A stretch of 64,000 nt of DNA from Pseudomonadota bacterium (GTDB lineage Bacteria > Pseudomonadota > Gammaproteobacteria > Burkholderiales > Thiobacillaceae). This document shows, piece after piece, positions 1 to 64,000 of the stretch (position 1 is its first letter; the number at the start of each line of letters is the position of its first letter). The translations under genes were made by a program, and so were the position numbers. Under the pieces are notes generated by a model. The model saw only the letters and a list, made by a program, of their open reading frames with translations. It was not told the origin of the DNA and did not search any database. The stretch covers positions 62,001 to 126,000 of the forward strand of contig JAKQCX010000015.1 of NCBI GenBank assembly GCA_029558905.1, given 5' to 3'.

Positions 1-514
1 GCGTGGGGGTCTCGGACTTGAACATCTGCCGCCCGCCCACGCCCAGCAGGGGCAGCACCGCGGTGACCAGCACGATGATGCCCAGCCCACCCAGCCAGTG
101 CAGCTGGGCACGCCACAGGTTGATGGAGGGGGGCAGGTCGTCCAGACCGGACAGCACGGTGGCGCCGGTGGCGGTGAGGCCAGACATGGCCTCGAAATAG
201 GCATCCGCCACGCCCAGGCCGGGCATGTGCAGGAGCAGGGGCAGGGTGGCGAAGGCGGGCAGCAGGGTCCAGGTCAGGACCACCAGCAGGATGCCGTCGC
301 GCGTCTTCAGCTCCCTGCGCCAATGGCGCCCGCCCAGCCACAGCACCAGCCCCGAGCCGATGGTGATCGGCGCCGCCAGGTCGTAGGCGCGCTGGGCGCC
401 GTCCCGGGTCAATTCGGCGAGCAGCAGGGGCGCCAGCATGGACAGGCCGAACACCATGACGATCATGCCCAGCACGTGCAGGATGGGGAATACCCGACGG
501 CGCATCACTGGCAT
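1..514 (-). CDS. trkH: Trk-type potassium uptake membrane subunit TrkH (5' part, cut by window edge)
   Basis: This is the N-terminal 171 codons of a K+ channel subunit of the inner membrane; the rest lies left of the window. The start ATG is at 514, ten bases after the trkA stop, so the two are almost certainly co-transcribed. The translation shows hydrophobic stretches near residues 8-33 and 45-85 and then the first selectivity-filter loop, with SGLTATGATVLSG, characteristic of TrkH/KtrB proteins. A further membrane segment follows (GGLGIIVLVTAVLPLLGVGG). Known role of the family: K+ import gated by the cytoplasmic TrkA ring. Family is clear; only the 3' end is unseen. Confidence 0.93.
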   Translation of the reverse strand, partial: MPVMRRRVFPILHVLGMIVMVFGLSMLAPLLLAELTRDGAQRAYDLAAPITIGSGLVLWLGGRHWRRELKTRDGILLVVLTWTLLPAFATLPLLLHMPGLGVADAYFEAMSGLTATGATVLSGLDDLPPSINLWRAQLHWLGGLGIIVLVTAVLPLLGVGGRQMFKSETPT

Positions 515-524
515 GGCGCCTGGC

Positions 525-1928
525 CTAGAAGAAACCCAGGCCCACCTGGAAGAGCTTTTCCACCTTGGGGATCATGCGCTTGTTGGGCACGAACAGGATG
601 AGGTGGTCTTCCGCCTCGATGTGGGTGTCGTGGTGCACGATGATCACCTCGTCCCGGCGCAGGATGGCGCCGATGGATACACCCTCGGGCAGCTTGATCT
701 CGCCGATGCGCCGGCCGATGAGCTTGGAGGACTGGGCATCACCGTGCACCACGGCCTCCAGGGCCTCGGCCGCGCCGCGACGCAGGGAGTGCACCACCGC
801 CATGTGGCCGCGACGGATGTGCGTGAGCAGGGGGCCGATGGTGGCCTGTGCCGGCGACAGGGCGATGTCGATCTCGCCGCCCTGCAGCAGGTCCACATAG
901 GTGGAACGGTTGATGAGCGCGATGACCTTGCGGGCCCCCAGGCGCTTGGCCAGCAGGGAGGCCATGATGTTGTCCTCGTCGTCGTTGGTGAGGGCGCAGA
1001 ACACGTCGATGTCCTCCACGTTTTCTTCCAGCAGCAGGTCCTCGTCCGTGCCGTTGCCGCACAGCACCAGGGTGTGCTCCAGCTCGTGCGAGAGGGCCTC
1101 CGCGTGCTTCTTGCCACGCTCGATGAGCTTGACCTGGTAGTCCCGTTCCAGGTTCTTGGCCAGGCGGCTGCCGATGTTGCCGCCACCGGCGATCATGACC
1201 CGGCGCACGCCCTGGTCGCTGCGGCGCATCTCCTTCATGACCGCGCGGATGTGCTCGGTGGCGGCCAGGAAGAAGACCTCGTCGCCCTCCTGGATGATCG
1301 TGTCGCCCTGGGGCACGATGGCCCGGTCGTGGCGGTAGATGGCGGCCACGCGCGCGTCTATGCCTGTGCGGGCCTGGGGATGTTCGCGGAACATGAGGTG
1401 CATGTGCTCGCGCAGGTGCTTCAGGGCGTGCCCCACCATGAAGCCGCCGTGCGCCTTCACCGCCACCAGACGGATGCGCCCACCGGCGAAATCCACCACC
1501 TGCAGGGCCTCGGGATAGTCGATGAGGCGGCGCAGGTAGTCGGTGACCTCCTGCTCGGGGGAGATGACATGGTCCACATTGAAGTGCTCCGGGGCGAACA
1601 GCTCCGGGTGGCGCATGTAATCCTGCGAGCGGATACGGGCGATCTTGGTGGGGATGTTGAACAGCGTGCCTGCCAGCTTGCAGGCCAGCATGTTGGTCTC
1701 GTCGTTGAGGGTGACGGCCACCAGCATGTCGGCATCGTCGGCCCCGGCCAGGCGCAGGATGGAAGGGTGCGAGGCCTGGCCGCGCACGGTGCGCAGGTCG
1801 AAACGCTCCTGCAGGGCGGCGAGCTTTTCGGCTTCCAGGTCCACCACGGTCAGGTCGCTGCCTTCCCGCACCAGGTGCTCGGCCAGGTTGGAACCGACCT
1901 GGCCGGCGCCGAGGATGATGATCTTCAT
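525..1928 (-). CDS. trkA: Trk system potassium uptake regulatory subunit TrkA
   Basis: 467 residues, full length for TrkA. There are two tandem RCK units, each with a Rossmann NAD-binding start: GAGQVGSNLAEHL near residue 7 and GGGNIGSRLAKNL near residue 240. It is the cytoplasmic gating ring that binds NAD(H)/ATP and controls TrkH. It lies between ntrX (89 bases upstream) and trkH (10 bases downstream) on the same strand. Being downstream of a two-component pair makes it likely that K+ uptake shares its transcript with nitrogen/redox signalling genes, an arrangement common in betaproteobacteria. Confidence 0.96.
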   Translation of the reverse strand: MKIIILGAGQVGSNLAEHLVREGSDLTVVDLEAEKLAALQERFDLRTVRGQASHPSILRLAGADDADMLVAVTLNDETNMLACKLAGTLFNIPTKIARIRSQDYMRHPELFAPEHFNVDHVISPEQEVTDYLRRLIDYPEALQVVDFAGGRIRLVAVKAHGGFMVGHALKHLREHMHLMFREHPQARTGIDARVAAIYRHDRAIVPQGDTIIQEGDEVFFLAATEHIRAVMKEMRRSDQGVRRVMIAGGGNIGSRLAKNLERDYQVKLIERGKKHAEALSHELEHTLVLCGNGTDEDLLLEENVEDIDVFCALTNDDEDNIMASLLAKRLGARKVIALINRSTYVDLLQGGEIDIALSPAQATIGPLLTHIRRGHMAVVHSLRRGAAEALEAVVHGDAQSSKLIGRRIGEIKLPEGVSIGAILRRDEVIIVHHDTHIEAEDHLILFVPNKRMIPKVEKLFQVGLGFF

Positions 1929-2017
1929 GGGGTGGTGGGCTTACAGGCGGCAGGACAGCGTGGCACGGACCGACGCCCGGGTGTCTTCACGCATCGGGGC
2001 GTGCGGGATCCGTGCCT

Positions 2018-3274
2018 TCACTTTTCCTTCCCCGGCGCCTCGATGCCCAGCTGTTTCACCTTGCGGTAGAGATTGGTGCGGTCCAGACCGGCCCGTTCCG
2101 CGGCCCGGCTCATGCCCCAGTTGCATTCCGCCAGCATGGCTTCCAGATAGGCCTTTTCAAACTGGTCGCGGGCATCCTTCAAGGGCAGGTGCAGCATGAG
2201 ATCGATGCCGCCGGCGTGACCGGAACCGCGGCCAGTGCCCAGGATGGCGCGCACCTCCCCGGCCTCGATGGGCGCCTCGCCGCCGGCCAGGGCCAGCTTG
2301 CCCGCCAGGGCCTGCAGTTCCGCCAGGTTCTCTGGCCAGTCATGCGCGGAGAGCGCGGCCTGGGCCTCTTCCGTGAAGCGTCGGGGCGGGATGAGCAGCC
2401 GGGCGCAGGCATCCTCCACCATGCGTGACGCCAGGGCGGGGATGTCCTCGCGCCGCGCGCGCAGGGGCGGCATCTCCACCATGGCATGCACCAGCAGATC
2501 GTGCAGCTCCTGACTCAGCTGGCCCGCGGCCAGCAGCTCGGGCAGTGCAGTCTGGCTGGCGGCGACCACGCGCACACCGAATTCCGCGCGCCGGCCGATG
2601 AGCAGGGCCAGGCCGCGCTGCTGCATGGCATTGAGGATCGTCAGGTCCGGCACGAACACCAGCCCGCCCTTGGCCTGGGCCAGGATTTCGATGGGCTGAT
2701 TGGCCAGGGTGGCGGGTACGTCCGCCAGCAGGAACACCCCGTCGGGCGGGGTCAGGTAACGGGCGGCCAGCTCCGCGCCGCTGCCGGCCTCCCCCACCAG
2801 GGCGACGGGCAGGCCGGCGGTCACCGCCAGGTTGAGGCGCTGGGTGAGGCGGCGGATGACCTCACCCATGCCCAGTGCGGAGAGATCGCCGCTGGTGGTG
2901 GGCCGGGACGGGCGGGTATCCAGGGCCTTCCTCACCGTTTCCAGCAGCTGCTTGTAGGCGATGGGCTTTTCCAGATAGTCGAAGGCCCCCAGGCGGGTGG
3001 CTTCCACGGCGGTATGCACGGTGCCGTGGCCGGACATCATGACCACGGGCATGGTCAGACGCCCCTGGGTCTTCCATTCCTTGAGCAGGCTGACGCCGTC
3101 CACATCGGGCATCCAGATGTCCAGCAGCACCAGGTCGGGCACCTTGTTTTCCATGGCGTTGCGGGCCGCGGCGCCGTTTTCCGCCAGGCGTACCTCATAA
3201 CCCTCCTCTTCCAGGATTTCCTGCATGAGTTCGCGAATGCCGGCTTCGTCATCCACTACCAGGATCTCAGACAT
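2018..3274 (-). CDS. ntrX: NtrX-like response regulator with degenerate AAA+ domain
   Basis: 418 residues. The start MSEILVVDDE at 3274 overlaps the ntrY stop by eight bases, which implies translational coupling. The receiver domain (1-120) is intact: D9/D10, phospho-acceptor D52, K103. The middle region aligns by position with a sigma-54 activator AAA+ domain but is eroded: the Walker A remnant GEAGSGAE (161-168) has Ala in place of Lys, the Walker B position reads LVFVPD without the Asp-Glu pair, and no GAFTGA loop is visible. The C-terminus is a Fis-type helix-turn-helix (WGMSRAAERAGLDRTNLYRKVKQLGI). It probably binds DNA as a phospho-regulated protein but is not expected to remodel sigma-54 polymerase. 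Partner kinase: NtrY. Confidence 0.9.
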   Translation of the reverse strand: MSEILVVDDEAGIRELMQEILEEEGYEVRLAENGAAARNAMENKVPDLVLLDIWMPDVDGVSLLKEWKTQGRLTMPVVMMSGHGTVHTAVEATRLGAFDYLEKPIAYKQLLETVRKALDTRPSRPTTSGDLSALGMGEVIRRLTQRLNLAVTAGLPVALVGEAGSGAELAARYLTPPDGVFLLADVPATLANQPIEILAQAKGGLVFVPDLTILNAMQQRGLALLIGRRAEFGVRVVAASQTALPELLAAGQLSQELHDLLVHAMVEMPPLRARREDIPALASRMVEDACARLLIPPRRFTEEAQAALSAHDWPENLAELQALAGKLALAGGEAPIEAGEVRAILGTGRGSGHAGGIDLMLHLPLKDARDQFEKAYLEAMLAECNWGMSRAAERAGLDRTNLYRKVKQLGIEAPGKEK

Positions 3275-5456
3275 CTTGGCCTTCCTTTTCCGTTGCAGCA
3301 CCCTCGCGTGGCCCGCGTCCGTCGCCGCCCCAATCCCTGAGGATGGGCAGGCGTACGCACACTTGGGCGCCACCGTTTTCCAGGTTGTTTACCGTGATGG
3401 TGCCATGGTGTTCTTCAACGATCTTTTTTACCACAGGCAGACCCAGCCCCGTGCCCTTGGGCTTGGTGGTGGCATAGGGCTCGAACATCCGGCCCTTGAG
3501 TTCTTCGGCGAAGCCCGGGCCATTGTCCTCCACGCACAGGTCCACGTGCTCGCCGCGCCCCAGGGTGCGTATGCGGATGCGGGCCGCGCGCTCCTCGCCC
3601 ACCGCCTCCTGGGCATTCTTGATCAGATTCACCAGGACCTGGCGCAGCAAGGCGGAATCGCCGGCCACGGGAGGCAGATCGGGGTCCAGTTCCATTTCCA
3701 GCGCGTGTGCGCCGTCGTACAGGTGGGCGACCTCTCGCACCAGGGCATTGATGTCCAGCCGCTCGATCTTGGGCGAGGGCAGGCGCGCATACTGGGCGAA
3801 GGCGTCCACCAGGCCCTTCATGGCCTGCACCTGACCGACGATGGTGGCGGTGGCCCGTGTCAGGATGTCGCGCGAGGCCCCTTCCAGCCGCTCCGCCAGC
3901 TTGGCTTCCAGGCGCTCGGCGGAGAGCTGGATGGGGGTAAGGGGGTTCTTGATCTCGTGTGCCATGCGCCGGGCCGCCTCGCCCCAGGCCGCCTCGCGCT
4001 GCGCCTGCATGAGCTGGGTGACGTCGTCCAGCACCAGCACGTAATCCGGTGCTGCCGCCGCGGAAAGGGGGGCGCCCCGGGCCAGCAGGATGCGGGTACC
4101 GGTGACCGTGGACAGTTCCAGCTGTTCCAGCCAAGCCTGGGTGGGATTGCCACGGAAGTGCTCGGCCATCTGCAGGGCGAAGGCCGCCAGGCCCTTGTCC
4201 GGACCGGCCTGACCCCAGGCGCGCAGGGGACGCCCTTCCAGGTCCGCGCGGGCCGCGCCCAGGATGGCAGCGGCCGCGGGATTGGCCAGACGTACCTGCA
4301 GATCGTGTTCCAGCGTGACCACCCCCGTGGTCACGCTGGACAGCACGCCTTCCAGATAGGCATTGGCCTCCAGGATCTTGTCCTGGCGTTCTTCGGCCAC
4401 GGCGCGGGCATCCGCAAGCTGGCGGGTCATGCGGTTGAAGGACTGGGTCAGCAGCCCCAACTCGTCACGGCGCGAAACTGCAGCCACCTGGCTGAAATCC
4501 CCGCGTGCCACGGCGCGCGTGCCCCGTGCCAGGGCGCGCAGGGGCGCGGCCAGGCGTTCCGACAGCAGGAAGGCCATGGTAAAGGCGGAAAACAGGGCCA
4601 GGGCCAGGGCCAGGGTCAGGGAGATGCCATACAGGCGTTTCAGGCCCAGGCGGGAGAGGTCCAGCTCCTGATAGTTCTGGTAGGCCTCCTCCACCTGCTG
4701 GGCATCCGCCGCCAACTGGTCGGGTACGGGCTGGATCACCTGCAGGACACGCAATTTCTCCGTCAGGGCCACCAGGTTTACGGGTACCACCACGTGCACG
4801 GCGATGCCATCCCCCTTTTGCGCGGCATGCAGGCGGGACCAGGGCTGTTGCAGGCGCGCCTGCCACAGGGCCCCCTGTTCCGGCGCCGGGGGCAGCAGGT
4901 CACCCCGTACGCTGGAGGCGAAACCGAGCATGCGCCCATTCTCATCGTACAGGCCCACCTCGTGCAGCCCCGCCGTCTCGCGCAGCTCATCCAGGCGCGT
5001 GGCCTGCAGGATGGCGGGCAGTTCCGCCAGTTGCTGCGCCAGGCTTTCACTCTTGCGCACCGCTTCCCGCTCCACGTGTTCCAGGGCGGAGCGCCCCAGG
5101 GACAAGCCGCCTTCCAGGGCGCGTTCCATGCGCACGTCGAACCAGGACTCGATGGAGCTGATGAGAAACTGCACCGACACGCCATACACCACCAGACCCG
5201 GCACCAGGGCCATCAGGCCGATGATGAAGAACAGGCGGGCGGTGAGTTTTGCGCCAAAAACCCCGGCCCGTATGCGCCGCAACAGGAGCAGGACCTGATA
5301 GGCGATGAGGATGGCCAGGCCCGCCACCGTGGCCACGGTGATGCCCAGCAGCAGGGGCAGGTTGCCGGCGAAGAAGGCGCTGTTGTCCGCCGCCGCGGCC
5401 AGCAGGCCGATGAGGACGGACCCCAGGAGCAGGCTGAGGGCGACGAGGTAGAGCAT
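3267..5456 (-). CDS. ntrY: NtrY-like membrane sensor histidine kinase
   Basis: 729 residues from the ATG at 5456; a GTG at 5537 would add 27 residues, but those look like untranslated sequence. N-terminal membrane segments (about 1-20, 33-55, 80-105) and another near 300 surround a periplasmic sensor part. A HAMP linker, a PAS-like region, the H-box RMAHEIKNPLTPIQLSAE and an ATPase domain (DNGPGF; GTGLGLPVVKKIVEEHHG) follow in order. It autophosphorylates and passes the phosphate to the NtrX-like regulator, whose gene overlaps its 3' end. The NtrY/NtrX family is tied to nitrogen and respiratory control in other proteobacteria; the actual signal here is unknown. Confidence 0.93.
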   Translation of the reverse strand: MLYLVALSLLLGSVLIGLLAAAADNSAFFAGNLPLLLGITVATVAGLAILIAYQVLLLLRRIRAGVFGAKLTARLFFIIGLMALVPGLVVYGVSVQFLISSIESWFDVRMERALEGGLSLGRSALEHVEREAVRKSESLAQQLAELPAILQATRLDELRETAGLHEVGLYDENGRMLGFASSVRGDLLPPAPEQGALWQARLQQPWSRLHAAQKGDGIAVHVVVPVNLVALTEKLRVLQVIQPVPDQLAADAQQVEEAYQNYQELDLSRLGLKRLYGISLTLALALALFSAFTMAFLLSERLAAPLRALARGTRAVARGDFSQVAAVSRRDELGLLTQSFNRMTRQLADARAVAEERQDKILEANAYLEGVLSSVTTGVVTLEHDLQVRLANPAAAAILGAARADLEGRPLRAWGQAGPDKGLAAFALQMAEHFRGNPTQAWLEQLELSTVTGTRILLARGAPLSAAAAPDYVLVLDDVTQLMQAQREAAWGEAARRMAHEIKNPLTPIQLSAERLEAKLAERLEGASRDILTRATATIVGQVQAMKGLVDAFAQYARLPSPKIERLDINALVREVAHLYDGAHALEMELDPDLPPVAGDSALLRQVLVNLIKNAQEAVGEERAARIRIRTLGRGEHVDLCVEDNGPGFAEELKGRMFEPYATTKPKGTGLGLPVVKKIVEEHHGTITVNNLENGGAQVCVRLPILRDWGGDGRGPREGAATEKEGQDV

Positions 5457-5541
5457 TACCGGTGGACGGTCGGGGGAGGCAAGGGGGATGGAAAGCGGGA
5501 CCGGGAACGCCCATGTCCCGCGCGCCGCGCGCCGCACCGCA

Positions 5542-6096
5542 TCAGTACTTCACTTCCTTTTCCTGCCAGCCCGAGTCCAGCTGCCAGCGACTGGAAGAGG
5601 CCAGGGCATTGACCTGCAGGGGCTTGGGCAACTGGGCGATGTCCAGATACATGCGCACATAGAACTTGTACTGGTTTTTCTTCTTCATCTGCCGCACGCT
5701 GAGCACGGACCAGTCGCGCAGGTCCCCGGTGGCGCGCAGGGCGTCCGCCAGGGTCTCGTGGCCGGTGGAGACTCCAGCCAGGTTCACGTAGTACTGACGC
5801 AGCAGGGCGTTATACGAAAGGCGGATGGTGCGCGTCTGTTCCGTCAGACCCTCGGCCAGCCAGTAGCTGCGTTCGCGTTCGCTCTCCGCCGCCTGCACGA
5901 AGGAAAGCTGCACGCCGCGGTGCAGGGCGTTTTCCATGGTGGAGGACAGCTGGATGTCGAAATAGCCGGAGAGCTGGAACATCTCCCCCTTGCGCACCAC
6001 CTCCAGACTGGTCAGGTTGATGCCTTCCGCCCGCGCGGCGGGGCTGCCCGGCAGCCATGACAGTACCAGTGCCAGCAGCAGGGCGCGCAGCAGCAC
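5542..6096 (-). CDS. DUF4390 family exported protein
   Basis: 184 residues from a GTG at 6096, behind a purine-rich stretch (GGGAGAGG) about 13 bases upstream; another GTG at 6132 would add 12 residues. The N-terminus is a signal peptide (LLRALLLALVLSWLPGSPAARA), so the mature protein is periplasmic. The body is beta-rich with no catalytic motif I can identify. It sits between rsmB and ntrY, the usual place for DUF4390 genes in betaproteobacteria, which suggests a link to the sensor kinase or envelope. The function of the family is not established. Confidence 0.82.
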   Translation of the reverse strand: MLLRALLLALVLSWLPGSPAARAEGINLTSLEVVRKGEMFQLSGYFDIQLSSTMENALHRGVQLSFVQAAESERERSYWLAEGLTEQTRTIRLSYNALLRQYYVNLAGVSTGHETLADALRATGDLRDWSVLSVRQMKKKNQYKFYVRMYLDIAQLPKPLQVNALASSSRWQLDSGWQEKEVKY

Positions 6097-6181
6097 GGCA
6101 CGCCATGCGCCTCTCCCGGACGGACCGTCCACGGGGGGGGCCGGGAAACGGGCGGAGCGTGCCGGCGTGTTTCTCGCGGGG

Positions 6182-7465
6182 CTAGGTCTTGAGCAGGCAG
6201 GCATAGAAAAAACCATCCGAATCGGTTCCCGGCAACAGCTGGCACATGTCCTCGTCTCCGACGCAGCCTGGCACATGCACAGGCAGCAGCCGGGCCTCGG
6301 GGTGTCGCGCCAGGAAGGCATCGATCCGTTCCCCATTCTCCGCGGGAAACAGGCTGCACGTGGCGTAAAGCATTCTGCCATCCATCCGCAGCAGGGGCCA
6401 CAGCGCATCCAGCAGGCGCGTCTGCTCACGGGCCAGTTGTTGCATATCCTCGGCGCGCTTGAGCCACTTCCCGTCCGCGTGACGTCGGACCACGCCGGAG
6501 GCGGTGCAGGGCGCATCCAACAGGATGCGGTCGAAGGGTTCGCCATCCCACCAGTCCCACGGCTGTCCGGCATCCCCATGGCGCGCCTCGGCCTGCAGGC
6601 CGAGGCGCGCCAGGGTATCACGCACCCGCGTCAGACGCCGTGCATCGCTGTCCAGGGCCAGCAGACGCGGCGCATGCCTTTCCAGCAGGTGGGCAGTCTT
6701 GCCACCGGGTGCGGCGCAGGCATCCAGCACGCGCATGCCGTCCTCGCAGCCCAGCAGCGGCGCCGCCCACTGCGCGCCCAGGTCCTGGACCGAGGCCCAG
6801 CCGGTCTGGAAATGCGGCAGCTCGGCCACGGGCACCGGTTGCTCCAGGGTCAGCGCCCAGGGCCCGGTCTGGCGGTTGGCATGGCCCGCCTGTGTCAACA
6901 GGCGTGAGTAGTCCTGCACGCTCGTCTGGCGCCGGTTCACCCGCAGGGTCATGGGCGGATGGCCGTTCTGGGTCGCGACGATGGCCTGCCAGGAATCCGG
7001 GTAGGCAGCCTGCAGGCGCTCCAGCCACCAGGCGGGAAAGTTCCAGCGCGCCTCCGGGTCCGCCAGGAGCGCGGTCTCCAGCTCCATCTGGCGGCGGCGG
7101 AAGTTGCGCAGGATGGCGTTGGCGAAGCCACGCGCCCGGGGATGGTCCCGGGCCACGCCGGCCACGCTGTCATGCACCACGGCGTAGTCCGGGCCGGTGC
7201 GTGCATCCAGTTCATGCAGCCCCACCAGCAGGGGCCCGAGCAGCGTGGGTGGCGACAGGGCGCGTCCGGCCAGGGCACGCAGGAAGAAGCGCAGCCTTCC
7301 GGCCCGGCGCAGCGTGCCATAGGCCAGGCTTTGCGCGGCCGCGACGACACGGGGATCGGCACCGGTCGCACGGGTCTCCTGCAAGGTCAGGGTGAGGCCG
7401 CGTCCTTCCAGCAGAACGGCATTCACCAGCCGAGCGGCAAGCATGCGGGACGGGCTGGCCGGCAT
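6182..7465 (-). CDS. rsmB: 16S rRNA (cytosine-967-C5)-methyltransferase RsmB
   Basis: 427 residues from the ATG at 7465, with GGCGGAG as a plausible ribosome binding site. The N-terminal 140 residues form the NusB-like RNA-binding fold. The SAM-dependent methyltransferase domain shows DACAAPGGKTAHLLE (SAM loop), DAPCTASGV (motif IV with catalytic Cys) and YATCSLFPAENGERI (motif VI with the second Cys). It makes m5C967 in 16S rRNA using SAM. fmt and def, which often precede rsmB, are absent here; a diguanylate cyclase gene lies immediately upstream instead. Confidence 0.96.
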   Translation of the reverse strand: MPASPSRMLAARLVNAVLLEGRGLTLTLQETRATGADPRVVAAAQSLAYGTLRRAGRLRFFLRALAGRALSPPTLLGPLLVGLHELDARTGPDYAVVHDSVAGVARDHPRARGFANAILRNFRRRQMELETALLADPEARWNFPAWWLERLQAAYPDSWQAIVATQNGHPPMTLRVNRRQTSVQDYSRLLTQAGHANRQTGPWALTLEQPVPVAELPHFQTGWASVQDLGAQWAAPLLGCEDGMRVLDACAAPGGKTAHLLERHAPRLLALDSDARRLTRVRDTLARLGLQAEARHGDAGQPWDWWDGEPFDRILLDAPCTASGVVRRHADGKWLKRAEDMQQLAREQTRLLDALWPLLRMDGRMLYATCSLFPAENGERIDAFLARHPEARLLPVHVPGCVGDEDMCQLLPGTDSDGFFYACLLKT

Positions 7466-7481
7466 GACGGAAACTCCGCCT

Positions 7482-8414
7482 TCAGGCCAGGGTGATGATG
7501 CGGTCGCGTCCGGCGTTCTTGGCCTGATAGAGGGTTTCGTCCGCGCGGCGCAGGAGGGAGTGACCGTTGTCCTCCTCGCGCAGGGCCGACACCCCGGCAC
7601 TGAAGGTGGCATGGATGGTCCGACCCTCGCTCACCAGGGGGGATTTGCGCATCACCTGTTGCAGTCGCCCCAGCACCAGCATGGCGCCGCGCAGGTCGGT
7701 TTCCGGCAGCACCAGGATGAATTCCTCGCCTCCGTAGCGCACCAGGGCATCGGACTTGCGCAGCACGCTGCGTATCAGCGACGTGAAGTGCACCAGCATC
7801 TGGTCCCCCACGGCGTGGCCATAGGTGTCGTTGATCTTCTTGAAGTGGTCCAGGTCCACCATGGCCAGGCTCAGCCTGGCCTTGTTGCGCTGGCAGCGCG
7901 CCACTTCCCGCTCCAGGACCTGGTCCAGGCCACGGCGGTTGAGGGCGCCGGTCAGGGCATCCTCGTTCAGCAGCTGGCGGGTTTCCGACAGCTCGCTTTG
8001 TATGCTGACGAGGGCATGTCGGGTTTCCACCAGTTCCCTGTGGCTGGCCTCCACCCTGTTCTGGATGCCACCGGCCTGGCTCACCACGAGGCCGAGCAGA
8101 CGCAGGATTTCCGCCTTGTCCCGGCTGTGCTTGAGGCTGTCGACGTTGCCGGACAGGTCCTTGTTCTTTTCCCCCAGGTCCTTGGCCAGGCTTTCCGTCT
8201 TCTCGCTCATGTCCTGGACCATTTCCCGCAGGGTCTTGAGCAGCTCCAGGCAGAAGGTGTTGTTCTGCGCCCCTTCAGCCGCCTCGGGCGGCCCTGCCTG
8301 CACCCCGGCGATTTCGTAGTACACGCGCTGGTAGTTTTCCGGCGTGGGGGCCTCGCCCGTCTCCTTGAGGCGTTGCATGACGGCGAGCGCGATGACGTTG
8401 GGGGTCTGGGCCAT
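7482..8414 (-). CDS. Diguanylate cyclase (GGDEF domain)
   Basis: 310 residues, soluble. The N-terminal ~140 residues are helical and may form a coiled coil (around LVETRHALVSIQSELSETRQ); the C-terminal ~165 residues are a GGDEF domain. The active-site loop reads GGEEF, a functional variant, and is preceded five residues earlier by RKSD, which matches the RxxD inhibitory site, so product inhibition by c-di-GMP is likely. It makes c-di-GMP from two GTP. It ends 16 bases before rsmB and could be the first gene of that operon. No known sensory domain was recognised at the N-terminus. Confidence 0.92.
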   Translation of the reverse strand: MAQTPNVIALAVMQRLKETGEAPTPENYQRVYYEIAGVQAGPPEAAEGAQNNTFCLELLKTLREMVQDMSEKTESLAKDLGEKNKDLSGNVDSLKHSRDKAEILRLLGLVVSQAGGIQNRVEASHRELVETRHALVSIQSELSETRQLLNEDALTGALNRRGLDQVLEREVARCQRNKARLSLAMVDLDHFKKINDTYGHAVGDQMLVHFTSLIRSVLRKSDALVRYGGEEFILVLPETDLRGAMLVLGRLQQVMRKSPLVSEGRTIHATFSAGVSALREEDNGHSLLRRADETLYQAKNAGRDRIITLA

Positions 8415-8631
8415 GATGCGGTGCTGGACTCCTACTCGATTATCGGCCTGGGATGGAAATCCTTTAGGGCCGCGCCGCCTGGCGGCGCGACTGCAGGGCC
8501 TCCCGCGCAGACCCCTCGCCGCGTGTCGAATGACGGTTCACGGCATTCGGCCGGCACCCGTGCTTCCCGGCGCCTCCCCAAGCGGGTGCGATCCGGGATA
8601 ATAGCGCTGTTCTTCCGCTCATCATCCTGCC
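8415..8631. promoter_or_regulatory. Divergent promoter region between the GGDEF gene and mpl
   Basis: 217 bases containing the start signals for two divergent units. A GATAAT at 8597-8602 is a possible -10 element for mpl, but I see no convincing -35 partner. A GC-only hairpin (CGCGCCGCC / GGCGGCGCG, about 8469-8487) lacks a T tract and is not a terminator. Confidence 0.3.
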
Positions 8632-10020
8632 ATGCATATTCACATCCTGGGCATCTGCGGCACCTTCATGGGCGGGGTCGCGGCCATCGCCCAGCAGGCG
8701 GGCCATACCGTCACGGGATGCGACAACCATGTCTATCCGCCCATGAGCACCCAGCTCGAAAGCCTGGGCATCCGGCTCACCCAAGGCTATGGTACGGAGC
8801 AACTGGATCTGGCACCGGACATCTGGGTGGTGGGCAACGTCGTGGCCCGGGGCAGGCAGCCCCTCATGGAGGCGATCCTCGACCGGGGACTGCCCTATAC
8901 CTCAGGCCCCCAGTGGCTGGCCGAGCAGGTGCTGCGGCACAAGTGGGTGCTGGCGGTGGCGGGTACCCATGGCAAGACCACCACCGCCTCCATGCTGGCC
9001 TGGATCCTGGAGGATTGCGGCCTCGATCCGGGCTATCTGATCGGCGGCGTACCCCTGAACTTTGGTGTCTCCGCCCGCCTCACCGGCGCCTCCTTCTTCG
9101 TCATCGAGGCGGACGAGTACGACACCGCCTTCTTCGACAAGCGTTCCAAGTTCGTGCACTACCGGCCCCGCACGCTGGTGATGAACAACCTGGAATACGA
9201 CCACGCCGACATCTTTCCCGACCTGGCCGCCATCGAGACCCAGTTCCACCACCTGGTGCGCACCGTACCGGGCAACGGCCTGGTGATCAGCCAGGGTGGA
9301 GACGCCAGCCTGGAGCGGGTGCTGGAGCGGGGTTGCTGGACGCCGGTGGAACGCTTCGACCTGGCGGGGGGCTGGCGCGCCGAGCCCCTGGCGGGGAGCG
9401 CCAGCCGATTCGACGTCTGGCTGGGGGATGCCGCGCTGGGTCGGGTGGAGTGGGATCTGCTGGGCGAGCACAACCGCCGGAACGCCCTGGCCGCCATCGC
9501 CGCCGCCCGCCATGCCGGGGTGCCGCCGCGGGACGCCATTGCCGCTCTGGCGCGCTTCCAGAATGTGAAACGGCGCATGGAGGTGCGCGGCGGCGCCCAC
9601 GGCATCACGATCTATGACGACTTCGCCCACCACCCCACGGCCATCGCCAGCACCATCGCCGGTCTGCGGGCCCAGGTAGGCGCGCAACGCATCCTCGCGG
9701 TGCTGGAGCTCCGTTCCAACACCATGAAGCTGGGGGTCATGAAGGCCCAGCTGCCCGCCAGTCTGGCGGGAGCGGACCGGGTGTATTGCTACAGCGGCGG
9801 CATCGCCTGGGACGTGGCCGCCGCGCTGGCCCCCCTGGGCGACAAGGCCGGCACCTACGCCGACCTTTCCGCCCTGGTGGAGGCCATCGCGCGGGAGGGC
9901 CGCGCCGGCGATCATGTGCTGATCATGAGCAACGGCGGCTTCGGCGACATCCACGCCAAGCTGTTGACGCGGCTGCGCGATCCGGCGGCGGGGCCGGCGC
10001 GTGCCCGACGGCATGCATAG
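8632..10020 (+). CDS. mpl: UDP-MurNAc:L-Ala-gamma-D-Glu-meso-DAP ligase (Mpl)
   Basis: 462 residues, typical for Mpl. The N-terminus MHIHILGICGTFMGG is the Mur ligase UDP-binding fold; GTHGKTTTASML (about residues 108-119) is the ATP P-loop of Mur ligases; the C-terminal domain follows. The enzyme reattaches the recycled tripeptide to UDP-MurNAc in peptidoglycan recycling. It is the first gene of a plus-strand envelope operon; its 3' end overlaps the start of the next gene by up to 20 bases, so translation is probably coupled. Confidence 0.96.
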   Translation: MHIHILGICGTFMGGVAAIAQQAGHTVTGCDNHVYPPMSTQLESLGIRLTQGYGTEQLDLAPDIWVVGNVVARGRQPLMEAILDRGLPYTSGPQWLAEQVLRHKWVLAVAGTHGKTTTASMLAWILEDCGLDPGYLIGGVPLNFGVSARLTGASFFVIEADEYDTAFFDKRSKFVHYRPRTLVMNNLEYDHADIFPDLAAIETQFHHLVRTVPGNGLVISQGGDASLERVLERGCWTPVERFDLAGGWRAEPLAGSASRFDVWLGDAALGRVEWDLLGEHNRRNALAAIAAARHAGVPPRDAIAALARFQNVKRRMEVRGGAHGITIYDDFAHHPTAIASTIAGLRAQVGAQRILAVLELRSNTMKLGVMKAQLPASLAGADRVYCYSGGIAWDVAAALAPLGDKAGTYADLSALVEAIAREGRAGDHVLIMSNGGFGDIHAKLLTRLRDPAAGPARARRHA

Positions 10021-11134
10021 CGAGCCCCTGCTGCGACTGGAGGCGTTTGCGGACGGGCAGATCTTGCGCCTGGCCGGCGACTGGCGGTTGTCCCGGCTGG
10101 CGGAACTGCGCGCCGTCCTGAACGGGTTGCCGGCCCTGGATGCGCGGTGCCTGCGCATCCAGGGCAGCGGCCTGCGGGCCCTGGACAGCGCCGCCGCCCT
10201 GCTGCTGATCCAGGGCCTGCGTGCCCATGGCGTGGTCTGGGAGGAGGCCCGTCTGCAGGATTTTGCGCCGCGCCATCTGGGGTTGCTGGCGCTGGTGGAT
10301 GCGCGCATGCAGGCGCCGGAGGCACCCCCCGCCGCCCGGATGGGCTGGCTGACGCGCCTGGGCGGGATGGCAGTGGGTGCGCTGGATGCCGGGCGCGGCA
10401 TGCTGGCCTTCATCGGCCATGTGGGTCAGGCCCTGGGCGAGATCCTGGCTCGCCCAGGACGCCTGCGCCCGCGCGAATTGTTCACCCAGCTGGAAGTGGT
10501 GGGCCTGGAGGCCCTGGCCATCGTCGGTCTCATGACCTTTCTCGTGGGGATGGTCTTCGCGCACCTGCTGGCCACCCAGATCGAGAAATTCGGTGCCAAC
10601 ATCTTCGTGGTGGATGGCGTGGCCCTGGCCCTGACCCGTGAGCTGTCCCCCATGCTCACCGCTATCCTGGTGGCGGGCCGCTCCGGCGCCGCCTTCACCG
10701 CCCAGATCGGTGCCATGAAGGTGACCGAGGAACTGGACGCCATCTCCACCCTGGGTCTGTCTCCCTATCAGGTGCTGGTCCTACCCCGCCTGCTGGCCAT
10801 CGTCCTGGTCATGCCCCTGCTGACCTTCTTCGGTGACCTGACCGGCCTGCTGGGCTCGGCTCTCATCGCCGCGCAGCAGCTGGACATCACCTTCTTCACC
10901 TTTTTCAGCCGCCTCAAGGACGTGCTGAGCCTGAAATCCGTGTTCTTCGGTCTGTACAAGGCACCGGTGTTCGCCGTGGCCATCGCCCTCATCGCCTGCC
11001 GCAACGGTTTTGCCGTCAGCCGGGATGCCCGCAGCGTGGGCGAGCGCACCACCGCCACGGTGGTGCAGAGCCTGGTGGCGGTGATCCTCATCAACGCCGC
11101 ATTCGCCGTCACCTCGGCGGACTACGCGGGCTGA
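10001..11134 (+). CDS. MlaE-type ABC transporter permease with N-terminal STAS-like domain
   Basis: 377 residues from GTG 10001; an ATG at 10013 is equally possible. Residues 1-100 resemble a STAS/MlaB-like domain (RLAGDWRLSRLAELRAVL and a following helix-strand pattern) fused to a permease of the MlaE/YrbE family (from about 150) with five or six membrane segments and the conserved ELSPMLTAILVAGRSGAAFTAQIG region. It forms the inner-membrane channel of a lipid (phospholipid) transporter with the next three genes. The fusion places in one chain what E. coli encodes as separate MlaE and MlaB. Confidence 0.92.
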   Translation: MPDGMHSEPLLRLEAFADGQILRLAGDWRLSRLAELRAVLNGLPALDARCLRIQGSGLRALDSAAALLLIQGLRAHGVVWEEARLQDFAPRHLGLLALVDARMQAPEAPPAARMGWLTRLGGMAVGALDAGRGMLAFIGHVGQALGEILARPGRLRPRELFTQLEVVGLEALAIVGLMTFLVGMVFAHLLATQIEKFGANIFVVDGVALALTRELSPMLTAILVAGRSGAAFTAQIGAMKVTEELDAISTLGLSPYQVLVLPRLLAIVLVMPLLTFFGDLTGLLGSALIAAQQLDITFFTFFSRLKDVLSLKSVFFGLYKAPVFAVAIALIACRNGFAVSRDARSVGERTTATVVQSLVAVILINAAFAVTSADYAG

Positions 11135-11892
11135 TGCACACCCACGCGCCCATCCTGCAAGCCGAGGGCATCCGCACCCACCTGGGGGGACGCTGGCTGC
11201 ACGATGGCGTGGACTTCAGCCTGAACCCGGGCGAGGTGGTGGCGCTCATCGGCGGCAGCGGCACGGGCAAGACCGTGCTGCTGCGGGAGTGCATCGGCCT
11301 GTTGCGGCCCACTGCGGGTACGGTGCGTATCCTGGGAGAAGACATCTGGCGCCTGTCCGGCCGGGAGCTGGACCGGGTGCGCCGCCGCTTCGGCATGCTG
11401 TTCCAGGAAGGGGCCCTGTTCTCGTCCCTGAGCGTGGCACAGAACGTGGCCGTGCCCCTGCGTGAACACAGCGCACTGCCCCGTGGGCTGCGCGATGAGG
11501 TGGTGCGCCTGCGCATCCGCCTGGTGGGCCTGCCCCTGGACGCGGCCGACAGGCGCCCCGCCGAGCTGTCCGGGGGCATGAAGAAACGCGCGGCCCTGGC
11601 CCGGGCCCTGGCCCTGGAGCCGGAGCTGTTGTTCCTGGACGAGCCCACCTCGGGTCTGGACCCCATCAGCGCCCGGGAATTCGACCATCTGCTGCGTACC
11701 CTGAGCGACAGCCTGGGCCTGGCCACCCTGCTCACCACCCACGATCTGGATACCCTGTGGGGCCTGGTGGACCGGGTCATCGTGTTGCATGCCGGCCGGG
11801 TGATCGCCGACGGGCCCGTGGCCCAGGTGGCCAGGATGGAGCACGAATGGATACGATCCTATTTCTCCTCTCATGCGGGGGGAAGGAGCTGA
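11134..11892 (+). CDS. MlaF-like ABC transporter ATPase
   Basis: 252 residues. Walker A GGSGTGKT (40-47), signature LSGGMKKRAALARAL, Walker B LLFLDEPTSGLD and the switch His in TTHDLDT are all intact. The start codon overlaps the permease stop (TGATG), showing coupling. It powers lipid movement by the MlaE-type permease; the partner MCE protein follows after four bases. Confidence 0.95.
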   Translation: MHTHAPILQAEGIRTHLGGRWLHDGVDFSLNPGEVVALIGGSGTGKTVLLRECIGLLRPTAGTVRILGEDIWRLSGRELDRVRRRFGMLFQEGALFSSLSVAQNVAVPLREHSALPRGLRDEVVRLRIRLVGLPLDAADRRPAELSGGMKKRAALARALALEPELLFLDEPTSGLDPISAREFDHLLRTLSDSLGLATLLTTHDLDTLWGLVDRVIVLHAGRVIADGPVAQVARMEHEWIRSYFSSHAGGRS

Positions 11893-11895
11893 AGA

Positions 11896-12852
11896 GTGGA
11901 ACCTGAAGCGCGTTATGCCTGGGTGGGTCTGGGCGTGCTGGCCCTGGTGGCCCTGCTGGCGGGCGGCCTCTACTGGCTCGCCGGCGGCACCGAAAACCAG
12001 GTCGTGAAACGCTACACCATCTATTTCGAGAAGCAGTCCCTGGAGGGGCTGCAGATCGGCAGCGATGTACGCATGCGTGGCATCAAGGTGGGCAAGGTGG
12101 AGGACTATGCGATCCTGCCCGGGGATGCACGTCGGGTACGGGTCATCCTGCAGGTGGATGCGCGCACGCCGGTGCTGCGCGGGGTGCGCGCGGAGGTGGC
12201 GCGGCACATGGTCACCGGTCTGGCGGCCGTGGATCTGGTGAATCCGGCCGAGGGCGGTCCCCCCCTCCTGGAGGTGCCCGAGGCAGAGCCCTACCCCGTC
12301 ATCGAGGAAGGTGTGCCCCAGTTCGCCCGGGTGGCCAGCACCCTGGAAGACATGAGCCTGGAAGGCCGCGAGGCCCTGGTGCGCTTCAACGCCCTGCTGG
12401 CCCAGCGCAACCAGGAGGCCATCGCCGGCATCCTGAGCAACCTCGAGCATCTCACCGCCGATCTGCGTCAGCACCTGCCGGGTCTGCGCGAAGATCTGAC
12501 CGCCACCCTGGCCAGCTCCCGCCGGGCAGCGATGCGTCTGGACGAGCTGGGCAGCAACGCCGGCCAGATGCTGCAGCACACCGATGCACGCCTGGGCCGG
12601 GTGACGGCGGCCACGGAATCCACCCTGGCGGCGGCGCGCCAGACCCTGTCCATCCTGGACGGAGAGGTGCGCGGCCTGGCTCTGCAGCTGCGCCTGTCCG
12701 CGGATCTGGCCAGCCAGGAGATCCAGACCACGGCCCACTCCCTGCGCCTGGCCGGAGACGCCCTGCAGGGGAGTGGCCGCGCACTCGCGGACCCGGCGCG
12801 CCTGTTGTACGGGGCCAACCTGGATACGCTGGGGCCGGGGGAGAAGAAATGA
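11896..12852 (+). CDS. MCE-domain (MlaD-like) substrate-binding protein
   Basis: 318 residues starting at GTG. One N-terminal membrane anchor (about 8-27), a single MCE domain (about 40-115, YTIYFEKQSLEGLQIGSDVRMRG region), then a long helical tail (about 145-300) rich in Leu and Ala. MCE proteins of this type form hexameric rings in the periplasm that shuttle lipids between the inner membrane ABC complex and acceptors. The long helical tail is more like PqiB/YebT- or mycobacterial-type MCE proteins than the short E. coli MlaD. Its 3' end overlaps the next gene by four bases. Confidence 0.93.
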   Translation: MEPEARYAWVGLGVLALVALLAGGLYWLAGGTENQVVKRYTIYFEKQSLEGLQIGSDVRMRGIKVGKVEDYAILPGDARRVRVILQVDARTPVLRGVRAEVARHMVTGLAAVDLVNPAEGGPPLLEVPEAEPYPVIEEGVPQFARVASTLEDMSLEGREALVRFNALLAQRNQEAIAGILSNLEHLTADLRQHLPGLREDLTATLASSRRAAMRLDELGSNAGQMLQHTDARLGRVTAATESTLAAARQTLSILDGEVRGLALQLRLSADLASQEIQTTAHSLRLAGDALQGSGRALADPARLLYGANLDTLGPGEKK

Positions 12853-13466
12853 GGCGCGCAAGTCTGGCCGGGCTGCTGTGCCTGCTCCCGCTGCTCCTGG
12901 CGGGTTGTGCCCTGCCGGGCAAACCGCCGGTGGCGGTGAGCTATTACGTGCTCACGGACCCGGGCCCGATCGAGCGCAGTCCCGTCATCCATCCCGGTAC
13001 CCTGCTGTTGCGGGAGATGGAGGCCCCACCCTTCTACCAGGATACCGCCCTGGCCTTCAGCCGGGCCCCGGGCACCCGCGGCCAGTATCAGTACGCCCGC
13101 TGGAGCGAGCCCGTGGCCCGACGCCTGAGCTGGATGTTGCGCCAGCGTCTGGAGTCAGCGGGGGTGTTCCAGGCGGTGGCTCCCCTGGGCAGTGGCGTTT
13201 ATGGCGATTTCCAGCTCAACACCCGCCTCGTGGACTTCTACCACGATGCCACGCATGCCCCCGGGGTGGCCCTCATGCTGCTAGAGGCGGAGCTGGTGCG
13301 GCGCGCCGACGCAGGCCTGGTGGCGCGGCGGATCTTCGTGACCCAGGTACCGGCCCAGAGTTATGACGCCACCGGTGCCGCCGATGCCCTGGGACAGGCC
13401 GCCAATCAGGTCATGGACGAGCTGATCGCCTGGCTGGCACGGATACGGACAGGCGATGCCCGGTAA
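12849..13466 (+). CDS. ABC transport auxiliary lipoprotein (PqiC/DUF330-like)
   Basis: 205 residues. It has a lipoprotein signal peptide with lipobox LLAGC, giving Cys near residue 20 as the lipidated residue. The following SYYVLTDPGP is typical of the auxiliary lipoproteins found with MCE transporters, and the C-terminus (DALGQAANQVMDELIAWL) matches that family. It is probably outer-membrane anchored and receives or docks the MCE tunnel. It is the last of the four transporter genes. Confidence 0.9.
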   Translation: MRRASLAGLLCLLPLLLAGCALPGKPPVAVSYYVLTDPGPIERSPVIHPGTLLLREMEAPPFYQDTALAFSRAPGTRGQYQYARWSEPVARRLSWMLRQRLESAGVFQAVAPLGSGVYGDFQLNTRLVDFYHDATHAPGVALMLLEAELVRRADAGLVARRIFVTQVPAQSYDATGAADALGQAANQVMDELIAWLARIRTGDAR

Positions 13467-13498
13467 AATGCCCGCCCACGGCGATACCCACCCAACGC

Positions 13499-14053
13499 AT
13501 GCTCCTCTACATCCATGGCTTCAACAGTTCTGCTCAGTCCGGCAAGGCGCGCGAGCTGGCCGCCTGGATGGGTGCCCGGGGCCTGGCCGAAGCCCAGGTC
13601 TGCCCGGATCTGCCTTCCCGGCCTGCCCGGGCCATGACCCTGCTGGAGGACCTGGTGATGGCCTCGCGGGGCCCTGCCAAGCTCATCGGCAGCTCCCTGG
13701 GGGGGTTCTATGCCACCTGGCTGGCGGAAAAACACGATCTCAAGGCAGTACTGGTGAACCCCTGCGTGGCCTGTCATGACAAACTCGCGGCCTATGTGGG
13801 CCAGACCCAGAAGAACTGGCACAGCGGCGAGGAATACGTCTTCACGCAGACCCATCTGAGCGAACTGCGGGCCCTGGCGGTGCGGCCACGCCGCCTGCGC
13901 AACTACCTGCTGCTGCTGGAAACCGGCGACACGGTATTGGATTACAGGGAGGCCGTGGACTTCTATGCCGGCGCCCGGCAGGTGGTGCTGGCGGGCGGCG
14001 ATCACGGCTTTACACGCTTCACCGAATACCTGCCCGCCATTCTGGAGTTTTGA
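13499..14053 (+). CDS. YqiA-like alpha/beta hydrolase (esterase)
   Basis: 184 residues. MLLYIHGFNSSAQSGKA at the N-terminus and the nucleophile elbow GSSLGG (Ser about residue 63) are typical of the YqiA/YcfP family of small esterases; the catalytic His is probably in GGDHGFTRF near the C-terminus. The natural substrate is unknown; E. coli YqiA hydrolyses short acyl esters. It ends in TGATG, overlapping the next start. Confidence 0.93.
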   Translation: MLLYIHGFNSSAQSGKARELAAWMGARGLAEAQVCPDLPSRPARAMTLLEDLVMASRGPAKLIGSSLGGFYATWLAEKHDLKAVLVNPCVACHDKLAAYVGQTQKNWHSGEEYVFTQTHLSELRALAVRPRRLRNYLLLLETGDTVLDYREAVDFYAGARQVVLAGGDHGFTRFTEYLPAILEF

Positions 14054-15915
14054 TGTTTTTGCTTTACGAGGAAGACGGCGATATCAAGGCCGGCACGCTC
14101 CTGATGGACAACGTCGGTTCCCTGCAGATCGAGTCCCAGCACGGCAGGCGCGGCAAGTTGAAGGCCGCCAACGTACTCCTGCGTTTCGCCAGCCCGGCTC
14201 CGGCCGAGGTCATGCAGGCGGCCCGGGTCCAGCAGGCGGACCTGGACCTGGACTTCCTCTGGGAGGCGGCGGGGGAGGCGGAATTCGGCTTCGAGGATCT
14301 GGCTGCCGACTATTACGGCCACAAGCCCAGCGCTCCGGAGGCAGCGGCCATCGCCCTGGCCCTGCATGGCGCGCCCATCTTCTTCCAGAAGAAGGGCAAG
14401 GGCCGTTACAAGGCCGCGCCCGCAGAGCAGCTTGCGGCGGCCAAGGCGGCCCTGGAGCGCAAGGCCCGGGAGACGGCCCAGCGGGCCCGGTGGGTGGAAG
14501 AGCTCAAGGCAGGCCGGCTGCCGGAGGACTTCTCCGGCAGGGTGAGCGAGCTGGCCCACAAGCCGGACAAGAACAGCCTGGAATACAAGGCCCTGGCGGA
14601 CGCCAGCGCCGAGACCGGCCTGTCGGTGGTGCGCCTGCTGGACCGGTGCGGCGCCATTTCCTCGCCGCATGAATTCCATGTACAGGCCTTTTTGCTCACC
14701 CACTTTCCGCGTGGCCGTGGCTTTCCCGCCGTATCTCCGCCGCCGCCCCCGCCGCCGCTGCCGTTCCATCCGACCCCGGCCTTCAGTATCGACGACGCCG
14801 AGACCACGGAAATCGACGATGCTTTTTCCGTCGTCTTCCGGCCAGACGGCAGCGTGCGCGTGGGCATCCACATCGCCGCGCCGGCCCTGGCCATCGCCCC
14901 GGGCTCCGAGCTGGATCGCCTGGCGGCCAGCCGCCTGTCCACGGTGTATCTGCCCGGGGACAAGATCACCATGCTGCCCGAGGGACTGTTTGCCGAATAC
15001 AACCTGGCGCAAGACCAGGATTGCCCCGCGCTCTCCCTGTATGTGGACGTGGCGCCGGACCATGGCATCCTGGCCCTCGCCACGCGCATGGATCGGATAC
15101 ACGTGGCCGCCAATCTGCGGCATGCCAGCCTGGAACAACTGTTCAACGTGGAGACCATAGGCCGCGACGGCCCCGACTATGCCTTCCGTGGGGAGCTGGA
15201 ATGGCTGCACGGTTTCGCCGGACATCTCGCGCGGCGGCGGGGCAAGGAAGATGCGGTGCAACGCCATGATTACCTCTTCCAGGTGACGGGCGAGGCGCCC
15301 AACGAGCGGGTGGAGATCATTCCCCGCCTGCGCGGCAACCCCATCGACAAGCTGGTGTCGGAGATGATGATCCTGGCCAACAGCCACTGGGCCGGGATGC
15401 TGGTGGACAAGGGTGTGGCCGGGGTATACCGGGCCCAGACCGCCGGCAAGGTGCGCATGAGCCTCAAGCCCGCGCCACACGAAGGCCTGGGGGTGGAGCA
15501 GTACGTCTGGAGCACCTCGCCCCTGCGGCGCTATGTGGATCTCATCAATCAGCGCCAGATCCTGGCCGCCAGCCAGGGCGATCCAGCCCCCCACGCGGGC
15601 AATGACCCCCTGCTGTTCGCCATCATGCGGGATTTCGAGCTGGCCTATGATGCCTATGCCGAATTCCAGCGCCGCATGGAGCGCTACTGGTGCCTGCGCT
15701 GGCTGGCCCAGGAGGGCGTGCGGGAACTGGGTGCCAGCCTCATCCGCGAGAATCTGGTGCGCTTCGATCGCATCCCCCTCATCACGCGGGTGAGCGGGGC
15801 ACCCACCCTGAACCCGGGGGACCGGATGCGGGTGGAGATCGGCGAGATGGATCTGCTGGAGATCGAACTGAAATGCCGCTACCTGGGGCCATGGGCGGAG
15901 CCGTCTCGCGCCTGA
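14053..15915 (+). CDS. RNB-domain exoribonuclease (RNase II family)
   Basis: 620 residues from ATG 14053, coupled to the esterase stop. A non-canonical N-terminal region (1-230) is followed by a polyproline stretch (about 227-237) and the RNB catalytic domain. The acid cluster reads SIDDAETTEIDDAFSV: three of the four usual metal-binding Asp are present and Glu takes the place of one. Later RNB signatures include TSPLRRYVDLINQRQ. Lacking the usual paired cold-shock domains, it is not a classical RNase II or R. Predicted role: 3'-5' degradation of RNA. The missing Asp is conservative, so it is probably active. Confidence 0.9.
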   Translation: MFLLYEEDGDIKAGTLLMDNVGSLQIESQHGRRGKLKAANVLLRFASPAPAEVMQAARVQQADLDLDFLWEAAGEAEFGFEDLAADYYGHKPSAPEAAAIALALHGAPIFFQKKGKGRYKAAPAEQLAAAKAALERKARETAQRARWVEELKAGRLPEDFSGRVSELAHKPDKNSLEYKALADASAETGLSVVRLLDRCGAISSPHEFHVQAFLLTHFPRGRGFPAVSPPPPPPPLPFHPTPAFSIDDAETTEIDDAFSVVFRPDGSVRVGIHIAAPALAIAPGSELDRLAASRLSTVYLPGDKITMLPEGLFAEYNLAQDQDCPALSLYVDVAPDHGILALATRMDRIHVAANLRHASLEQLFNVETIGRDGPDYAFRGELEWLHGFAGHLARRRGKEDAVQRHDYLFQVTGEAPNERVEIIPRLRGNPIDKLVSEMMILANSHWAGMLVDKGVAGVYRAQTAGKVRMSLKPAPHEGLGVEQYVWSTSPLRRYVDLINQRQILAASQGDPAPHAGNDPLLFAIMRDFELAYDAYAEFQRRMERYWCLRWLAQEGVRELGASLIRENLVRFDRIPLITRVSGAPTLNPGDRMRVEIGEMDLLEIELKCRYLGPWAEPSRA

Positions 15916-16817
15916 GGTCGGCCTTCGCGCCGGCACCCTATGATCCGCTCACCTCGGCGCATTGGGATGACCGCTTCACCAAGGCCATCCTCATTTCCGC
16001 CATCGCGCACACGGTGTTGCTCTTCGGCCTGCAATTCCAGCAGGCCAACCCCCGCCTGTTCGAAAACCATGATCCGCCCATCGACGTGGTGCTGGTCAAC
16101 GCCCAGTCCCAGGAACGGCCCCTGCAGGCCGACGTACTGGCCCAGCACAATCTGGACGGTGGCGGCACGGTGGAGGAAGAGCGGCAGGCCAGCTCACCCC
16201 TGCCGGTGTCGCCCCAGGACCGGCCCATGAGCGCCGAGGCGCGGACCAGCGCCCGTGTGCAGGCCCTGGAGGAGCAGGCCCGGGCCCTGATGCAGCAGAT
16301 CAAGTCCAACTACCAGGCAGCGGAACAGCAACCTCAGGCCGAGGCGGAACCCCGACCCCCCACACCCCTCCCGGCACCCGCCGACCTGGCCCAGCGCAGC
16401 CTCGAGATGGCGCGTCTGCAGGCCCGCATCGACCAGGACTGGGACGAATACCAGAAGCGCCCCCGACGCATGTTCGTGGGGGCCCGCGCGCAGGAATACA
16501 CCTTTGCCCAGTATGTGGACGACTGGCGCATCAAGGTGGAGCGGGTGGGCAACATGAACTACCCCGAGGCGGCCCGACGGGAAAGCCTGTATGGATCCCT
16601 GGTCCTGACGGTCAGCATCCAGGCCGACGGCAGCCTGGAGTCGGTGCAGGTGGAGCGCTCTTCAGGTTCCCGCATCCTCGATGCCGCCGCCGTGAAGATC
16701 GTGGAAATGGCTGCCCCCTATGCGGCCTTCACCCCGGCCATGCGCAAGAAGGTGGACATCCTGGGCATCACCCGCACCTGGACCTTCACCCGCTCGGACC
16801 ACCTCACCAGCCAGTAG
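15891..16817 (+). CDS. TonB-family energy transducer
   Basis: 308 residues from ATG 15891, which overlaps the nuclease gene by 25 bases; no better in-frame start is visible. One membrane anchor (about 30-48, KAILISAIAHTVLLFGLQF), a charged and Pro/Ala/Gln-rich periplasmic linker (about 70-185), and a C-terminal TonB domain (about 215-300, YPEAARRESLYGSLVLTVSIQADG and FTPAMRKK). TonB proteins couple the ExbB/ExbD proton motor to outer-membrane receptors. No exbB/exbD or receptor gene lies nearby, so the partner is unknown; some proteins of this class serve other envelope roles. Confidence 0.9.
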   Translation: MGGAVSRLRSAFAPAPYDPLTSAHWDDRFTKAILISAIAHTVLLFGLQFQQANPRLFENHDPPIDVVLVNAQSQERPLQADVLAQHNLDGGGTVEEERQASSPLPVSPQDRPMSAEARTSARVQALEEQARALMQQIKSNYQAAEQQPQAEAEPRPPTPLPAPADLAQRSLEMARLQARIDQDWDEYQKRPRRMFVGARAQEYTFAQYVDDWRIKVERVGNMNYPEAARRESLYGSLVLTVSIQADGSLESVQVERSSGSRILDAAAVKIVEMAAPYAAFTPAMRKKVDILGITRTWTFTRSDHLTSQ

Positions 16818-16881
16818 GCCGGCATGCCGCCCCGGGCGCGGCGCGGGTCTGTGCGGCACACCCGATAAGCCGGATATTCGA

Positions 16882-16903
16882 TCGATAAATTCAATTTATT
16901 CGA
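16882..16903. promoter_or_regulatory. Inverted repeat / promoter region upstream of fbp
   Basis: An AT-rich patch in GC-rich surroundings contains TCGATAAATT, one base, then AATTTATTCGA, an inverted repeat perfect except for one extra T. A second CGATAAA follows at 16901-16907, so half-sites are repeated. It lies 38-59 bases before the fbp start. It could be an operator overlapping the promoter; -35 and -10 boxes cannot be assigned with confidence. Confidence 0.4.
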
Positions 16904-16940
16904 TAAAATGCGCGGGTTCACTTTCGTGCGAGATTCCATC

Positions 16941-17948
16941 ATGCCCATCGGTACCACCCTGACCCAGTTCATCATAGAGGAGCAGCGCCGCATCGCCGGT
17001 GCCACCGGCGATTTCACCGCCCTCCTGAACGATCTGGCCACCTCCATCAAGGTCATCTCCAATGCCGTCAACAAGGGCGCGCTCATCGGCGTCATGGGCA
17101 CCCTGGAGAGCGAGAACGTGCAGGGCGAGACCCAGAAGAAGCTGGACGTCATCACCAACGACATCATGCTGCGCCACAACGAATGGGCGGGTCATCTGGC
17201 GGGCATGGCCTCGGAGGAGATGGACGAGGTCTACGCCATCCCCGGCCAGTACCCCCTGGGCAAGTACCTGCTGGTGTTCGACCCGCTGGATGGTTCCAGT
17301 AACGTGGACATCAACATCTCCGTGGGCACCATCTTCAGCATCCTGCGGGCGCCTGTGGCCAACCGGGCCGCCGGCACCGAAGACTTCCTGCAGCCCGGCG
17401 TGAAGCAGGTCTGCGCCGGTTACGCCCTGTACGGCTCCTCCACCATGCTGGTGCTCACCACCGGGCATGGCGTCAACGGCTTCACCCTGGACCGCGAGGT
17501 GGGCGAATTCCTGCTCACTCATCCCAACATGCGCATCCCCGAAGATACCAAGGAGTTCGCCATCAACACATCCAACCGCCGCTTCTGGGAAGCCCCGGTG
17601 CAGCGCTATGTGGAAGAATGTCTGGCGGGCAAGGAAGGCCCTCGGGGCAAGGATTTCAACATGCGCTGGGTGGCCTCCATGGTGGCGGAGGTGCACCGTA
17701 TCCTCACCCGGGGCGGCATCTTCATGTATCCCCGGGATACGAAGGATCCGGCCAAGCCCGGCAAGCTGCGTCTGCTCTACGAGGCCAACCCCATGTCCAT
17801 GATCGTGGAACAGGCCGGTGGCGCCTCCTCCACCGGCTACGAGCGCATCCTCGATATCCAGCCGGAAGGCCTGCACCAACGGGTAGCCGTGATCCTGGGT
17901 TCGAAAAACGAGGTGGAGGTGGTGGTGGAATACCATCGCACCGCCTGA
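16941..17948 (+). CDS. fbp: Fructose-1,6-bisphosphatase, class I
   Basis: 335 residues from ATG 16941 ([15 protein letters not shown]), the usual N-terminus in betaproteobacteria; an ATG at 16908 in the same frame adds 11 residues. The metal-binding signature [17 protein letters not shown] and the C-terminal GGASSTG region are intact. It hydrolyses fructose-1,6-bisphosphate to fructose-6-phosphate, in gluconeogenesis and, in autotrophs, the Calvin cycle. No RuBisCO genes are in view, so the metabolic setting is not resolved. It is probably transcribed from its own promoter. Confidence 0.97.
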
Positions 17949-18215
17949 ATTGCCCGGCAGAAGCGCGCGCGACGGTTGTCATGCGCGCACTCCCTCGTCG
18001 CGCGCTGGGGTGTGTCCACAATAGCGGGCCTGCTCAAGATGTATCCCGCGGCCACCTGAACCGTGCCCGCGTCTCGTGTCCAAAACACCCCAGGCCCTTT
18101 ATTTCGGATGCACCCCGCCGGGGGCGCGGGGCCGTGGATCAAGACGAAGAAACCCCGTCACTGCCGAGGATTCAAGTTGCCCGGAATGGCCGGTCTCGAA
18201 TCCATGGGCATTACC

Positions 18216-19232
18216 TCAGTTGAGGAGCTTCAGCTCCACACGGCGGTTGCGCATGCGTCCCGCTTCGGTCTCGTTGTCGGCGATGGGCATTGATTCCCCA
18301 TAGCTCTTGGCCGTCAGGCGAGCCGCGTCGATCCCCTGCGAGGTGAGATAGTGCAAGACCGACCTGGCGCGCCGCTCACCCAGACCCAGGTTGTACCAGT
18401 CCGTGTTGCGGCTGTCGGTATGCCCCGCGATCTCCACCTTCACACGGGGATTGGCCTTCAGGGTGGCCACGACTTCGTTCAGGATGGCCACGGCATCGGG
18501 CCGCAAGGCATCCTGGTCATTGTCGAAGTGCACGCCGGGCAGGACGATGACCTTGGGCAGACTGCAGCCGCGCGCATCCACCTTGTCTCCCGCCGGGGTG
18601 GCGGGGCATTCATCGAGGGCGTCGACGACTCCATCGCCATCGCCATCCAGCTCGCAGCCGCGCGCATCCACCTTGCGGCCGGCGGGCGTGTCGGGGCACT
18701 GGTCCAGGCGGTCCACCACGCCGTCCCCGTCGCTGTCCGGCTCACAGCCGTTGGCATCGACCCGGGCACCGGCCGGGCTGTCCGGACACTTGTCCAGGGC
18801 ATCCACCACGCCGTCACCATCGCTGTCCAGCTCGCAGCCATGGGCATCCACCTTGCGGCCGGCGGGTGTGTCGGGGCACTGGTCCAGACGGTCCACCACG
18901 CCGTCCCCGTCGCTGTCCGGCTCGCAACCCGTGGCATCGACCCTGGCACCCCTGGGGGTATCGGGGCAGCGGTCCTGGCCGTCCAGGACACCGTCGCCAT
19001 CACTGTCCATGGCCCTGGAGGCCGCGGCGGGGGCAGGCTTGGCCGCCACGTCGCCGGGGCAGGGCGCGTCCAGCAGGCCCCGGCCCGGGCAACCTATGGT
19101 CTTGTACAGCTCGTAGCCGGTGGTCTTGCCAGTGTTGCTGGCGGCATTGCTGGGGTCGTAATAACGTTCTGCAGCCTGGGCAACACCGCCCATGGTGAGC
19201 AGAACGAGCAGGGATAGCGGCTTGAATCGCAT
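18216..19232 (-). CDS. OmpA-family protein with five calcium-type (TSP3-like) repeats
   Basis: 338 residues behind a good ribosome binding site (GGAG, eight bases upstream). Signal peptide 1-20, a short Cys-containing segment, then five 30-residue repeats (76-225) of the type DSDGDGVVD...CPDTPAG..VDA.GC, each with the DxDxDG calcium loop and two Cys. The C-terminus is an OmpA/MotB peptidoglycan-binding domain (HFDNDQDALRP; AGHTDSRNTDWYN; NRRVEL). There is no beta-barrel, so it is most likely a periplasmic or surface-tethered cell-wall anchor stabilised by Ca2+. The closest general class is the OmpA-like proteins with thrombospondin type 3 repeats. Confidence 0.93.
   Translation of the reverse strand: MRFKPLSLLVLLTMGGVAQAAERYYDPSNAASNTGKTTGYELYKTIGCPGRGLLDAPCPGDVAAKPAPAAASRAMDSDGDGVLDGQDRCPDTPRGARVDATGCEPDSDGDGVVDRLDQCPDTPAGRKVDAHGCELDSDGDGVVDALDKCPDSPAGARVDANGCEPDSDGDGVVDRLDQCPDTPAGRKVDARGCELDGDGDGVVDALDECPATPAGDKVDARGCSLPKVIVLPGVHFDNDQDALRPDAVAILNEVVATLKANPRVKVEIAGHTDSRNTDWYNLGLGERRARSVLHYLTSQGIDAARLTAKSYGESMPIADNETEAGRMRNRRVELKLLN
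18558..19007 (-). repeat. Five tandem 90-bp units encoding calcium loops
   Basis: Five in-frame 90-bp units. Units 2 and 4 are almost identical (DSDGDGVVDRLDQCPDTPAG...), and units 1 and 3 are also close, so there is a higher-order 180-bp period superimposed on the 90-bp period. This indicates duplication of a two-unit block. Confidence 0.9.
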
Positions 19233-19407
19233 GCAATACTCCTAGTTCGTTGGATTAAACCGGGTCTCTTGTCGGCGCATGCCCCGGTGTGTGGATTGAA
19301 CGGGTGTCCTTGGCAAGTCCTCGACGCCGATCATCCCGCGCCGTCCACGGGACCCGGCGAATGATCAGGGCCCTGCGTGCGCTCGTGGCCGTCTCCATCC
19401 CGTCCCG

Positions 19408-19827
19408 TCATCTCTTCAGGGTGTCGCGGATTTCGCGCAGCAGCACGATGTCTTCCGGCGTGGCCGGGGTCTCGGCCGGCACCGATTCCTCCTGGTGCTT
19501 CAGGCGATTGATGGCCTTGATCGCCAGGAAGATGGCGAAGGCGATGAGCACGAAATCGAGGATGCTCTGTATGAAGGCGCCGTACTTGATCAGGGGAACC
19601 CCCGCCTTTTCCGCCTCCTCCAGGCTGGCGAAGGTCTGGGTCGACAGGGCGACGTACAAATGCTTGAAGTCCACCTCGCCCAGCAAGGCTCCCAGCAGGG
19701 GGGTAATGACATCTCCCACCAGGGAAGCGACGATCTTGCCGAAGGCGGTGCCGATCACCACGCCCACGGCCATGTCCACCACATTGCCACGCATGGCGAA
19801 CTCTTTGAATTCCTGCAGAAAACTCAT
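19408..19827 (-). CDS. mscL: Large-conductance mechanosensitive channel MscL
   Basis: 139 residues from ATG 19827, with GAGGAG eight bases upstream. [33 protein letters not shown] is the amphipathic helix and first membrane helix with the pore constriction; a second membrane helix (about 80-100, [19 protein letters not shown]) and a cytoplasmic helical tail follow. It releases solutes on osmotic downshock. It appears to be transcribed alone. Confidence 0.97.
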
Positions 19828-19926
19828 CGCGGTCTCCTCATGCGGGGTGGAAATCTGAGCACAAGCACCGGCTCTACGCAGTGCCAAGGTTCACACCCGA
19901 GCAGGTGGCCGCGTGGCGAGGCGCGA

Positions 19927-21000
19927 TCAGTCACCACTCATGCCCGCTACGGTAATGCCGGCCTGGCCCGCGAAGGCGAGCATGCGGTTGATGGAACGCG
20001 CCGCCCTGGCGCCCACCTGCGGATCCACATGGACCTCGTTGTCTCCCGTTTCCAGCACGTGCAACAGCTTCTTCAGGCCGTTCATGGCCATCCAGGGACA
20101 GTGCGCGCAGGACACGCAGGTGGCGCCGTGTCCACCGGTGGGAGCCTCGAGCAGCGTCTTGGCGGGCGCCACGGCATGCATCTTGTGAAAGATACCGTTG
20201 TCCGTGGCGACGATGAAGCTTGGGTTGGGCAGTTCGCCGACCGCGCGGATGAGCTGGGTGGTGGAGCCCACCACGTCGGCCAGATCGATGACGCTGGCGG
20301 GGGACTCGGGATGCACCAGCACCGCGGCCTCGGGGTGCTCCCGCCTGAGGGCACGGATGCCTTCGGCCTTGAAGCGCTCGTGTACCACGCAGGCTCCCTG
20401 CCAGAGCAGCATGTCCGCGCCGGTGACACGCCGCACGTAATCACCCAGGTAGCGGTCCGGGGCCCAGATGAGTTTCCGGCCCTGCTCCTTGAGGTGCCTG
20501 GCCACCTTCACGGCGATGCTGGAGGTGACCACCCAATCCGCGCGCGCCTTCACCTCGGCCGAGGTGTTGGCGTAGACCACCACGGTACGATCCGGGTGGG
20601 CATCGCAAAACTCGCCGAATGCGTCGGCCGGGCAGGACAGGTCCAGGGAGCACTCCGCGCCGAGATCCGGCATCAGCACGCGCTTCTCCGGGTTCAGGAT
20701 CTTGGCGGTCTCGCCCATGAAACGCACACCCGCGACGATCAGGGTGCGTGCCTGGGCGGCATGGCCAAAACGTGCCATCTCCAGGGAGTCCGACACGCAG
20801 CCACCAGTTTCCTCGGCCAGCCGCTGCAGGTCTCCCGAGGTGTAGTAATGCGCCACCAGCACGGCATCCTGCTCGCTGAGGAGCGGTTTGATGCGGCTTA
20901 TCAGGGCCTCGCGCTCGCCGGGTTCGAGCCGCTCCTCCTGCACGGGCGGGACGTGCGTGACCGCGTGGGCCGGAGGGATGGGGATGGAGACCGTTGACAT
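19927..21000 (-). CDS. nadA: Quinolinate synthase NadA
   Basis: 357 residues from ATG 21000. Conserved features include [28 protein letters not shown] (first cluster Cys), [10 protein letters not shown] and [13 protein letters not shown]; these supply the three Cys that bind the 4Fe-4S cluster. It condenses iminoaspartate with dihydroxyacetone phosphate to quinolinate in NAD synthesis. nadB and nadC are not adjacent. It is divergent from the sensor gene at 21153. Confidence 0.96.
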
Positions 21001-21152
21001 GACGTTCATCAGCTGTACGGGCTTCGGTTGTAGTGGCGAGAGCATGCCCCTGTCAAGCTGCGCGCGCGTGCGCTTACCGGTCCGATCCACGCACGGCTCG
21101 GAACCGGTATCCGTTCGCTATACTCCGCCTGCGTTGCGCACTCCACGGGGCC

Positions 21153-23750
21153 ATGAAACTCAAACCCAAAATCTGGCTATTGCTGGGCGGCATACTGGGT
21201 CTGGTCCTGAGCGTGGACCTGGCTGTCAGCCATCGCAAGCTGAAGGAGGAGACCCGCACCGAAGTCCAGTATGACGCGCAGACCATCTACGGTTTCATGA
21301 TGGCCACACGCCGCATCTATCAGGAGGTCTTCATCGCCAGCGGCCTGCCGGTGAATGACCGGACCATCGGTTTCCTGCCCGCGCATTCCTTTTCCCGCAT
21401 CGCCAAGGACTTCGCCAACTGGAATCGCAGCGGCATCATCTTCAACAACGTCTCGGATGTGCCGCGCAATCCGGCCAACCGGGCGGACCGTTTCGAGATG
21501 GAAGCCATCGCCTGGTTTCGCGCCAATCCCCAGGCCACACAGCGCCTCACCGAGATCGTGACCGACCAGGGTGTGGGTTACCAGCTTTTCACCGCACCCA
21601 TCCGCATCGAACCCTTTTGCCTCAGATGCCATGGCGAGAAGGAGGCTGCGCCACCCACCATCCGGGAACGCTATGCCACGGCCTATGGCTACAGGGTGGG
21701 CGATCTGCGTGGTGTGGTCAGCATCCGCATCCCCACCGCCAAGTTCGAGGAACGCCTGTGGCGCATCTGGCGCGATCAGCTGTTCAAGAGCCTGATCGGC
21801 TACGCGGCGATTTTCCTGGTCCTGGGACTGATCCTCGATCGCCTGGTACTGGCCCGGATCCTGCGTCTGCGCGAAGGCGCCCAACGCCTGGCCCAGGGGG
21901 AATACGACACACGCATCGAACAGGGCCCGGTGTCCGCCGGTAATTCCGACCATGGAGATGAAATCGGCGATCTGGCCGCCACCTTCAACCACATGGCCAG
22001 CGAGGTGCAGAGCCGGGATCGGACCCTGGTTCAGCTGTCCCAGGCCGTGGAGCAGAGTCCCGCCAACATCGTCATCACCGATCTGAGTGGTCACATCGAG
22101 TACGTCAACGCGGCCTTTCTCCGCAATACGGGCTACAGGCGGGAAGAGGTGCTGGGTGCCAACCCCAGCATCCTGCAGTCGGGCAAGACCCCGGCGGAGA
22201 CCCATGCCGGACTGTGGACCGCGCTGCGCGCCGGCCACACCTGGGAAGGCGAGTTCATCAACCGCCGCAAGGATGGCAGCGAATACGTCGAATCCGCCAT
22301 CGTGGCGCCCGTGCGCGACACCGATGGTGTGATCACGCATTACCTGGCGGTGAAGCAGGACATCACCGAACGCAAACAGGCCGAGGCCGAAATCCACAAC
22401 CTGGCCTACTTCGATCCCCTCACCGGCCTGCCCAACCGGCGCCTGCTCATGGATCGCCTGGAACAGGCGCTGCTCGCCAGCCGGCGCAGTCAACATCACG
22501 GTGCCCTGCTGATCCTGGACCTGGACAACTTCAAGAACCTCAACGATACCCGCGGTCACGATGTCGGCGATCAACTGCTGGTGGAGATGGGCCGGCGTCT
22601 ACCGGCCAGCGTGCGCGAGGAAGATACGGTGGCGCGTCTGGGTGGCGACGAATACGTGGTGATCCTGGAAAACCTGGATACGGATGAGGCCACCGCGGCC
22701 CAGCAAGCCGGGATGATCGCCGAGAAGATTCGTGCCGTCTTGAGCCAGCCCTACACCCTGCAGGGCGGCAATACCCAGTACGAGACCACGGTCAGCATCG
22801 GCATCACCTTGTTCCACGACCACGGTGACTCCCAGGAGACCCTGCTCAAGCAGGCGGATGTGGCCCTGTATCAGGCCAAGGACGCGGGACGCAACCAGAT
22901 CCGTTTCTTCAATATCGCCATGCAGATCGCCATCGATGCGCGCACCGGCCTGGAGAACGCCCTGCGCCACGCCTTGGCAAGAAATGAATTGCGGCTGCAC
23001 TACCAGCCCCAGGTGGATGAGGCAGGGCGCCTGACTGGTGCCGAAGCCCTGTTGCGCTGGCAGCGCTCGGATGGGAGCCTGGTTCCCCCAGGCCAGTTCA
23101 TTCAGCTGGCGGAGGAGTCCGGCCTGATCCTGAGCATCGGCGCCTGGGTGTTCCAGACCGCTTGTGCGCAGCTCAAGGTCTGGTCCCTGGAGCCGGCGAG
23201 CCGTGATCTGGACCTGGCCATCAACGTCAGTGGCCGCCAGTTCCACGATGCCAACTTCGTGACACAGATCTCGGCCTGTATCCATGCGCATGGCATCCAC
23301 CCCGCGCGCCTGAAGCTGGAGATCACGGAAAGCGTGGTGCTGGACAACGTGGAGGAGGTCATCGAGCGCATGCGTGAATTGAAGGCCCTGGGCGTGCGCT
23401 TTTCCCTGGATGATTTCGGCACGGGTTACTCCTCCCTGTCCTACCTCAAGCGGCTGCCGCTGGACCAGATCAAGATCGACCGGAGCTTTGTGCGCGACAT
23501 CGGCACGGACTCCAACGACGCGGCCATCGTGCGCGCCATTCTGGCCATGAGCCGTTCGCTGGGCCTGGACGTCATCGCCGAGGGCGTGGAGACCCGGGCC
23601 CAATGCGATTTCCTGCGCGAGAATGGCTGCACCGCCTTCCAGGGCTACCTGTTCGGAAGGCCCATGCCCATGGAGGATCTGACCCGGCTCCTGGTTTCAG
23701 ACACGGCCAGCGAGCAACATCCGCATTCCGTCCCGCCCTCCGATTCCTGA
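21153..23750 (+). CDS. Predicted haem-binding sensor with HAMP, PAS, GGDEF and EAL domains
   Basis: 865 residues from ATG 21153. An N-terminal membrane segment (7-24) and a periplasmic DUF3365/Tll0287-like domain (about 30-205) carry FCLRCH, a CXXCH c-type haem site at 156-160. A second membrane segment (about 210-235), a HAMP domain, a PAS domain (about 305-420), a GGDEF domain with GGDEY and an upstream REED inhibitory site, and an EAL domain with its motifs in place (EALLRW; NVSGRQF; EITES; DDFGTGYSS; KIDRSF; AEGVET) follow. It probably senses redox state or a gas through haem and turns over c-di-GMP. A TATACT at 21119-21124 is a possible -10 box. Confidence 0.92.
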   Translation: MKLKPKIWLLLGGILGLVLSVDLAVSHRKLKEETRTEVQYDAQTIYGFMMATRRIYQEVFIASGLPVNDRTIGFLPAHSFSRIAKDFANWNRSGIIFNNVSDVPRNPANRADRFEMEAIAWFRANPQATQRLTEIVTDQGVGYQLFTAPIRIEPFCLRCHGEKEAAPPTIRERYATAYGYRVGDLRGVVSIRIPTAKFEERLWRIWRDQLFKSLIGYAAIFLVLGLILDRLVLARILRLREGAQRLAQGEYDTRIEQGPVSAGNSDHGDEIGDLAATFNHMASEVQSRDRTLVQLSQAVEQSPANIVITDLSGHIEYVNAAFLRNTGYRREEVLGANPSILQSGKTPAETHAGLWTALRAGHTWEGEFINRRKDGSEYVESAIVAPVRDTDGVITHYLAVKQDITERKQAEAEIHNLAYFDPLTGLPNRRLLMDRLEQALLASRRSQHHGALLILDLDNFKNLNDTRGHDVGDQLLVEMGRRLPASVREEDTVARLGGDEYVVILENLDTDEATAAQQAGMIAEKIRAVLSQPYTLQGGNTQYETTVSIGITLFHDHGDSQETLLKQADVALYQAKDAGRNQIRFFNIAMQIAIDARTGLENALRHALARNELRLHYQPQVDEAGRLTGAEALLRWQRSDGSLVPPGQFIQLAEESGLILSIGAWVFQTACAQLKVWSLEPASRDLDLAINVSGRQFHDANFVTQISACIHAHGIHPARLKLEITESVVLDNVEEVIERMRELKALGVRFSLDDFGTGYSSLSYLKRLPLDQIKIDRSFVRDIGTDSNDAAIVRAILAMSRSLGLDVIAEGVETRAQCDFLRENGCTAFQGYLFGRPMPMEDLTRLLVSDTASEQHPHSVPPSDS

Positions 23751-23792
23751 TCACCCCGGCCTGTCAGGCGATCACCCAGCATTCCCCCGCCG

Positions 23793-24458
23793 ATGCATCA
23801 GCTCATTCTCGACATCCGCCCCGACGCCCTACCCGCCTTCGACAATTTCCTCGTCGGCCCCAATGCCGAGGCAGTCGCGGCCCTGCGGGCCATGGCGAAA
23901 CCGGCGCCGCCCTACGCCGACATCCAGGTGATCTACCTGTGGGGGGAGGCTGGCATGGGCAAGACCCACCTGCTGCGCGCCTGGTCCGCGTTCGCCGGGG
24001 CGGCCTATCTCGCGCGTGGTCCCTTGCCAGACAGTGAGACGCGCATGCTGGCCGTGGATGACGTGGCGGATCTGGATGCGGAAGACCAGCGACGCCTGTT
24101 CTCGCACCTGAACCGCGCCCGCGAAGAAGGCGGACGCCTGCTCGTGGCCGGCCCCGTTCCACCTGTGCAACTGGCCCTGCGGCCCGACCTGCAGACGCGC
24201 CTGGCCCAGGGTCTGGTTTTCCGTCTGCACCCACTTTCCGACCGGGACAAGGCCCAGGCCGTCGGCATCCGTGCCGAGGCCCGCGGCATGCACATGTCGG
24301 AGGAGCTGGTGCGCTACATGCTCGGCCATTGCGCACGCGACCTGCCGCGCCTGCTGGCCACGGTGGACGCGCTGGATGCCCTGTCCCTGAGTCGCAAGTG
24401 CATGGCTTCCCTGGCCTTGCTCAAGGAATTGCTGCACGGCACCACGCCCCAGCCATGA
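23793..24458 (+). CDS. hda: DnaA regulatory inactivator Hda-like protein
   Basis: 221 residues. It is a DnaA-like AAA+ domain without the DNA-binding domain. N-terminal QLILDI resembles the Hda sliding-clamp binding motif; Walker A GEAGMGKTHLL and Walker B MLAVDDVADL are intact. In the family, Hda with the clamp stimulates ATP hydrolysis by DnaA and limits re-initiation of replication. The last codon overlaps the start of the next gene (ATGATG). Confidence 0.92.
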   Translation: MHQLILDIRPDALPAFDNFLVGPNAEAVAALRAMAKPAPPYADIQVIYLWGEAGMGKTHLLRAWSAFAGAAYLARGPLPDSETRMLAVDDVADLDAEDQRRLFSHLNRAREEGGRLLVAGPVPPVQLALRPDLQTRLAQGLVFRLHPLSDRDKAQAVGIRAEARGMHMSEELVRYMLGHCARDLPRLLATVDALDALSLSRKCMASLALLKELLHGTTPQP

Positions 24459-25531
24459 TGCGCCTGCTCTGCGCCATCAGCCAGCATGGGCTGGGACACC
24501 TGGCCCAGACGGCACCTGTCATGCACGCCCTGAGCGCGCGCAGGCCGGATATCGCCTGGCTGGTCTGGTCGGCATTGTCGCGCCCCGTGCTGGAGAGCCG
24601 CTTGCGGCTGGATTTCAAGCATCGCCATGCGCCAGCGGACATCGGCCTGCTCATGCACGATGCCCTGAGCGTGGATACGGTCTCCAGCCAGTGCGCCTAT
24701 CTGCGCTTCCACCGGCATTGGGCGCCGCGTGTGGCGCGGGAAGCCGATTGGCTGAGGCGGCAGGGCATCCAGGGCGTGCTGTGCAATGCGGCCTATCTGC
24801 CACTGGCGGCGGCGGCCCGGGCCGGCGTACCGGCACTGGCCTTCGGCTCCCTCAACTGGTGGGACATCGTCCGACACTACCTGGAGACGGATGCCGGCAT
24901 GCCCCCCATCCTTGCGCAGATCCAGTCGGCCTACGCCCGGACCTGGGCCTTTCTGCGCCTCCGGCCCGCCCTGCCCATGGCCTGGCTGGATCGGGCTGAA
25001 GACTTGCCCCCCGTGGCCATGCTGGGCCAGCCACGGCGCGATGTGCTGCGCGCGGGTCTGGGTCTGCCCGCCACCCGGCGACTGGTCTTGCTGGGCTTTG
25101 GCGGTGTCGCCTATCGACAGGACCGACCACTGCCCAGGCATACGGACTTGACCTGGTTGGTGCCCGACGCCTGGGACACGACCGGGCGCCCCGACATGGT
25201 GCCCTTCGGTCGGGTCGATCTGCCCTTCCCAGACCTGCTGGCATCCTGCGATGCGCTGGTCACCAAGGTGGGATACGGCAGCTTTGTGGAAGCCGCCGGC
25301 CTGGGCCTGCCGGTGCTGTATCTGGATCGCCCGGATTGGCCGGAGACGCCCTGGCTGACTTCCTGGCTTGCGCGCCACGCACGTCAGGAAAGAATCGGTG
25401 CGTCCGAACTGTTTTCGGACGCCATACGGCAGGCGCTGGAACGTCTGTGGCAAGCCGCGGCGGTACCGGCCGCCGAGGTATCCGGCGCGCCCGTCGTGGC
25501 CCGGCGCATCCTGGAGATCCTCGGGGGCTGA
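24455..25531 (+). CDS. GT-B glycosyltransferase-like protein (MurG/UGT type)
   Basis: 358 residues from ATG 24455, overlapping hda by four bases. An N-terminal GHLAQTAPVMHAL segment and a C-terminal CDALVTKVGYGSFVEAAGLGLPVLYLDRP region match the acceptor and nucleotide-sugar binding domains of GT-B enzymes. The substrate is unknown. Related genes next to hda occur in other betaproteobacteria, so the pairing may be conserved, but nothing in the sequence links it to replication. Its stop and the stop of the opposite thioredoxin gene share the palindrome TGATCA. Confidence 0.78.
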   Translation: MMRLLCAISQHGLGHLAQTAPVMHALSARRPDIAWLVWSALSRPVLESRLRLDFKHRHAPADIGLLMHDALSVDTVSSQCAYLRFHRHWAPRVAREADWLRRQGIQGVLCNAAYLPLAAAARAGVPALAFGSLNWWDIVRHYLETDAGMPPILAQIQSAYARTWAFLRLRPALPMAWLDRAEDLPPVAMLGQPRRDVLRAGLGLPATRRLVLLGFGGVAYRQDRPLPRHTDLTWLVPDAWDTTGRPDMVPFGRVDLPFPDLLASCDALVTKVGYGSFVEAAGLGLPVLYLDRPDWPETPWLTSWLARHARQERIGASELFSDAIRQALERLWQAAAVPAAEVSGAPVVARRILEILGG

Positions 25532-25900
25532 TCAGCCCTTGCTGGCCTCGGCCGCGATCTCCGCATGCACCTGGGTCATGTCCAGGGCCTGGGCCCGGGC
25601 AATCAGGTCGTTGAAGGCACCGGCGGGCAAGGCACCCGGCTGGGCATAGATGATGACCTTCTCGCGGAAGATCACCAGGGTGGGGATGGAGCGTACCTGG
25701 AATTGGGCTGCCAGGCCTTGCTGTTCCTCCGTATTCACCTTGGCGAACACGATGTCCGGATATTTTTCGGACGCGGCCTCGAACACGGGCGCGAAACCCC
25801 GGCAGGGACCGCACCAGGGTGCCCAGAAATCGAGCACCACGAAATCGTTGCCCATGACGGTGGGTTCAAAGTTTTCTTCGTTCAAGTCCAAAACGGCCAT
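25532..25900 (-). CDS. Thioredoxin-family protein with extended C-terminus
   Basis: 122 residues from ATG 25900. The active site FWAPWCGPCRGF (WCGPC) and the cis-Pro region SIPTLVIFR are intact, so it is a functional thiol-disulfide oxidoreductase fold. It has no signal peptide and should be cytoplasmic. The C-terminal ~20 residues (MTQVHAEIAAEASKG) extend beyond ordinary thioredoxin. Convergent with the glycosyltransferase gene. Confidence 0.94.
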   Translation of the reverse strand: MAVLDLNEENFEPTVMGNDFVVLDFWAPWCGPCRGFAPVFEAASEKYPDIVFAKVNTEEQQGLAAQFQVRSIPTLVIFREKVIIYAQPGALPAGAFNDLIARAQALDMTQVHAEIAAEASKG

Positions 25901-25940
25901 GTCCACCTCGGGTATCACGTTTGCACAAGGAAGGTAAGGC

Positions 25941-25966
25941 AAAAAAAAACCGGCAGCCAAGCCGGT
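25941..25966 (-). terminator. Rho-independent terminator of the 82-residue gene
   Basis: On the minus strand a stem ACCGGC / GCCGGT with a short loop is followed by nine T residues (A9 at 25941-25949 on the plus strand). It lies about 80 bases after the stop of the minus-strand gene at 26044 and upstream of the thioredoxin start, so it should separate the two genes. Confidence 0.85.
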
Positions 25967-26043
25967 CAGCGCATGATACCACGCTCAAGGAGGAGATATC
26001 GTTCAGGCGGTACGGGATGGAACCGTTTTCTCTTCTGCCCCGT

Positions 26044-26292
26044 CTAGCCCGCCGCGGCCAGTCGGGGTCTGGCTTCCCCCGGTCGTCTCCAAAGGTTGCT
26101 GCCCGCCTTCAGGTTGACCTTCACCTCGACCCGGTTCACCGAGGCAATCAGTTCCGTGGCCAGCAGCCTGGCCTGACTGGATGTCAGCGTCAACAGCGTG
26201 GGTTCGCTGCCACCACCCATGCGCAAGGAAATGCGATCCGTACCGTCCGCACTGGCAACGACCGCGACTTCTACATGCTGCGATGAATTCAT
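26044..26292 (-). CDS. Small uncharacterised protein (82 residues)
   Basis: 82 residues with a strong ribosome binding site (GGGAGA, five bases before ATG) and its own terminator, which supports it as a real gene. The sequence has two beta-like stretches (VEVAVVASADG; DRISLRMGGG) followed by a probable helix (SSQARLLATELIASVN) and a basic tail. No signal peptide or membrane segment. Not recognised; the fold resembles small cytoplasmic alpha/beta proteins, but no function can be assigned. Confidence 0.75.
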   Translation of the reverse strand: MNSSQHVEVAVVASADGTDRISLRMGGGSEPTLLTLTSSQARLLATELIASVNRVEVKVNLKAGSNLWRRPGEARPRLAAAG

Positions 26293-26703
26293 TTGTTTCT
26301 CCCTAGGTCAGTCTCGTGGCACAGACCCCATAAGCAGGGTGCGTGCCAACATGGTTATGTTCCGTGCCTACGTGACCGTCCCCGGTTTGATGGCCTTGTC
26401 CGTCTGCCGGTGGTCGTTTCGGGCACGCGTCGTGAATGGCAGTTCGACGATGCCGTCGATCTTTCGACAGCGCGCGAAAAGCATGCCTGTTTTTTAGCAC
26501 ATGCGACACGATGCGTACGTGCCATTGCGGGAGACGGCCACGCCGGACGGTGTCCGGCCATGCGCAGCATTTATACGGAGTCCCGTGCGCCCGGCCCCCT
26601 TCTGTAAAATCGCTGGGCTGGACGAAGGCCAGCCAGGAGTCGCCACGAGTCTCTTGCTCACCACCCATGTGTTTCACCCACGCGCGCATGAAAGGCAGCA
26701 TCA
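26293..26703. other. 411-base intergenic region upstream of gdhA
   Basis: No convincing gene is seen: the reading frames here have no ribosome binding sites and no recognisable composition. It contains the divergent promoters for the 82-residue gene and gdhA, is less GC-rich than its surroundings, and carries a perfect small inverted repeat GCCGGAC-3-GTCCGGC at 26542-26558. A TAAAAT at 26605-26610 could be a -10 box for gdhA; no clear -35 was found. Confidence 0.5.
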
Positions 26704-28047
26704 ATGAAATACGCCTCCCTTGAACACTTTCTTGCCTATGTTGCCGAGCGCAACCCTGGGCAGCCCGAATTCCTGCAGGCCGTCACCGAGGTCATGGCGA
26801 GTCTGTGGCCTTTCATCGAGCAGCATCCGCGCTACACCGAACAGGGGTTGCTCGAGCGCCTGGTCGAGCCGGAACGGATCATCGGTTTCCGGGTTCCCTG
26901 GGTCGATGACCACGGTGACGTGCATGTCAACCGTGGCTATCGCATTCAGCACAGCTCGGCGATTGGCCCCTATAAGGGCGGGATACGCTTCCACCCCTCG
27001 GTGAACCTGTCCATCCTGAAATTCCTGGCCTTCGAGCAGACCTTCAAGAACTCGCTCACGACCCTGCCCATGGGGGGTGGCAAGGGCGGCTCCGATTTCA
27101 ATCCGAAGGGCAGGAGCCCCGGGGAGGTCATGCGTTTCTGCCAGTCCTTCATGAGCGAGTTGTTCCGCCACCTCGGTGCCGATACGGACGTGCCGGCCGG
27201 GGACATCGGCGTGGGCGCACGCGAGGTCGGGTTCATGGCCGGCATGATGAAGAAGCTCAGCAACCGCGTCGACTGCGTCTTCACGGGCAAGGGCCTGAGT
27301 TTCGGTGGCTCCCTGATCCGCCCGGAAGCCACGGGCTACGGGGTGATCTATCTGGCCGAGCAGATGCTCAAGCAGCGTGGCTTGGGTTTCGAAGGTATGC
27401 GGATCGCTGTTTCCGGTTCCGGCAACGTCGCCCAGTTCGCCATCGAGAAGGCCATCGCCCTGGGCGCCAAGGTGGTCACGGTGTCCGACTCGAGTGGCAT
27501 CGTCGTGGATGAAGACGGCTTTACCACCGAGAAGCTGGATGAGCTCAGGGAGGTGAAAAACCACCTGCACGGTCGTGTCGGCGACTATGCCATGCGGGTC
27601 AATGCCAGTTTTCATGCGGGTGTGCGCCCCTGGCATGTGCCCGTCGATGTCGCCCTGCCCTGCGCCACCCAGAACGAGCTGGATGACAAGGATGCGAAAG
27701 CCCTGGTTGGCAATGGCCTCAAGTGCGTGGCCGAAGGCGCCAACATGCCTTCCACGCTGGAGGCCGTGCGTGTCTTCGAGGGTCATGGTGTGCTCTATGC
27801 CCCCGCCAAGGCCAGCAATGCCGGTGGCGTGGCCACATCCGGCCTGGAGATGAGCCAGAACGCCATGCGCATGTCCTGGTCGCGCGAGGAGGTGGATGCA
27901 CGTCTGCGCGAGATCATGCACAACATCCATGAGGCATGCGTGCAGCATGGACGTCGCGAGGACGGTACGGTGAGTTATGTGAAGGGCGCCAATATCGCCG
28001 GATTTGTCAAGGTTGCCGAAGCCATGCTCGCCCAGGGCGTAATCTGA
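26704..28047 (+). CDS. gdhA: NADP-specific glutamate dehydrogenase
   Basis: 447 residues, the length of the hexameric bacterial (50-s) type. Conserved stretches: PYKGGIRFHPSVN (glutamate binding, with the catalytic Lys in GGGKGGSDFNPKG) and SGSGNVAQFA (coenzyme Rossmann). It makes glutamate from 2-oxoglutarate, ammonium and NADPH. A perfect terminator hairpin follows. Together with glnE and the ntrYX pair it places nitrogen assimilation genes in this window, though not in one operon. Confidence 0.97.
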   Translation: MKYASLEHFLAYVAERNPGQPEFLQAVTEVMASLWPFIEQHPRYTEQGLLERLVEPERIIGFRVPWVDDHGDVHVNRGYRIQHSSAIGPYKGGIRFHPSVNLSILKFLAFEQTFKNSLTTLPMGGGKGGSDFNPKGRSPGEVMRFCQSFMSELFRHLGADTDVPAGDIGVGAREVGFMAGMMKKLSNRVDCVFTGKGLSFGGSLIRPEATGYGVIYLAEQMLKQRGLGFEGMRIAVSGSGNVAQFAIEKAIALGAKVVTVSDSSGIVVDEDGFTTEKLDELREVKNHLHGRVGDYAMRVNASFHAGVRPWHVPVDVALPCATQNELDDKDAKALVGNGLKCVAEGANMPSTLEAVRVFEGHGVLYAPAKASNAGGVATSGLEMSQNAMRMSWSREEVDARLREIMHNIHEACVQHGRREDGTVSYVKGANIAGFVKVAEAMLAQGVI

Positions 28048-28069
28048 TGCGAGGGCAGCGTCCGCGGCC

Positions 28070-28094
28070 AAGCCCGTCCGCGGACGGGCTTCTC
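28070..28094 (+). terminator. Terminator after gdhA
   Basis: A 20-base perfect inverted repeat (AGCCCGTCCG / CGGACGGGCT, 28071-28090), about 25 bases after the gdhA stop, followed by TCTCG. The T tract is weak, so termination efficiency may be moderate; being symmetric, it may work on both strands, including for the small minus-strand ORF next to it. Confidence 0.75.
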
Positions 28095-28139
28095 GATGCG
28101 CCGCAAGACCGGACGGGAAGCGTGTCCCGGGCATGGGGA

Positions 28140-28247
28140 TCAATCCGGCAGGACGACGCCAATGCCGAACGCGAGGGAGACCAGGCTCAGCATCAGGATC
28201 AGGCTGTCGGGATGCGCCAGCGTGCGCATGCGGGTCAGGAGTTTCAT
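28140..28247 (-). CDS. Candidate 35-residue membrane micro-protein
   Basis: An ATG at 28247 opens a 35-codon frame: a basic N-terminus (MKLLTRMRTLAHPDS) then one hydrophobic segment (LILMLSLVSLAFGIGVVLP), ending in TGA at 28140. Such a shape is typical of single-span small membrane proteins. The ribosome binding site is weak, and the only support is the composition and the symmetric terminator after it. It could be a chance frame. Confidence 0.4.
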   Translation of the reverse strand: MKLLTRMRTLAHPDSLILMLSLVSLAFGIGVVLPD

Positions 28248-28308
28248 ATAGGGTCTCGAATCGCGTGGTGACACGAGCATGCGCGGCCCTGGTCTCATGG
28301 GGTGAGAC

Positions 28309-28330
28309 TAAGCAAATCATGATTTGCTTA
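28309..28330. promoter_or_regulatory. Perfect 22-bp palindrome upstream of the cold-shock gene
   Basis: Both arms read TAAGCAAATCA with no interruption and no mismatch. It lies 16 bases upstream of the csp -35 box and about 60 bases upstream of the small minus-strand ORF. This is the shape of an operator for a dimeric repressor or activator, rather than of a terminator, as no T tract follows. The protein that binds it is unknown. Confidence 0.6.
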
Positions 28331-28345
28331 AATGCAAGTCCCTGC

Positions 28346-28374
28346 TTGTTGTAGTGAAAACCCTCCCGTATAGT
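28346..28374 (+). promoter_or_regulatory. Sigma-70 promoter of the cold-shock gene
   Basis: TTGTTG (28346-28351), 17 bases, TATAGT (28369-28374): a near-consensus housekeeping promoter. Transcription would start near 28381, giving a 5' leader of about 130 bases before the ATG at 28510. Long structured leaders are a known feature of csp genes and allow temperature-dependent translation. Confidence 0.75.
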
Positions 28375-28509
28375 CGCGCACGCAGGTACTCAAGTGGTGG
28401 TTGTTCGGCTGTTCCCTACCCTTGGTTGGTGTCAGTTGCATCTCTGGCTTGGCACTTGCATGACGGGAGTCCCCGTCATCCCTTCATGTACTTAGGTAGG
28501 ATGATTCAT

Positions 28510-28713
28510 ATGGCAACTGGCACCGTGAAGTGGTTCAACGATTCCAAGGGTTTCGGCTTCATTACCCCGGACGAGGGCGGCGAGGATCTCTTCGCCCACT
28601 TCTCCGCGATTCAGTCCAAGGGCTTCAAGAGCCTGAAGGAGAATCAGAAGGTTGAGTTCGATGTAACCACGGGTCCCAAGGGAAAGCAGGCGGCCAACAT
28701 TCGCCCGCTCTGA
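28510..28713 (+). CDS. Cold-shock protein (CspA family)
   Basis: 67 residues from ATG 28510; an ATG at 28501 would add three. It is a single cold-shock OB-fold with RNP1 KGFGFI and RNP2 DLFAHFSAI, and binds single-stranded RNA/DNA as an RNA chaperone. It has its own promoter, a long leader and a strong terminator, so it is a stand-alone unit. Confidence 0.97.
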
Positions 28714-28731
28714 CTCCGGGAGCTCCCGTTG

Positions 28732-28757
28732 AAAGCCCGCCTAGGCGGGCTTTTTTC
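28732..28757 (+). terminator. Terminator of the cold-shock gene
   Basis: AAAGCCCGCC / GGCGGGCTTT stem with a two-base turn (TA), followed by a T-run to TTTTTTC. A textbook intrinsic terminator directly after the csp stop. Confidence 0.93.
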
Positions 28758-28807
28758 GTTGTGGCCTACAATGGAACGCGGTCTTTGGCCAAGCGGAGGC
28801 AGGGGAT

Positions 28808-29029
28808 ATGCGGCAGGGCATGTTGATGGGCTTGAGCATTCTGTTGGCTGGCTGCGGTGCGGAAACGGTGGGCACGACGGCAGTGCGGGGTACCCTAGGG
28901 GTCCAGGAGGCGGAGCAGGCCAGACAGACGCAGGAGGATGTGGCGCGCAGACTGGATGCGGCCCGGCAGCTGGGACAGCAAAGGCTGGAGGAGGGCATGC
29001 GTGCCCCGGATCAGCCTGCAGCCCAGTAG
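28808..29029 (+). CDS. Small lipoprotein
   Basis: 73 residues with a type II signal peptide (lipobox LLAGC, Cys 16). The rest is short and charged, with a helical region (QEAEQARQTQEDVARRLDAAR) that could form a coiled coil. No ortholog recognised. Its 3' end overlaps by 19 bases the 3' end of the convergent gene. Confidence 0.7.
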   Translation: MRQGMLMGLSILLAGCGAETVGTTAVRGTLGVQEAEQARQTQEDVARRLDAARQLGQQRLEEGMRAPDQPAAQ

Positions 29030-30180
29030 GGCGTGGCGATTCCCTCCCCCAGGTCCGCCTCCACCAGACGGCGGCGCACTTCCAGCAGCCTGTCGATCAA
29101 GGCGGGTTCGGTCCGCGCATAGCCTTCGGCGTCCGGTACCCGCTTCACCACCACGCCCAGGAGCTCGGTGATGGCGTTGCCGATGGAGTTCTGGCTGATG
29201 GTGACGATGAGTCTGCCGACGTCGTTGCGGTAGATGAGCTGCTTGAAGGCCGGCTGCCAGCGGATGGCGTTGGCGTACTTGGCGTCCCGGATGCAGCGGT
29301 CGCGCACCATCTTGGCGGTCTTGAGGAATTCGTTGTTGAACTGCAGCTTCTCTTCTACCAGTCCGGGAAAGTGGATGTCCCGGGGCAGGGGGGCGTTGCG
29401 GGTGGAGACCTGGCTGAAGAAGGTGCGATAGAAATCGATGAAGCCTTTGAGCAGGATGTCGTATTCCTTCCAGAAACGCACCTCCTTCAGAGAATCCACG
29501 CCGCCGGTCACTTCCCAGCTGGGCAGGCCCTGGGGATAGCCGGTGATGCCGATGCGGCAGGAACCGGGCACGCAGGGGCGCAGGATCCTCAGGTCCAGCC
29601 CGTCGAAGAAGCCGCGGTAGACATCGCGCAGATGGGCCTGGAACAGGGAGTGCTGGCCGCCGTCTGTCAGGTTGGGGTTGTTCTCGTCCGCCAGGGGGGC
29701 ATCCCGCAGCTGGGCCTTGTCGAAGACGATGAAGTGGTTGTGCAGCATACGGATGCTGGGCACTCCGGGGGAGGTGAGGGGCCAGGTGGCGTCCAGGCTG
29801 GCCTCGCCCGCCAGTACCAGATGGGCGTCCGGGTCCGGGTATTGCTCCAGCATGTATTCCATGAGGATCTGGTTCATGCGGTTCCATACGTTCTTCACCG
29901 CCTCGGGCACCTGGGTGCGGCGCACGGGACGGCCCAGCGGATCGAGGATGGTCTGCGAGGTGTTGTAGATGATGGAAGTGTCGAACTCGTTGCTGTGGCC
30001 CAGGGCCTTGCGATACAGCAGCAGGCCCTCCGGGTTCTGCAGCAGGCCGTTGTTGTGCGCCAGGTCATTGAGGTTTTCCGCGCTGTTGAAGAACTCGTTG
30101 GGCTTCATGCCCTCGGGCACATCCAGGGGGATGGGCCGGAAGGGTGTGACGATTTCACGCGGTCCAGACTGCATGTTCAT
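29011..30180 (-). CDS. Conserved-looking protein of unknown function (389 residues)
   Basis: 389 residues from ATG 30180 (a second ATG is two codons later). Cytoplasmic, no signal peptide, no membrane segment. Notable segments: MLHNHFIVFDKAQ (His-x-His), LRPCVPGSCRIGITGYPQGLPSW and a C-terminal LIVTISQNSIGNAITELLGVVVKR. I do not recognise the family; the His-x-His segment loosely recalls HIT/GalT enzymes but the rest does not. It is divergent from the WYL regulator across 266 bases and is the obvious candidate for its target. Confidence 0.7.
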   Translation of the reverse strand: MNMQSGPREIVTPFRPIPLDVPEGMKPNEFFNSAENLNDLAHNNGLLQNPEGLLLYRKALGHSNEFDTSIIYNTSQTILDPLGRPVRRTQVPEAVKNVWNRMNQILMEYMLEQYPDPDAHLVLAGEASLDATWPLTSPGVPSIRMLHNHFIVFDKAQLRDAPLADENNPNLTDGGQHSLFQAHLRDVYRGFFDGLDLRILRPCVPGSCRIGITGYPQGLPSWEVTGGVDSLKEVRFWKEYDILLKGFIDFYRTFFSQVSTRNAPLPRDIHFPGLVEEKLQFNNEFLKTAKMVRDRCIRDAKYANAIRWQPAFKQLIYRNDVGRLIVTISQNSIGNAITELLGVVVKRVPDAEGYARTEPALIDRLLEVRRRLVEADLGEGIATPYWAAG

Positions 30181-30231
30181 TCCAGATCGTTCCAAGGGTG
30201 GGCTGCGGCATTCATCCCGTCCGGCGTGAAC

Positions 30232-30254
30232 ATCCGGGGAGAAAGTCTCCGGAT
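30232..30254. promoter_or_regulatory. Inverted repeat in the divergent region of the WYL regulator
   Basis: ATCCGGGGAGA, three bases, TCTCCGGAT: arms pair except for two extra bases. It sits between the unknown gene and the WYL gene, 52 bases upstream of the former's start and about 193 bases before the latter's. A TTGACA at 30344-30349 in the same region is a possible -35 element but no -10 partner was found. Confidence 0.35.
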
Positions 30255-30446
30255 CGGGGTGGCGGGCCAGGGATTCTTCAGCCCGGACACGGGCAAGGGT
30301 CGGGGCATGATAGTGGAAAGGACAGGTCAGGCAAGGCGCCGGCTTGACAAGAAACAGGTCGGGGCAGGGGAGCGGCTCCCATTTCGGTCCGATCCGGGCC
30401 CTTTCCTGCACGTGGGCAGAGGGATCAACATCCGGGAGGACAGGCC

Positions 30447-31436
30447 ATGAACCAGACCGAACGCTTTTACAAGATCGACCAGATGCTCACGGATCGGGGC
30501 CTGGTCAGTTTTCAGGACATGCTGGATGTCCTGGAGGTGTCCCGCGCCACCCTGCGTCGGGATCTGGAATACATGCGCACCCGCCTGAACGCCCCCATCG
30601 TCTATGACCGCATGGCGGGCGGCTATCAGTTCGACCGTGGCCAGCCACGTGTGGGCGGACAGTACGAATTGCCCGGTCTGTGGTTCTCGTCGACGGAAAT
30701 CCATGCCCTGCTCACCATGCAGCACCTGCTGGCCAATCTGGACCCCGGTGGCCTCCTCACGCCCCACGTCCGGCCTCTCATGGCGCGTCTGAATGCCCTG
30801 CTGGGCAGCGCGGACAACCCCGCGGAAGAGATTCGCCGGCGTGTGCTGGTGGCGGGCGTCGGCCAGCGTGAAATGCAACTGGCCCACTTCGAGCGGGTCG
30901 GTTCCGCCCTGCTGCGCCGCAAGCGCCTGCTCCTGGTCTATCACTCCAAGGGCAAGAACGAACGCACCGAGCGAGAGGTTTCGCCCCAGCGCCTGGTGCA
31001 CTACCGGGAAAACTGGTACCTGGATGCCTGGTGTCATCTGCGCAACGCATTGCGCAACTTCGCCGTGGACTCCATCCAGCATGTGGAAACCCTGGAAAAG
31101 GCTGCCCGCGAAGTCTCTCCACGCAGCGTCGACGCTGTTCTGGGCCCGGGCTATGGCATCTTCACCGGCAAGCGGGTGCAGTGGGCCGAACTGGCCTTCA
31201 CCCCGGATCGGGCCCGCTGGGTGGCCACTGAACGCTGGCATCCCCGGCAGAAGGGCCACTTCGACAGGGATGGGCAGTACATCCTGGAGATCCCCTACGC
31301 GGATCACCGGGAGCTCATCATGGACATCCTCAAATATGGCGCCGACGTGGAGGTCCTCGGTCCGGACAGCCTGCGGCGCCAGGTGCGGGCCGAACATGCA
31401 CGCGCGGCGGCGAGATATCGGGGCAGGGGTGGATAG
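30447..31436 (+). CDS. WYL-domain transcriptional regulator
   Basis: 329 residues. An N-terminal winged helix-turn-helix (about 5-60, FQDMLDVLEVSRATLRRDLEYM) is followed by a WYL domain with the diagnostic ENWYLDAWCH (about 190-200) and a C-terminal extension (WCX-like). WYL proteins bind a ligand (often a nucleotide or nucleic acid) and regulate neighbouring genes, in several cases in stress or phage-defence loci. The divergent neighbour is the likely target; the ligand is unknown. Confidence 0.92.
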   Translation: MNQTERFYKIDQMLTDRGLVSFQDMLDVLEVSRATLRRDLEYMRTRLNAPIVYDRMAGGYQFDRGQPRVGGQYELPGLWFSSTEIHALLTMQHLLANLDPGGLLTPHVRPLMARLNALLGSADNPAEEIRRRVLVAGVGQREMQLAHFERVGSALLRRKRLLLVYHSKGKNERTEREVSPQRLVHYRENWYLDAWCHLRNALRNFAVDSIQHVETLEKAAREVSPRSVDAVLGPGYGIFTGKRVQWAELAFTPDRARWVATERWHPRQKGHFDRDGQYILEIPYADHRELIMDILKYGADVEVLGPDSLRRQVRAEHARAAARYRGRGG

Positions 31437-31528
31437 GTCCGAGGTGGGGCGGCGGTTCCGCTTCCCGTGCGACGGGCCGCTGCACGGATCCGGCAGGGGA
31501 GGGTGCAGGGCCCCGGTGAACGAGAGGG

Positions 31529-31605
31529 TGGCGCGATCGGCGGGATTCGAACCCACGACCCCTGGCTTCGGAGGCCAGTACTCTATCCAGCTGAGCTACG
31601 ACCGC
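31529..31605 (-). tRNA. tRNA-Arg(CCG)
   Basis: Read on the minus strand: acceptor stem GCGGTCG / CGATCGC (one G-U), anticodon loop CTCCGAA with anticodon CCG between GCCAG-type stem arms, T loop GGTTCGAATCC, discriminator G and encoded CCA. It reads CGG codons. No neighbouring tRNA. Confidence 0.96.
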
Positions 31606-31705
31606 GTGGGGCGCGAAGCATAGCACAGCCCTTTCCGTTGGTCAGACATATGACCGTATAATCCCCAGGTTTCCGCATCCAGCATGGATATTCGAGAGCC
31701 GCGTC

Positions 31706-32515
31706 ATGACCGACCATCATCCGACGACCCAAACCACCCCGAAGGATTTTCTGTTTGCCACGCTGGGTGGCCTGTTCGCACCGGGTGTGGCGATCTTCAT
31801 GATCGTCATGCTGTTCCTGGGCATCCAGGGGCGCATGGGCGAGGCAGACGCGGCGCCAGCGGCGGAGAAGGAGATCCAGGCACGCATCCAGCCCTTCGGC
31901 AGCTTCGTTGCCGTGGATCCCAATGCCCCCAAGGTGGAATTGACCGGTGAACAGGTCTACGGCCAGGTGTGCGCCAACTGCCACGGTTCCGGGGCCCTGG
32001 GTTCACCCAAGTTCGAGAGCGCCGCCGACTGGGGCCCGCGTCTTGCGCAGGGCTATGAAACCCTGCTTGGGCATGCCTTGTCCGGCATCCGTTCCATGCC
32101 CGCCCGTGGGGGCGAGCCCGACCTTACCGACCTGGAAGTGGCGCGGGGCATGGTGTACATGGCCAACTCGGCCGGCGCGCAGTTCGAGGCCGCCGTGGGC
32201 AAGGACAAGGTGCCAACCGTGGCGGAGCTGACCCGGGGCAGGGAGGTGTACGCCACGGATTGCGCCTACTGTCACGACACCGGCCTCACCGGGGCGCAGA
32301 AACTCGACGATGCCAAGGCCTGGAGCGTGCTGCTGAAGAAGAGCCGGGAGGTGCTCTATGGCAATGCCATTCAGGGCACCCTGGGTGGCCCCGCCAAGGG
32401 AGGCAATGCCAAATTGAGCGATGAAGATACCCGTCTGGCCGTGGACTACATGATCGAGCAGGCCAGGGTTGCAATGCCCGGAGTCAAGGCGGCGGAGGCA
32501 CAAGTCGGGGGTTGA
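31706..32515 (+). CDS. Membrane-anchored di-haem cytochrome c
   Basis: 269 residues. An N-terminal membrane segment (about 24-42) anchors two cytochrome c5-like domains, with CXXCH sites at CANCH (89-93) and CAYCH (186-190); distal Met candidates are in SIRSMPARGG and the second domain, where GGPAKGGNAKLS lacks an obvious Met. The arrangement suits an electron carrier between the bc1 complex and terminal oxidases. It is not in an operon with an oxidase here. Confidence 0.9.
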   Translation: MTDHHPTTQTTPKDFLFATLGGLFAPGVAIFMIVMLFLGIQGRMGEADAAPAAEKEIQARIQPFGSFVAVDPNAPKVELTGEQVYGQVCANCHGSGALGSPKFESAADWGPRLAQGYETLLGHALSGIRSMPARGGEPDLTDLEVARGMVYMANSAGAQFEAAVGKDKVPTVAELTRGREVYATDCAYCHDTGLTGAQKLDDAKAWSVLLKKSREVLYGNAIQGTLGGPAKGGNAKLSDEDTRLAVDYMIEQARVAMPGVKAAEAQVGG

Positions 32516-32556
32516 CCGGCGGTCCGCCCCGACCGCATGCAAGAAGGCCGCTTGCC

Positions 32557-34572
32557 TCAGGCGGTGTCCTTGCCCGACTGACTGGAGAGCATGGCCTTCA
32601 GGGCGGCCAGGCGGCGTTTGCCCTCGGCCTTGGCGGCGGCCGGGTCTTCTTCCTCGCCGCCGACGCGCCTGATTTCACTGCCGTCCAGCTCGGTCAGGAA
32701 ACGTGAGGGCTCGCAGCGCACCGTTCCACCCCCCTTCCTGCGCTTGGCACAATGGCTGATGACCAGCCCCCGCCGTGCCCGGGTGATGCCCACGTACATG
32801 AGGCGGCGCTCCTCTTCCAGGCGCACACCTTCCAGACATTCCCGATGCGGCAGGATCTCCTCCTCCACGCCGATGAGGAATACATGCGCGAATTCCAGAC
32901 CCTTGGCGGCATGCAGGGTGGACAGGCGCACGGCATCCTGGTCCGTGTCGTCCCGCCCTTCCAGCAGGTTCATGAGACTCACGGTCTGGGCCAGCTCGAT
33001 GAGGTTCCGGTCGTCCTCTTCCCCCTTGCGGGCAAGCCAGTCCGTGAATTCCCGCACATTTTCCCATTTTGCCCGTGCGTCGCGCACGTCCTCGCTGTCG
33101 TAGAGCCACTCCTCGTAACGGATGGCGGCCAACAGTTCTTCCAGCAGGCGGCCGGCGGGCTCCTTCTCGGCGCGGAAGGCCAGGCGGTTGACGAAATCGG
33201 CGAATGCCACCAGGGGTTCTAGCTGGCGGTCGGGCAGTTGACTTTGGAACCCCAGGTCGAAAACTCCCGCGAAGAGGCTGACCTGGCGATTGCCGGCATG
33301 CTCACCCAGTCTTTCCAGGGTGGCGGCACCGATTCCCCGGCGGGGAGTGGTGGCGGCGCGTATGAAGGCGGGGTCGTCGTCCTGGTTGGCGATGAGACGC
33401 AGATAGGCGGAGAGGTCCTTGATCTCCGCCCGGTCGAAGAAGGAACGTCCACCGGAGAGCTGGTAAGGGATGCGTGCCTCCCGCATGGCCTCTTCCATGA
33501 GCCGGGCCTGATGGTTGCCGCGGTACAGGACGGCATAGTCGGCATAGCGGGTGCGATGCTCGAATTTGTGGGCGGAGATGCGCATGGCCACGGTCTCCGC
33601 CTCGTGGCGGTCATCCCGGCATTGCAGGATTTCGATGGGGTCACCCGGCCCCAGCTCGCTCCACAGGTTCTTCTCATGCAGGCGGGGGTTGTGGCGGATG
33701 ATGCGGTTGGCCACCTTGAGGATGCGCTGGCTGGAGCGGTAGTTCTGGGTCAGCGGGATGGTTTTCAGCTGGGGCCAGTCCAGGCCCAGACGGCGCAGGT
33801 TCTCCACATCGGCGCCGCGCCAGGCATAGATGGCCTGGTCGTCGTCCCCCACGGCGGTGAAGCGGCCCATGGGTCCGGCCAGCAGGCGCATGAGCTCGTA
33901 CTGGGCGCCGTTGGTGTCCTGGTACTCGTCCACCAGCAGATGGCGCAACCGGCCCTGCCAGGCGCTCAGCACCTCCGCCTGCTGCCGGAACAGTTCCACC
34001 GGCAGGCGGATGAGGTCGTCGAAATCCATGGCCTGATAGGCCCGTAGGGCGTCGGCATAGGCCTGGTAGGCCAGGGCGATGCGCTGTTGACCCTCGTCCC
34101 CGGCGGTCGACAGGGCCTCGGCGGGGCCAAGCAGGGCATTCTTCCAGTTGGAGATGACGCTGGCGGCCTGGCGCAGGCCGGACTTGTCCGGGTTCTTGAG
34201 GATATCGGCCAGGATGCCGCCGGCATCGGCGGCATCCAGCACGGAAAAGCGCGGCTTGTAGGCCAGATGCCGGGCCTCGGCGCGCAGGATGTGCAGGCCC
34301 AGGGAATGGAATGTGGAGACGGTGAGACCCTGGCCGACCCTGCCCGGCAACAGCTCCGATACCCGCTCGCGCATTTCCCGGGCCGCCTTGTTGGTGAAGG
34401 TGATGGCGGCGACATGTCGGGCCTGCATGCCGCAATCCTGTATCAGATAGGCGATCTTGCGCGTGATGACCCGGGTCTTGCCCGATCCGGCGCCCGCCAG
34501 CACCAGCAGGGGGCCGTCCAGATACCGCACGGCGGCGCGCTGCTGCGGGTTGAGGTCGGCGAGGCAAGACAT
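32557..34572 (-). CDS. rep: UvrD/Rep-type ATP-dependent DNA helicase
   Basis: 671 residues, Rep-like in length and in the spacing of motifs. Motif I AGAGSGKTRVITRKI, motif II (VDEYQDTN), motif III (GDDDQAIYAWRGA), motif IV (LTQNYRSSQRI), motif V/VI (TLHAAKGLEF, GITRARRGL). It moves 3' to 5' and clears proteins ahead of the replication fork. Rep versus UvrD/PcrA cannot be settled fully by eye; the length and C-terminus favour Rep. Confidence 0.93.
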   Translation of the reverse strand: MSCLADLNPQQRAAVRYLDGPLLVLAGAGSGKTRVITRKIAYLIQDCGMQARHVAAITFTNKAAREMRERVSELLPGRVGQGLTVSTFHSLGLHILRAEARHLAYKPRFSVLDAADAGGILADILKNPDKSGLRQAASVISNWKNALLGPAEALSTAGDEGQQRIALAYQAYADALRAYQAMDFDDLIRLPVELFRQQAEVLSAWQGRLRHLLVDEYQDTNGAQYELMRLLAGPMGRFTAVGDDDQAIYAWRGADVENLRRLGLDWPQLKTIPLTQNYRSSQRILKVANRIIRHNPRLHEKNLWSELGPGDPIEILQCRDDRHEAETVAMRISAHKFEHRTRYADYAVLYRGNHQARLMEEAMREARIPYQLSGGRSFFDRAEIKDLSAYLRLIANQDDDPAFIRAATTPRRGIGAATLERLGEHAGNRQVSLFAGVFDLGFQSQLPDRQLEPLVAFADFVNRLAFRAEKEPAGRLLEELLAAIRYEEWLYDSEDVRDARAKWENVREFTDWLARKGEEDDRNLIELAQTVSLMNLLEGRDDTDQDAVRLSTLHAAKGLEFAHVFLIGVEEEILPHRECLEGVRLEEERRLMYVGITRARRGLVISHCAKRRKGGGTVRCEPSRFLTELDGSEIRRVGGEEEDPAAAKAEGKRRLAALKAMLSSQSGKDTA

Positions 34573-34650
34573 GAGCGTGGAATGCGAGGACGTGCCGGGT
34601 GGATTTCAGGATACGGGGCGCTTCATGTCCCGGACTCGGGGCGCGCCGAA

Positions 34651-34684
34651 GAAACGAAAACGGCCCGCGCCGGGCGGGCCGTTT
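34651..34684 (-). terminator. Terminator after cytochrome c4 gene
   Basis: Stem AAACGGCCCGC / GCGGGCCGTTT with a five-base loop (34658-34684); read on the minus strand it is followed by TTTTCGTTTC. It lies 16 bases after the cytochrome c4 stop and separates that gene from the rep gene on the same strand. Confidence 0.85.
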
Positions 34685-34699
34685 CGCGGGAGGCCCGGC

Positions 34700-35314
34700 T
34701 CAGCGCAGACCGGAGATGTATTCGGCCACAGACTTCATTTCTTCGTCGGTCATCTTGCGCGCAATGACCTGCATCATCTTGCCGCCGTCGTTGGCACGGT
34801 CGCCGCTGCGGAAGTTCTTCAGCTGGCTGAGGACGTACTTGGCATGCTGGCCAGCCAGGTGTGGAAACTGCACGGGAATGCCGGCGCCGGCGGGACCGTG
34901 GCAGGAGGCACAGGCGGGCACGCCGCTACCCTGGTTGCCGCCCTTGTACAGCTTACGGCCTTCGGCCGCCAGCTCGGCTTCCTTGGCGGGGCGATACTTG
35001 ATCTGCTGTGCGCCGTAGTAGGCGGCCAGATTGAGGATGTCGTCATCCGACAGCTTGGCGGCGTTGGGGGCCATGGTGGCGTTCATGCGCCCGCCGGAGC
35101 GGAACTCGGTGAGCTGCTTGGCGATGTATTCGGGATACTGGCCGGCCAGGACGGGATAGATGGGGTTGTTGCTGTTGCCATCGGCGTTGTGGCAGGCGGC
35201 GCAGACCTTGTTGACGATGGGCGCGGCCTGGGCGGCATCGCCTTTGGCGAGGGCGGGCGTGACCAGGCCCAGGGCGGAAACCAGCAGGCCGGTCAGCAGC
35301 GCGAAGGCTTTCAT
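34700..35314 (-). CDS. Di-haem cytochrome c4
   Basis: 204 residues with a signal peptide cleaved near ALA-KGD (residues 21-23) and a strong ribosome binding site (GGAG). Two cytochrome c domains with CXXCH at CAACH (38-42) and CASCH (135-139), Met ligands in NATMAPNA and GGKMMQV. It is the soluble or weakly attached periplasmic electron donor to terminal oxidases in many proteobacteria. Confidence 0.96.
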   Translation of the reverse strand: MKAFALLTGLLVSALGLVTPALAKGDAAQAAPIVNKVCAACHNADGNSNNPIYPVLAGQYPEYIAKQLTEFRSGGRMNATMAPNAAKLSDDDILNLAAYYGAQQIKYRPAKEAELAAEGRKLYKGGNQGSGVPACASCHGPAGAGIPVQFPHLAGQHAKYVLSQLKNFRSGDRANDGGKMMQVIARKMTDEEMKSVAEYISGLR

Positions 35315-35367
35315 GAAATGCTCCTAACTATCCGGAATGACAGCACAAGAAAATCTCGGCATTGTAG

Positions 35368-37185
<1,818 letters not shown>

Positions 37186-37200
37186 ACCCGAACGCACCCG

Positions 37201-37935
37201 TCAGACGTAGCGTGCCCGGCGTTCCCGCTCCACGCGGTTGATGTAGCGCTGGATCTCCGTCTCCACGTTGGCCGGCAGGTCGATGAAGCGGCAACCCGCC
37301 CGATGCGTGGTACGGCCATTGCGCAGGGTGATGTCATAGGTGGAACACACCGTCAGGCTCACGGCGAAGGTGCCTGTCCCCGGCAACTCGATGCGGCAGC
37401 CGTGATAGGACTCCCCCGCGTGCAGCAGGCCCCTGCCCGCGTAGGCCAGGATCCCGATGCCGCCGATGCTGATATCCACTACGACGGTTTCCAGGAAGCG
37501 CTCGCCCAGGTTGATCTGGCACTTCACCGGATTCACCACGGAGGTGGCCAGCCGGTAGGTCTCACGGCGCTGCAGGCGCAGCATTTCCCGGGGGATGGCC
37601 ACCTGGAAGGCGGCACCCTTCCCCAGCTTCGCGGCCTTCACGTCGGTGCCAATGAATTCGATGTGCACCTGATCGTGAGTGCCGGCGCAAATGATGCGGC
37701 CGGCATCGAGAATCTGTCGGTTGAACTCCTGATCCACCCCCTGCTCCAGCAGCAGCACCCCCCTGTCCTCATCCAGCTGCATGATGGTGGAGAGCAGAAA
37801 GTCCCTGCCGTAATCTACATACAGATAGAGGATGGCTTTTGCGTCCTGTAACTCGCGTAGGATACGGTTGATGGTGGGCAGGTGGGTTATCCGGTAGCGG
37901 GCATCCTGCACGGAAAATGAAGGGGCCGTGGTCAT
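37201..37935 (-). CDS. YcgR-like c-di-GMP receptor (PilZ domain)
   Basis: 244 residues. An N-terminal YcgR domain (about 10-115) precedes a PilZ domain with the c-di-GMP binding residues RRETYR (RxxxR) and DISIGGIG (DxSxxG). In the family the protein slows flagellar motors when c-di-GMP is high; no flagellar genes are near. It is convergent with hemB, 15 bases apart, without a visible terminator. Confidence 0.93.
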   Translation of the reverse strand: MTTAPSFSVQDARYRITHLPTINRILRELQDAKAILYLYVDYGRDFLLSTIMQLDEDRGVLLLEQGVDQEFNRQILDAGRIICAGTHDQVHIEFIGTDVKAAKLGKGAAFQVAIPREMLRLQRRETYRLATSVVNPVKCQINLGERFLETVVVDISIGGIGILAYAGRGLLHAGESYHGCRIELPGTGTFAVSLTVCSTYDITLRNGRTTHRAGCRFIDLPANVETEIQRYINRVERERRARYV

Positions 37936-38052
37936 GTGTGAAATTGTAAGCCTGTCTGCCCACCCAGTTGAGGAGTTGCGCCGGCACGGTGATGACGACG
38001 CGGCCGGGCACGGTACGGACAGACATTCCCCAGTATCATCGGGGCTTGATGA

Positions 38053-38859
38053 ATGACAGGTAATCCATTGAGTTTCCTAGACAAGCTGCGCTCCAGGAGT
38101 CGCGATTGGAACAAGACCATCGCCGTGGTGGAGCCCGTCTCGCGCCTGAGGAATATCGGCGTGGCCACGCCTGCCGTCGAACGCGTGCCGGCGCAGGAAT
38201 CCGGCGAGGTACACCAGGACCGTTTCAAGATCCGCCTCGCGCACAATCTGGCCCGCGTGGCCGAGGCGCGCTTTCTCGTGGAGCGCCGCTATCAGCAGAA
38301 GGGTTATCTGCCGCAGCAGGCCGGCAGCGACGGGCTGTCCGGATGCCCGGACAGCGTCACCCTGGCGACCTACAAGGGCGAGGAGATGATGGGCACCCTC
38401 ACCCTGGGGTTCGACGTGGGCGAGGGGTTGCTGGCGGATGCGCTGTACAAACCGGAGCTGGATGCCCTGCGTGCCAGCGGACGCCGCGTGTGCGAGTTCA
38501 CCAAGCTGGCCATCGACAACAAGCGCACCTCGAAACGGATGCTGGCGGGCCTGTTCCATATCGCCTATCTCTATGCCGAACGCATCTGGGGCTATACGGA
38601 CATCATCATCGAGGTCAATCCTTCCCACGTCAGCTTCTATGAGCGTCTGCTGGGCTTCCAGGTCATCGGCCCGGAACGCATATGCTCACGGGTGAATGCC
38701 CCGGCCGTACTGCTCAGGGCCGATACTGCCTGGGGCCGGGACATGGTGCGCAAGTTTGGCGGTCAGCCGGAGCTGGCCAAGAGTGAACGTTCCCTGTTCC
38801 CGTATTTCCTGTCGCTGGAAGAAGAAGGCAAAATTCTGTCGCGCCTGATGCAGGCGTAA
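38053..38859 (+). CDS. N-acyl amino acid synthase-like acyltransferase (FeeM type)
   Basis: 268 residues. The N-terminal ~55 residues are variable; the core (55-220) has the fold features of FeeM/LuxI-related GNAT acyltransferases: FKIRLAHNLARVAEARFLVERRY, then TLATYKGEEMMGTLTLG, CEFTKLAIDN and NPSHVSFYERLLGF (acyl-binding turn). Predicted to transfer an acyl chain from acyl-ACP to an amino acid or amine. It is the first of four tightly spaced genes. The exact substrate cannot be inferred. Confidence 0.8.
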   Translation: MTGNPLSFLDKLRSRSRDWNKTIAVVEPVSRLRNIGVATPAVERVPAQESGEVHQDRFKIRLAHNLARVAEARFLVERRYQQKGYLPQQAGSDGLSGCPDSVTLATYKGEEMMGTLTLGFDVGEGLLADALYKPELDALRASGRRVCEFTKLAIDNKRTSKRMLAGLFHIAYLYAERIWGYTDIIIEVNPSHVSFYERLLGFQVIGPERICSRVNAPAVLLRADTAWGRDMVRKFGGQPELAKSERSLFPYFLSLEEEGKILSRLMQA

Positions 38860-38884
38860 TGTCCAAACATGCTGGGGGGCAGGG

Positions 38885-39634
38885 GTGAACCCGGATCTGG
38901 GAGCCGCATTCAACGCATATTTCGAGCTCATCCATGCCGACACGGACGCGTTGCGCAGGCAGGTGTACGAGCTGCGCCATCAGGTCTATGTGCTGGAGAC
39001 CGGCTTCGAGTCCGAGCGGGACTGCACCTGCGTGGAGGTGGCCGGACGAGGGCGGGTGTGCTGGGAAACCGATGTGTACGACGCACGCGCGGATCACTAT
39101 CTCATCCGCCATCGCCGCACCGGTGTATATGCCGCCACCACGCGTCTGATCCTGCCGGACCCCAACGACCTGTCCGCGCCCTTTCCCATCGAGCTGCACT
39201 GCCCCCTGGATACCCCGGTCAGGGACCTGCAGACCCGTGCCCGGCTGGGAGAGATTTCCCGCTTCGCCGTCTCCAAGGTGTTCAAGCGGCGGATCGGCGA
39301 GCTGGGTACCCTGGCGGGGGTTTCAGACCATACCGACATGTACTTCGAGGCCGATGAACGCAGGGTGTTGCCGCACATCTCTCTGGGCCTGTTCGCCGGT
39401 GTGGTGCACATGGCCTACCGCCACCGCATCACCCACTGTTACGCGGTCATGGAGCCCGCCCTGCTGCGCCTCCTGGGGCGCTTCGGCGTGATCTTCAACC
39501 GCATCGGCGCCGACGTTGACTACCATGGCGTGCGCATTCCCTGCCTGGGCACGATGCAGGAAGCCCTGCCCAATATCCAGCGGGTCGCGCCTCCAGTGTG
39601 GGCGCTCATCACCTATCAGGGCAGATGGGCCTGA
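38885..39634 (+). CDS. PEP-CTERM/exosortase system-associated acyltransferase
   Basis: 249 residues from GTG 38885, with GGGG upstream. Segments LRRQVYELRHQVYVLETGFE, DHYLIRHRRTGVYAATTRLI and EISRFAVSKVFKRR match the family of acyltransferases that travel with exosortase loci (autoinducer-synthase-like fold). Product unknown. It follows the FeeM-like gene after 25 bases and precedes the ThiF-like gene by ten, so the two acyltransferases probably act in one pathway. Confidence 0.87.
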   Translation: MNPDLGAAFNAYFELIHADTDALRRQVYELRHQVYVLETGFESERDCTCVEVAGRGRVCWETDVYDARADHYLIRHRRTGVYAATTRLILPDPNDLSAPFPIELHCPLDTPVRDLQTRARLGEISRFAVSKVFKRRIGELGTLAGVSDHTDMYFEADERRVLPHISLGLFAGVVHMAYRHRITHCYAVMEPALLRLLGRFGVIFNRIGADVDYHGVRIPCLGTMQEALPNIQRVAPPVWALITYQGRWA

Positions 39635-39644
39635 AGGCACACCC

Positions 39645-40502
39645 ATGCACGCCTTTGACTATGACATCGCCTTTTCCCGCAACATCGGCTGGGTCACCCA
39701 GGCGGAACAGCAGCGCCTGAAGGCCGCGCGCGTGGCCATTGCCGGTTTGGGCGGCGTGGGCGGCTTTCACCTCCTGACCCTGGCCCGTCTGGGCATCGGC
39801 GGCTTCCATATCGCCGATCTGGACAGCTTCGAGCTGGCCAATTTCAACCGCCAGGCCGGCGCCCGCGTGAGCACCCTGCAGCAGCACAAGGCTGAGGTGC
39901 TGGCACGCATGGCCCGGGACATCAACCCCGAGGCGGAGATCCGTGTCTATGCGGACGGGGTCACCGCGGACAACCTGTCGGATTTTTTTACAGGCGTGGA
40001 CCTCTATGTGGACGGCCTGGATTTCTTTGCCTTCGCCGCGCGGGAGATGGTGTTCGCCCACTGCGCCCGCCAGGGCATCCCCGCCATCACCGTGGCCCCC
40101 CTGGGCATGAGCGCGGCCCTGCTCAACTTCCTGCCCGGGTGCATGGCCTTCGAGGACTATTTCCAGGTGGCCGGCAAGGCCGATCTGGAAAAGGCCATCC
40201 GCTTCCTGGTGGGGCTGGCTCCCGGTCTGCTGCACCGCCACTACCTGGCCGACAGGAGCCGGGTCGACCTCAAGGCGCGCAAGGGTCCGTCCACGGTTAT
40301 GGCCTGCCAGCTCTGTGCCGGGGTGGCCGCCACGGAAGCCCTCAAGCTCCTGCTGGGGCGTGGACGGGTGCTGGCCGCGCCGCATGGCATCCAGTTCGAC
40401 GCCTATCGCAACAAGCTGGCCCACACCTGGCGGCCAGGGGGCAATCGTCACCCCCTCAGCCGCCTGGCCATCGCCATCGCCAAACGCCAACTGGGGCTCT
40501 GA
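39645..40502 (+). CDS. Stand-alone E1/ThiF-family adenylyltransferase
   Basis: 285 residues. The nucleotide-binding GLGGVGG (34-40), the ADLDSFELANFNRQ segment (57-70) and Arg/Asn contacts are typical of ThiF/MoeB/E1 enzymes. Cys residues at 166 and in CQLC (221-224) are candidates for catalysis or zinc. There is no rhodanese domain and no neighbouring ubiquitin-like (ThiS/MoaD) gene, so it is unlikely to serve thiamine or molybdopterin synthesis; it may adenylate a carboxylate small molecule or peptide. Confidence 0.88.
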   Translation: MHAFDYDIAFSRNIGWVTQAEQQRLKAARVAIAGLGGVGGFHLLTLARLGIGGFHIADLDSFELANFNRQAGARVSTLQQHKAEVLARMARDINPEAEIRVYADGVTADNLSDFFTGVDLYVDGLDFFAFAAREMVFAHCARQGIPAITVAPLGMSAALLNFLPGCMAFEDYFQVAGKADLEKAIRFLVGLAPGLLHRHYLADRSRVDLKARKGPSTVMACQLCAGVAATEALKLLLGRGRVLAAPHGIQFDAYRNKLAHTWRPGGNRHPLSRLAIAIAKRQLGL

Positions 40503-40504
40503 GC

Positions 40505-41581
40505 ATGTCCACCCTGCCACCCCATATCGAGCGCATCCTGAATCTGGCCCGCTGGGCCCCAAGCGGCGACAACACCCAGCCCTGGCGCTTCCGCGTGATC
40601 GCCGGCGACCATGTGCGGGTCCTGGGTCATGACACCCGGGAGCACTGCGTGTATGACCTGGATGGCCATGCCAGCCAGATGGCGCATGGGGCACTGCTGG
40701 AGACCCTGGCCATTGCCGCTTCCGTGGAGGGCTTGCATGCCGACATCCGGCGCCTGCCCGAACAACCGGAGGAGCACCCGGTGTACGACGTGCGCCTGAA
40801 TGCCCGTCCGGGGCTGCGGCCCGATCCCCTGGTGGAATACATCGAGACACGTTGCGTGCAACGTCGCGCCATGTCCATGCGACCCCTGGAAGCCGGACAC
40901 AGGCGGGACCTGGAAGCCAGCGTGCCCGGCTATCGCCTGGTCTGGTTCACGGGCCTGGCCGAGCGTTGGCGCGTGGCACGCTTCATGGCCGCCAACGCCA
41001 AGAACCGACTCACCATGCCCGAGGCCTGGCCCACGCACAGCAGCATCATCGAATGGCATGCCAGGTTCAGCCAGGACCGCATCCCCGATCGTGCGGTGGG
41101 CGTGGACCCGCTGACCGCGCACCTGATGCGCTGGGCCCTGGGCAGCTGGAGGCGTGTGGATTTCCTCAATACCTGGCTGGCTGGCACACTCATGCCCCGC
41201 ATCCAGCTCGATCTGGTGCCCGGTGTGCGCTGTGCGGCCCACCTCGTCCTGCTGGCCAGCCGGCCGCCGGTGGATGTGGACGGGCATGTGGCCGCGGGCC
41301 GCGCCCTGCAAAGGCTCTGGCTCACCGCCAGCCGGCACGGCCTGTACATGCAGCCGGAAATGACACCGGTGATCTTTTCCCGCTACGTACGTGCGGGACA
41401 GACCTTTACCCGGGTGGAGGCGGTAAACGCCCGGGCACGGAGACTGGCAGCCCGGCTGGAGGGCTGGCTGGGGGTGGAAGGGGCCCAGCGGGTGGTGTTC
41501 ATGGGCCGCCTGGGATATGGTCCCGCACCCGGGTCGCGCTCCTTGCGCAGACCGCTGGACCAGCTGCTGCTCGGGCCATGA
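40505..41581 (+). CDS. Nitroreductase-like protein
   Basis: 358 residues, two bases after the ThiF-like stop. RWAPSGDNTQPWRFRV near residue 15 is a typical FMN-binding start of nitroreductase-fold enzymes; the middle (LDLVPGVRCAAHLVLLAS) and C-terminal (GRALQRLWLTASRHGLYMQPEM) segments also fit. Long for a simple nitroreductase. It may oxidise or reduce a ring or amide of the product. Fusions of ThiF-like and nitroreductase domains are known to me in mycobacteria (Rv1355c type), which supports a functional link, though I could not check this. Confidence 0.85.
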   Translation: MSTLPPHIERILNLARWAPSGDNTQPWRFRVIAGDHVRVLGHDTREHCVYDLDGHASQMAHGALLETLAIAASVEGLHADIRRLPEQPEEHPVYDVRLNARPGLRPDPLVEYIETRCVQRRAMSMRPLEAGHRRDLEASVPGYRLVWFTGLAERWRVARFMAANAKNRLTMPEAWPTHSSIIEWHARFSQDRIPDRAVGVDPLTAHLMRWALGSWRRVDFLNTWLAGTLMPRIQLDLVPGVRCAAHLVLLASRPPVDVDGHVAAGRALQRLWLTASRHGLYMQPEMTPVIFSRYVRAGQTFTRVEAVNARARRLAARLEGWLGVEGAQRVVFMGRLGYGPAPGSRSLRRPLDQLLLGP

Positions 41582-41679
41582 GCTCGCCCGGGTGCGGACC
41601 GTCGTCAACCGGCGAGTGCTCCGCTGCGCACGCGACCCCGGACCCGGCGGCGGGCGGGGTCGGACACACCCCGCAACCG

Positions 41680-41696
41680 TGTCGGAAAACTTTACA
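41680..41696 (+). promoter_or_regulatory. Candidate activator site for the PEP-CTERM gene
   Basis: TGTCGGAAAACTTTACA, a TGT-N11-ACA site with an A/T core, about 75 bases upstream of the -24/-12 promoter. The spacing suits a sigma-54 enhancer-binding protein such as PrsR. Weak evidence: one copy only, not aligned with other targets. Confidence 0.4.
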
Positions 41697-41770
41697 TGCC
41701 GCGGGCGTGAAACCCTGTCCAGGCTGGACATCCATGCATAACACATTGATATATAACGATCTGTAAAAAG

Positions 41771-41786
41771 TGGCATGGGAGGTGCT
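41771..41786 (+). promoter_or_regulatory. Sigma-54 (-24/-12) promoter of the PEP-CTERM gene
   Basis: TGGCATGGGAGGTGCT: GG (-24) and GC (-12) are separated by exactly ten bases; consensus is TGGCAC-N5-TTGCW, so only two positions differ. Start of transcription is expected near 41797, about 70 bases before the ATG. PEP-CTERM genes in related bacteria depend on sigma-54 and PrsR, whose genes are in this window. Confidence 0.75.
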
Positions 41787-41867
41787 TTAACGAGTGCAGC
41801 CACCGTACAGGCCCGGGGCCACACAGGATCTGTACGGTGCATCCCAATAATCCTTCGGAGAAATGTC

Positions 41868-42794
41868 ATGTCTGCAATCAAGCTTACCGCCCTGGCCGCA
41901 GCCCTCTGTGCCACTGTGGCCACCGTACCCGCACACGCCTATGTCAGCGCCACCGCGGTGTTCGAGATGTCCAATCTGCTGTTCAGCAATTCCGGCACCG
42001 GCACCACGCTGGACGCCTCGGACTTCAGCTTCCTGACCTGGACGACCACCGCCGGCATGAGCGGCAACCTCAACGCCGCCACCTTCGGCCCATTTTCTTC
42101 CAGTGCCGCGAACACCAATTTTGCCCCCGCCTGCGTGGGCAGCGGCTGCGGCGCCCTGGGGCTGGTGAATGATTCCTGGGCCCATGCCGGCGACCCGCCC
42201 GTGGGCGACTATGCCGCTGCGGACCAGTTGGAGTCCGGCGCGCCCATCACCGGCATCACTGGTCTGGTAGCACCCGCCACCATCGGTCAGTCCGCCTATG
42301 CCGCCCTGGCATCCGGCAGCGGCCTGGCGTCCGCCGACACCAACAACAACCTGAACTCCAGCTTCGTGTTCAAGCTTGGCAGCAGCATGGCGGTGGACAT
42401 CGACTTCGATATGGACGCCTACATGATGGTGTCCGTGACCGGAAGCGAGGCCTTCCCCGGCTTTGCCACCGCCAACACCGAGCAGGTGTTCACCATCACC
42501 GACCTCAGCACCGGGACCGACATCTTTACCTGGAGCGTGGATATCTTCGGCGGCGGCACCAAGACCATCAGCCTGAACGCGCCGCTGCCCGGGAGCTTCA
42601 CCCTCACGCGCAACGAGGTCGCAGGCCACTTCAACAACACCACGCCGATCCTGACCGCTGGCACGCTTTACCAGCTGTCCGCCCGCTCCAACGTGAACGC
42701 GGACGTGGGCCGTGCCGTACCCGAGCCCGCAGTGCTGGGCCTGCTGGGGATCGGCCTCCTGGGCCTGGGTCTGGCCCGCCGCCGCAGCGCCTGA
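41868..42794 (+). CDS. PEP-CTERM domain surface protein
   Basis: 308 residues with a good ribosome binding site (GGAG). Signal peptide ending near AHA-YVS (about 1-23). The mature part is rich in Ser, Thr, Gly, Ala and Asn with a low charge, typical of surface or matrix proteins, and has one possible disulfide (CVGSGCG). The C-terminal 25 residues are VPEP, a hydrophobic helix and RRR: the PEP-CTERM sorting signal, cleaved and re-attached by an exosortase. No other functional domain recognised. It follows the nitroreductase gene by 286 bases but has its own sigma-54 promoter. Confidence 0.93.
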   Translation: MSAIKLTALAAALCATVATVPAHAYVSATAVFEMSNLLFSNSGTGTTLDASDFSFLTWTTTAGMSGNLNAATFGPFSSSAANTNFAPACVGSGCGALGLVNDSWAHAGDPPVGDYAAADQLESGAPITGITGLVAPATIGQSAYAALASGSGLASADTNNNLNSSFVFKLGSSMAVDIDFDMDAYMMVSVTGSEAFPGFATANTEQVFTITDLSTGTDIFTWSVDIFGGGTKTISLNAPLPGSFTLTRNEVAGHFNNTTPILTAGTLYQLSARSNVNADVGRAVPEPAVLGLLGIGLLGLGLARRRSA

Positions 42795-42846
42795 GCCGCG
42801 GCATGGAGATCCCGGGGCATCGCATCGCCTCGGGACGAAGTTCCAC

Positions 42847-42880
42847 AGGGCCCCGTGCCAGCACGGGGCCCTGTTTTTTT
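42847..42880 (+). terminator. Terminator of the PEP-CTERM gene
   Basis: Eleven-base stem GGGCCCCGTGC / GCACGGGGCCC with a two-base loop (42848-42871), then TGTTTTTTT. A very strong intrinsic terminator about 53 bases after the stop codon. Confidence 0.94.
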
Positions 42881-43024
42881 GCCGCGCCGGACAGTCCGTC
42901 GATGACCCCGACCTGGTACGTGTGGCGTGGCGCGAGATGGACCGAGCCCGTAGGCGGTACCCGGTGAACGCCGGCCGGATCCTGGCGTCGCGCGCCAAGG
43001 GCCGACAAGAGACCTACCGAGGGG

Positions 43025-43801
43025 TCACTGCAGCTTCTTCAGGTAGTCCTTGGAGAACACCTTGTCCGGCAGGTCGCGCAGCTTCATCTGCCCGTACTCC
43101 AGCACCGACTGCTCGCCCGCTTTGAGGGCATCGGTCATGACCAGGCGGGTGGGACGCAGTCTGCCGGCCATGTTGCGGTAGTCTTCGTAACCGCAGGTCT
43201 TCATGAGGCGGTTGGACAGGGTGTAGAACTCGGCCCTTTTCGGGCGATAGTTGGCCTTGTTCACCCAGAGCAGCACACGACGGTAGGTCACCCCCCGGTC
43301 CACGCCGATCAGCTCGAGCACGTAGTGTTCCTCGCCATCCAGCACTTCCGTGCGCAGAATGCTCGGGTTGTAGTCACCGGAAAAGTTGGCCCGTGCCAGA
43401 TCGCCGTTCGCCACCTCGCCGGTGAGACGCTGGGCCAGGCCCAGGCGGATGGGCTGGGAGACGTTGGGCATGAATACCCACAGGTCACGTCCCTTCATGA
43501 GCATGATCTGACCCCGTTCCGAGGCGGGTTCCAGTATCATGACCACGGTGTTTTCGTTGCCCTTGGAGAGCACGCGGTACTTGCGGCTTTCCTGCCCCGA
43601 TTCCCGGCCGGTACTGGTGATATGGATATCCACCTGGAAGCCGTCCGTCGGGAAACGGATGGCGTCGGACCTTTCCAGGATGGTGCGCGCCAGGCTGTCT
43701 TCCTGGCCGGGGTTCTGAGCCATCGCCGTATACGCGGCCATGGCGAGCCAGGCCGCGAGAGCCCGGGACATACATGCACGGAGTAAGGATGAATGGGTCA
43801 T
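43025..43801 (-). CDS. LolA-like outer-membrane lipoprotein-sorting protein
   Basis: 258 residues from ATG 43801. A signal peptide (ending near AMA-QNP, about 28) leads to a LolA-like fold with ILEPASERGQIMLMKGRDLWVFMPNVSQPIRL and later LLWVNKANYRPKRAEFYT, typical of the uncharacterised LolA-like family that accompanies ABC exporters. It is divergent by 45 bases from the ATPase gene. It probably carries a lipophilic substrate across the periplasm between the ABC exporter and the outer membrane protein. Confidence 0.9.
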   Translation of the reverse strand: MTHSSLLRACMSRALAAWLAMAAYTAMAQNPGQEDSLARTILERSDAIRFPTDGFQVDIHITSTGRESGQESRKYRVLSKGNENTVVMILEPASERGQIMLMKGRDLWVFMPNVSQPIRLGLAQRLTGEVANGDLARANFSGDYNPSILRTEVLDGEEHYVLELIGVDRGVTYRRVLLWVNKANYRPKRAEFYTLSNRLMKTCGYEDYRNMAGRLRPTRLVMTDALKAGEQSVLEYGQMKLRDLPDKVFSKDYLKKLQ

Positions 43802-43846
43802 TTGAGTCTGCCTGCGAGAATTTCGCCCATGTTCGGGTAATGCACC

Positions 43847-44599
43847 ATGAGCCTCGTGCGTGTTGAAGGGGTGACCAAGGAGTACATGCTGGGCGAGCAG
43901 AAGGTGGTCGCGCTGCGCGATATTACACTCGCTTTCGACGAGGGCGTGTTCCTGGCCATCGCCGGCCCTTCGGGCAGCGGCAAGACCACCCTGCTCAACA
44001 TCATCGGCTGCATCGACACCCCCACCACGGGGCGGGTGTTCATCGATGGGCGGGAGGTGACCGGCCTGTCCGGAGATGCGCTGGCCGATCTGCGCGCACG
44101 CACCACCGGTTTCATCTTTCAGACCTTCAACCTGTTTCCCGTGCTTTCGGCCGCGGAAAACGTGGAGTACCCCCTGCTGCAGTTGCCGGAATTGGCGCTC
44201 AAGGAACGCAGGAAGCGGGTACGGCGCTATCTGGCCATGGTGGGCCTGGAGAAATACGCCGACCATACCCCCAACCAGCTCAGTGGCGGCCAGCGTCAGC
44301 GCGTGGCCATCGCAAGGGCCCTGGCCATCCACCCACGCATCGTGTTGGCGGACGAGCCCACCGCCAATCTGGACAGCAAGACCGGCGAGGGCATCTTGCT
44401 GCTCATGAAGGACATCAACCGCCAGCTGGGCACCACCTTCATCTTTTCCACGCATGACCGCAAGGTCATGTCCATGGCGGATCGTCTGGTGCGTATCGAA
44501 GACGGTCATCTGGCCATGCTGGCGGTACGGGTCAATTCCAAGTGGCAGGGTGTGCGCACCCCGCGCGCCCATGCAACCCCTCAAGAGAATCGTGTATGA
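43847..44599 (+). CDS. MacB/LolD-type ABC transporter ATPase
   Basis: 250 residues. Walker A GPSGSGKT (40-47), Q-loop FQTFNLFP, signature LSGGQRQRVAIARAL, Walker B IVLADEPTANLD and switch His (FSTHDRK) are intact. The sequence is of the LolD/MacB/SalX class, which pairs with FtsX-type permeases such as those at 46290 and 47513. Its stop overlaps the start of the next gene (ATGA). Confidence 0.95.
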   Translation: MSLVRVEGVTKEYMLGEQKVVALRDITLAFDEGVFLAIAGPSGSGKTTLLNIIGCIDTPTTGRVFIDGREVTGLSGDALADLRARTTGFIFQTFNLFPVLSAAENVEYPLLQLPELALKERRKRVRRYLAMVGLEKYADHTPNQLSGGQRQRVAIARALAIHPRIVLADEPTANLDSKTGEGILLLMKDINRQLGTTFIFSTHDRKVMSMADRLVRIEDGHLAMLAVRVNSKWQGVRTPRAHATPQENRV

Positions 44600-46287
44600 A
44601 TACAGGCATTCCCTTCACCTTCGGACCCTGGATCCTGGCGCTGCCCCTGCTGTTCTGCGTACCTGCCGCCCTGGCCGCGGAGGAGCCCCCCTCGTCCAGG
44701 GATGCCCTGTTCGGGCTGGAGGATGAAGGCCCAGCGAGTCGCGCCCCCGAACCCCCAGCCACGAGCCGGGAGGCGCTGTTCGGTGACCTGCCCCCAGCCG
44801 AGGACAGGACCGCAACCGCCCCGAGCGCCGGACCGGCCGCGGAGTCCAGGGATGCCCTGTTCGGGCTGGAGGATGAAGGCCCGGCGAGCCGCGCCCCCGA
44901 ACCCCCGGCCACGAGCCGGGAGGCGCTGTTCGGTGACCTGCCCCCGGCCGGGGACAGTACCGCAACCGCCCCGGGCGCCGGACCGGCCGCGGCGTCCCGG
45001 GAGGCCCTGTTCGCGGCACCGGGCCCGGCCGCGGCCCAGGCGGCCGGGAAGTCGGCAGCGGGCTCGCGCTGGCATGGCTTCTTCCAGGGTGAGGCGGCCT
45101 ATACCTACGCCAGTCCCGGCCACTGGTCGAAGACCCTGGGCCGCCTGGAACTGGGCACCCAGGGCAAGCTGCGCCCGGGGGTGCAATACAAGCTCAGCGG
45201 CCGGGTGGACTACAACCCGGTGTATGACCTGAACGACTTCTACCAGAGCCGTGTGGCACGGGATCAGCGCGCCGAATTCCACATTCGTGAGACCTATCTG
45301 GACTTCAGCGCCGCCAGCCTGGACTGGCGCGTGGGGCGTCAGCACGTGGTGTGGGGTGAGATGGTGGGCCTGTTTTTCGCGGATGTGGTATCCGCCAAGG
45401 ACATGCGTGAATTCGTGCTGCCGGATTTCCAGATCCTGCGCATTCCCCAGTGGGCAGCCCGGGCCGAGTATTTCAAGGACGACTTCCATGCCGAGATGGT
45501 GTGGATCCCCTTTCCCAGTTATGACGAGATCGGCAAGGCGCAGTGGCCGGGTTCCGGACATGGTGCGGACTTCTACCCCTATCCCCTGGACCCGAAACGC
45601 TACCCCGCGCAGATCCTGAGTGATCAAAAACCCGGCACCCGCCTGGCGCACGGCAACTTCGGCGCGCGCCTGTCCATGCTCAAGGACGGCTGGGACGTAT
45701 CCGGTTTTTACTACACCAGCATGGACAGCACCCCCACCTTCCACTGGACCGGGCCATTCACCATCACCCCCAGGCATGCGCGCATCCGCCAGGTGGGGGG
45801 TACCCTGGCCAAGGACTTCAGGGATTTCGTGCTCAAGGCAGAGGCGGTATACACCAATGGCCGGCGCTACAACCTGCTCACCGTGAACCCCGCCGCACCG
45901 CCCGCGGATGGTGGGGTGGTGCGCCAGAACACCCTGGACTGGGCCGTGGGCCTGGATTTCAACCCCACAAGCGACACCCGGGTCAATACACAGCTATTCC
46001 AGCGCTACTTTTTCGACCACGACCCCAACATCATCCCCGATCGGGCTGAGAGCGGCGCCTCGCTGTTGCTCAGCCACGGCTTCTCCAACCGCTGGCAGGC
46101 CGAGGCCCTGCTGGTGCACAGCCTGAACCGGCGTGACTGGATGTTCCGACCCAAGGCCATCTGGAACTTCCAGCCCAACTGGAAGGTGACCTTTGGTCTG
46201 GATGTGTTCGGCGGCCCCACCACCGGCCTGTTTGGTCGGTACGACCAGTGTGATCGGGGCTATGTGGAGTTGCGCCACGACTTCTGA
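44596..46287 (+). CDS. DUF1302-like outer-membrane protein with N-terminal repeats
   Basis: 563 residues from ATG 44596, coupled to the ATPase gene. A signal peptide (about 1-27, ALA-AEE) is followed by a low-complexity region (28-155) of two 50-residue repeats plus a partial third, each with SR(D/E)ALF motifs. The rest (about 160-563) is a beta-rich domain typical of DUF1302-type outer membrane beta-barrels (aromatic strand ends, closing RHDF). Its job is probably to pass the exporter's substrate to or through the outer membrane. Overlapping the ATPase gene supports joint action. Confidence 0.85.
   Translation: MNTGIPFTFGPWILALPLLFCVPAALAAEEPPSSRDALFGLEDEGPASRAPEPPATSREALFGDLPPAEDRTATAPSAGPAAESRDALFGLEDEGPASRAPEPPATSREALFGDLPPAGDSTATAPGAGPAAASREALFAAPGPAAAQAAGKSAAGSRWHGFFQGEAAYTYASPGHWSKTLGRLELGTQGKLRPGVQYKLSGRVDYNPVYDLNDFYQSRVARDQRAEFHIRETYLDFSAASLDWRVGRQHVVWGEMVGLFFADVVSAKDMREFVLPDFQILRIPQWAARAEYFKDDFHAEMVWIPFPSYDEIGKAQWPGSGHGADFYPYPLDPKRYPAQILSDQKPGTRLAHGNFGARLSMLKDGWDVSGFYYTSMDSTPTFHWTGPFTITPRHARIRQVGGTLAKDFRDFVLKAEAVYTNGRRYNLLTVNPAAPPADGGVVRQNTLDWAVGLDFNPTSDTRVNTQLFQRYFFDHDPNIIPDRAESGASLLLSHGFSNRWQAEALLVHSLNRRDWMFRPKAIWNFQPNWKVTFGLDVFGGPTTGLFGRYDQCDRGYVELRHDF
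44695..44994 (+). repeat. Two tandem 150-bp repeats (partial third copy to about 45020)
   Basis: 44695-44844 and 44845-44994 are nearly identical; a degenerate third copy begins at 44995. Each unit codes for 50 residues with SRDALFGLEDEG and SREALFGDLPP blocks. High identity points to recent duplication, a likely site of length variation between strains. Confidence 0.93.
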
Positions 46288-46289
46288 CC

Positions 46290-47501
46290 TCAGACATTCT
46301 GGCGCAGGGCGTCGATGACCGGAATGCGGCCCACGCGGGCGGCGGGCAGCAGGGCGGCCAGCACGGTGGCCACCACTCCCACCGCCAAGGCCCCCAATAC
46401 CACCGTGGGCACGATGCGGATGTGGGCGGTATAGGTCAAGTCCGCATTGGGCGGAGGCGGCATGGGAATGCCAATGGCCGAGATGAGCAGCGCCAGGATC
46501 ACGCCGATGACGACCCCGGCCAGTGAACCGGCCAGGCCGATGATCAGGTTCTCGCGCAGGATGAGCTCCGTCACCCGGCGACCGCGGTTGCCGAGCGCCA
46601 TCATGGTACCGAATTCGCCCACGCGCTCGAATACGCTCATGTTGACGCTGTTGGCCACGGACAGCAGCACCATGAGGAGGATGATCAGGCGCAGCACGCC
46701 GAACTGCACGTCGTACATCTCCACGGTCTTGGCGTAGAAATCGTTCAGCTTCAGCCAGGTATTGATTTCCAGGCCTCGGTCGCCCAGCGCGTGTTGCAGG
46801 TGGGCACGCACGGGTTCGGTCAGGCCGGTTTCCCGCAGCGCGACCACCAGCACATTCACCGTCGGTGCGTCCAGCAGGTCCTGTGCCGCGCTCAGGGGAA
46901 TGCGCACCGCGCGTGCATCGTAATCCTTGGAGAAGGTCTGGAAGGTGCCGACGATCTCGAACTCCATGCTGTTGAGCGCGCCGTCCGGGGTGTTGATCAC
47001 CAGGGTGACCCAATCGCCGGGCTTCAGCTTCAGGGCCCGGGCCAGACCGTGGCCGATCATCATGCCGTGCGCATCTGCGTCGGCCAGTCGCCTGCCGGCG
47101 GATATGACCATGCCGCTGCCCAGGCGGGCCTCGCGCGCCGGCTCCACGCCCTCACCGATGATGGGCAAGTCCGCCCGCCCGTTGTTGAGCAGGCCGGAGA
47201 AGTACAGGCGCCCCATCACATCGACGACACCGGGTGTAGCAACGATCCGGGCGCGCAAGGCCTCGGGCCCGTCGATCAGGTACTTGTCCGGGCTGCGCGC
47301 ACCGTGCGCGTAATAACCCTTGTTGGCGATCTGCAGGTGGCCGGACTGGGAATGGATCAGGACCTCGCCCAGCTGGGTGAAGATATCGTGCACGAAGCCA
47401 CCGCTGAGGATCAGGCCCACCACCCCGACGATGATGGCCAGCAGGGTCATCCCCGTGCGCACCTTGTGGCGCAGGACGTTGCGGAGGGCGAGCTTCCACA
47501 T
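46290..47501 (-). CDS. FtsX-family ABC transporter permease (second)
   Basis: 403 residues from ATG 47501. An N-terminal membrane segment (MWKLALRNVLRHKVRTGMTLLAIIVG), a large periplasmic domain (MacB_PCD-like, about 40-250), and three C-terminal membrane segments with FtsX motifs. It forms the exporter membrane part with the gene at 47513 (gap 11 bases) and the ATPase at 43847. It is convergent with the outer-membrane gene, two bases apart. Confidence 0.92.
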   Translation of the reverse strand: MWKLALRNVLRHKVRTGMTLLAIIVGVVGLILSGGFVHDIFTQLGEVLIHSQSGHLQIANKGYYAHGARSPDKYLIDGPEALRARIVATPGVVDVMGRLYFSGLLNNGRADLPIIGEGVEPAREARLGSGMVISAGRRLADADAHGMMIGHGLARALKLKPGDWVTLVINTPDGALNSMEFEIVGTFQTFSKDYDARAVRIPLSAAQDLLDAPTVNVLVVALRETGLTEPVRAHLQHALGDRGLEINTWLKLNDFYAKTVEMYDVQFGVLRLIILLMVLLSVANSVNMSVFERVGEFGTMMALGNRGRRVTELILRENLIIGLAGSLAGVVIGVILALLISAIGIPMPPPPNADLTYTAHIRIVPTVVLGALAVGVVATVLAALLPAARVGRIPVIDALRQNV

Positions 47502-47512
47502 GGGCGTTGGTC

Positions 47513-48736
47513 TCAACGGTTGTGGCGCAGCGCATCCACGATGACCAGGCGGGAGGCGCGCCAGGCCGGGTAGATGCTCGCCAGCAGGGTGGTGGCCAGC
47601 GCCAGCAACAGGGCCTGGATGACGCTGGACGGCGTGATGATGATGCCGGCGATGAACCCTCGCGACATGCCTGGGGCGGGAGGCATGGGGATGCCGATGG
47701 CGGAGATGGCCTGGGCCGCCAGGTAGCCCAGGATGACCCCGCAGACCCCGCCGATGGCACCCAGCAAGCCCCCTTCCATCAGGAACAGCCTCAGGATCCT
47801 CTGGCGGCGCACCCCCAGTGCCATGGCGGTACCGATCTCCACGGTGCGCTCCATCACGCTCATGGTCATGGTGTTGCTGATGCTGAGCACGATGATGGCG
47901 GCAATGATGAGCTTCACCACGCCCATCTGACGCGAGAACAGCGCCACGGTCTTGTTGTAGAAGTCTGCCAGCTCGGTCCAGGGCACCACCTTCAGGCCCT
48001 TGAAGGCGGGGTCGGCCCGCAGGCGCGCGCTCACCGCGGGGGTGAGTTCGGTCTGCCGCAGGGTCGCCACCCACAGATGCGCGCCTTGCGTGCGCAACAG
48101 CCCCTGTGCGGTGATGAGGGGGATGCGCAGGATGTTGTCGTCGAAGGCCTTCATGGAGGTGGAAATCAGACCGCGCACGTGGCCTTCGATGGCGTTGATG
48201 CCCCCGCTGGCGGTGTTGGCGAGCAGCACGACGGTGTCTCCGGTCTGCACGCCCAGGTTGGCCGCCAGACCGGCGCCCAGCACGATGCCCTTCGGGTCCC
48301 GATTGGAAGGCAGCCGCCCCTGCAGCACCAGCAGATTGCGGAAGGAGGGGTCCTTGTCCGGATCAATGCCCTCGCCGATGAAGGAAAGCGTGCTGTCACC
48401 ATGGCTGATCAATCCGTTGAAGGCCAGGCGCGGCGCCACATTGCGGATTTCCGGCTGGCGTTCCAGGGTTTCGATGGCGCTGGACCGGGCCGGCATCAGG
48501 TAACGGAAGGGGTCGGCCAAACCCTCCTCGTGAAAGCCGGGCATGGCCACCTGGATGTGCCCCAGCTGGTTGACCGTGGCCAGCTCGCGGTTGGCCCAGT
48601 AGATCCATTCGATGTAGCCCACGGAAAGCATCATGGAGACCACGCCAAAGCCGATGGCGGCCACGGCAATCAGGCTGCGCCGGCGCTGGCGCAGGATGTT
48701 GCGCAGGGCAAGACGAAAGTCGATGCGGATCGTCAT
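47513..48736 (-). CDS. FtsX-family ABC transporter permease (first)
   Basis: 407 residues from ATG 48736; a GTG at 48754 would add six. Same architecture as its neighbour: an N-terminal anchor (MTIRIDFRLALRNILRQRRRS...), a periplasmic domain and a C-terminal FtsX domain (VVKLIIAAIIVLSISNTMTMSVMERT). The two permeases share the FtsX family but are divergent, so they probably form a heterodimer as LolC/LolE do. Confidence 0.92.
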   Translation of the reverse strand: MTIRIDFRLALRNILRQRRRSLIAVAAIGFGVVSMMLSVGYIEWIYWANRELATVNQLGHIQVAMPGFHEEGLADPFRYLMPARSSAIETLERQPEIRNVAPRLAFNGLISHGDSTLSFIGEGIDPDKDPSFRNLLVLQGRLPSNRDPKGIVLGAGLAANLGVQTGDTVVLLANTASGGINAIEGHVRGLISTSMKAFDDNILRIPLITAQGLLRTQGAHLWVATLRQTELTPAVSARLRADPAFKGLKVVPWTELADFYNKTVALFSRQMGVVKLIIAAIIVLSISNTMTMSVMERTVEIGTAMALGVRRQRILRLFLMEGGLLGAIGGVCGVILGYLAAQAISAIGIPMPPAPGMSRGFIAGIIITPSSVIQALLLALATTLLASIYPAWRASRLVIVDALRHNR

Positions 48737-48896
48737 GCCGGGTGCCACGTACACTCATTGGCGGCGACGCGCCGCACCGAACCCCACCACCGATCAGGGC
48801 CGCCGGCGGGGGGCATGCGGGTCCGGGAGCCGCGCGCACGCATGCCCGGCGGGCTGCATCCAGCACCTGTGCATGGCCGGGTTCCCATGACCGTCG

Positions 48897-51668
48897 TTAC
48901 AGGCCTTGGAGCAGGCTCCTGGCATGCTCCGCACCGGGGAATGACTTGCCCGCCCCGATGGCCGCGGCCAGTTCCTTTCTGGCCTCGGCTGTCTGGCCGT
49001 TTTGCAGCAGTGCCACGCCATGGTGATAGCGAATGACGGGGTTATCCGGCAGCTTGGCGGCCGCTTTGGAGAGCAGGTCCAGACTCCGCGGCAACTGCTT
49101 CTGCTCCAGCAGTATCCACCCCAGGGTATCCATGACCATGGGTTGTCCAGGGGCGAGCTTGTGGGCCTGTTCCGCCGTGGCAAGCGCGCGCGGGTCCTTC
49201 ACCTGCTGGTAGAGGGAGGCCAGATTGTTCAGCGCCTGCGCATTGGCGGGTTGGCGTTTCAGCAGTGATTCGTACTGCGCAATGGCCTCGCGCGGGCGTT
49301 TGCCGAACAGATAGACCTCCGCGGCATAGCTGCGGGCGGTGTTGTCTTCGGGGTGCGACTTCAGCCAGGCCATGAGTTTCTGCTCGGCCGCCTGGCTGTC
49401 TCCGCCAAGGGTCAGCGCACGGTGCAGCTTGAGAACGGAGAAGGTGTTGGCGGCGATGGCGAAGGACTGCGCATAGGCCTTCGAGGCCAGGGGGTAACGT
49501 TTCTGCGCCAGCAGGATGTCGCCCTCGCGGTCGAATCCGAGCGGCGACCCGGGATGCCGGGCTTGAATTTGCCGCGCGAGGGTGAGTGCCGTTTCGGGCT
49601 TGCCGTCCTGCAGCTCCAATTTCAGCAGGGCATCCTGCGCCTTGAGGAAATCCGGCTTGATCTGCAGTGCTTCGCGGAGCGTGCCGCGCGCCGCTTCCGT
49701 CTGCCTGCCGGCGGCCTGGGCCTGGGCCAGCAGCAACAGGGCGTGGGGTGATTGCGGCGCCTTCGTCACCATGCGCTTGTATGTTTCGATCGCCGCATCG
49801 TTCTCCTGTGCGGCCAGCTGGGTGGTGCCCAGCAGGTTGAGGGCGGCCAAGCTTTCGGGGTTGGCATTGACGGCCTGCCTGGCCGTGGCGACGGCCTTCG
49901 CATTCTCCCGGCCGTTCAGATAGTGGCGCACCAGCATCTGGCGCACGCCCAGATCCTTGGGGTCTGTCTTGAGGGCCTTATCCAGCCAGCCCACGAACTC
50001 TTTGTCTTTATTTTCCGTCAGGGCAAGTTCCGCCAGGGCCTGCATGGCCCTGACATTGGTACCGTCCTTGCCCAGGATCGCCTCGAAACGCTTGCGCGCG
50101 GCCTCGGGTTTTTTTTCGACCAGGTCCAGACGGGCCAGGTTGAGCGCGGCTGTAATGAAGGTGGGTTGGATGACGAGTGCCCGTTCCAGGGCGTCACGGG
50201 CGCCCTGGGTATCTTGCTTGCCAAGCAGGGCGGCGGCCCGGAGATTATAGGTCACCGGGTTGGCCGGCAGTTTCTTCTCCAGCGCCTTGATGGCCTGCAA
50301 GGCCTGGTCATATTCCTTGTCGCGCAGATGCAGCATGACCAGTGCCAGATCCGCGCGTCCGGCCCTCTCGCTCGTGCCCGTGACCTTCTCCAGGTCGGCG
50401 ATGGCCTTCCGACTCTCGCCAATCGACAGGTGCCCTGCCGCCTGGCGCTCCCGGATGGCGGCGTTTTCCGGATCGATGGCGGCGGCCCTGTCGAGATAAG
50501 CCATGGCCTTGTTGTATTCCTTGGCCTGGAGATAGGCCTCGCCCGTCAGGGCCAGCAGTTTCGCATCGTCCGGATAGCGGACCAGCAAGGGTTGCAGCGT
50601 CTTCAGTGCCTCCGGCACCGCGCCGATCCTGATCTGGCTGCCTGCCTGGATCAGGGAGGCCCGGTAGTCGTCCGGAACCGCGGCGAGGACCTTTTCAGCG
50701 AACTTCAGGCTCTGCTCGTATTGGCCCTGGGCATAGCTGGCCATGGCATAGGCCAGGGCGGAGGGGAGGTGATCGGGTACGACGCGCAGCACGTCCAGCA
50801 GGGCACTGCTCGCTTCTTCCAGCTTGCCCCGCCTCAACTCGAATATGCCGCGCGCATAGCGCACCTCCAAGGCCTTGTCAGCGATCTTTTCTGCCGCCAG
50901 GATGGACTTCTCGGCTTCCCGCGGGAGGTTTTTCGCCCATTGGATATCGGCGATGGCCAGGTGGGCCTGGTATTCGGCCGGATCGTTGGCGAGCACCCGT
51001 CGGTAGAGGCCGATGGCTTCATCCAGTCTGTTTTCCTGCAGGAGCAGGCCGGCCTTGAGGTACAGGGCCTCCTTCTGCTTGGGGTCCGCCTGCAGCACGG
51101 TTTCGAGCTTTTGCCGTGCGGCCTTGGCATCCTGATCCGCCAGGGCCAATCTGGCCTGGAGCAGGAGCAGGTCGGGCAGCATGGGGTTGGCCTGTTGCGC
51201 GGCCAGCAGGTCTGGCTGGGCCTGTTCCCGCCTGCCCGTGGCAATGAAGGCCGTGGCGCGCGCGGTGTGCAGCATGGCCAGGGCGGTGGGGCCCAGGCCG
51301 CTCCGGGGTATGGGGAGCTTGAGCACCTTGTCATGTTCGCCCAGACGCAGCATGGACATGGCCAGGATACCCAGGGTCTGGTCATCGCTGGCACCCAGCT
51401 GTCTGGCCCTCTGCAATTCCTTCTCCGCGTCCTCGTAGGACCCCAATTGGTAGTGGGCCTGCGCCAGGAGCAGGCGCGCCTCCAGGTCCGTGGGGCGGCC
51501 CTGGAGTGTGGACTTGAGCTCGATGACCGCCGCCTTGTAGTCGGCCTTCTGGAAGAAGGCCTTGCCATCGTCCAGATGCTGCTCCGTGGACTTGCCGCAT
51601 CCGGCCAGACCGAGCAGCAGGACGAGCGCCAGGGTGGGGATGCGGGAGGTGTGGCGACGTGCGTTCAT
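48897..51668 (-). CDS. prsT: PEP-CTERM system TPR-repeat lipoprotein PrsT
   Basis: 923 residues. The lipobox LGLAGC (Cys about 24) shows it is a lipoprotein. The rest is almost entirely TPR-like repeats (for example SYEDAEKELQRARQLGA, EYQAHLAIADIQWAKN, GQYEQSLKFAEKVLAAVPDDYR), about twenty in total. It matches the large TPR lipoprotein that accompanies prsR and prsK in exosortase loci and is probably a periplasmic scaffold for polysaccharide export. It ends the transcription unit; prsR is 123 bases upstream. Confidence 0.95.
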   Translation of the reverse strand: MNARRHTSRIPTLALVLLLGLAGCGKSTEQHLDDGKAFFQKADYKAAVIELKSTLQGRPTDLEARLLLAQAHYQLGSYEDAEKELQRARQLGASDDQTLGILAMSMLRLGEHDKVLKLPIPRSGLGPTALAMLHTARATAFIATGRREQAQPDLLAAQQANPMLPDLLLLQARLALADQDAKAARQKLETVLQADPKQKEALYLKAGLLLQENRLDEAIGLYRRVLANDPAEYQAHLAIADIQWAKNLPREAEKSILAAEKIADKALEVRYARGIFELRRGKLEEASSALLDVLRVVPDHLPSALAYAMASYAQGQYEQSLKFAEKVLAAVPDDYRASLIQAGSQIRIGAVPEALKTLQPLLVRYPDDAKLLALTGEAYLQAKEYNKAMAYLDRAAAIDPENAAIRERQAAGHLSIGESRKAIADLEKVTGTSERAGRADLALVMLHLRDKEYDQALQAIKALEKKLPANPVTYNLRAAALLGKQDTQGARDALERALVIQPTFITAALNLARLDLVEKKPEAARKRFEAILGKDGTNVRAMQALAELALTENKDKEFVGWLDKALKTDPKDLGVRQMLVRHYLNGRENAKAVATARQAVNANPESLAALNLLGTTQLAAQENDAAIETYKRMVTKAPQSPHALLLLAQAQAAGRQTEAARGTLREALQIKPDFLKAQDALLKLELQDGKPETALTLARQIQARHPGSPLGFDREGDILLAQKRYPLASKAYAQSFAIAANTFSVLKLHRALTLGGDSQAAEQKLMAWLKSHPEDNTARSYAAEVYLFGKRPREAIAQYESLLKRQPANAQALNNLASLYQQVKDPRALATAEQAHKLAPGQPMVMDTLGWILLEQKQLPRSLDLLSKAAAKLPDNPVIRYHHGVALLQNGQTAEARKELAAAIGAGKSFPGAEHARSLLQGL

Positions 51669-51791
51669 GCGGGGTTCCCTGATGAATGTGTACTCCGCGG
51701 AGAGCGGCAATGGATCTGCTTTCGGATTGATTGGATCGATCCGCGCCTTACCTCGGCCCGCGGCAAGACGCGCATGCGGAGGGATGCGCGA

Positions 51792-53147
51792 TTATTTCAG
51801 CCCAAACCTCCCCATGAGGTCATACAGCGTGGGGCGGGATACGCCGAGTAGCTCGGCGGCCTGCGCCACATTGCCGTTGCTGCGCGCGATGGCGCGGGTG
51901 ACGGCGTGGCGTTCGGCCGCATCCCTGACCTGACGAAGGTTGAGGGGGTGTTCATCCTCGGCGTGCACGGGGTTCATGCCCAGGTCCTCGCAGGTGATCT
52001 GCGCACCATCCGCCATGATGACCGCACGCTTGAGGGTATTTTCCATCTCGCGCACGTTGCCTGGCCAGGCGTGCGCTTCGATGGCCTGCAGGGCGTCCGG
52101 GGCAATGCCACGCAGACTGCGCTTCTGCGTCTGGTTGAAGCGTTCCAGGAAGGCGTGGGCGAGCAGGGCCTTGTCGCCCTTGCGTTCGCGCAGGGGCGGG
52201 ATGTTCACGGTGATTTCCGATAGCCGGTAGAACAGGTCCTCGCGGAAGCGGCCCTCCTTGATCAGCTCTTCCAGGTTCTGGTGGGTGGCGGCCACCACGC
52301 GTACGTCCACGGGGATCTCGCCGCGCCCCCCCAGGCGCTCGATGACCCGCTCCTGCAGGAAGCGCAGCAGCTTGGCCTGCAGGGACATGGGCAGGTCGCC
52401 GATCTCGTCCAGGAACAGGGTGCCCTTGTCGGCGTATTCGATCTTGCCGATGGTCTGTTTGGCCGCGCCGGAGAATGCCCCCTTTTCGTAGCCGAAGAGC
52501 TCGGATTCCAGCAGGTTTTCGGGAATCGCGGCGCAGTTGATGGCGACGAAACGCGCGCGCGCGCGCGGAGAGAGTTCGTGCACGCCCCGGGCCAGGATCT
52601 CCTTGCCCGTGCCCGATTCACCCAGCAGCAGGATGGAGGCATCGCTGGGGGCGACTTTCTCGATCATGCGGCAGATCTTGATCATTTGCGCATCGTTGGT
52701 GATCAGGCCTTGCAGCGGTTCCGCCCGGTTGCGCGCGGCCAGGGCACGGTTTTCCTGCTCCAGTTCATAGACCTTGAAGGCGCGCTCGATCACCAGTTTG
52801 AGGATCGGTTCCTCGAAGGGTTTGTGGTAGAAGTCGAAGGCGCCCATGCCGATGGCCCGGATGGCATTGGCCCGGTCCTGGTTGCCGGTGATGACGATGA
52901 TCTTCGCGCACGGCGTGAGCTGCAGGATCTGCTGCAGGGCCGCCAGACCTTCCGTGGCGCCATCCGGGTCCGGTGGCAGTCCCAGGTCCAGCAGGACCAC
53001 GGCAGGCTCGAAGCGGCGCACATGATTCAGCCCGCCTTCCCGATCACCGGCCATGATCACTTCATAGCCTTCCAGGCTCCACTTGATCTGCTTCTGCAGG
53101 CCCACATCGTCTTCCACCAGCAGAATCCTGCCTGCCTTTTCGCTCAT
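51792..53147 (-). CDS. prsR: PEP-CTERM-box sigma-54 response regulator PrsR
   Basis: 451 residues. Receiver domain with D54 and K109; AAA+ domain with Walker A GESGTGKE (176-183), GAFSGA (223-228, the sigma-54 loop with Ser for Thr), Walker B LFLDE (244-248); C-terminal Fis-type helix-turn-helix (GNVAQAAELLGVSRPTLYDLMGRFGL). Unlike the NtrX-like protein it has all the parts of an active sigma-54 ATPase. It overlaps prsK by four bases. The likely target is the -24/-12 promoter at 41771. Confidence 0.96.
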   Translation of the reverse strand: MSEKAGRILLVEDDVGLQKQIKWSLEGYEVIMAGDREGGLNHVRRFEPAVVLLDLGLPPDPDGATEGLAALQQILQLTPCAKIIVITGNQDRANAIRAIGMGAFDFYHKPFEEPILKLVIERAFKVYELEQENRALAARNRAEPLQGLITNDAQMIKICRMIEKVAPSDASILLLGESGTGKEILARGVHELSPRARARFVAINCAAIPENLLESELFGYEKGAFSGAAKQTIGKIEYADKGTLFLDEIGDLPMSLQAKLLRFLQERVIERLGGRGEIPVDVRVVAATHQNLEELIKEGRFREDLFYRLSEITVNIPPLRERKGDKALLAHAFLERFNQTQKRSLRGIAPDALQAIEAHAWPGNVREMENTLKRAVIMADGAQITCEDLGMNPVHAEDEHPLNLRQVRDAAERHAVTRAIARSNGNVAQAAELLGVSRPTLYDLMGRFGLK

Positions 53148-55195
53148 GCCCTCACCATCTCCTCGGGGGCCAGCGGCAACTGGATCGTGAAGCGGGTGCC
53201 CTGGCCCAGCACGCTGTCCACCATGACCTTGCCTCCCAACTCCTGGATATATTCACGACATTCATACGCGCCTATGCCCATGCCCGTGCCCTTGGTGGAG
53301 GTAAAGGGGCGGAACAGGCGCTCGCGCATGAAGGCCCCATCCATGCCGCAACCGGTGTCCTCGACGTGGATGATCCCCCATGCCGCTTCGCGGCGCAGTG
53401 TAACATCCACGCTGCCGGTGTAAGGGGTGGCCTCGATGGCGTTTTGCACGATGTGGCCGATGACCCGGATGAGCTTGTCCGCCTCGGCCCGCACCCGCAG
53501 CCCGGATGCCTGGATGGACAGGCTGGGTTTGAGGCTGAAGGCGCTCTTGCTGGCGATCACCTCCCGCAGGAGATCATCCAGGACAAGCCGTCCGGCGGCC
53601 GCGGGCACGGGTGCGTCGCGCAGCTTGGCCAGCATGCGGTTCATGCGCGCCACCGAGCTTTCGATGGTGGCCAGCATGTCCTCCTGGAACTCGGGGTTGT
53701 GGCGGTGTTTTTCCGCATTGGCCAGGAGCAGGGAGAGCTGCGCCACCAGGTTCTTGATGTCGTGCACCACGAAGGCGGCGGCGCGGTTGAAGGACTCGAA
53801 CTGACGTGCCACGGTCAGTGCCTCCGCGGCCTGGGCCTGGGCCAGATGGGCCGTGGCCTGGCGGGCGGCGGTCTTGAGCAGGTCGCTCACCTCCCAGTTG
53901 AAGCTGACCTTGCCCAGAGAGGGGGCCAGCACCATGAAGCCCAGCATGCGCTCGTGCCAGAGCAGGGGCACAGTCAGCCAGGCCTCGCGCCAGTCCCGCA
54001 GCCACCGTGGGGGGCTGACGCCCTCCATACTGTTGGGGTCGGCGCGATACGCATCCAGGTCCAGCACCCAGTTGCGGCTTTCCATGAAGCGCACGAATTC
54101 GTCCTCGGCGGCGATGCGCTCGTCCAGCGCGCCCAGGTTCCAGACCGCGGCGCGCTGGTAGTCTCCATTCTCCATGCGCAGCCACAGGGCGGCCCCGGGG
54201 CTGTCCACCAGCCGGGCCATGGCTTGCAGGGCGCGTTCGTGCGGACGGCTGCCCGGCTCTCCCTCGGTGAGCAGGGAGGTGAAGCGCAGCCATTCCTCCC
54301 GGTAGTCGTAGCGATAGCGGAAAAAATGCTTGGACAGGAAGACCCGCAGCCGTGCCCGGGCCGTGCCCGAAGACACCGCCAGCAGCAGGAGCAGCACCGC
54401 CGCGAACAGGAACACGGTCTGCAGGATGCGGCCCCAGTCGCCGCCCGCCAGGCGGATGTAGTAGCCCGCAGCCGCCATGAGCAGGAGATAGACCCCCGTA
54501 CCCAGCAGGGTGACGGTATGGAAGACCATGCGATGCGAGATGGCCATCTTCAGGTCGGTCTGGATGCGGCGCTTGAGGGAAACCCAGATGAGCGGCACCA
54601 GCAGGGCGTTGATCAGGCCACGGGCCTTCCAGGCATCGCCATCGTAGGCCGCGAACAGCATGGCCTCCGAGTAAAGGTAGAAGTCGAAGATGAAGGCGCT
54701 GCCCAGGGCCAGGCACAGATATTTGATTGCCCAGCGCTCCTGCGGGGTGGAGTTGCGGTAGAACTGCTCCACCAGCACCAGGCCGGACACCGCCAGCACG
54801 GCGGGCATGACGGCGTTGGCCCAATACACCAGGGAAGGATGGGGATGGATCAGGCTCGCGGACTGGAAAAGCGCGGCCAGGCCCGCCAGCCAGACCAGGG
54901 TCTTGCCCAGGAAGGCCAGGTTGTCCTCGGCCTGGGTCTTGCGGCGCAGGGCGCGCAGGTTGCGCCACAGGTACCAGATCCATACCAGGTCCCGACCCAG
55001 CTCTGCTACCCGGGCCAGTTCACGGCCGGCCTGGAGCACGGATTCCAGGGCCACGATGCCGGCCCACAGGGCACTGGCCAGAGCCGGCACCGCCACGCCA
55101 GGAACGCCCGGTGGACCATCCCGGCCGCGGGAGGCCAGGCCCAGCAACAGGAAGGTGATGGCGGCCAGGCCGTAACTCAGGGCCGCCAGGTCCAC
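53144..55195 (-). CDS. prsK: PEP-CTERM system histidine kinase PrsK
   Basis: 683 residues from GTG 55195. The N-terminal ~290 residues are a membrane domain of about eight to ten segments; a GAF-like region, an H-box (FVVHDIKNLVAQLSLLLANAEKH) and an ATPase domain (DTGCGMD; GTGMGIGAYECREYI) follow. It is the cognate kinase of PrsR; the signal is unknown. The start is two bases from the sugar transferase stop. Confidence 0.96.
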   Translation of the reverse strand: MDLAALSYGLAAITFLLLGLASRGRDGPPGVPGVAVPALASALWAGIVALESVLQAGRELARVAELGRDLVWIWYLWRNLRALRRKTQAEDNLAFLGKTLVWLAGLAALFQSASLIHPHPSLVYWANAVMPAVLAVSGLVLVEQFYRNSTPQERWAIKYLCLALGSAFIFDFYLYSEAMLFAAYDGDAWKARGLINALLVPLIWVSLKRRIQTDLKMAISHRMVFHTVTLLGTGVYLLLMAAAGYYIRLAGGDWGRILQTVFLFAAVLLLLLAVSSGTARARLRVFLSKHFFRYRYDYREEWLRFTSLLTEGEPGSRPHERALQAMARLVDSPGAALWLRMENGDYQRAAVWNLGALDERIAAEDEFVRFMESRNWVLDLDAYRADPNSMEGVSPPRWLRDWREAWLTVPLLWHERMLGFMVLAPSLGKVSFNWEVSDLLKTAARQATAHLAQAQAAEALTVARQFESFNRAAAFVVHDIKNLVAQLSLLLANAEKHRHNPEFQEDMLATIESSVARMNRMLAKLRDAPVPAAAGRLVLDDLLREVIASKSAFSLKPSLSIQASGLRVRAEADKLIRVIGHIVQNAIEATPYTGSVDVTLRREAAWGIIHVEDTGCGMDGAFMRERLFRPFTSTKGTGMGIGAYECREYIQELGGKVMVDSVLGQGTRFTIQLPLAPEEMVRA

Positions 55196-55196
55196 G

Positions 55197-56579
55197 TCAG
55201 CGCACCCCTTTGCCCAGCACCACCACCTGGGCCGTCTGCAGCAGGATCATGAGATCCAGGAACAGGCTGTGGTTTTTCACGTAATAGAGGTCGAACTGCA
55301 GTTTCTGCATGGCATCCTCGACGCTGGCGCCGTAGGGAAAGCGCACCTGTGCCCAGCCGGTGATGCCCGGCTTGACGCTGTGACGTGCATGGTAATAGGG
55401 GATCTGCTCCGCCAGCTCTCTGACGAAGTAGGGGCGTTCGGGCCGGGGGCCCACGAAGCTCATGTGCCCCAGGAAGACGTTCAGGATCTGGGGCAGCTCG
55501 TCGATGCGGGTGCGGCGGATGAGGCGCCCCACCCGGGTGGTGCGGTCGTCGTTCTTGCGCGCCCAGACCGGTGCGCCCTGTTTCTCCGCATCCACGCGCA
55601 TGCTGCGGAATTTGTAGATGGTGAAGGGCTGTCCGAACTGCCCCACCCTCTCCTGGGTGTAAAACACCGGACCCTTGCTTTCCAGACGGATGAGCAGGGC
55701 GGTGAGCAGCATGAGGGGAAAGAGCGCCAGCAGGAAGGCGCCGCTGATCATCAGATCGAAGGCGCGCTTGACCACGTCCCTTCTTGACCCCTGGCTGAAA
55801 CCCTCGGAAAAGATGATCCAGCTGGCATTGGTGGATTCCAGGGGCAGGATGCCGGTCTGCTGTTCGAAAAAGGCGGGCAGGTCCACGATTTCCATGCCGC
55901 GCAGCTTGCACTCCAGGAGTTCGCCTATGGGCAGGCCGCCTCCGCGTCTCTCGCGGATGGCGACGATGATGTCGCTGACGCCATGCCGCAGGGCAATGTC
56001 ATACAGCCGGTCCTCATCGTGGATCAGGCGGTCATGCGGCACGTAGCTGTGGGTGGTGCCCATGGGCAGGTAGCCCACGATATGGATACCCTGGGCTTCA
56101 CCGCTGTTGGCGAGGTCTTCGATCCTGGCCGCCCGGCTGCCGGTGCCCACCACCAGCACGCGCTTCTTGAACAGGGTGGTCTTGCCCCATTCCATGAACA
56201 GTAAACGCACCAGAATGGCGCTGAAGCCCACCAGGGCCATGCCGACGAAGAACTCCGTCCCGCTTGGAAACAGGCCGGGCACGAGACTGGCACCCGCCGC
56301 GAGGATGAGCGCCCCTACCAGGAGGCTGCCCAGGATACGGATGAGCAGGCTTTTCACACCGGTCGTCCATTCCCAGCCGTACAGCCCGAACAGGGAATTC
56401 AACAGGCTGAACAACACGGCGAACAGCCAGGGCTTGTAGGCGGACCAGGATGTCGCATCCAGACCGTATTCCCCATGCTGGAGCGTGCTGAAATGGGCCA
56501 CGAGGAAGAACAGCACGAATTCCGCGCCCGCCAACAGGGCAAGGCTCAAGGGGATGTAATGGCGAAAGAATCGGATCAT
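55197..56579 (-). CDS. PEP-CTERM/XrtA-associated polyprenyl-phosphate sugar transferase
   Basis: 460 residues. About four N-terminal membrane segments, a Rossmann-like middle (KRVLVVGTGSRAARIEDLA), and the bacterial sugar transferase domain (KRAFDLMISGAFLLALFPLM, then KFRSMRVDAEKQGAPVWARK and GPRPERPYF). It attaches the first sugar phosphate to undecaprenyl phosphate to begin exopolysaccharide repeat synthesis. It is the first gene of the minus-strand block; exosortase and the other Eps genes are not in the window. Confidence 0.94.
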   Translation of the reverse strand: MIRFFRHYIPLSLALLAGAEFVLFFLVAHFSTLQHGEYGLDATSWSAYKPWLFAVLFSLLNSLFGLYGWEWTTGVKSLLIRILGSLLVGALILAAGASLVPGLFPSGTEFFVGMALVGFSAILVRLLFMEWGKTTLFKKRVLVVGTGSRAARIEDLANSGEAQGIHIVGYLPMGTTHSYVPHDRLIHDEDRLYDIALRHGVSDIIVAIRERRGGGLPIGELLECKLRGMEIVDLPAFFEQQTGILPLESTNASWIIFSEGFSQGSRRDVVKRAFDLMISGAFLLALFPLMLLTALLIRLESKGPVFYTQERVGQFGQPFTIYKFRSMRVDAEKQGAPVWARKNDDRTTRVGRLIRRTRIDELPQILNVFLGHMSFVGPRPERPYFVRELAEQIPYYHARHSVKPGITGWAQVRFPYGASVEDAMQKLQFDLYYVKNHSLFLDLMILLQTAQVVVLGKGVR

Positions 56580-56843
56580 GCAACCACTGGGGCGTCGGTA
56601 TGTCGAATGGGTTCCAGCCGGGGGCCGCTAGTGTAACCGTCCGCCGATGAGGTCGCGTTGCGCCGCGACCACGTGTCGCCAGGCAAGCGTCGTGCATGGG
56701 GGGTGTTCCCGAGTGGCCCGCTAACCCTGTAACGGCATTTCAGGGTATTTTCCTGAGGCCCTTGCGCAAGGGGGCATGAGCATGGCCGGTACGGCTCGCA
56801 CCGTCCGCCGCGAGATCATCCACGCACAGGACTTCCAGGATAA

Positions 56844-57461
56844 ATGAGCAACTCCCCCAGGTCGCGCGCATCCCCATTCAGGGCCTTGCTGGCGGGAATC
56901 ATCGTCGGCGCAGCGGGGGGGATGACGGGCATGTACATGCATATGCGCAACCCGGCGCCGGCACCCGAAACCCGCTTGGCCGCCGCGGGCGAATGCGACG
57001 GCCGCGCTTCGGGTGATCGCTCGGACACCCAGGAGCCAGGCAGACAGGCCAAGGATTTCGATTTCTACGGCGTGCTGGAGAACGTGCCCGTCCCGCCCAC
57101 GCGCCCCGACCTGGAGCGTCCGCCCCTGCCACCGGTCGTGGATGTCCCGGCCCACCCCTCGAAACCCGGCACACCTCCCGCGCCCGCCGCATCCCCCGCG
57201 CCCGCCGCGCCCGCCGCGCAGGCAGACCCCATTTACCTGCAGATGGCCTCGTTCAAGACACCCGAGGAGGCCGAGGCACTGAAGGCGCGCCTCGCCCTGG
57301 CCGGGCAGAACACGCGTGTGGTCGCCATGGAGCTGCCGGACAAGGGCACTTATTACCGGGTGCGTGTCGGCCCCTTCGCCGACAAGGAGGAGGCTCTGCA
57401 GGCCGGCCTGCGCATGCAGCAGGCCGGAATCGACCCCGGCGGCGCCCTGCTGGTGCACTGA
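56844..57461 (+). CDS. SPOR-domain protein
   Basis: 205 residues. A single N-terminal membrane segment (about 14-33), a Pro-rich linker, and a C-terminal SPOR domain (about 130-205, PIYLQMASFKTPEEAEALKARLALAGQ...YYRVRVGPFADKEEA). It binds denuded peptidoglycan and is usually found at the division septum. In many betaproteobacteria this gene follows argS; here argS is not adjacent. Confidence 0.93.
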   Translation: MSNSPRSRASPFRALLAGIIVGAAGGMTGMYMHMRNPAPAPETRLAAAGECDGRASGDRSDTQEPGRQAKDFDFYGVLENVPVPPTRPDLERPPLPPVVDVPAHPSKPGTPPAPAASPAPAAPAAQADPIYLQMASFKTPEEAEALKARLALAGQNTRVVAMELPDKGTYYRVRVGPFADKEEALQAGLRMQQAGIDPGGALLVH

Positions 57462-57527
57462 GCCCTGCGCGCAAGGCAGGGGCCTGGGGTGCAGGACCCG
57501 TGCGGCTGCGGTGCCCGCCGGGGGGTG

Positions 57528-59513
57528 TCAGCGCACCACTTCCTTCAACTGGTCCAGGATCGCGGGGTTTTCCAGGGTGGAGATGTCCTGGGTGATTTCC
57601 TCGCCCTTGGCCAGGGCGCGCAACAGACGGCGCATGATCTTGCCGGAGCGGGTCTTGGGCAGGTTGTCGCCGAAACGGATTTCATCCGGCTTGGCGATGG
57701 GGCCGATTTCATGGCCCACATGACGGCGCAGCTCGTCGACGATCTGCCTGGCCTCCTCGCCCGTGGGACGGGCACGCTTCAGGACCACGAAGGCGGCGAT
57801 GGCCTCGCCCTTGACGTCATGGGGCTTGCCCACCACGGCGGCTTCCGCCACCAGGGGATGGGACACCAGGGCGGATTCGATCTCCATGGTGCCCAGGCGA
57901 TGGCCGGACACGTTCAGTACGTCGTCGATGCGTCCCATGATGGTGAAGTAACCCGTCTCCTGGTCACGCACGGCGCCGTCGCCGGCCAGGTAGACGCCTC
58001 CCAGCTCCTCAGGGAAATAGCCTTTCCGGAAGCGTTCGGGATTGCGCCAGATGGTGCGGATCATGGCCGGCCAGGGTTTCTTGATGACCAGGAAGCCTCC
58101 GTGTCCCCATGCCACGTCGTGGCCGGCCTCGTCCACCACCTGCGCCATGATGCCGGGCAAGGGCAGGGTGCAGGAACCGGGCACCGTGGGGGTGGCGCCC
58201 GGCAGGGGGGCGATCATGTGGGCGCCGGTCTCGGTCTGCCACCAGGTATCCACGATGGGACAGCGCCCCAGCCCCACCGCCTCGTGGTACCACATCCAGG
58301 CCTCGGGGTTGATGGGCTCGCCCACGGTACCCAGCAGACGCAGGCTGGACAGGTCGAACTTGCCTGGCGCTACCTCCGGGTTGCCGTTGGCGATCTTGAT
58401 GAGCGAGCGGATGGCAGTGGGGGCGGTGTAGAAGATGGACACCCCGTGGGTCTGGATCATGCGCCAGAAGCGGCCACCATCCGGGTAGGTGGGGATGCCC
58501 TCGAACACCACCTGGGTGGCGCCGCAGGCCAGGGGGCCGTAGACCACGTAGGTGTGGCCCGTGACCCAGCCGATGTCGGCAGTGCACCAGAACACGTCGT
58601 CGGGCTTCAAGTCGAAGGTCCACCTGGTGGTCAGCACTGCCTGCAACAGGTAACCGCCGGTGGCGTGCTGCACCCCCTTGGGCGTGCCGGTGGAGCCGGA
58701 GGTGTAGAGCAGGAACAGCGGGTGTTCGGCCTCCACCCATTCCGGCTCGCATACCTCGGACTGGCCCTGTTCCACGTCATGCCACCAGATGTCCCGCGTC
58801 TCGTTCCAGGCACAATCGACAGCGGCGCGCCTGTACACCAGCACGTGCCGCACACTGTCGCAGCCCCCCATGTCCAGGGCCTCGTCCACGGCCGGTTTCA
58901 GGGGCAGGGCCTTGCCGCCCCGGTACTGCGCATCGGCGGTGATCACCATCACCGCTCCGGCATCGCGGATGCGGTCGTGCAGGGAGTGGGCGGAAAAGCC
59001 GCCGAACACCACCGAATGCGTGGCGCCGATGCGGGCACAGGCCTGCATGGCGACCACGCCCTCGATGGACATGGGCAGGTAGATGACGATCCGGTCGCCC
59101 TTCTGCACACCCAGGGACTTCAAGGTATTGGCGAAGCGCGCGGTACGGGCCAGGAGCTCCTTGTAGGTGACACGGGTCACCAGGCCGTCATCGGCCTCGA
59201 AGATGAGCGCGGTCTTGTCGCCCAGACCCGCTTCCACGTGGCGGTCCAGACAGTTGTAGGAAGCATTCAGGCGGCCATCCGCGAACCACTTGTAGAACGG
59301 TGCGTCGCTTTCATCCAGGATCTGGGTGAAAGGCTGCTGCCAGGTCAGATGTTCACGCGCCAGCCGGGCCCAGAAGCCTTCATAGTCGGTGTCGGCTTCG
59401 TCCACCAGGGCCTGGTAGGCCTGCATGCCGGATATGGTGGCTTGCGCCTTGAAGGCATCCGCAGGTGGAAATTTCCGGTGTTCCTGCAGGACGGACTCGA
59501 TGCTGCTGCTCAT
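57528..59513 (-). CDS. acs: Acetyl-CoA synthetase
   Basis: 661 residues from ATG 59513; an ATG at 59528 adds five. The adenylate-forming motif [11 protein letters not shown], the hinge [13 protein letters not shown] and the lysine in [11 protein letters not shown] (the regulatory acetylation site) are intact. It makes acetyl-CoA from acetate, ATP and CoA via acetyl-AMP. Convergent with the SPOR gene and divergent from glnE. Confidence 0.97.
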
Positions 59514-59626
59514 GACGCACTTCTCCATGCTGGCATTGGTGGGCGGTACCGGCCTCGCGACACGGTGCCGGAGTGACCCCTCCCGGGGGACCGGGCAAAA
59601 TTAGGCTACTTCCGACATTTTTTCAA

Positions 59627-62332
59627 ATGGCCATGCCGGCACGCACACACGTACTCATGCAACGGGCCCGGGATTACAGTCGCTGGCTGGCCCAGCGGCT
59701 CGCCGCGCGCCCCGAGCTGGAAGAGTGGCTGGCGCGCAGCGTGTCGGCACCCCTGCGACGGACCGAGATGCGTGCCTTTCTGGACTGCCCCATCGCCAGC
59801 GAGGCGGATCTGAAACGCCGTTTGCGTCAGCTGCGGGAACGCATCTTCGCGCACATCATGATCCGGGATCTGGGGGAGGCGGCGGACCTGACGGAGGTCA
59901 CGCGGGCCCTGACCGAGCTGGCGGAGGTGGCCGTGCATGCCGCGCTGGACTTCCTGCACCGGGATCTGGCGGAAATCCATGGCGAACCCCTGGACACCCA
60001 GGGCAGGACCCAGCGCATGCTCGTGGTGGGCATGGGCAAGCTGGGAGGCGGTGAGCTCAATGCCTCCTCGGACATCGACCTGATCTTCGTCTATCCGGAA
60101 GACGGCGAGACCGGCGGCCCACGCCCGTTGAGCAACCATGAATTCTTCACACGCCTTGGCAAGCGCCTCATCGCCGTGCTGGACGAGAAGACCGCCGACG
60201 GCTACGTGTTCCGGGTGGACATGCGTCTGCGGCCCTATGGCGAGGGTGGGCCGCTGGTATCCAGCTTCGCCATGCTGGAGGAATATTTCTATGCCCAGGC
60301 GCGGGAGTGGGAACGCTATGCCTGGATCAAGGCCCGGGTGCTGCCGGATGCCGCCGTGCCCGCCGCGCACGTGGACGAGCTGGAGGCCCTGCGCCAGCCC
60401 TTTGTGTTCCGCAAATACCTGGATTTCGGTGCGTTCGCCGCCATGCGCGCGCTGCACGCCCAGCTCCGCCGCGAGGTGGCGAGGAAGGACAGGCTGGACA
60501 ACATCAAGCTGGGGCCGGGAGGCATACGCGAGATCGAATTCATCGTCCAGGTGTTCCAACTCATACGCGGAGGCCGGCAACCCTCCCTGCGCATGCGTTC
60601 CACCCGCACCCTGCTGCACCAGCTTGCCGCCTACCAGTGGCTGCCCGAGGCCACCGCGGACGACCTGGAGGATACCTATGTCTTCCTGCGCAAGCTGGAA
60701 CACCGCCTGCAGTATGTGGACGATGCGCAGACCCAGGACCTGCCCGCGGGCCGGGAGGACCGCCAGCGCCTGGCGCATGCCATGGGCTTTGACGATTGGA
60801 GTGGCCTGTGGGCGGAACTGGGGCTGCGGCGCAAGCGCGTGGCGGGCCAGTTCGAGCAGGTATTCGGCGCGCCCCAGGAGGACCAGTCCGCGCATCCCCT
60901 GGCCGAGCTGTGGAGACGCCCGGACGAGGATGCCCTGGCGCATCTGCGTCGCTCCGGTTACCGGGAGGCGGAGTCCACGCTGGCGCAGCTGCACGCCTTT
61001 ACCCGCGGCAGCCGCTATGCCGGCCTGCCGGCACGCAGCAAGGAACTGCTGGATGGCCTGTTGCCACCCCTCATCGAGGTGGCGGGCGGTTTCGCCAACG
61101 CCGGCGACACCCTGGTCCGTATCCTCACCCTGCTGGAGGCCATCGCGCGTCGCGCGCCCTATCTGGCCCTGCTGCGCGAATATCCGCAGACCCTGACGCA
61201 GCTGGCGCGCATCCTCAGCGCCAGTCCCTGGGCCGCCCATTACCTCACGCGGCAACCCCACCTGCTGGATGAGCTACTGGACCCGCGCCAGCTCATGGCA
61301 CCACCGGACTGGGCACGTGCGCGTCAGGAACTGCGCCTCGAACTGGCGAATCTGGTGGGGGACGTGGAACGGCAGATGGATGTCCTGCGCCTCTTCAAGC
61401 AGTCCCGCACCTTTCACCTGCTGGCCCAGGACCTGGCCGGCCTGTGGAGCGTGGAAAAACTCTCCGACCACCTGTCCGATCTGGCGGACCTGCTGGTGGA
61501 CGCCACCCTTGGGCTGATCTGGGACAGCCTGGCGGACCGCCACCGTGACAGGCCGTCCTTCGCCGTCATGGCCTATGGCAAGCTGGGAGGCAAGGAGCTG
61601 GGCTATGCCTCGGACCTGGATCTGGTCTTCCTGCACGATGATCCCCACCCGGATGCCCAGGAAATTTACGCCCGTCTGGGGCGGCGCCTGAATACCTGGT
61701 TGTCCACGCTCACCCCCGCGGGCCAACTGTATGAAATCGACCTGCGTCTGCGGCCGGATGGCGTCTCGGGCATGCTGGTGAGCTCCGTGGAGGCCTTCGA
61801 GGACTACCAGCACCATCACGCCTGGACCTGGGAGCATCAGGCCCTCACCCGGGCCCGCTTCTGCTGTGGTGATGCGGCCGTGGGCCGGCGCTTCGAGCAG
61901 ATCCGCGAGGCGGTGCTGAGCCAGCCCCGCGACCTGGAGCGGCTGCGCGTCGAGGTCCTGGAGATGCGCCGGAAGATGCTGGACGGTCATCCCAACCCCA
62001 GCGGCCTGTTCGACCTGAAGCACGACCGGGGCGGTCTGGTGGACGTGGAATTCTGTGTGCAGTACCTGGTGTTGGCGCATGCCCATGCCCACCCGGAATT
62101 GACCGCCAATCTGGGAAATATCGCCCTGTTGCGCCGTGCCGGCGAGCTCGGCCTCATACCCGCCGATCTGGGCCGGGACGCGGGCGGCGCCTATCGGGAG
62201 CTGCGCCGGCGCCAGCACACCCTCAAGCTCCAGGGCCTGGAGCACGCGCGCGCCGGACACGGGGGGCTGGCCCAGGAGATCCAGAGTGTGCGCGGCCTGT
62301 GGCGCTACGTGTTCGGCGAGGAGATTTCATAG
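59627..62332 (+). CDS. glnE: Bifunctional glutamine synthetase adenylyltransferase/adenylyl-removing enzyme
   Basis: 901 residues from ATG 59627 (an ATG at 59633 removes two). Two nucleotidyltransferase domains are visible: GMGKLGGGELNASSDIDLIF (near 140, removing activity) and AYGKLGGKELGYASDLDLVF (near 645, adding activity), each followed by a GlnD/GlnE helical region. It adenylylates or deadenylylates glutamine synthetase in response to PII. It meets lipB tail to tail with a six-base overlap. Confidence 0.97.
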   Translation: MAMPARTHVLMQRARDYSRWLAQRLAARPELEEWLARSVSAPLRRTEMRAFLDCPIASEADLKRRLRQLRERIFAHIMIRDLGEAADLTEVTRALTELAEVAVHAALDFLHRDLAEIHGEPLDTQGRTQRMLVVGMGKLGGGELNASSDIDLIFVYPEDGETGGPRPLSNHEFFTRLGKRLIAVLDEKTADGYVFRVDMRLRPYGEGGPLVSSFAMLEEYFYAQAREWERYAWIKARVLPDAAVPAAHVDELEALRQPFVFRKYLDFGAFAAMRALHAQLRREVARKDRLDNIKLGPGGIREIEFIVQVFQLIRGGRQPSLRMRSTRTLLHQLAAYQWLPEATADDLEDTYVFLRKLEHRLQYVDDAQTQDLPAGREDRQRLAHAMGFDDWSGLWAELGLRRKRVAGQFEQVFGAPQEDQSAHPLAELWRRPDEDALAHLRRSGYREAESTLAQLHAFTRGSRYAGLPARSKELLDGLLPPLIEVAGGFANAGDTLVRILTLLEAIARRAPYLALLREYPQTLTQLARILSASPWAAHYLTRQPHLLDELLDPRQLMAPPDWARARQELRLELANLVGDVERQMDVLRLFKQSRTFHLLAQDLAGLWSVEKLSDHLSDLADLLVDATLGLIWDSLADRHRDRPSFAVMAYGKLGGKELGYASDLDLVFLHDDPHPDAQEIYARLGRRLNTWLSTLTPAGQLYEIDLRLRPDGVSGMLVSSVEAFEDYQHHHAWTWEHQALTRARFCCGDAAVGRRFEQIREAVLSQPRDLERLRVEVLEMRRKMLDGHPNPSGLFDLKHDRGGLVDVEFCVQYLVLAHAHAHPELTANLGNIALLRRAGELGLIPADLGRDAGGAYRELRRRQHTLKLQGLEHARAGHGGLAQEIQSVRGLWRYVFGEEIS

Positions 62333-62935
62333 TCGGTCGCGCACACATGCCAGCAGCGCCTCGCCGGCGGCATCCGGCGACAGATCCGGGGCCAGATCCA
62401 CGAGCCGGGTCACCGCCATGCCCGTGTGACCGCAGGGATGGATGGCCTGGAAGGGCGTCAGATCCAGGTCCACGTTCAGGGCCAGGCCATGGTAGGTGCA
62501 TCCGCCCCGCACGCGCAGTCCCAGAGCGGCAATCTTGGCGCCGCCGACATAGACGCCGGGAGCGCCTGGCAGACGTTCGCCGTGGAGGTCCTGCCGTGCC
62601 AGCATGTCGATGACGGCCTGTTCCATGCGCCACACCAATGCCTTCACGCCGTAGCCGCGGCGCCTCAGATCGAGCAGCAGGTAGATCACGGCCTGCCCGG
62701 GGCCGTGATAGGTGATCTGCCCGCCCCGGTCTATGGTCACGACCGGGATGTCCACCTCGCGCAGCAGATGCTCGCGCCTGCCCGCCTGGCCCAGGGTGTA
62801 GATCGGAGGATGCTGCAGCAGCCAGAGCTCGTCCGGGGTCCGCGGTGTGCGCCGGGCGGTGAAGTCCCGCATGGCCGCCAGGGTGGGGGCATAGGCCACC
62901 TGGCCCAGGCGGCGCAGGATCAGCTCGTCGGGCAC
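62327..62935 (-). CDS. lipB: Octanoyl-[acyl carrier protein]:protein octanoyltransferase LipB
   Basis: 202 residues from GTG 62935. RGGQITYHGPGQ, the Lys in GGAKIAALGLRV and the Cys in HPCG (the catalytic Cys/Lys pair) are intact. It transfers octanoate from ACP to lipoate-dependent enzymes; lipA would lie to the left in many relatives but is not seen here, where glnE intervenes. It follows ybeD by four bases. Confidence 0.97.
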   Translation of the reverse strand: MPDELILRRLGQVAYAPTLAAMRDFTARRTPRTPDELWLLQHPPIYTLGQAGRREHLLREVDIPVVTIDRGGQITYHGPGQAVIYLLLDLRRRGYGVKALVWRMEQAVIDMLARQDLHGERLPGAPGVYVGGAKIAALGLRVRGGCTYHGLALNVDLDLTPFQAIHPCGHTGMAVTRLVDLAPDLSPDAAGEALLACVRDRL

Positions 62936-62939
62936 CTGC

Positions 62940-63209
62940 TCAAAGCGCGAGCTTCACCAGCGGATGGGCGCTGAGCTCGCGGTAGAGATCATCCAGCTGC
63001 TGCCTGGATGTAGCCTGAATGGTGCAGGTGAGCGCCAGGTACCGTCCCCCCCGGGAGGCGCGCATTTCCATGGTTTCGGATGCAAAGTCCGGTGCGTGCC
63101 GCAGGACGATGGCCAGGATGTGCTGGGCGAAGTCGTCGCCGTGCCGGCCCATGACCTTGACGGGAAATTCGCAGGGGAAGGTCAGCTGGCTGTCGCGCGG
63201 AGTGCTCAT
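62940..63209 (-). CDS. ybeD: YbeD-like DUF493 protein
   Basis: 89 residues from ATG 63209, overlapping the dat stop by four bases. FPCEFPVKVMG at the start and the alpha/beta fold are typical of the YbeD/DUF493 family, a conserved neighbour of lipB. Its function is not established; an allosteric, ACT-like role in lipoate metabolism has been suggested. Confidence 0.93.
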   Translation of the reverse strand: MSTPRDSQLTFPCEFPVKVMGRHGDDFAQHILAIVLRHAPDFASETMEMRASRGGRYLALTCTIQATSRQQLDDLYRELSAHPLVKLAL

Positions 63210-64000
63210 GCCCGACCCGCGCGCATGACGGCACGCTTGTACTCGCGATAGACGCGCAGCATGCGCTGGAATATGGGTCCGGGCCTGCCGGTACCCACGG
63301 GGTGCCCATCCAGACACGTGACCGCCAGCACCTCCTTGGTGGAGGAGGTGATCCAGATCTCGTCGGCCGCACGCAGTTCGTCTTCATGGATGGGCCGCGT
63401 CGCATGGGCCATGCCATGGGCACGGGCCAGTTCCAGCACCACTTCGTGGGTGATGCCCGGCAGCAGGAGCGGGGTCTCCGGCGGCGTGAGGAGAACCCCG
63501 TCGCGCACGATGAGCACGTTGCTCGCCGTGCCTTCCGTGAGCCAGCCATCCCGCAGCAGGATGGTCTCGGCGCAGCCCGCGTCCACCGAGAGCTGGCGCA
63601 GCAACACGTTGCCCAGCAGGGATATGGTCTTCAGATCGCAGCGCAGCCAGCGATTGTCCTGCGCGGTCACGGCTGCCACGCCCCGTGCCACGGCCACCTG
63701 TTCCGGCGGCTGGAGAGCCAGAGGCATGAGAAAGACCGTGGGCATCACCTGTGCCGGGAAGGCATGCTCCCGGGGTCCGGAGCCCCGGGTGACCTGCAGC
63801 AGCACCCCCACGTCATCCCAGGGCGCGCTCTCGATCACGGCGCGCACCAGTTCCGCCCACTTGCCGTCATCATGCGGGTTGGCCAGACGGATGCCCGCCA
63901 GGCTCCGGTCCAGACGGCGCAGATGCCCCGCCAGGCGGAAGGGCTGGCGATCATAGGCGGGGATGACCTCGTACACCCCATCTCCGAACAGGAAACCCCG
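63206..64000 (-). CDS. dat: D-amino acid aminotransferase, class IV (5' end outside the window)
   Basis: The last 264 residues of a PLP enzyme; the start lies right of the window. RGFLFGDGVYEVIPAY is the N-terminal signature of D-alanine/branched-chain class IV aminotransferases, and the PLP Lys is in LKTISLLGNVLL. ITSSTKEVLAVTCLDG is the C-terminal signature. The synteny with ybeD and lipB in related bacteria supports D-alanine aminotransferase rather than branched-chain type. It would supply D-glutamate or D-alanine for peptidoglycan. Confidence 0.9.
   Translation of the reverse strand, partial: RGFLFGDGVYEVIPAYDRQPFRLAGHLRRLDRSLAGIRLANPHDDGKWAELVRAVIESAPWDDVGVLLQVTRGSGPREHAFPAQVMPTVFLMPLALQPPEQVAVARGVAAVTAQDNRWLRCDLKTISLLGNVLLRQLSVDAGCAETILLRDGWLTEGTASNVLIVRDGVLLTPPETPLLLPGITHEVVLELARAHGMAHATRPIHEDELRAADEIWITSSTKEVLAVTCLDGHPVGTGRPGPIFQRMLRVYREYKRAVMRAGRA

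Follow-up and report, generated by a model that had tools for sequence, protein, structure and literature searches.

A four-gene operon in a Thiobacillaceae genome with the predicted capacity to make N-acyl amino acid-derived oxazolones within an exosortase/PEP-CTERM programme

Within a 64,000-nucleotide stretch of a Thiobacillaceae genome (the window), four adjacent plus-strand open reading frames (ORFs; genes A to D, positions 38053-41581; Table 1) raise the question of what two different acyltransferases, a ThiF-like enzyme, and a nitroreductase-like protein would make together, and whether the product belongs to the exosortase/exopolysaccharide system. The ORF coordinates, with intergenic gaps of 25, 10, and 2 bases, agree with the compact operon of the original prediction, and profile searches of all four proteins returned the enzyme types that it had named. 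As each of the genes has a profile match, all four are considered to be real.

Table 1. Features of the operon and its surroundings, with positions in the window.
Feature	Position	Strand	Evidence
PilZ/YcgR-like gene (cyclic di-GMP receptor type), divergent neighbour	37201..37935	-	PF07317 2e-21; PF07238 7e-10
Gene A: FeeM-type N-acyl amino acid synthase	38053..38859	+	268 aa; PF21926 4e-49
Gene B: TIGR03694 exosortase-associated acyltransferase, LuxI/FeeM fold	38885..39634	+	249 aa, GTG start; TIGR03694 3e-66
Gene C: ThiF-like adenylating cyclase, PRK08223 type	39645..40502	+	285 aa; NF006077
Gene D: flavin-dependent oxidase (Acg/FDO type), nitroreductase superfamily	40505..41581	+	358 aa; NF047509, PF00881
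Sigma-54-like promoter site, intergenic, upstream of PEP-CTERM gene	41771..41786	+	TGGCATGGGAGGTGCT; 10/12 consensus positions, exact GG/GC core
EDSAP-1 family PEP-CTERM protein gene (exosortase substrate)	41868..42794	+	NF041538 217 bits (cut-off 100); TIGR02595 24.5 bits
LolA-like carrier gene, possible lipid-export set	43025..43777	-	PF17131 8e-49
LolD/DevA-like ABC ATPase gene	43847..44599	+	TIGR02982 2e-62, TIGR02211 7e-62, both below cut-off
DUF1302 gene, possible export set	44596..46287	+	PF06980 1e-10
LolCE/MacB-type permease gene (first), ORF start uncertain	46290-48074	-	PF02687, PF12704; TIGR02212 7e-25
LolCE/MacB-type permease gene (second), ORF start uncertain	47513-48754	-	PF02687, PF12704
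prsT (core XrtA/PEP-CTERM gene)	48897-51710	-	TIGR02917, far above cut-off
prsR (core XrtA/PEP-CTERM gene)	51792-53147	-	TIGR02915, far above cut-off
prsK (core XrtA/PEP-CTERM gene)	53144-55195	-	TIGR02916, far above cut-off
epsB2 (core XrtA/PEP-CTERM gene)	55197-56579	-	TIGR03013, far above cut-off

The kind of pathway is known, because an acyltransferase, a ThiF cyclase, and a nitroreductase-type oxidase constitute the enzyme set of acyl-oxazolones and N-acyl dehydrotyrosines. In the trios of Mycobacterium, ThiF activates an N-acyl amino acid by adenylation and closes the ring, and a nitroreductase relative performs a desaturation with O2 (PMC10404671, PMC12856293). The earlier statement that no product is known did not hold, as this trio has been experimentally characterised as TyzACB and TrzAS in the same studies, while the expectation that the operon is biosynthetic, with an acyl-amino acid derivative as the probable product, is in line with the enzyme families and with the survey presented below. 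In profile searches, genes A, C, and D align to consecutive parts of the natural fusion model PRK14852, and genes C and D each match one half of NF005901 (Rv1355c, the TrzS family), with TrzS being a proven oxazolone synthetase (PMC12856293). Based on this homology, the operon would probably produce an N-acyl amino acid-derived oxazolone (azlactone) and/or the ring-opened N-acyl dehydro-amino acid, within the XrtA exosortase/PEP-CTERM programme.

In the proposed pathway, A would acylate an amino acid at its amino group, with tyrosine or phenylalanine as the likeliest substrate, using a fatty acyl group carried by ACP or CoA, and B probably also acylates, with a different acyl or amino-acid preference. 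C is predicted to adenylate the carboxylate with ATP, upon which the amide oxygen would close the 5-oxazolone ring, and D, as an FMN oxidase, would use O2 to desaturate the alpha,beta bond either before or after ring closure. Conceivably, the ring exists only transiently and the compound finally released is an N-acyl dehydrotyrosine or dehydrophenylalanine in open-chain form (kyonggic/thalassotalic acid type) or its ester. Such open acids do come from producers with the same gene trio, and oxazolones are hydrolysed by acid and methanol, but in the characterised Tyz and Trz systems mild extraction detects the oxazolone as the product; a ring that is only an intermediate is considered rather unlikely.

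The first step could be served by either acyltransferase, as the FeeM/LuxI-fold amino-acid N-acyltransferase of oxazolone clusters is represented by A on the basis of profile and by B on the basis of fold. Gene A, besides which no FeeM-family gene was found in the genome, matches the sequence of the FeeM crystal structure 2g0b (E 1e-14). Gene B exceeds the TIGR03694 cut-off (223 vs 112 bits), and the best fold matches of its AlphaFold model (mean pLDDT 84) are the AHL synthases RpaI (Z 17.4) and TofI (Z 17.3), then FeeM (Z 15.8). The LuxI-type signature (a conserved Arg, E-x-D-x-x-D, and Arg) is present in the N-terminal half, with the invariant R31, E61/D63/D66, and R87 aligning with the AHL synthases MesI and TofI. 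With fold and active-site residues nearest the AHL synthases, gene B may lie outside the pathway, making a LuxI-like acyl signal of its own from an accidental position in the operon; the exact A-B-C-D set was sought in other genomes and seen in this window only, and genes of the B type are carried by 11 genomes without an exosortase. Set against such independence, TIGR03694 genes are enriched in genomes with the gene C type of ThiF (24 of 32, compared to 15 of 289 others), adjoin C+D fusions without any A, and take the place of A three to six times on the ThiF tree. A separate signal is therefore unlikely.

Gene C scores well above the cut-off of its own unnamed family (NF006077/PRK08223, 457 vs 266 bits), matches ThiF PF00899 (1e-43), and falls under the cut-off of both the TrzS (NF005901, 68 bits) and ThiF models. 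The glycine motif, N68-R69, K82, and D126 are invariant across 28 homologues, the ATP/adenylation residues are intact and align with TcdA, and D126 would correspond to TrzS D217. The predicted lack of a ubiquitin-like partner was confirmed in that no carrier gene occurs within the operon, where the gaps leave no space for one, and is expected because the characterised trios pair ThiF with an N-acyl amino acid as the substrate. It could be argued from the ThiF/MoeB fold and adenylation residues that gene C acts on a distant ThiS/MoaD-type carrier and is unrelated to its neighbours, but the 28 homologues share no invariant cysteine (neither zinc CXXC pairs nor a catalytic Cys), many genomes carry this gene type as a fusion with the oxidase, and two other ThiF-family genes of the genome are able to fill ThiS/MoaD-type roles. 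A distant carrier is accordingly very improbable and was rejected on the missing room for a carrier gene, the lack of a conserved cysteine, and the oxidase fusions.

Gene D matches the nitroreductase family (PF00881, 4e-9), the Acg family (NF047509, 8e-36, below the cut-off), and, across the whole protein, NF005901 (2e-31). The top PDB match by fold for its AlphaFold model (pLDDT 90) is Acg 2ymv (E 1e-12), which is also the best by profile (8e-11), such that D fits the Acg-like FDO of oxazolone clusters by both measures; the same structure is, as reported, the closest solved structure for TrzS. A convincing D homologue is absent from eleven ThiF-bearing genomes, including a genome of two contigs (G249), and therefore desaturation is optional and the end product is not identical everywhere.

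Using tblastn-based counts, which avoid the masking of the ThiF ORF by overlapping ORFs in the automatic gene maps of some loci, D was found <3 kb from ThiF or fused to it at 94 of 120 loci, and A or B at 82. The A-C-D arrangement is conserved amongst the beta-proteobacteria and kept in several genomes of Massilia relatives, with some loci directly following prsT, while in the gamma-proteobacteria a C+D fusion often adjoins B. Upstream of ThiF, an orthologue of A is also found in congeneric species and in Massilia, Thiobacillus, and Nitrosospira; one genome (G334) has the order A-C-B, with its D approximately 19 kb off. The three genes are adjacent or fused, as in oxazolone clusters, and because A-C-D or C+D is conserved across many genera, the linkage in the operon goes beyond chance. 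Further, an exosortase is present in 31 of the 32 ThiF genomes and 75 of the 289 others (Fisher, 1e-15) and in all 24 families with this ThiF (24/24; 1e-11), lending strong support to the originally proposed tie to the exosortase/exopolysaccharide system.

Nearly constant pairing of ThiF with an exosortase, despite the oxidase missing from the eleven genomes, and the occurrence of a PEP-CTERM gene ≤3 genes from ThiF at 63 of 106 mapped loci could also indicate that ThiF makes an activated acyl donor (an acyl-adenylate or saturated azlactone), from which the N-acyl amino acid is transferred onto a nucleophile belonging to the exosortase system (a polysaccharide, a PEP-CTERM protein, or a lipid carrier), with the oxidase as an addition in certain lineages. 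Azlactones readily act as acylating agents, but the homologues of known function release small molecules and no acceptor is known, making such a transfer improbable. It is similarly a quite unlikely, more speculative proposal that ThiF belongs to the core of the XrtA exosortase system as a component not recognised before, converting N-acyl amino acids to an activated azlactone that serves as the signal of the system or donates the acyl group to a surface polymer or PEP-CTERM protein, with oxidation to a stable dehydro-oxazolone being lineage-specific.

For the released oxazolone or dehydro-amino acid favoured here, the surroundings offer candidates for export and use. Exosortase systems serve to anchor proteins at the cell surface and are associated with the formation of flocs and biofilms. 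Two exosortase genes (contigs C12 and C23) and eight PEP-CTERM matches were found in the genome, the latter including the gene predicted and recovered downstream of the operon, and the core XrtA/PEP-CTERM genes, 7-15 kb from the operon, span together with this gene 41.9-56.6 kb of the window. The sigma-54 promoter also claimed for the PEP-CTERM gene is plausible from sequence, as a site is present, but it is weak by itself because the window shows no excess of such sites (10 found vs 9.1 expected by chance from shuffled sequence); none lies directly upstream of gene A. The PilZ/YcgR-like gene adjoins A in ten loci of the genus, and the LolA-like type also occurs near ThiF in distant genomes. 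By homology, the LolA-like/ABC/DUF1302 set may export the product. Expression of the operon and use of its product would be tied to PrsK-PrsR-PrsT, PEP-CTERM proteins, and exopolysaccharide, and the product likely acts in the formation of flocs or biofilms, either as a signal or as a surface lipid.

To our knowledge, the interplay of exosortase, exopolysaccharide, and N-acyl amino acid synthases is not understood. The physiological role of the acyl-oxazolones has likewise been stated as an open question (PMC12856293), and the near-obligate genomic link between oxazolone cyclase and exosortase brings both problems together, with the survey naming a testable set of strains amongst Massilia, Janthinobacterium, Thauera, Methylomonas, and Thiobacillus relatives. 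This link also points to amino-acid N-acyltransferase activity for the widespread TIGR03694 acyltransferases. The class of pathway was already known and the tightness of its association with exosortase is what is new here; in the open-access literature searched, no paper linking exosortase with oxazolones was found, a single paper contained both words, in unrelated contexts, and Haft et al. 2006 mention neither ThiF nor an acyltransferase.

Craig et al. 2011 had already connected N-acyl amino acid synthases with PEP-CTERM/exosortase (as cited in PMC4897644, PMC7293339, and PMC11072679), in those citations without the ThiF and oxidase steps present here, and disruption of one N-acyl amino acid synthase gene in Methylomonas LW13 (ExoAT) abolished a distinct polysaccharide band (PMC11072679). 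The tyrazolone system TyzACB of Mycobacterium tuberculosis (PMC10404671) shares the separate N-acyltransferase, ThiF-like cyclase, and single-domain FDO, along with a nearby mmpL gene that we count as a likeness; it differs in being actinobacterial, with no exosortase context described, the acyltransferase on the opposite strand, and no second acyltransferase. As described in PMC12856293, TrzAS (Mycobacterium) and OxzAB (Pseudoalteromonas rubra, cited there) likewise place a ThiF cyclase and FDO beside an acyltransferase, but with ThiF and FDO fused, in a different context, and with N-acyl tryptophan as the substrate of TrzS. Clusters related to Tyz/Trz occur in producers of kyonggic acids (Massilia), thalassotalic acids (Thalassotalea), and stieleriacines (Stieleria; PMC12479983) and share the N-acyl amino acid synthase, ThiF, and nitroreductase (PMC12479983, PMC7293339). 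Unlike here, their product structures are known, as open dehydro-acids with acyl-oxazolones not observed, and a TIGR03694 gene between synthase and ThiF is not described. The Stieleria cluster has a PEP-CTERM gene, as here, and methyltransferases, which differ (PMC12479983, PMC7293339), while the Massilia producer of kyonggic acids possesses the same trio and a producer of exclusively saturated forms is without ThiF and nitroreductase.

The original prediction had placed two acyltransferases, an E1/ThiF-like protein and a nitroreductase-like protein in a compact plus-strand operon, and this layout was confirmed, with gaps of 25, 10 and 2 bases and all four proteins representing real genes by family match. 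The PEP-CTERM gene predicted next downstream is likewise present.

Features in and around the operon (window positions; matches from profile searches)
Feature	Position	Strand	Match
A, FeeM-type N-acyl amino acid synthase	38053-38859	+	FeeM, 4e-49
B, exosortase-associated acyltransferase	38885-39634	+	TIGR03694 'PEP-CTERM/exosortase system-associated acyltransferase', 3e-66, over cut-off
C, ThiF-like protein	39645-40502	+	ThiF family, 1e-43; unnamed equivalog model PRK08223, 457 bits against a cut-off of 266
D, Acg-like flavin oxidase (FDO)	40505-41581	+	nitroreductase superfamily; best, Acg/Rv3131 FMN oxidoreductases, 8e-36
PEP-CTERM protein gene, next after D	41868-42794		EDSAP-1 family
PilZ/YcgR-like gene (cyclic di-GMP receptor type), divergent beside A	37201-37935	-	
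LolA-like carrier, LolD-like ATPase, DUF1302 protein, two MacB/LolCE permeases	43025-48754		
prsT, prsR, prsK, epsB2	48.9-56.6 kb		

In Mycobacterium, an aromatic amino acid is N-acylated by TyzA/TrzA, a ThiF homologue uses ATP to cyclise the N-acyl amino acid, and a nitroreductase relative carries out desaturation with O2, the end product being an acyl-oxazolone (PMC10404671, PMC12856293). Producers of N-acyl dehydrotyrosine in Massilia, Thalassotalea and Stieleria carry the same trio, while a Massilia with saturated forms only has neither ThiF nor nitroreductase (PMC12479983). In profile searches, C and D each match one half of the family model for TrzS (Rv1355c, a fused ThiF and FDO), and consecutive segments of the natural fusion model PRK14852 are matched by A, C and D. 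By analogy, the most parsimonious interpretation is that these genes would produce an acyl-oxazolone or N-acyl dehydrotyrosine-type compound, and such a pathway would explain a ThiF protein without the ubiquitin-like partner whose absence was noted originally.

The predicted folds and conserved residues were compared with solved structures. A is related by sequence to FeeM, an N-acyl amino acid synthase with a crystal structure, and a single-sequence search returned no solved structure related to B. The AlphaFold model of B (pLDDT 84) most resembles acyl-homoserine-lactone (AHL) synthases (Z 16-17), with FeeM next (Z 15.8), and the invariant R31, E61/D63/D66 and R87 of B line up with the AHL synthases in a profile alignment. 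All 28 homologues of C compared keep the ThiF-family residues for nucleotide binding and adenylation unchanged, and no cysteine is invariant among them. Acg (2ymv) is the top structural match to the model of D (pLDDT 90); for the oxidase domain of TrzS, too, it is the nearest solved structure reported (PMC12856293).

Within the genus, 18 other genomes contain 11 close ThiF homologues (≥70% identity), all with A immediately upstream and usually with the oxidase next. The A-C-D order with short gaps is retained in named genomes of Thiobacillus, Massilia, Nitrosospira, Ferrovum and Herbaspirillum, and in many gamma-proteobacteria C and D form a single protein of ~660 aa adjoined by a B-type acyltransferase. 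Across 120 loci, which are not independent and some of which are cut by contig ends, 94 have D or a D domain ≤3 kb from C and 82 have A or B within that distance; the complete A-B-C-D set within 3 kb was seen in this window alone. B is probably an N-acyl amino acid synthase interchangeable with A, because the acyltransferase type switches six times by parsimony on the ThiF tree (at least three forced by starred branches), a quick tree with low support at many branches. Of the control genomes, only Corynebacterium glutamicum gave a FeeM-family (PF21926) match above cut-off.

Fifteen genomes possess ThiF without a clear oxidase alongside, of which 11, from ten genera, lack a D homologue genome-wide at E 1e-10 and have only short or weak matches at E 0.01 (G336, G329, G055, G010, G309, G249, a two-contig assembly, G124, G296, G107, G066 and G223). 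By gene content, then, desaturation is optional and the ThiF step constant. Such strains may make a saturated azlactone, may modify a surface polymer by means of an activated acyl amino acid, or may act in some other way.

There is strong evidence that the operon belongs to the exosortase system, as originally proposed. Of 321 genomes of the class, 32 have C-type ThiF and 106 have exosortase, with 31 possessing both (Fisher 1e-15); by family, exosortase is present in 24/24 with ThiF versus 45/151 (1e-11). Several genomes carry ThiF and exosortase on a single contig, 12-47 kb from each other. Both exosortase genes of the source genome sit on contigs other than the window's. A PEP-CTERM gene, in some cases of the flocculation-associated PepA type, is within three genes of ThiF in 63 of 106 mapped loci, and in two loci (L080, L082) prsK-prsR and then a TPR gene are immediately upstream. 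A link between N-acyl amino acid synthases and exosortase was reportedly described by Craig et al. in 2011 and is prior knowledge; no extension of it to the ThiF and oxidase steps turned up in the open literature. In Aquincola, floc formation requires prsT and epsB2, and pepA is RpoN-dependent (PMC9850573); in Methylomonas LW13, disruption of an exosortase-associated N-acyl amino acid synthase abolished a distinct polysaccharide band (PMC11072679).

In many genomes ThiF lies near LolA-like and DUF1302 proteins, plus MMPL transporters or LolD/MacB-type ABC parts, and a lipid product may be exported by the neighboring transporter set. The transporter genes downstream of the PEP-CTERM gene could form a lipid exporter, and distant genomes have comparable sets, or MMPL transporters, in the vicinity of ThiF; the M. 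tuberculosis tyz cluster is flanked by mmpL9 (PMC10404671). The divergent PilZ/YcgR-like gene recurs in most loci of the genus (L052-L061), and the Mycobacterium trzAS locus likewise adjoins cyclic di-GMP genes (PMC12856293).

The operon is real and of an already known pathway type, here a variant carrying two acyltransferases. Four loci in which a single ThiF is surrounded by two or three acyltransferases of type A or B (L106, L116, L145 and L158) resemble Stieleria maiorica, with its four synthase genes, and a Methyltransf_2-type O-methyltransferase gene immediately upstream of ThiF in L089 (14631-15695) recalls the methylated stieleriacines.
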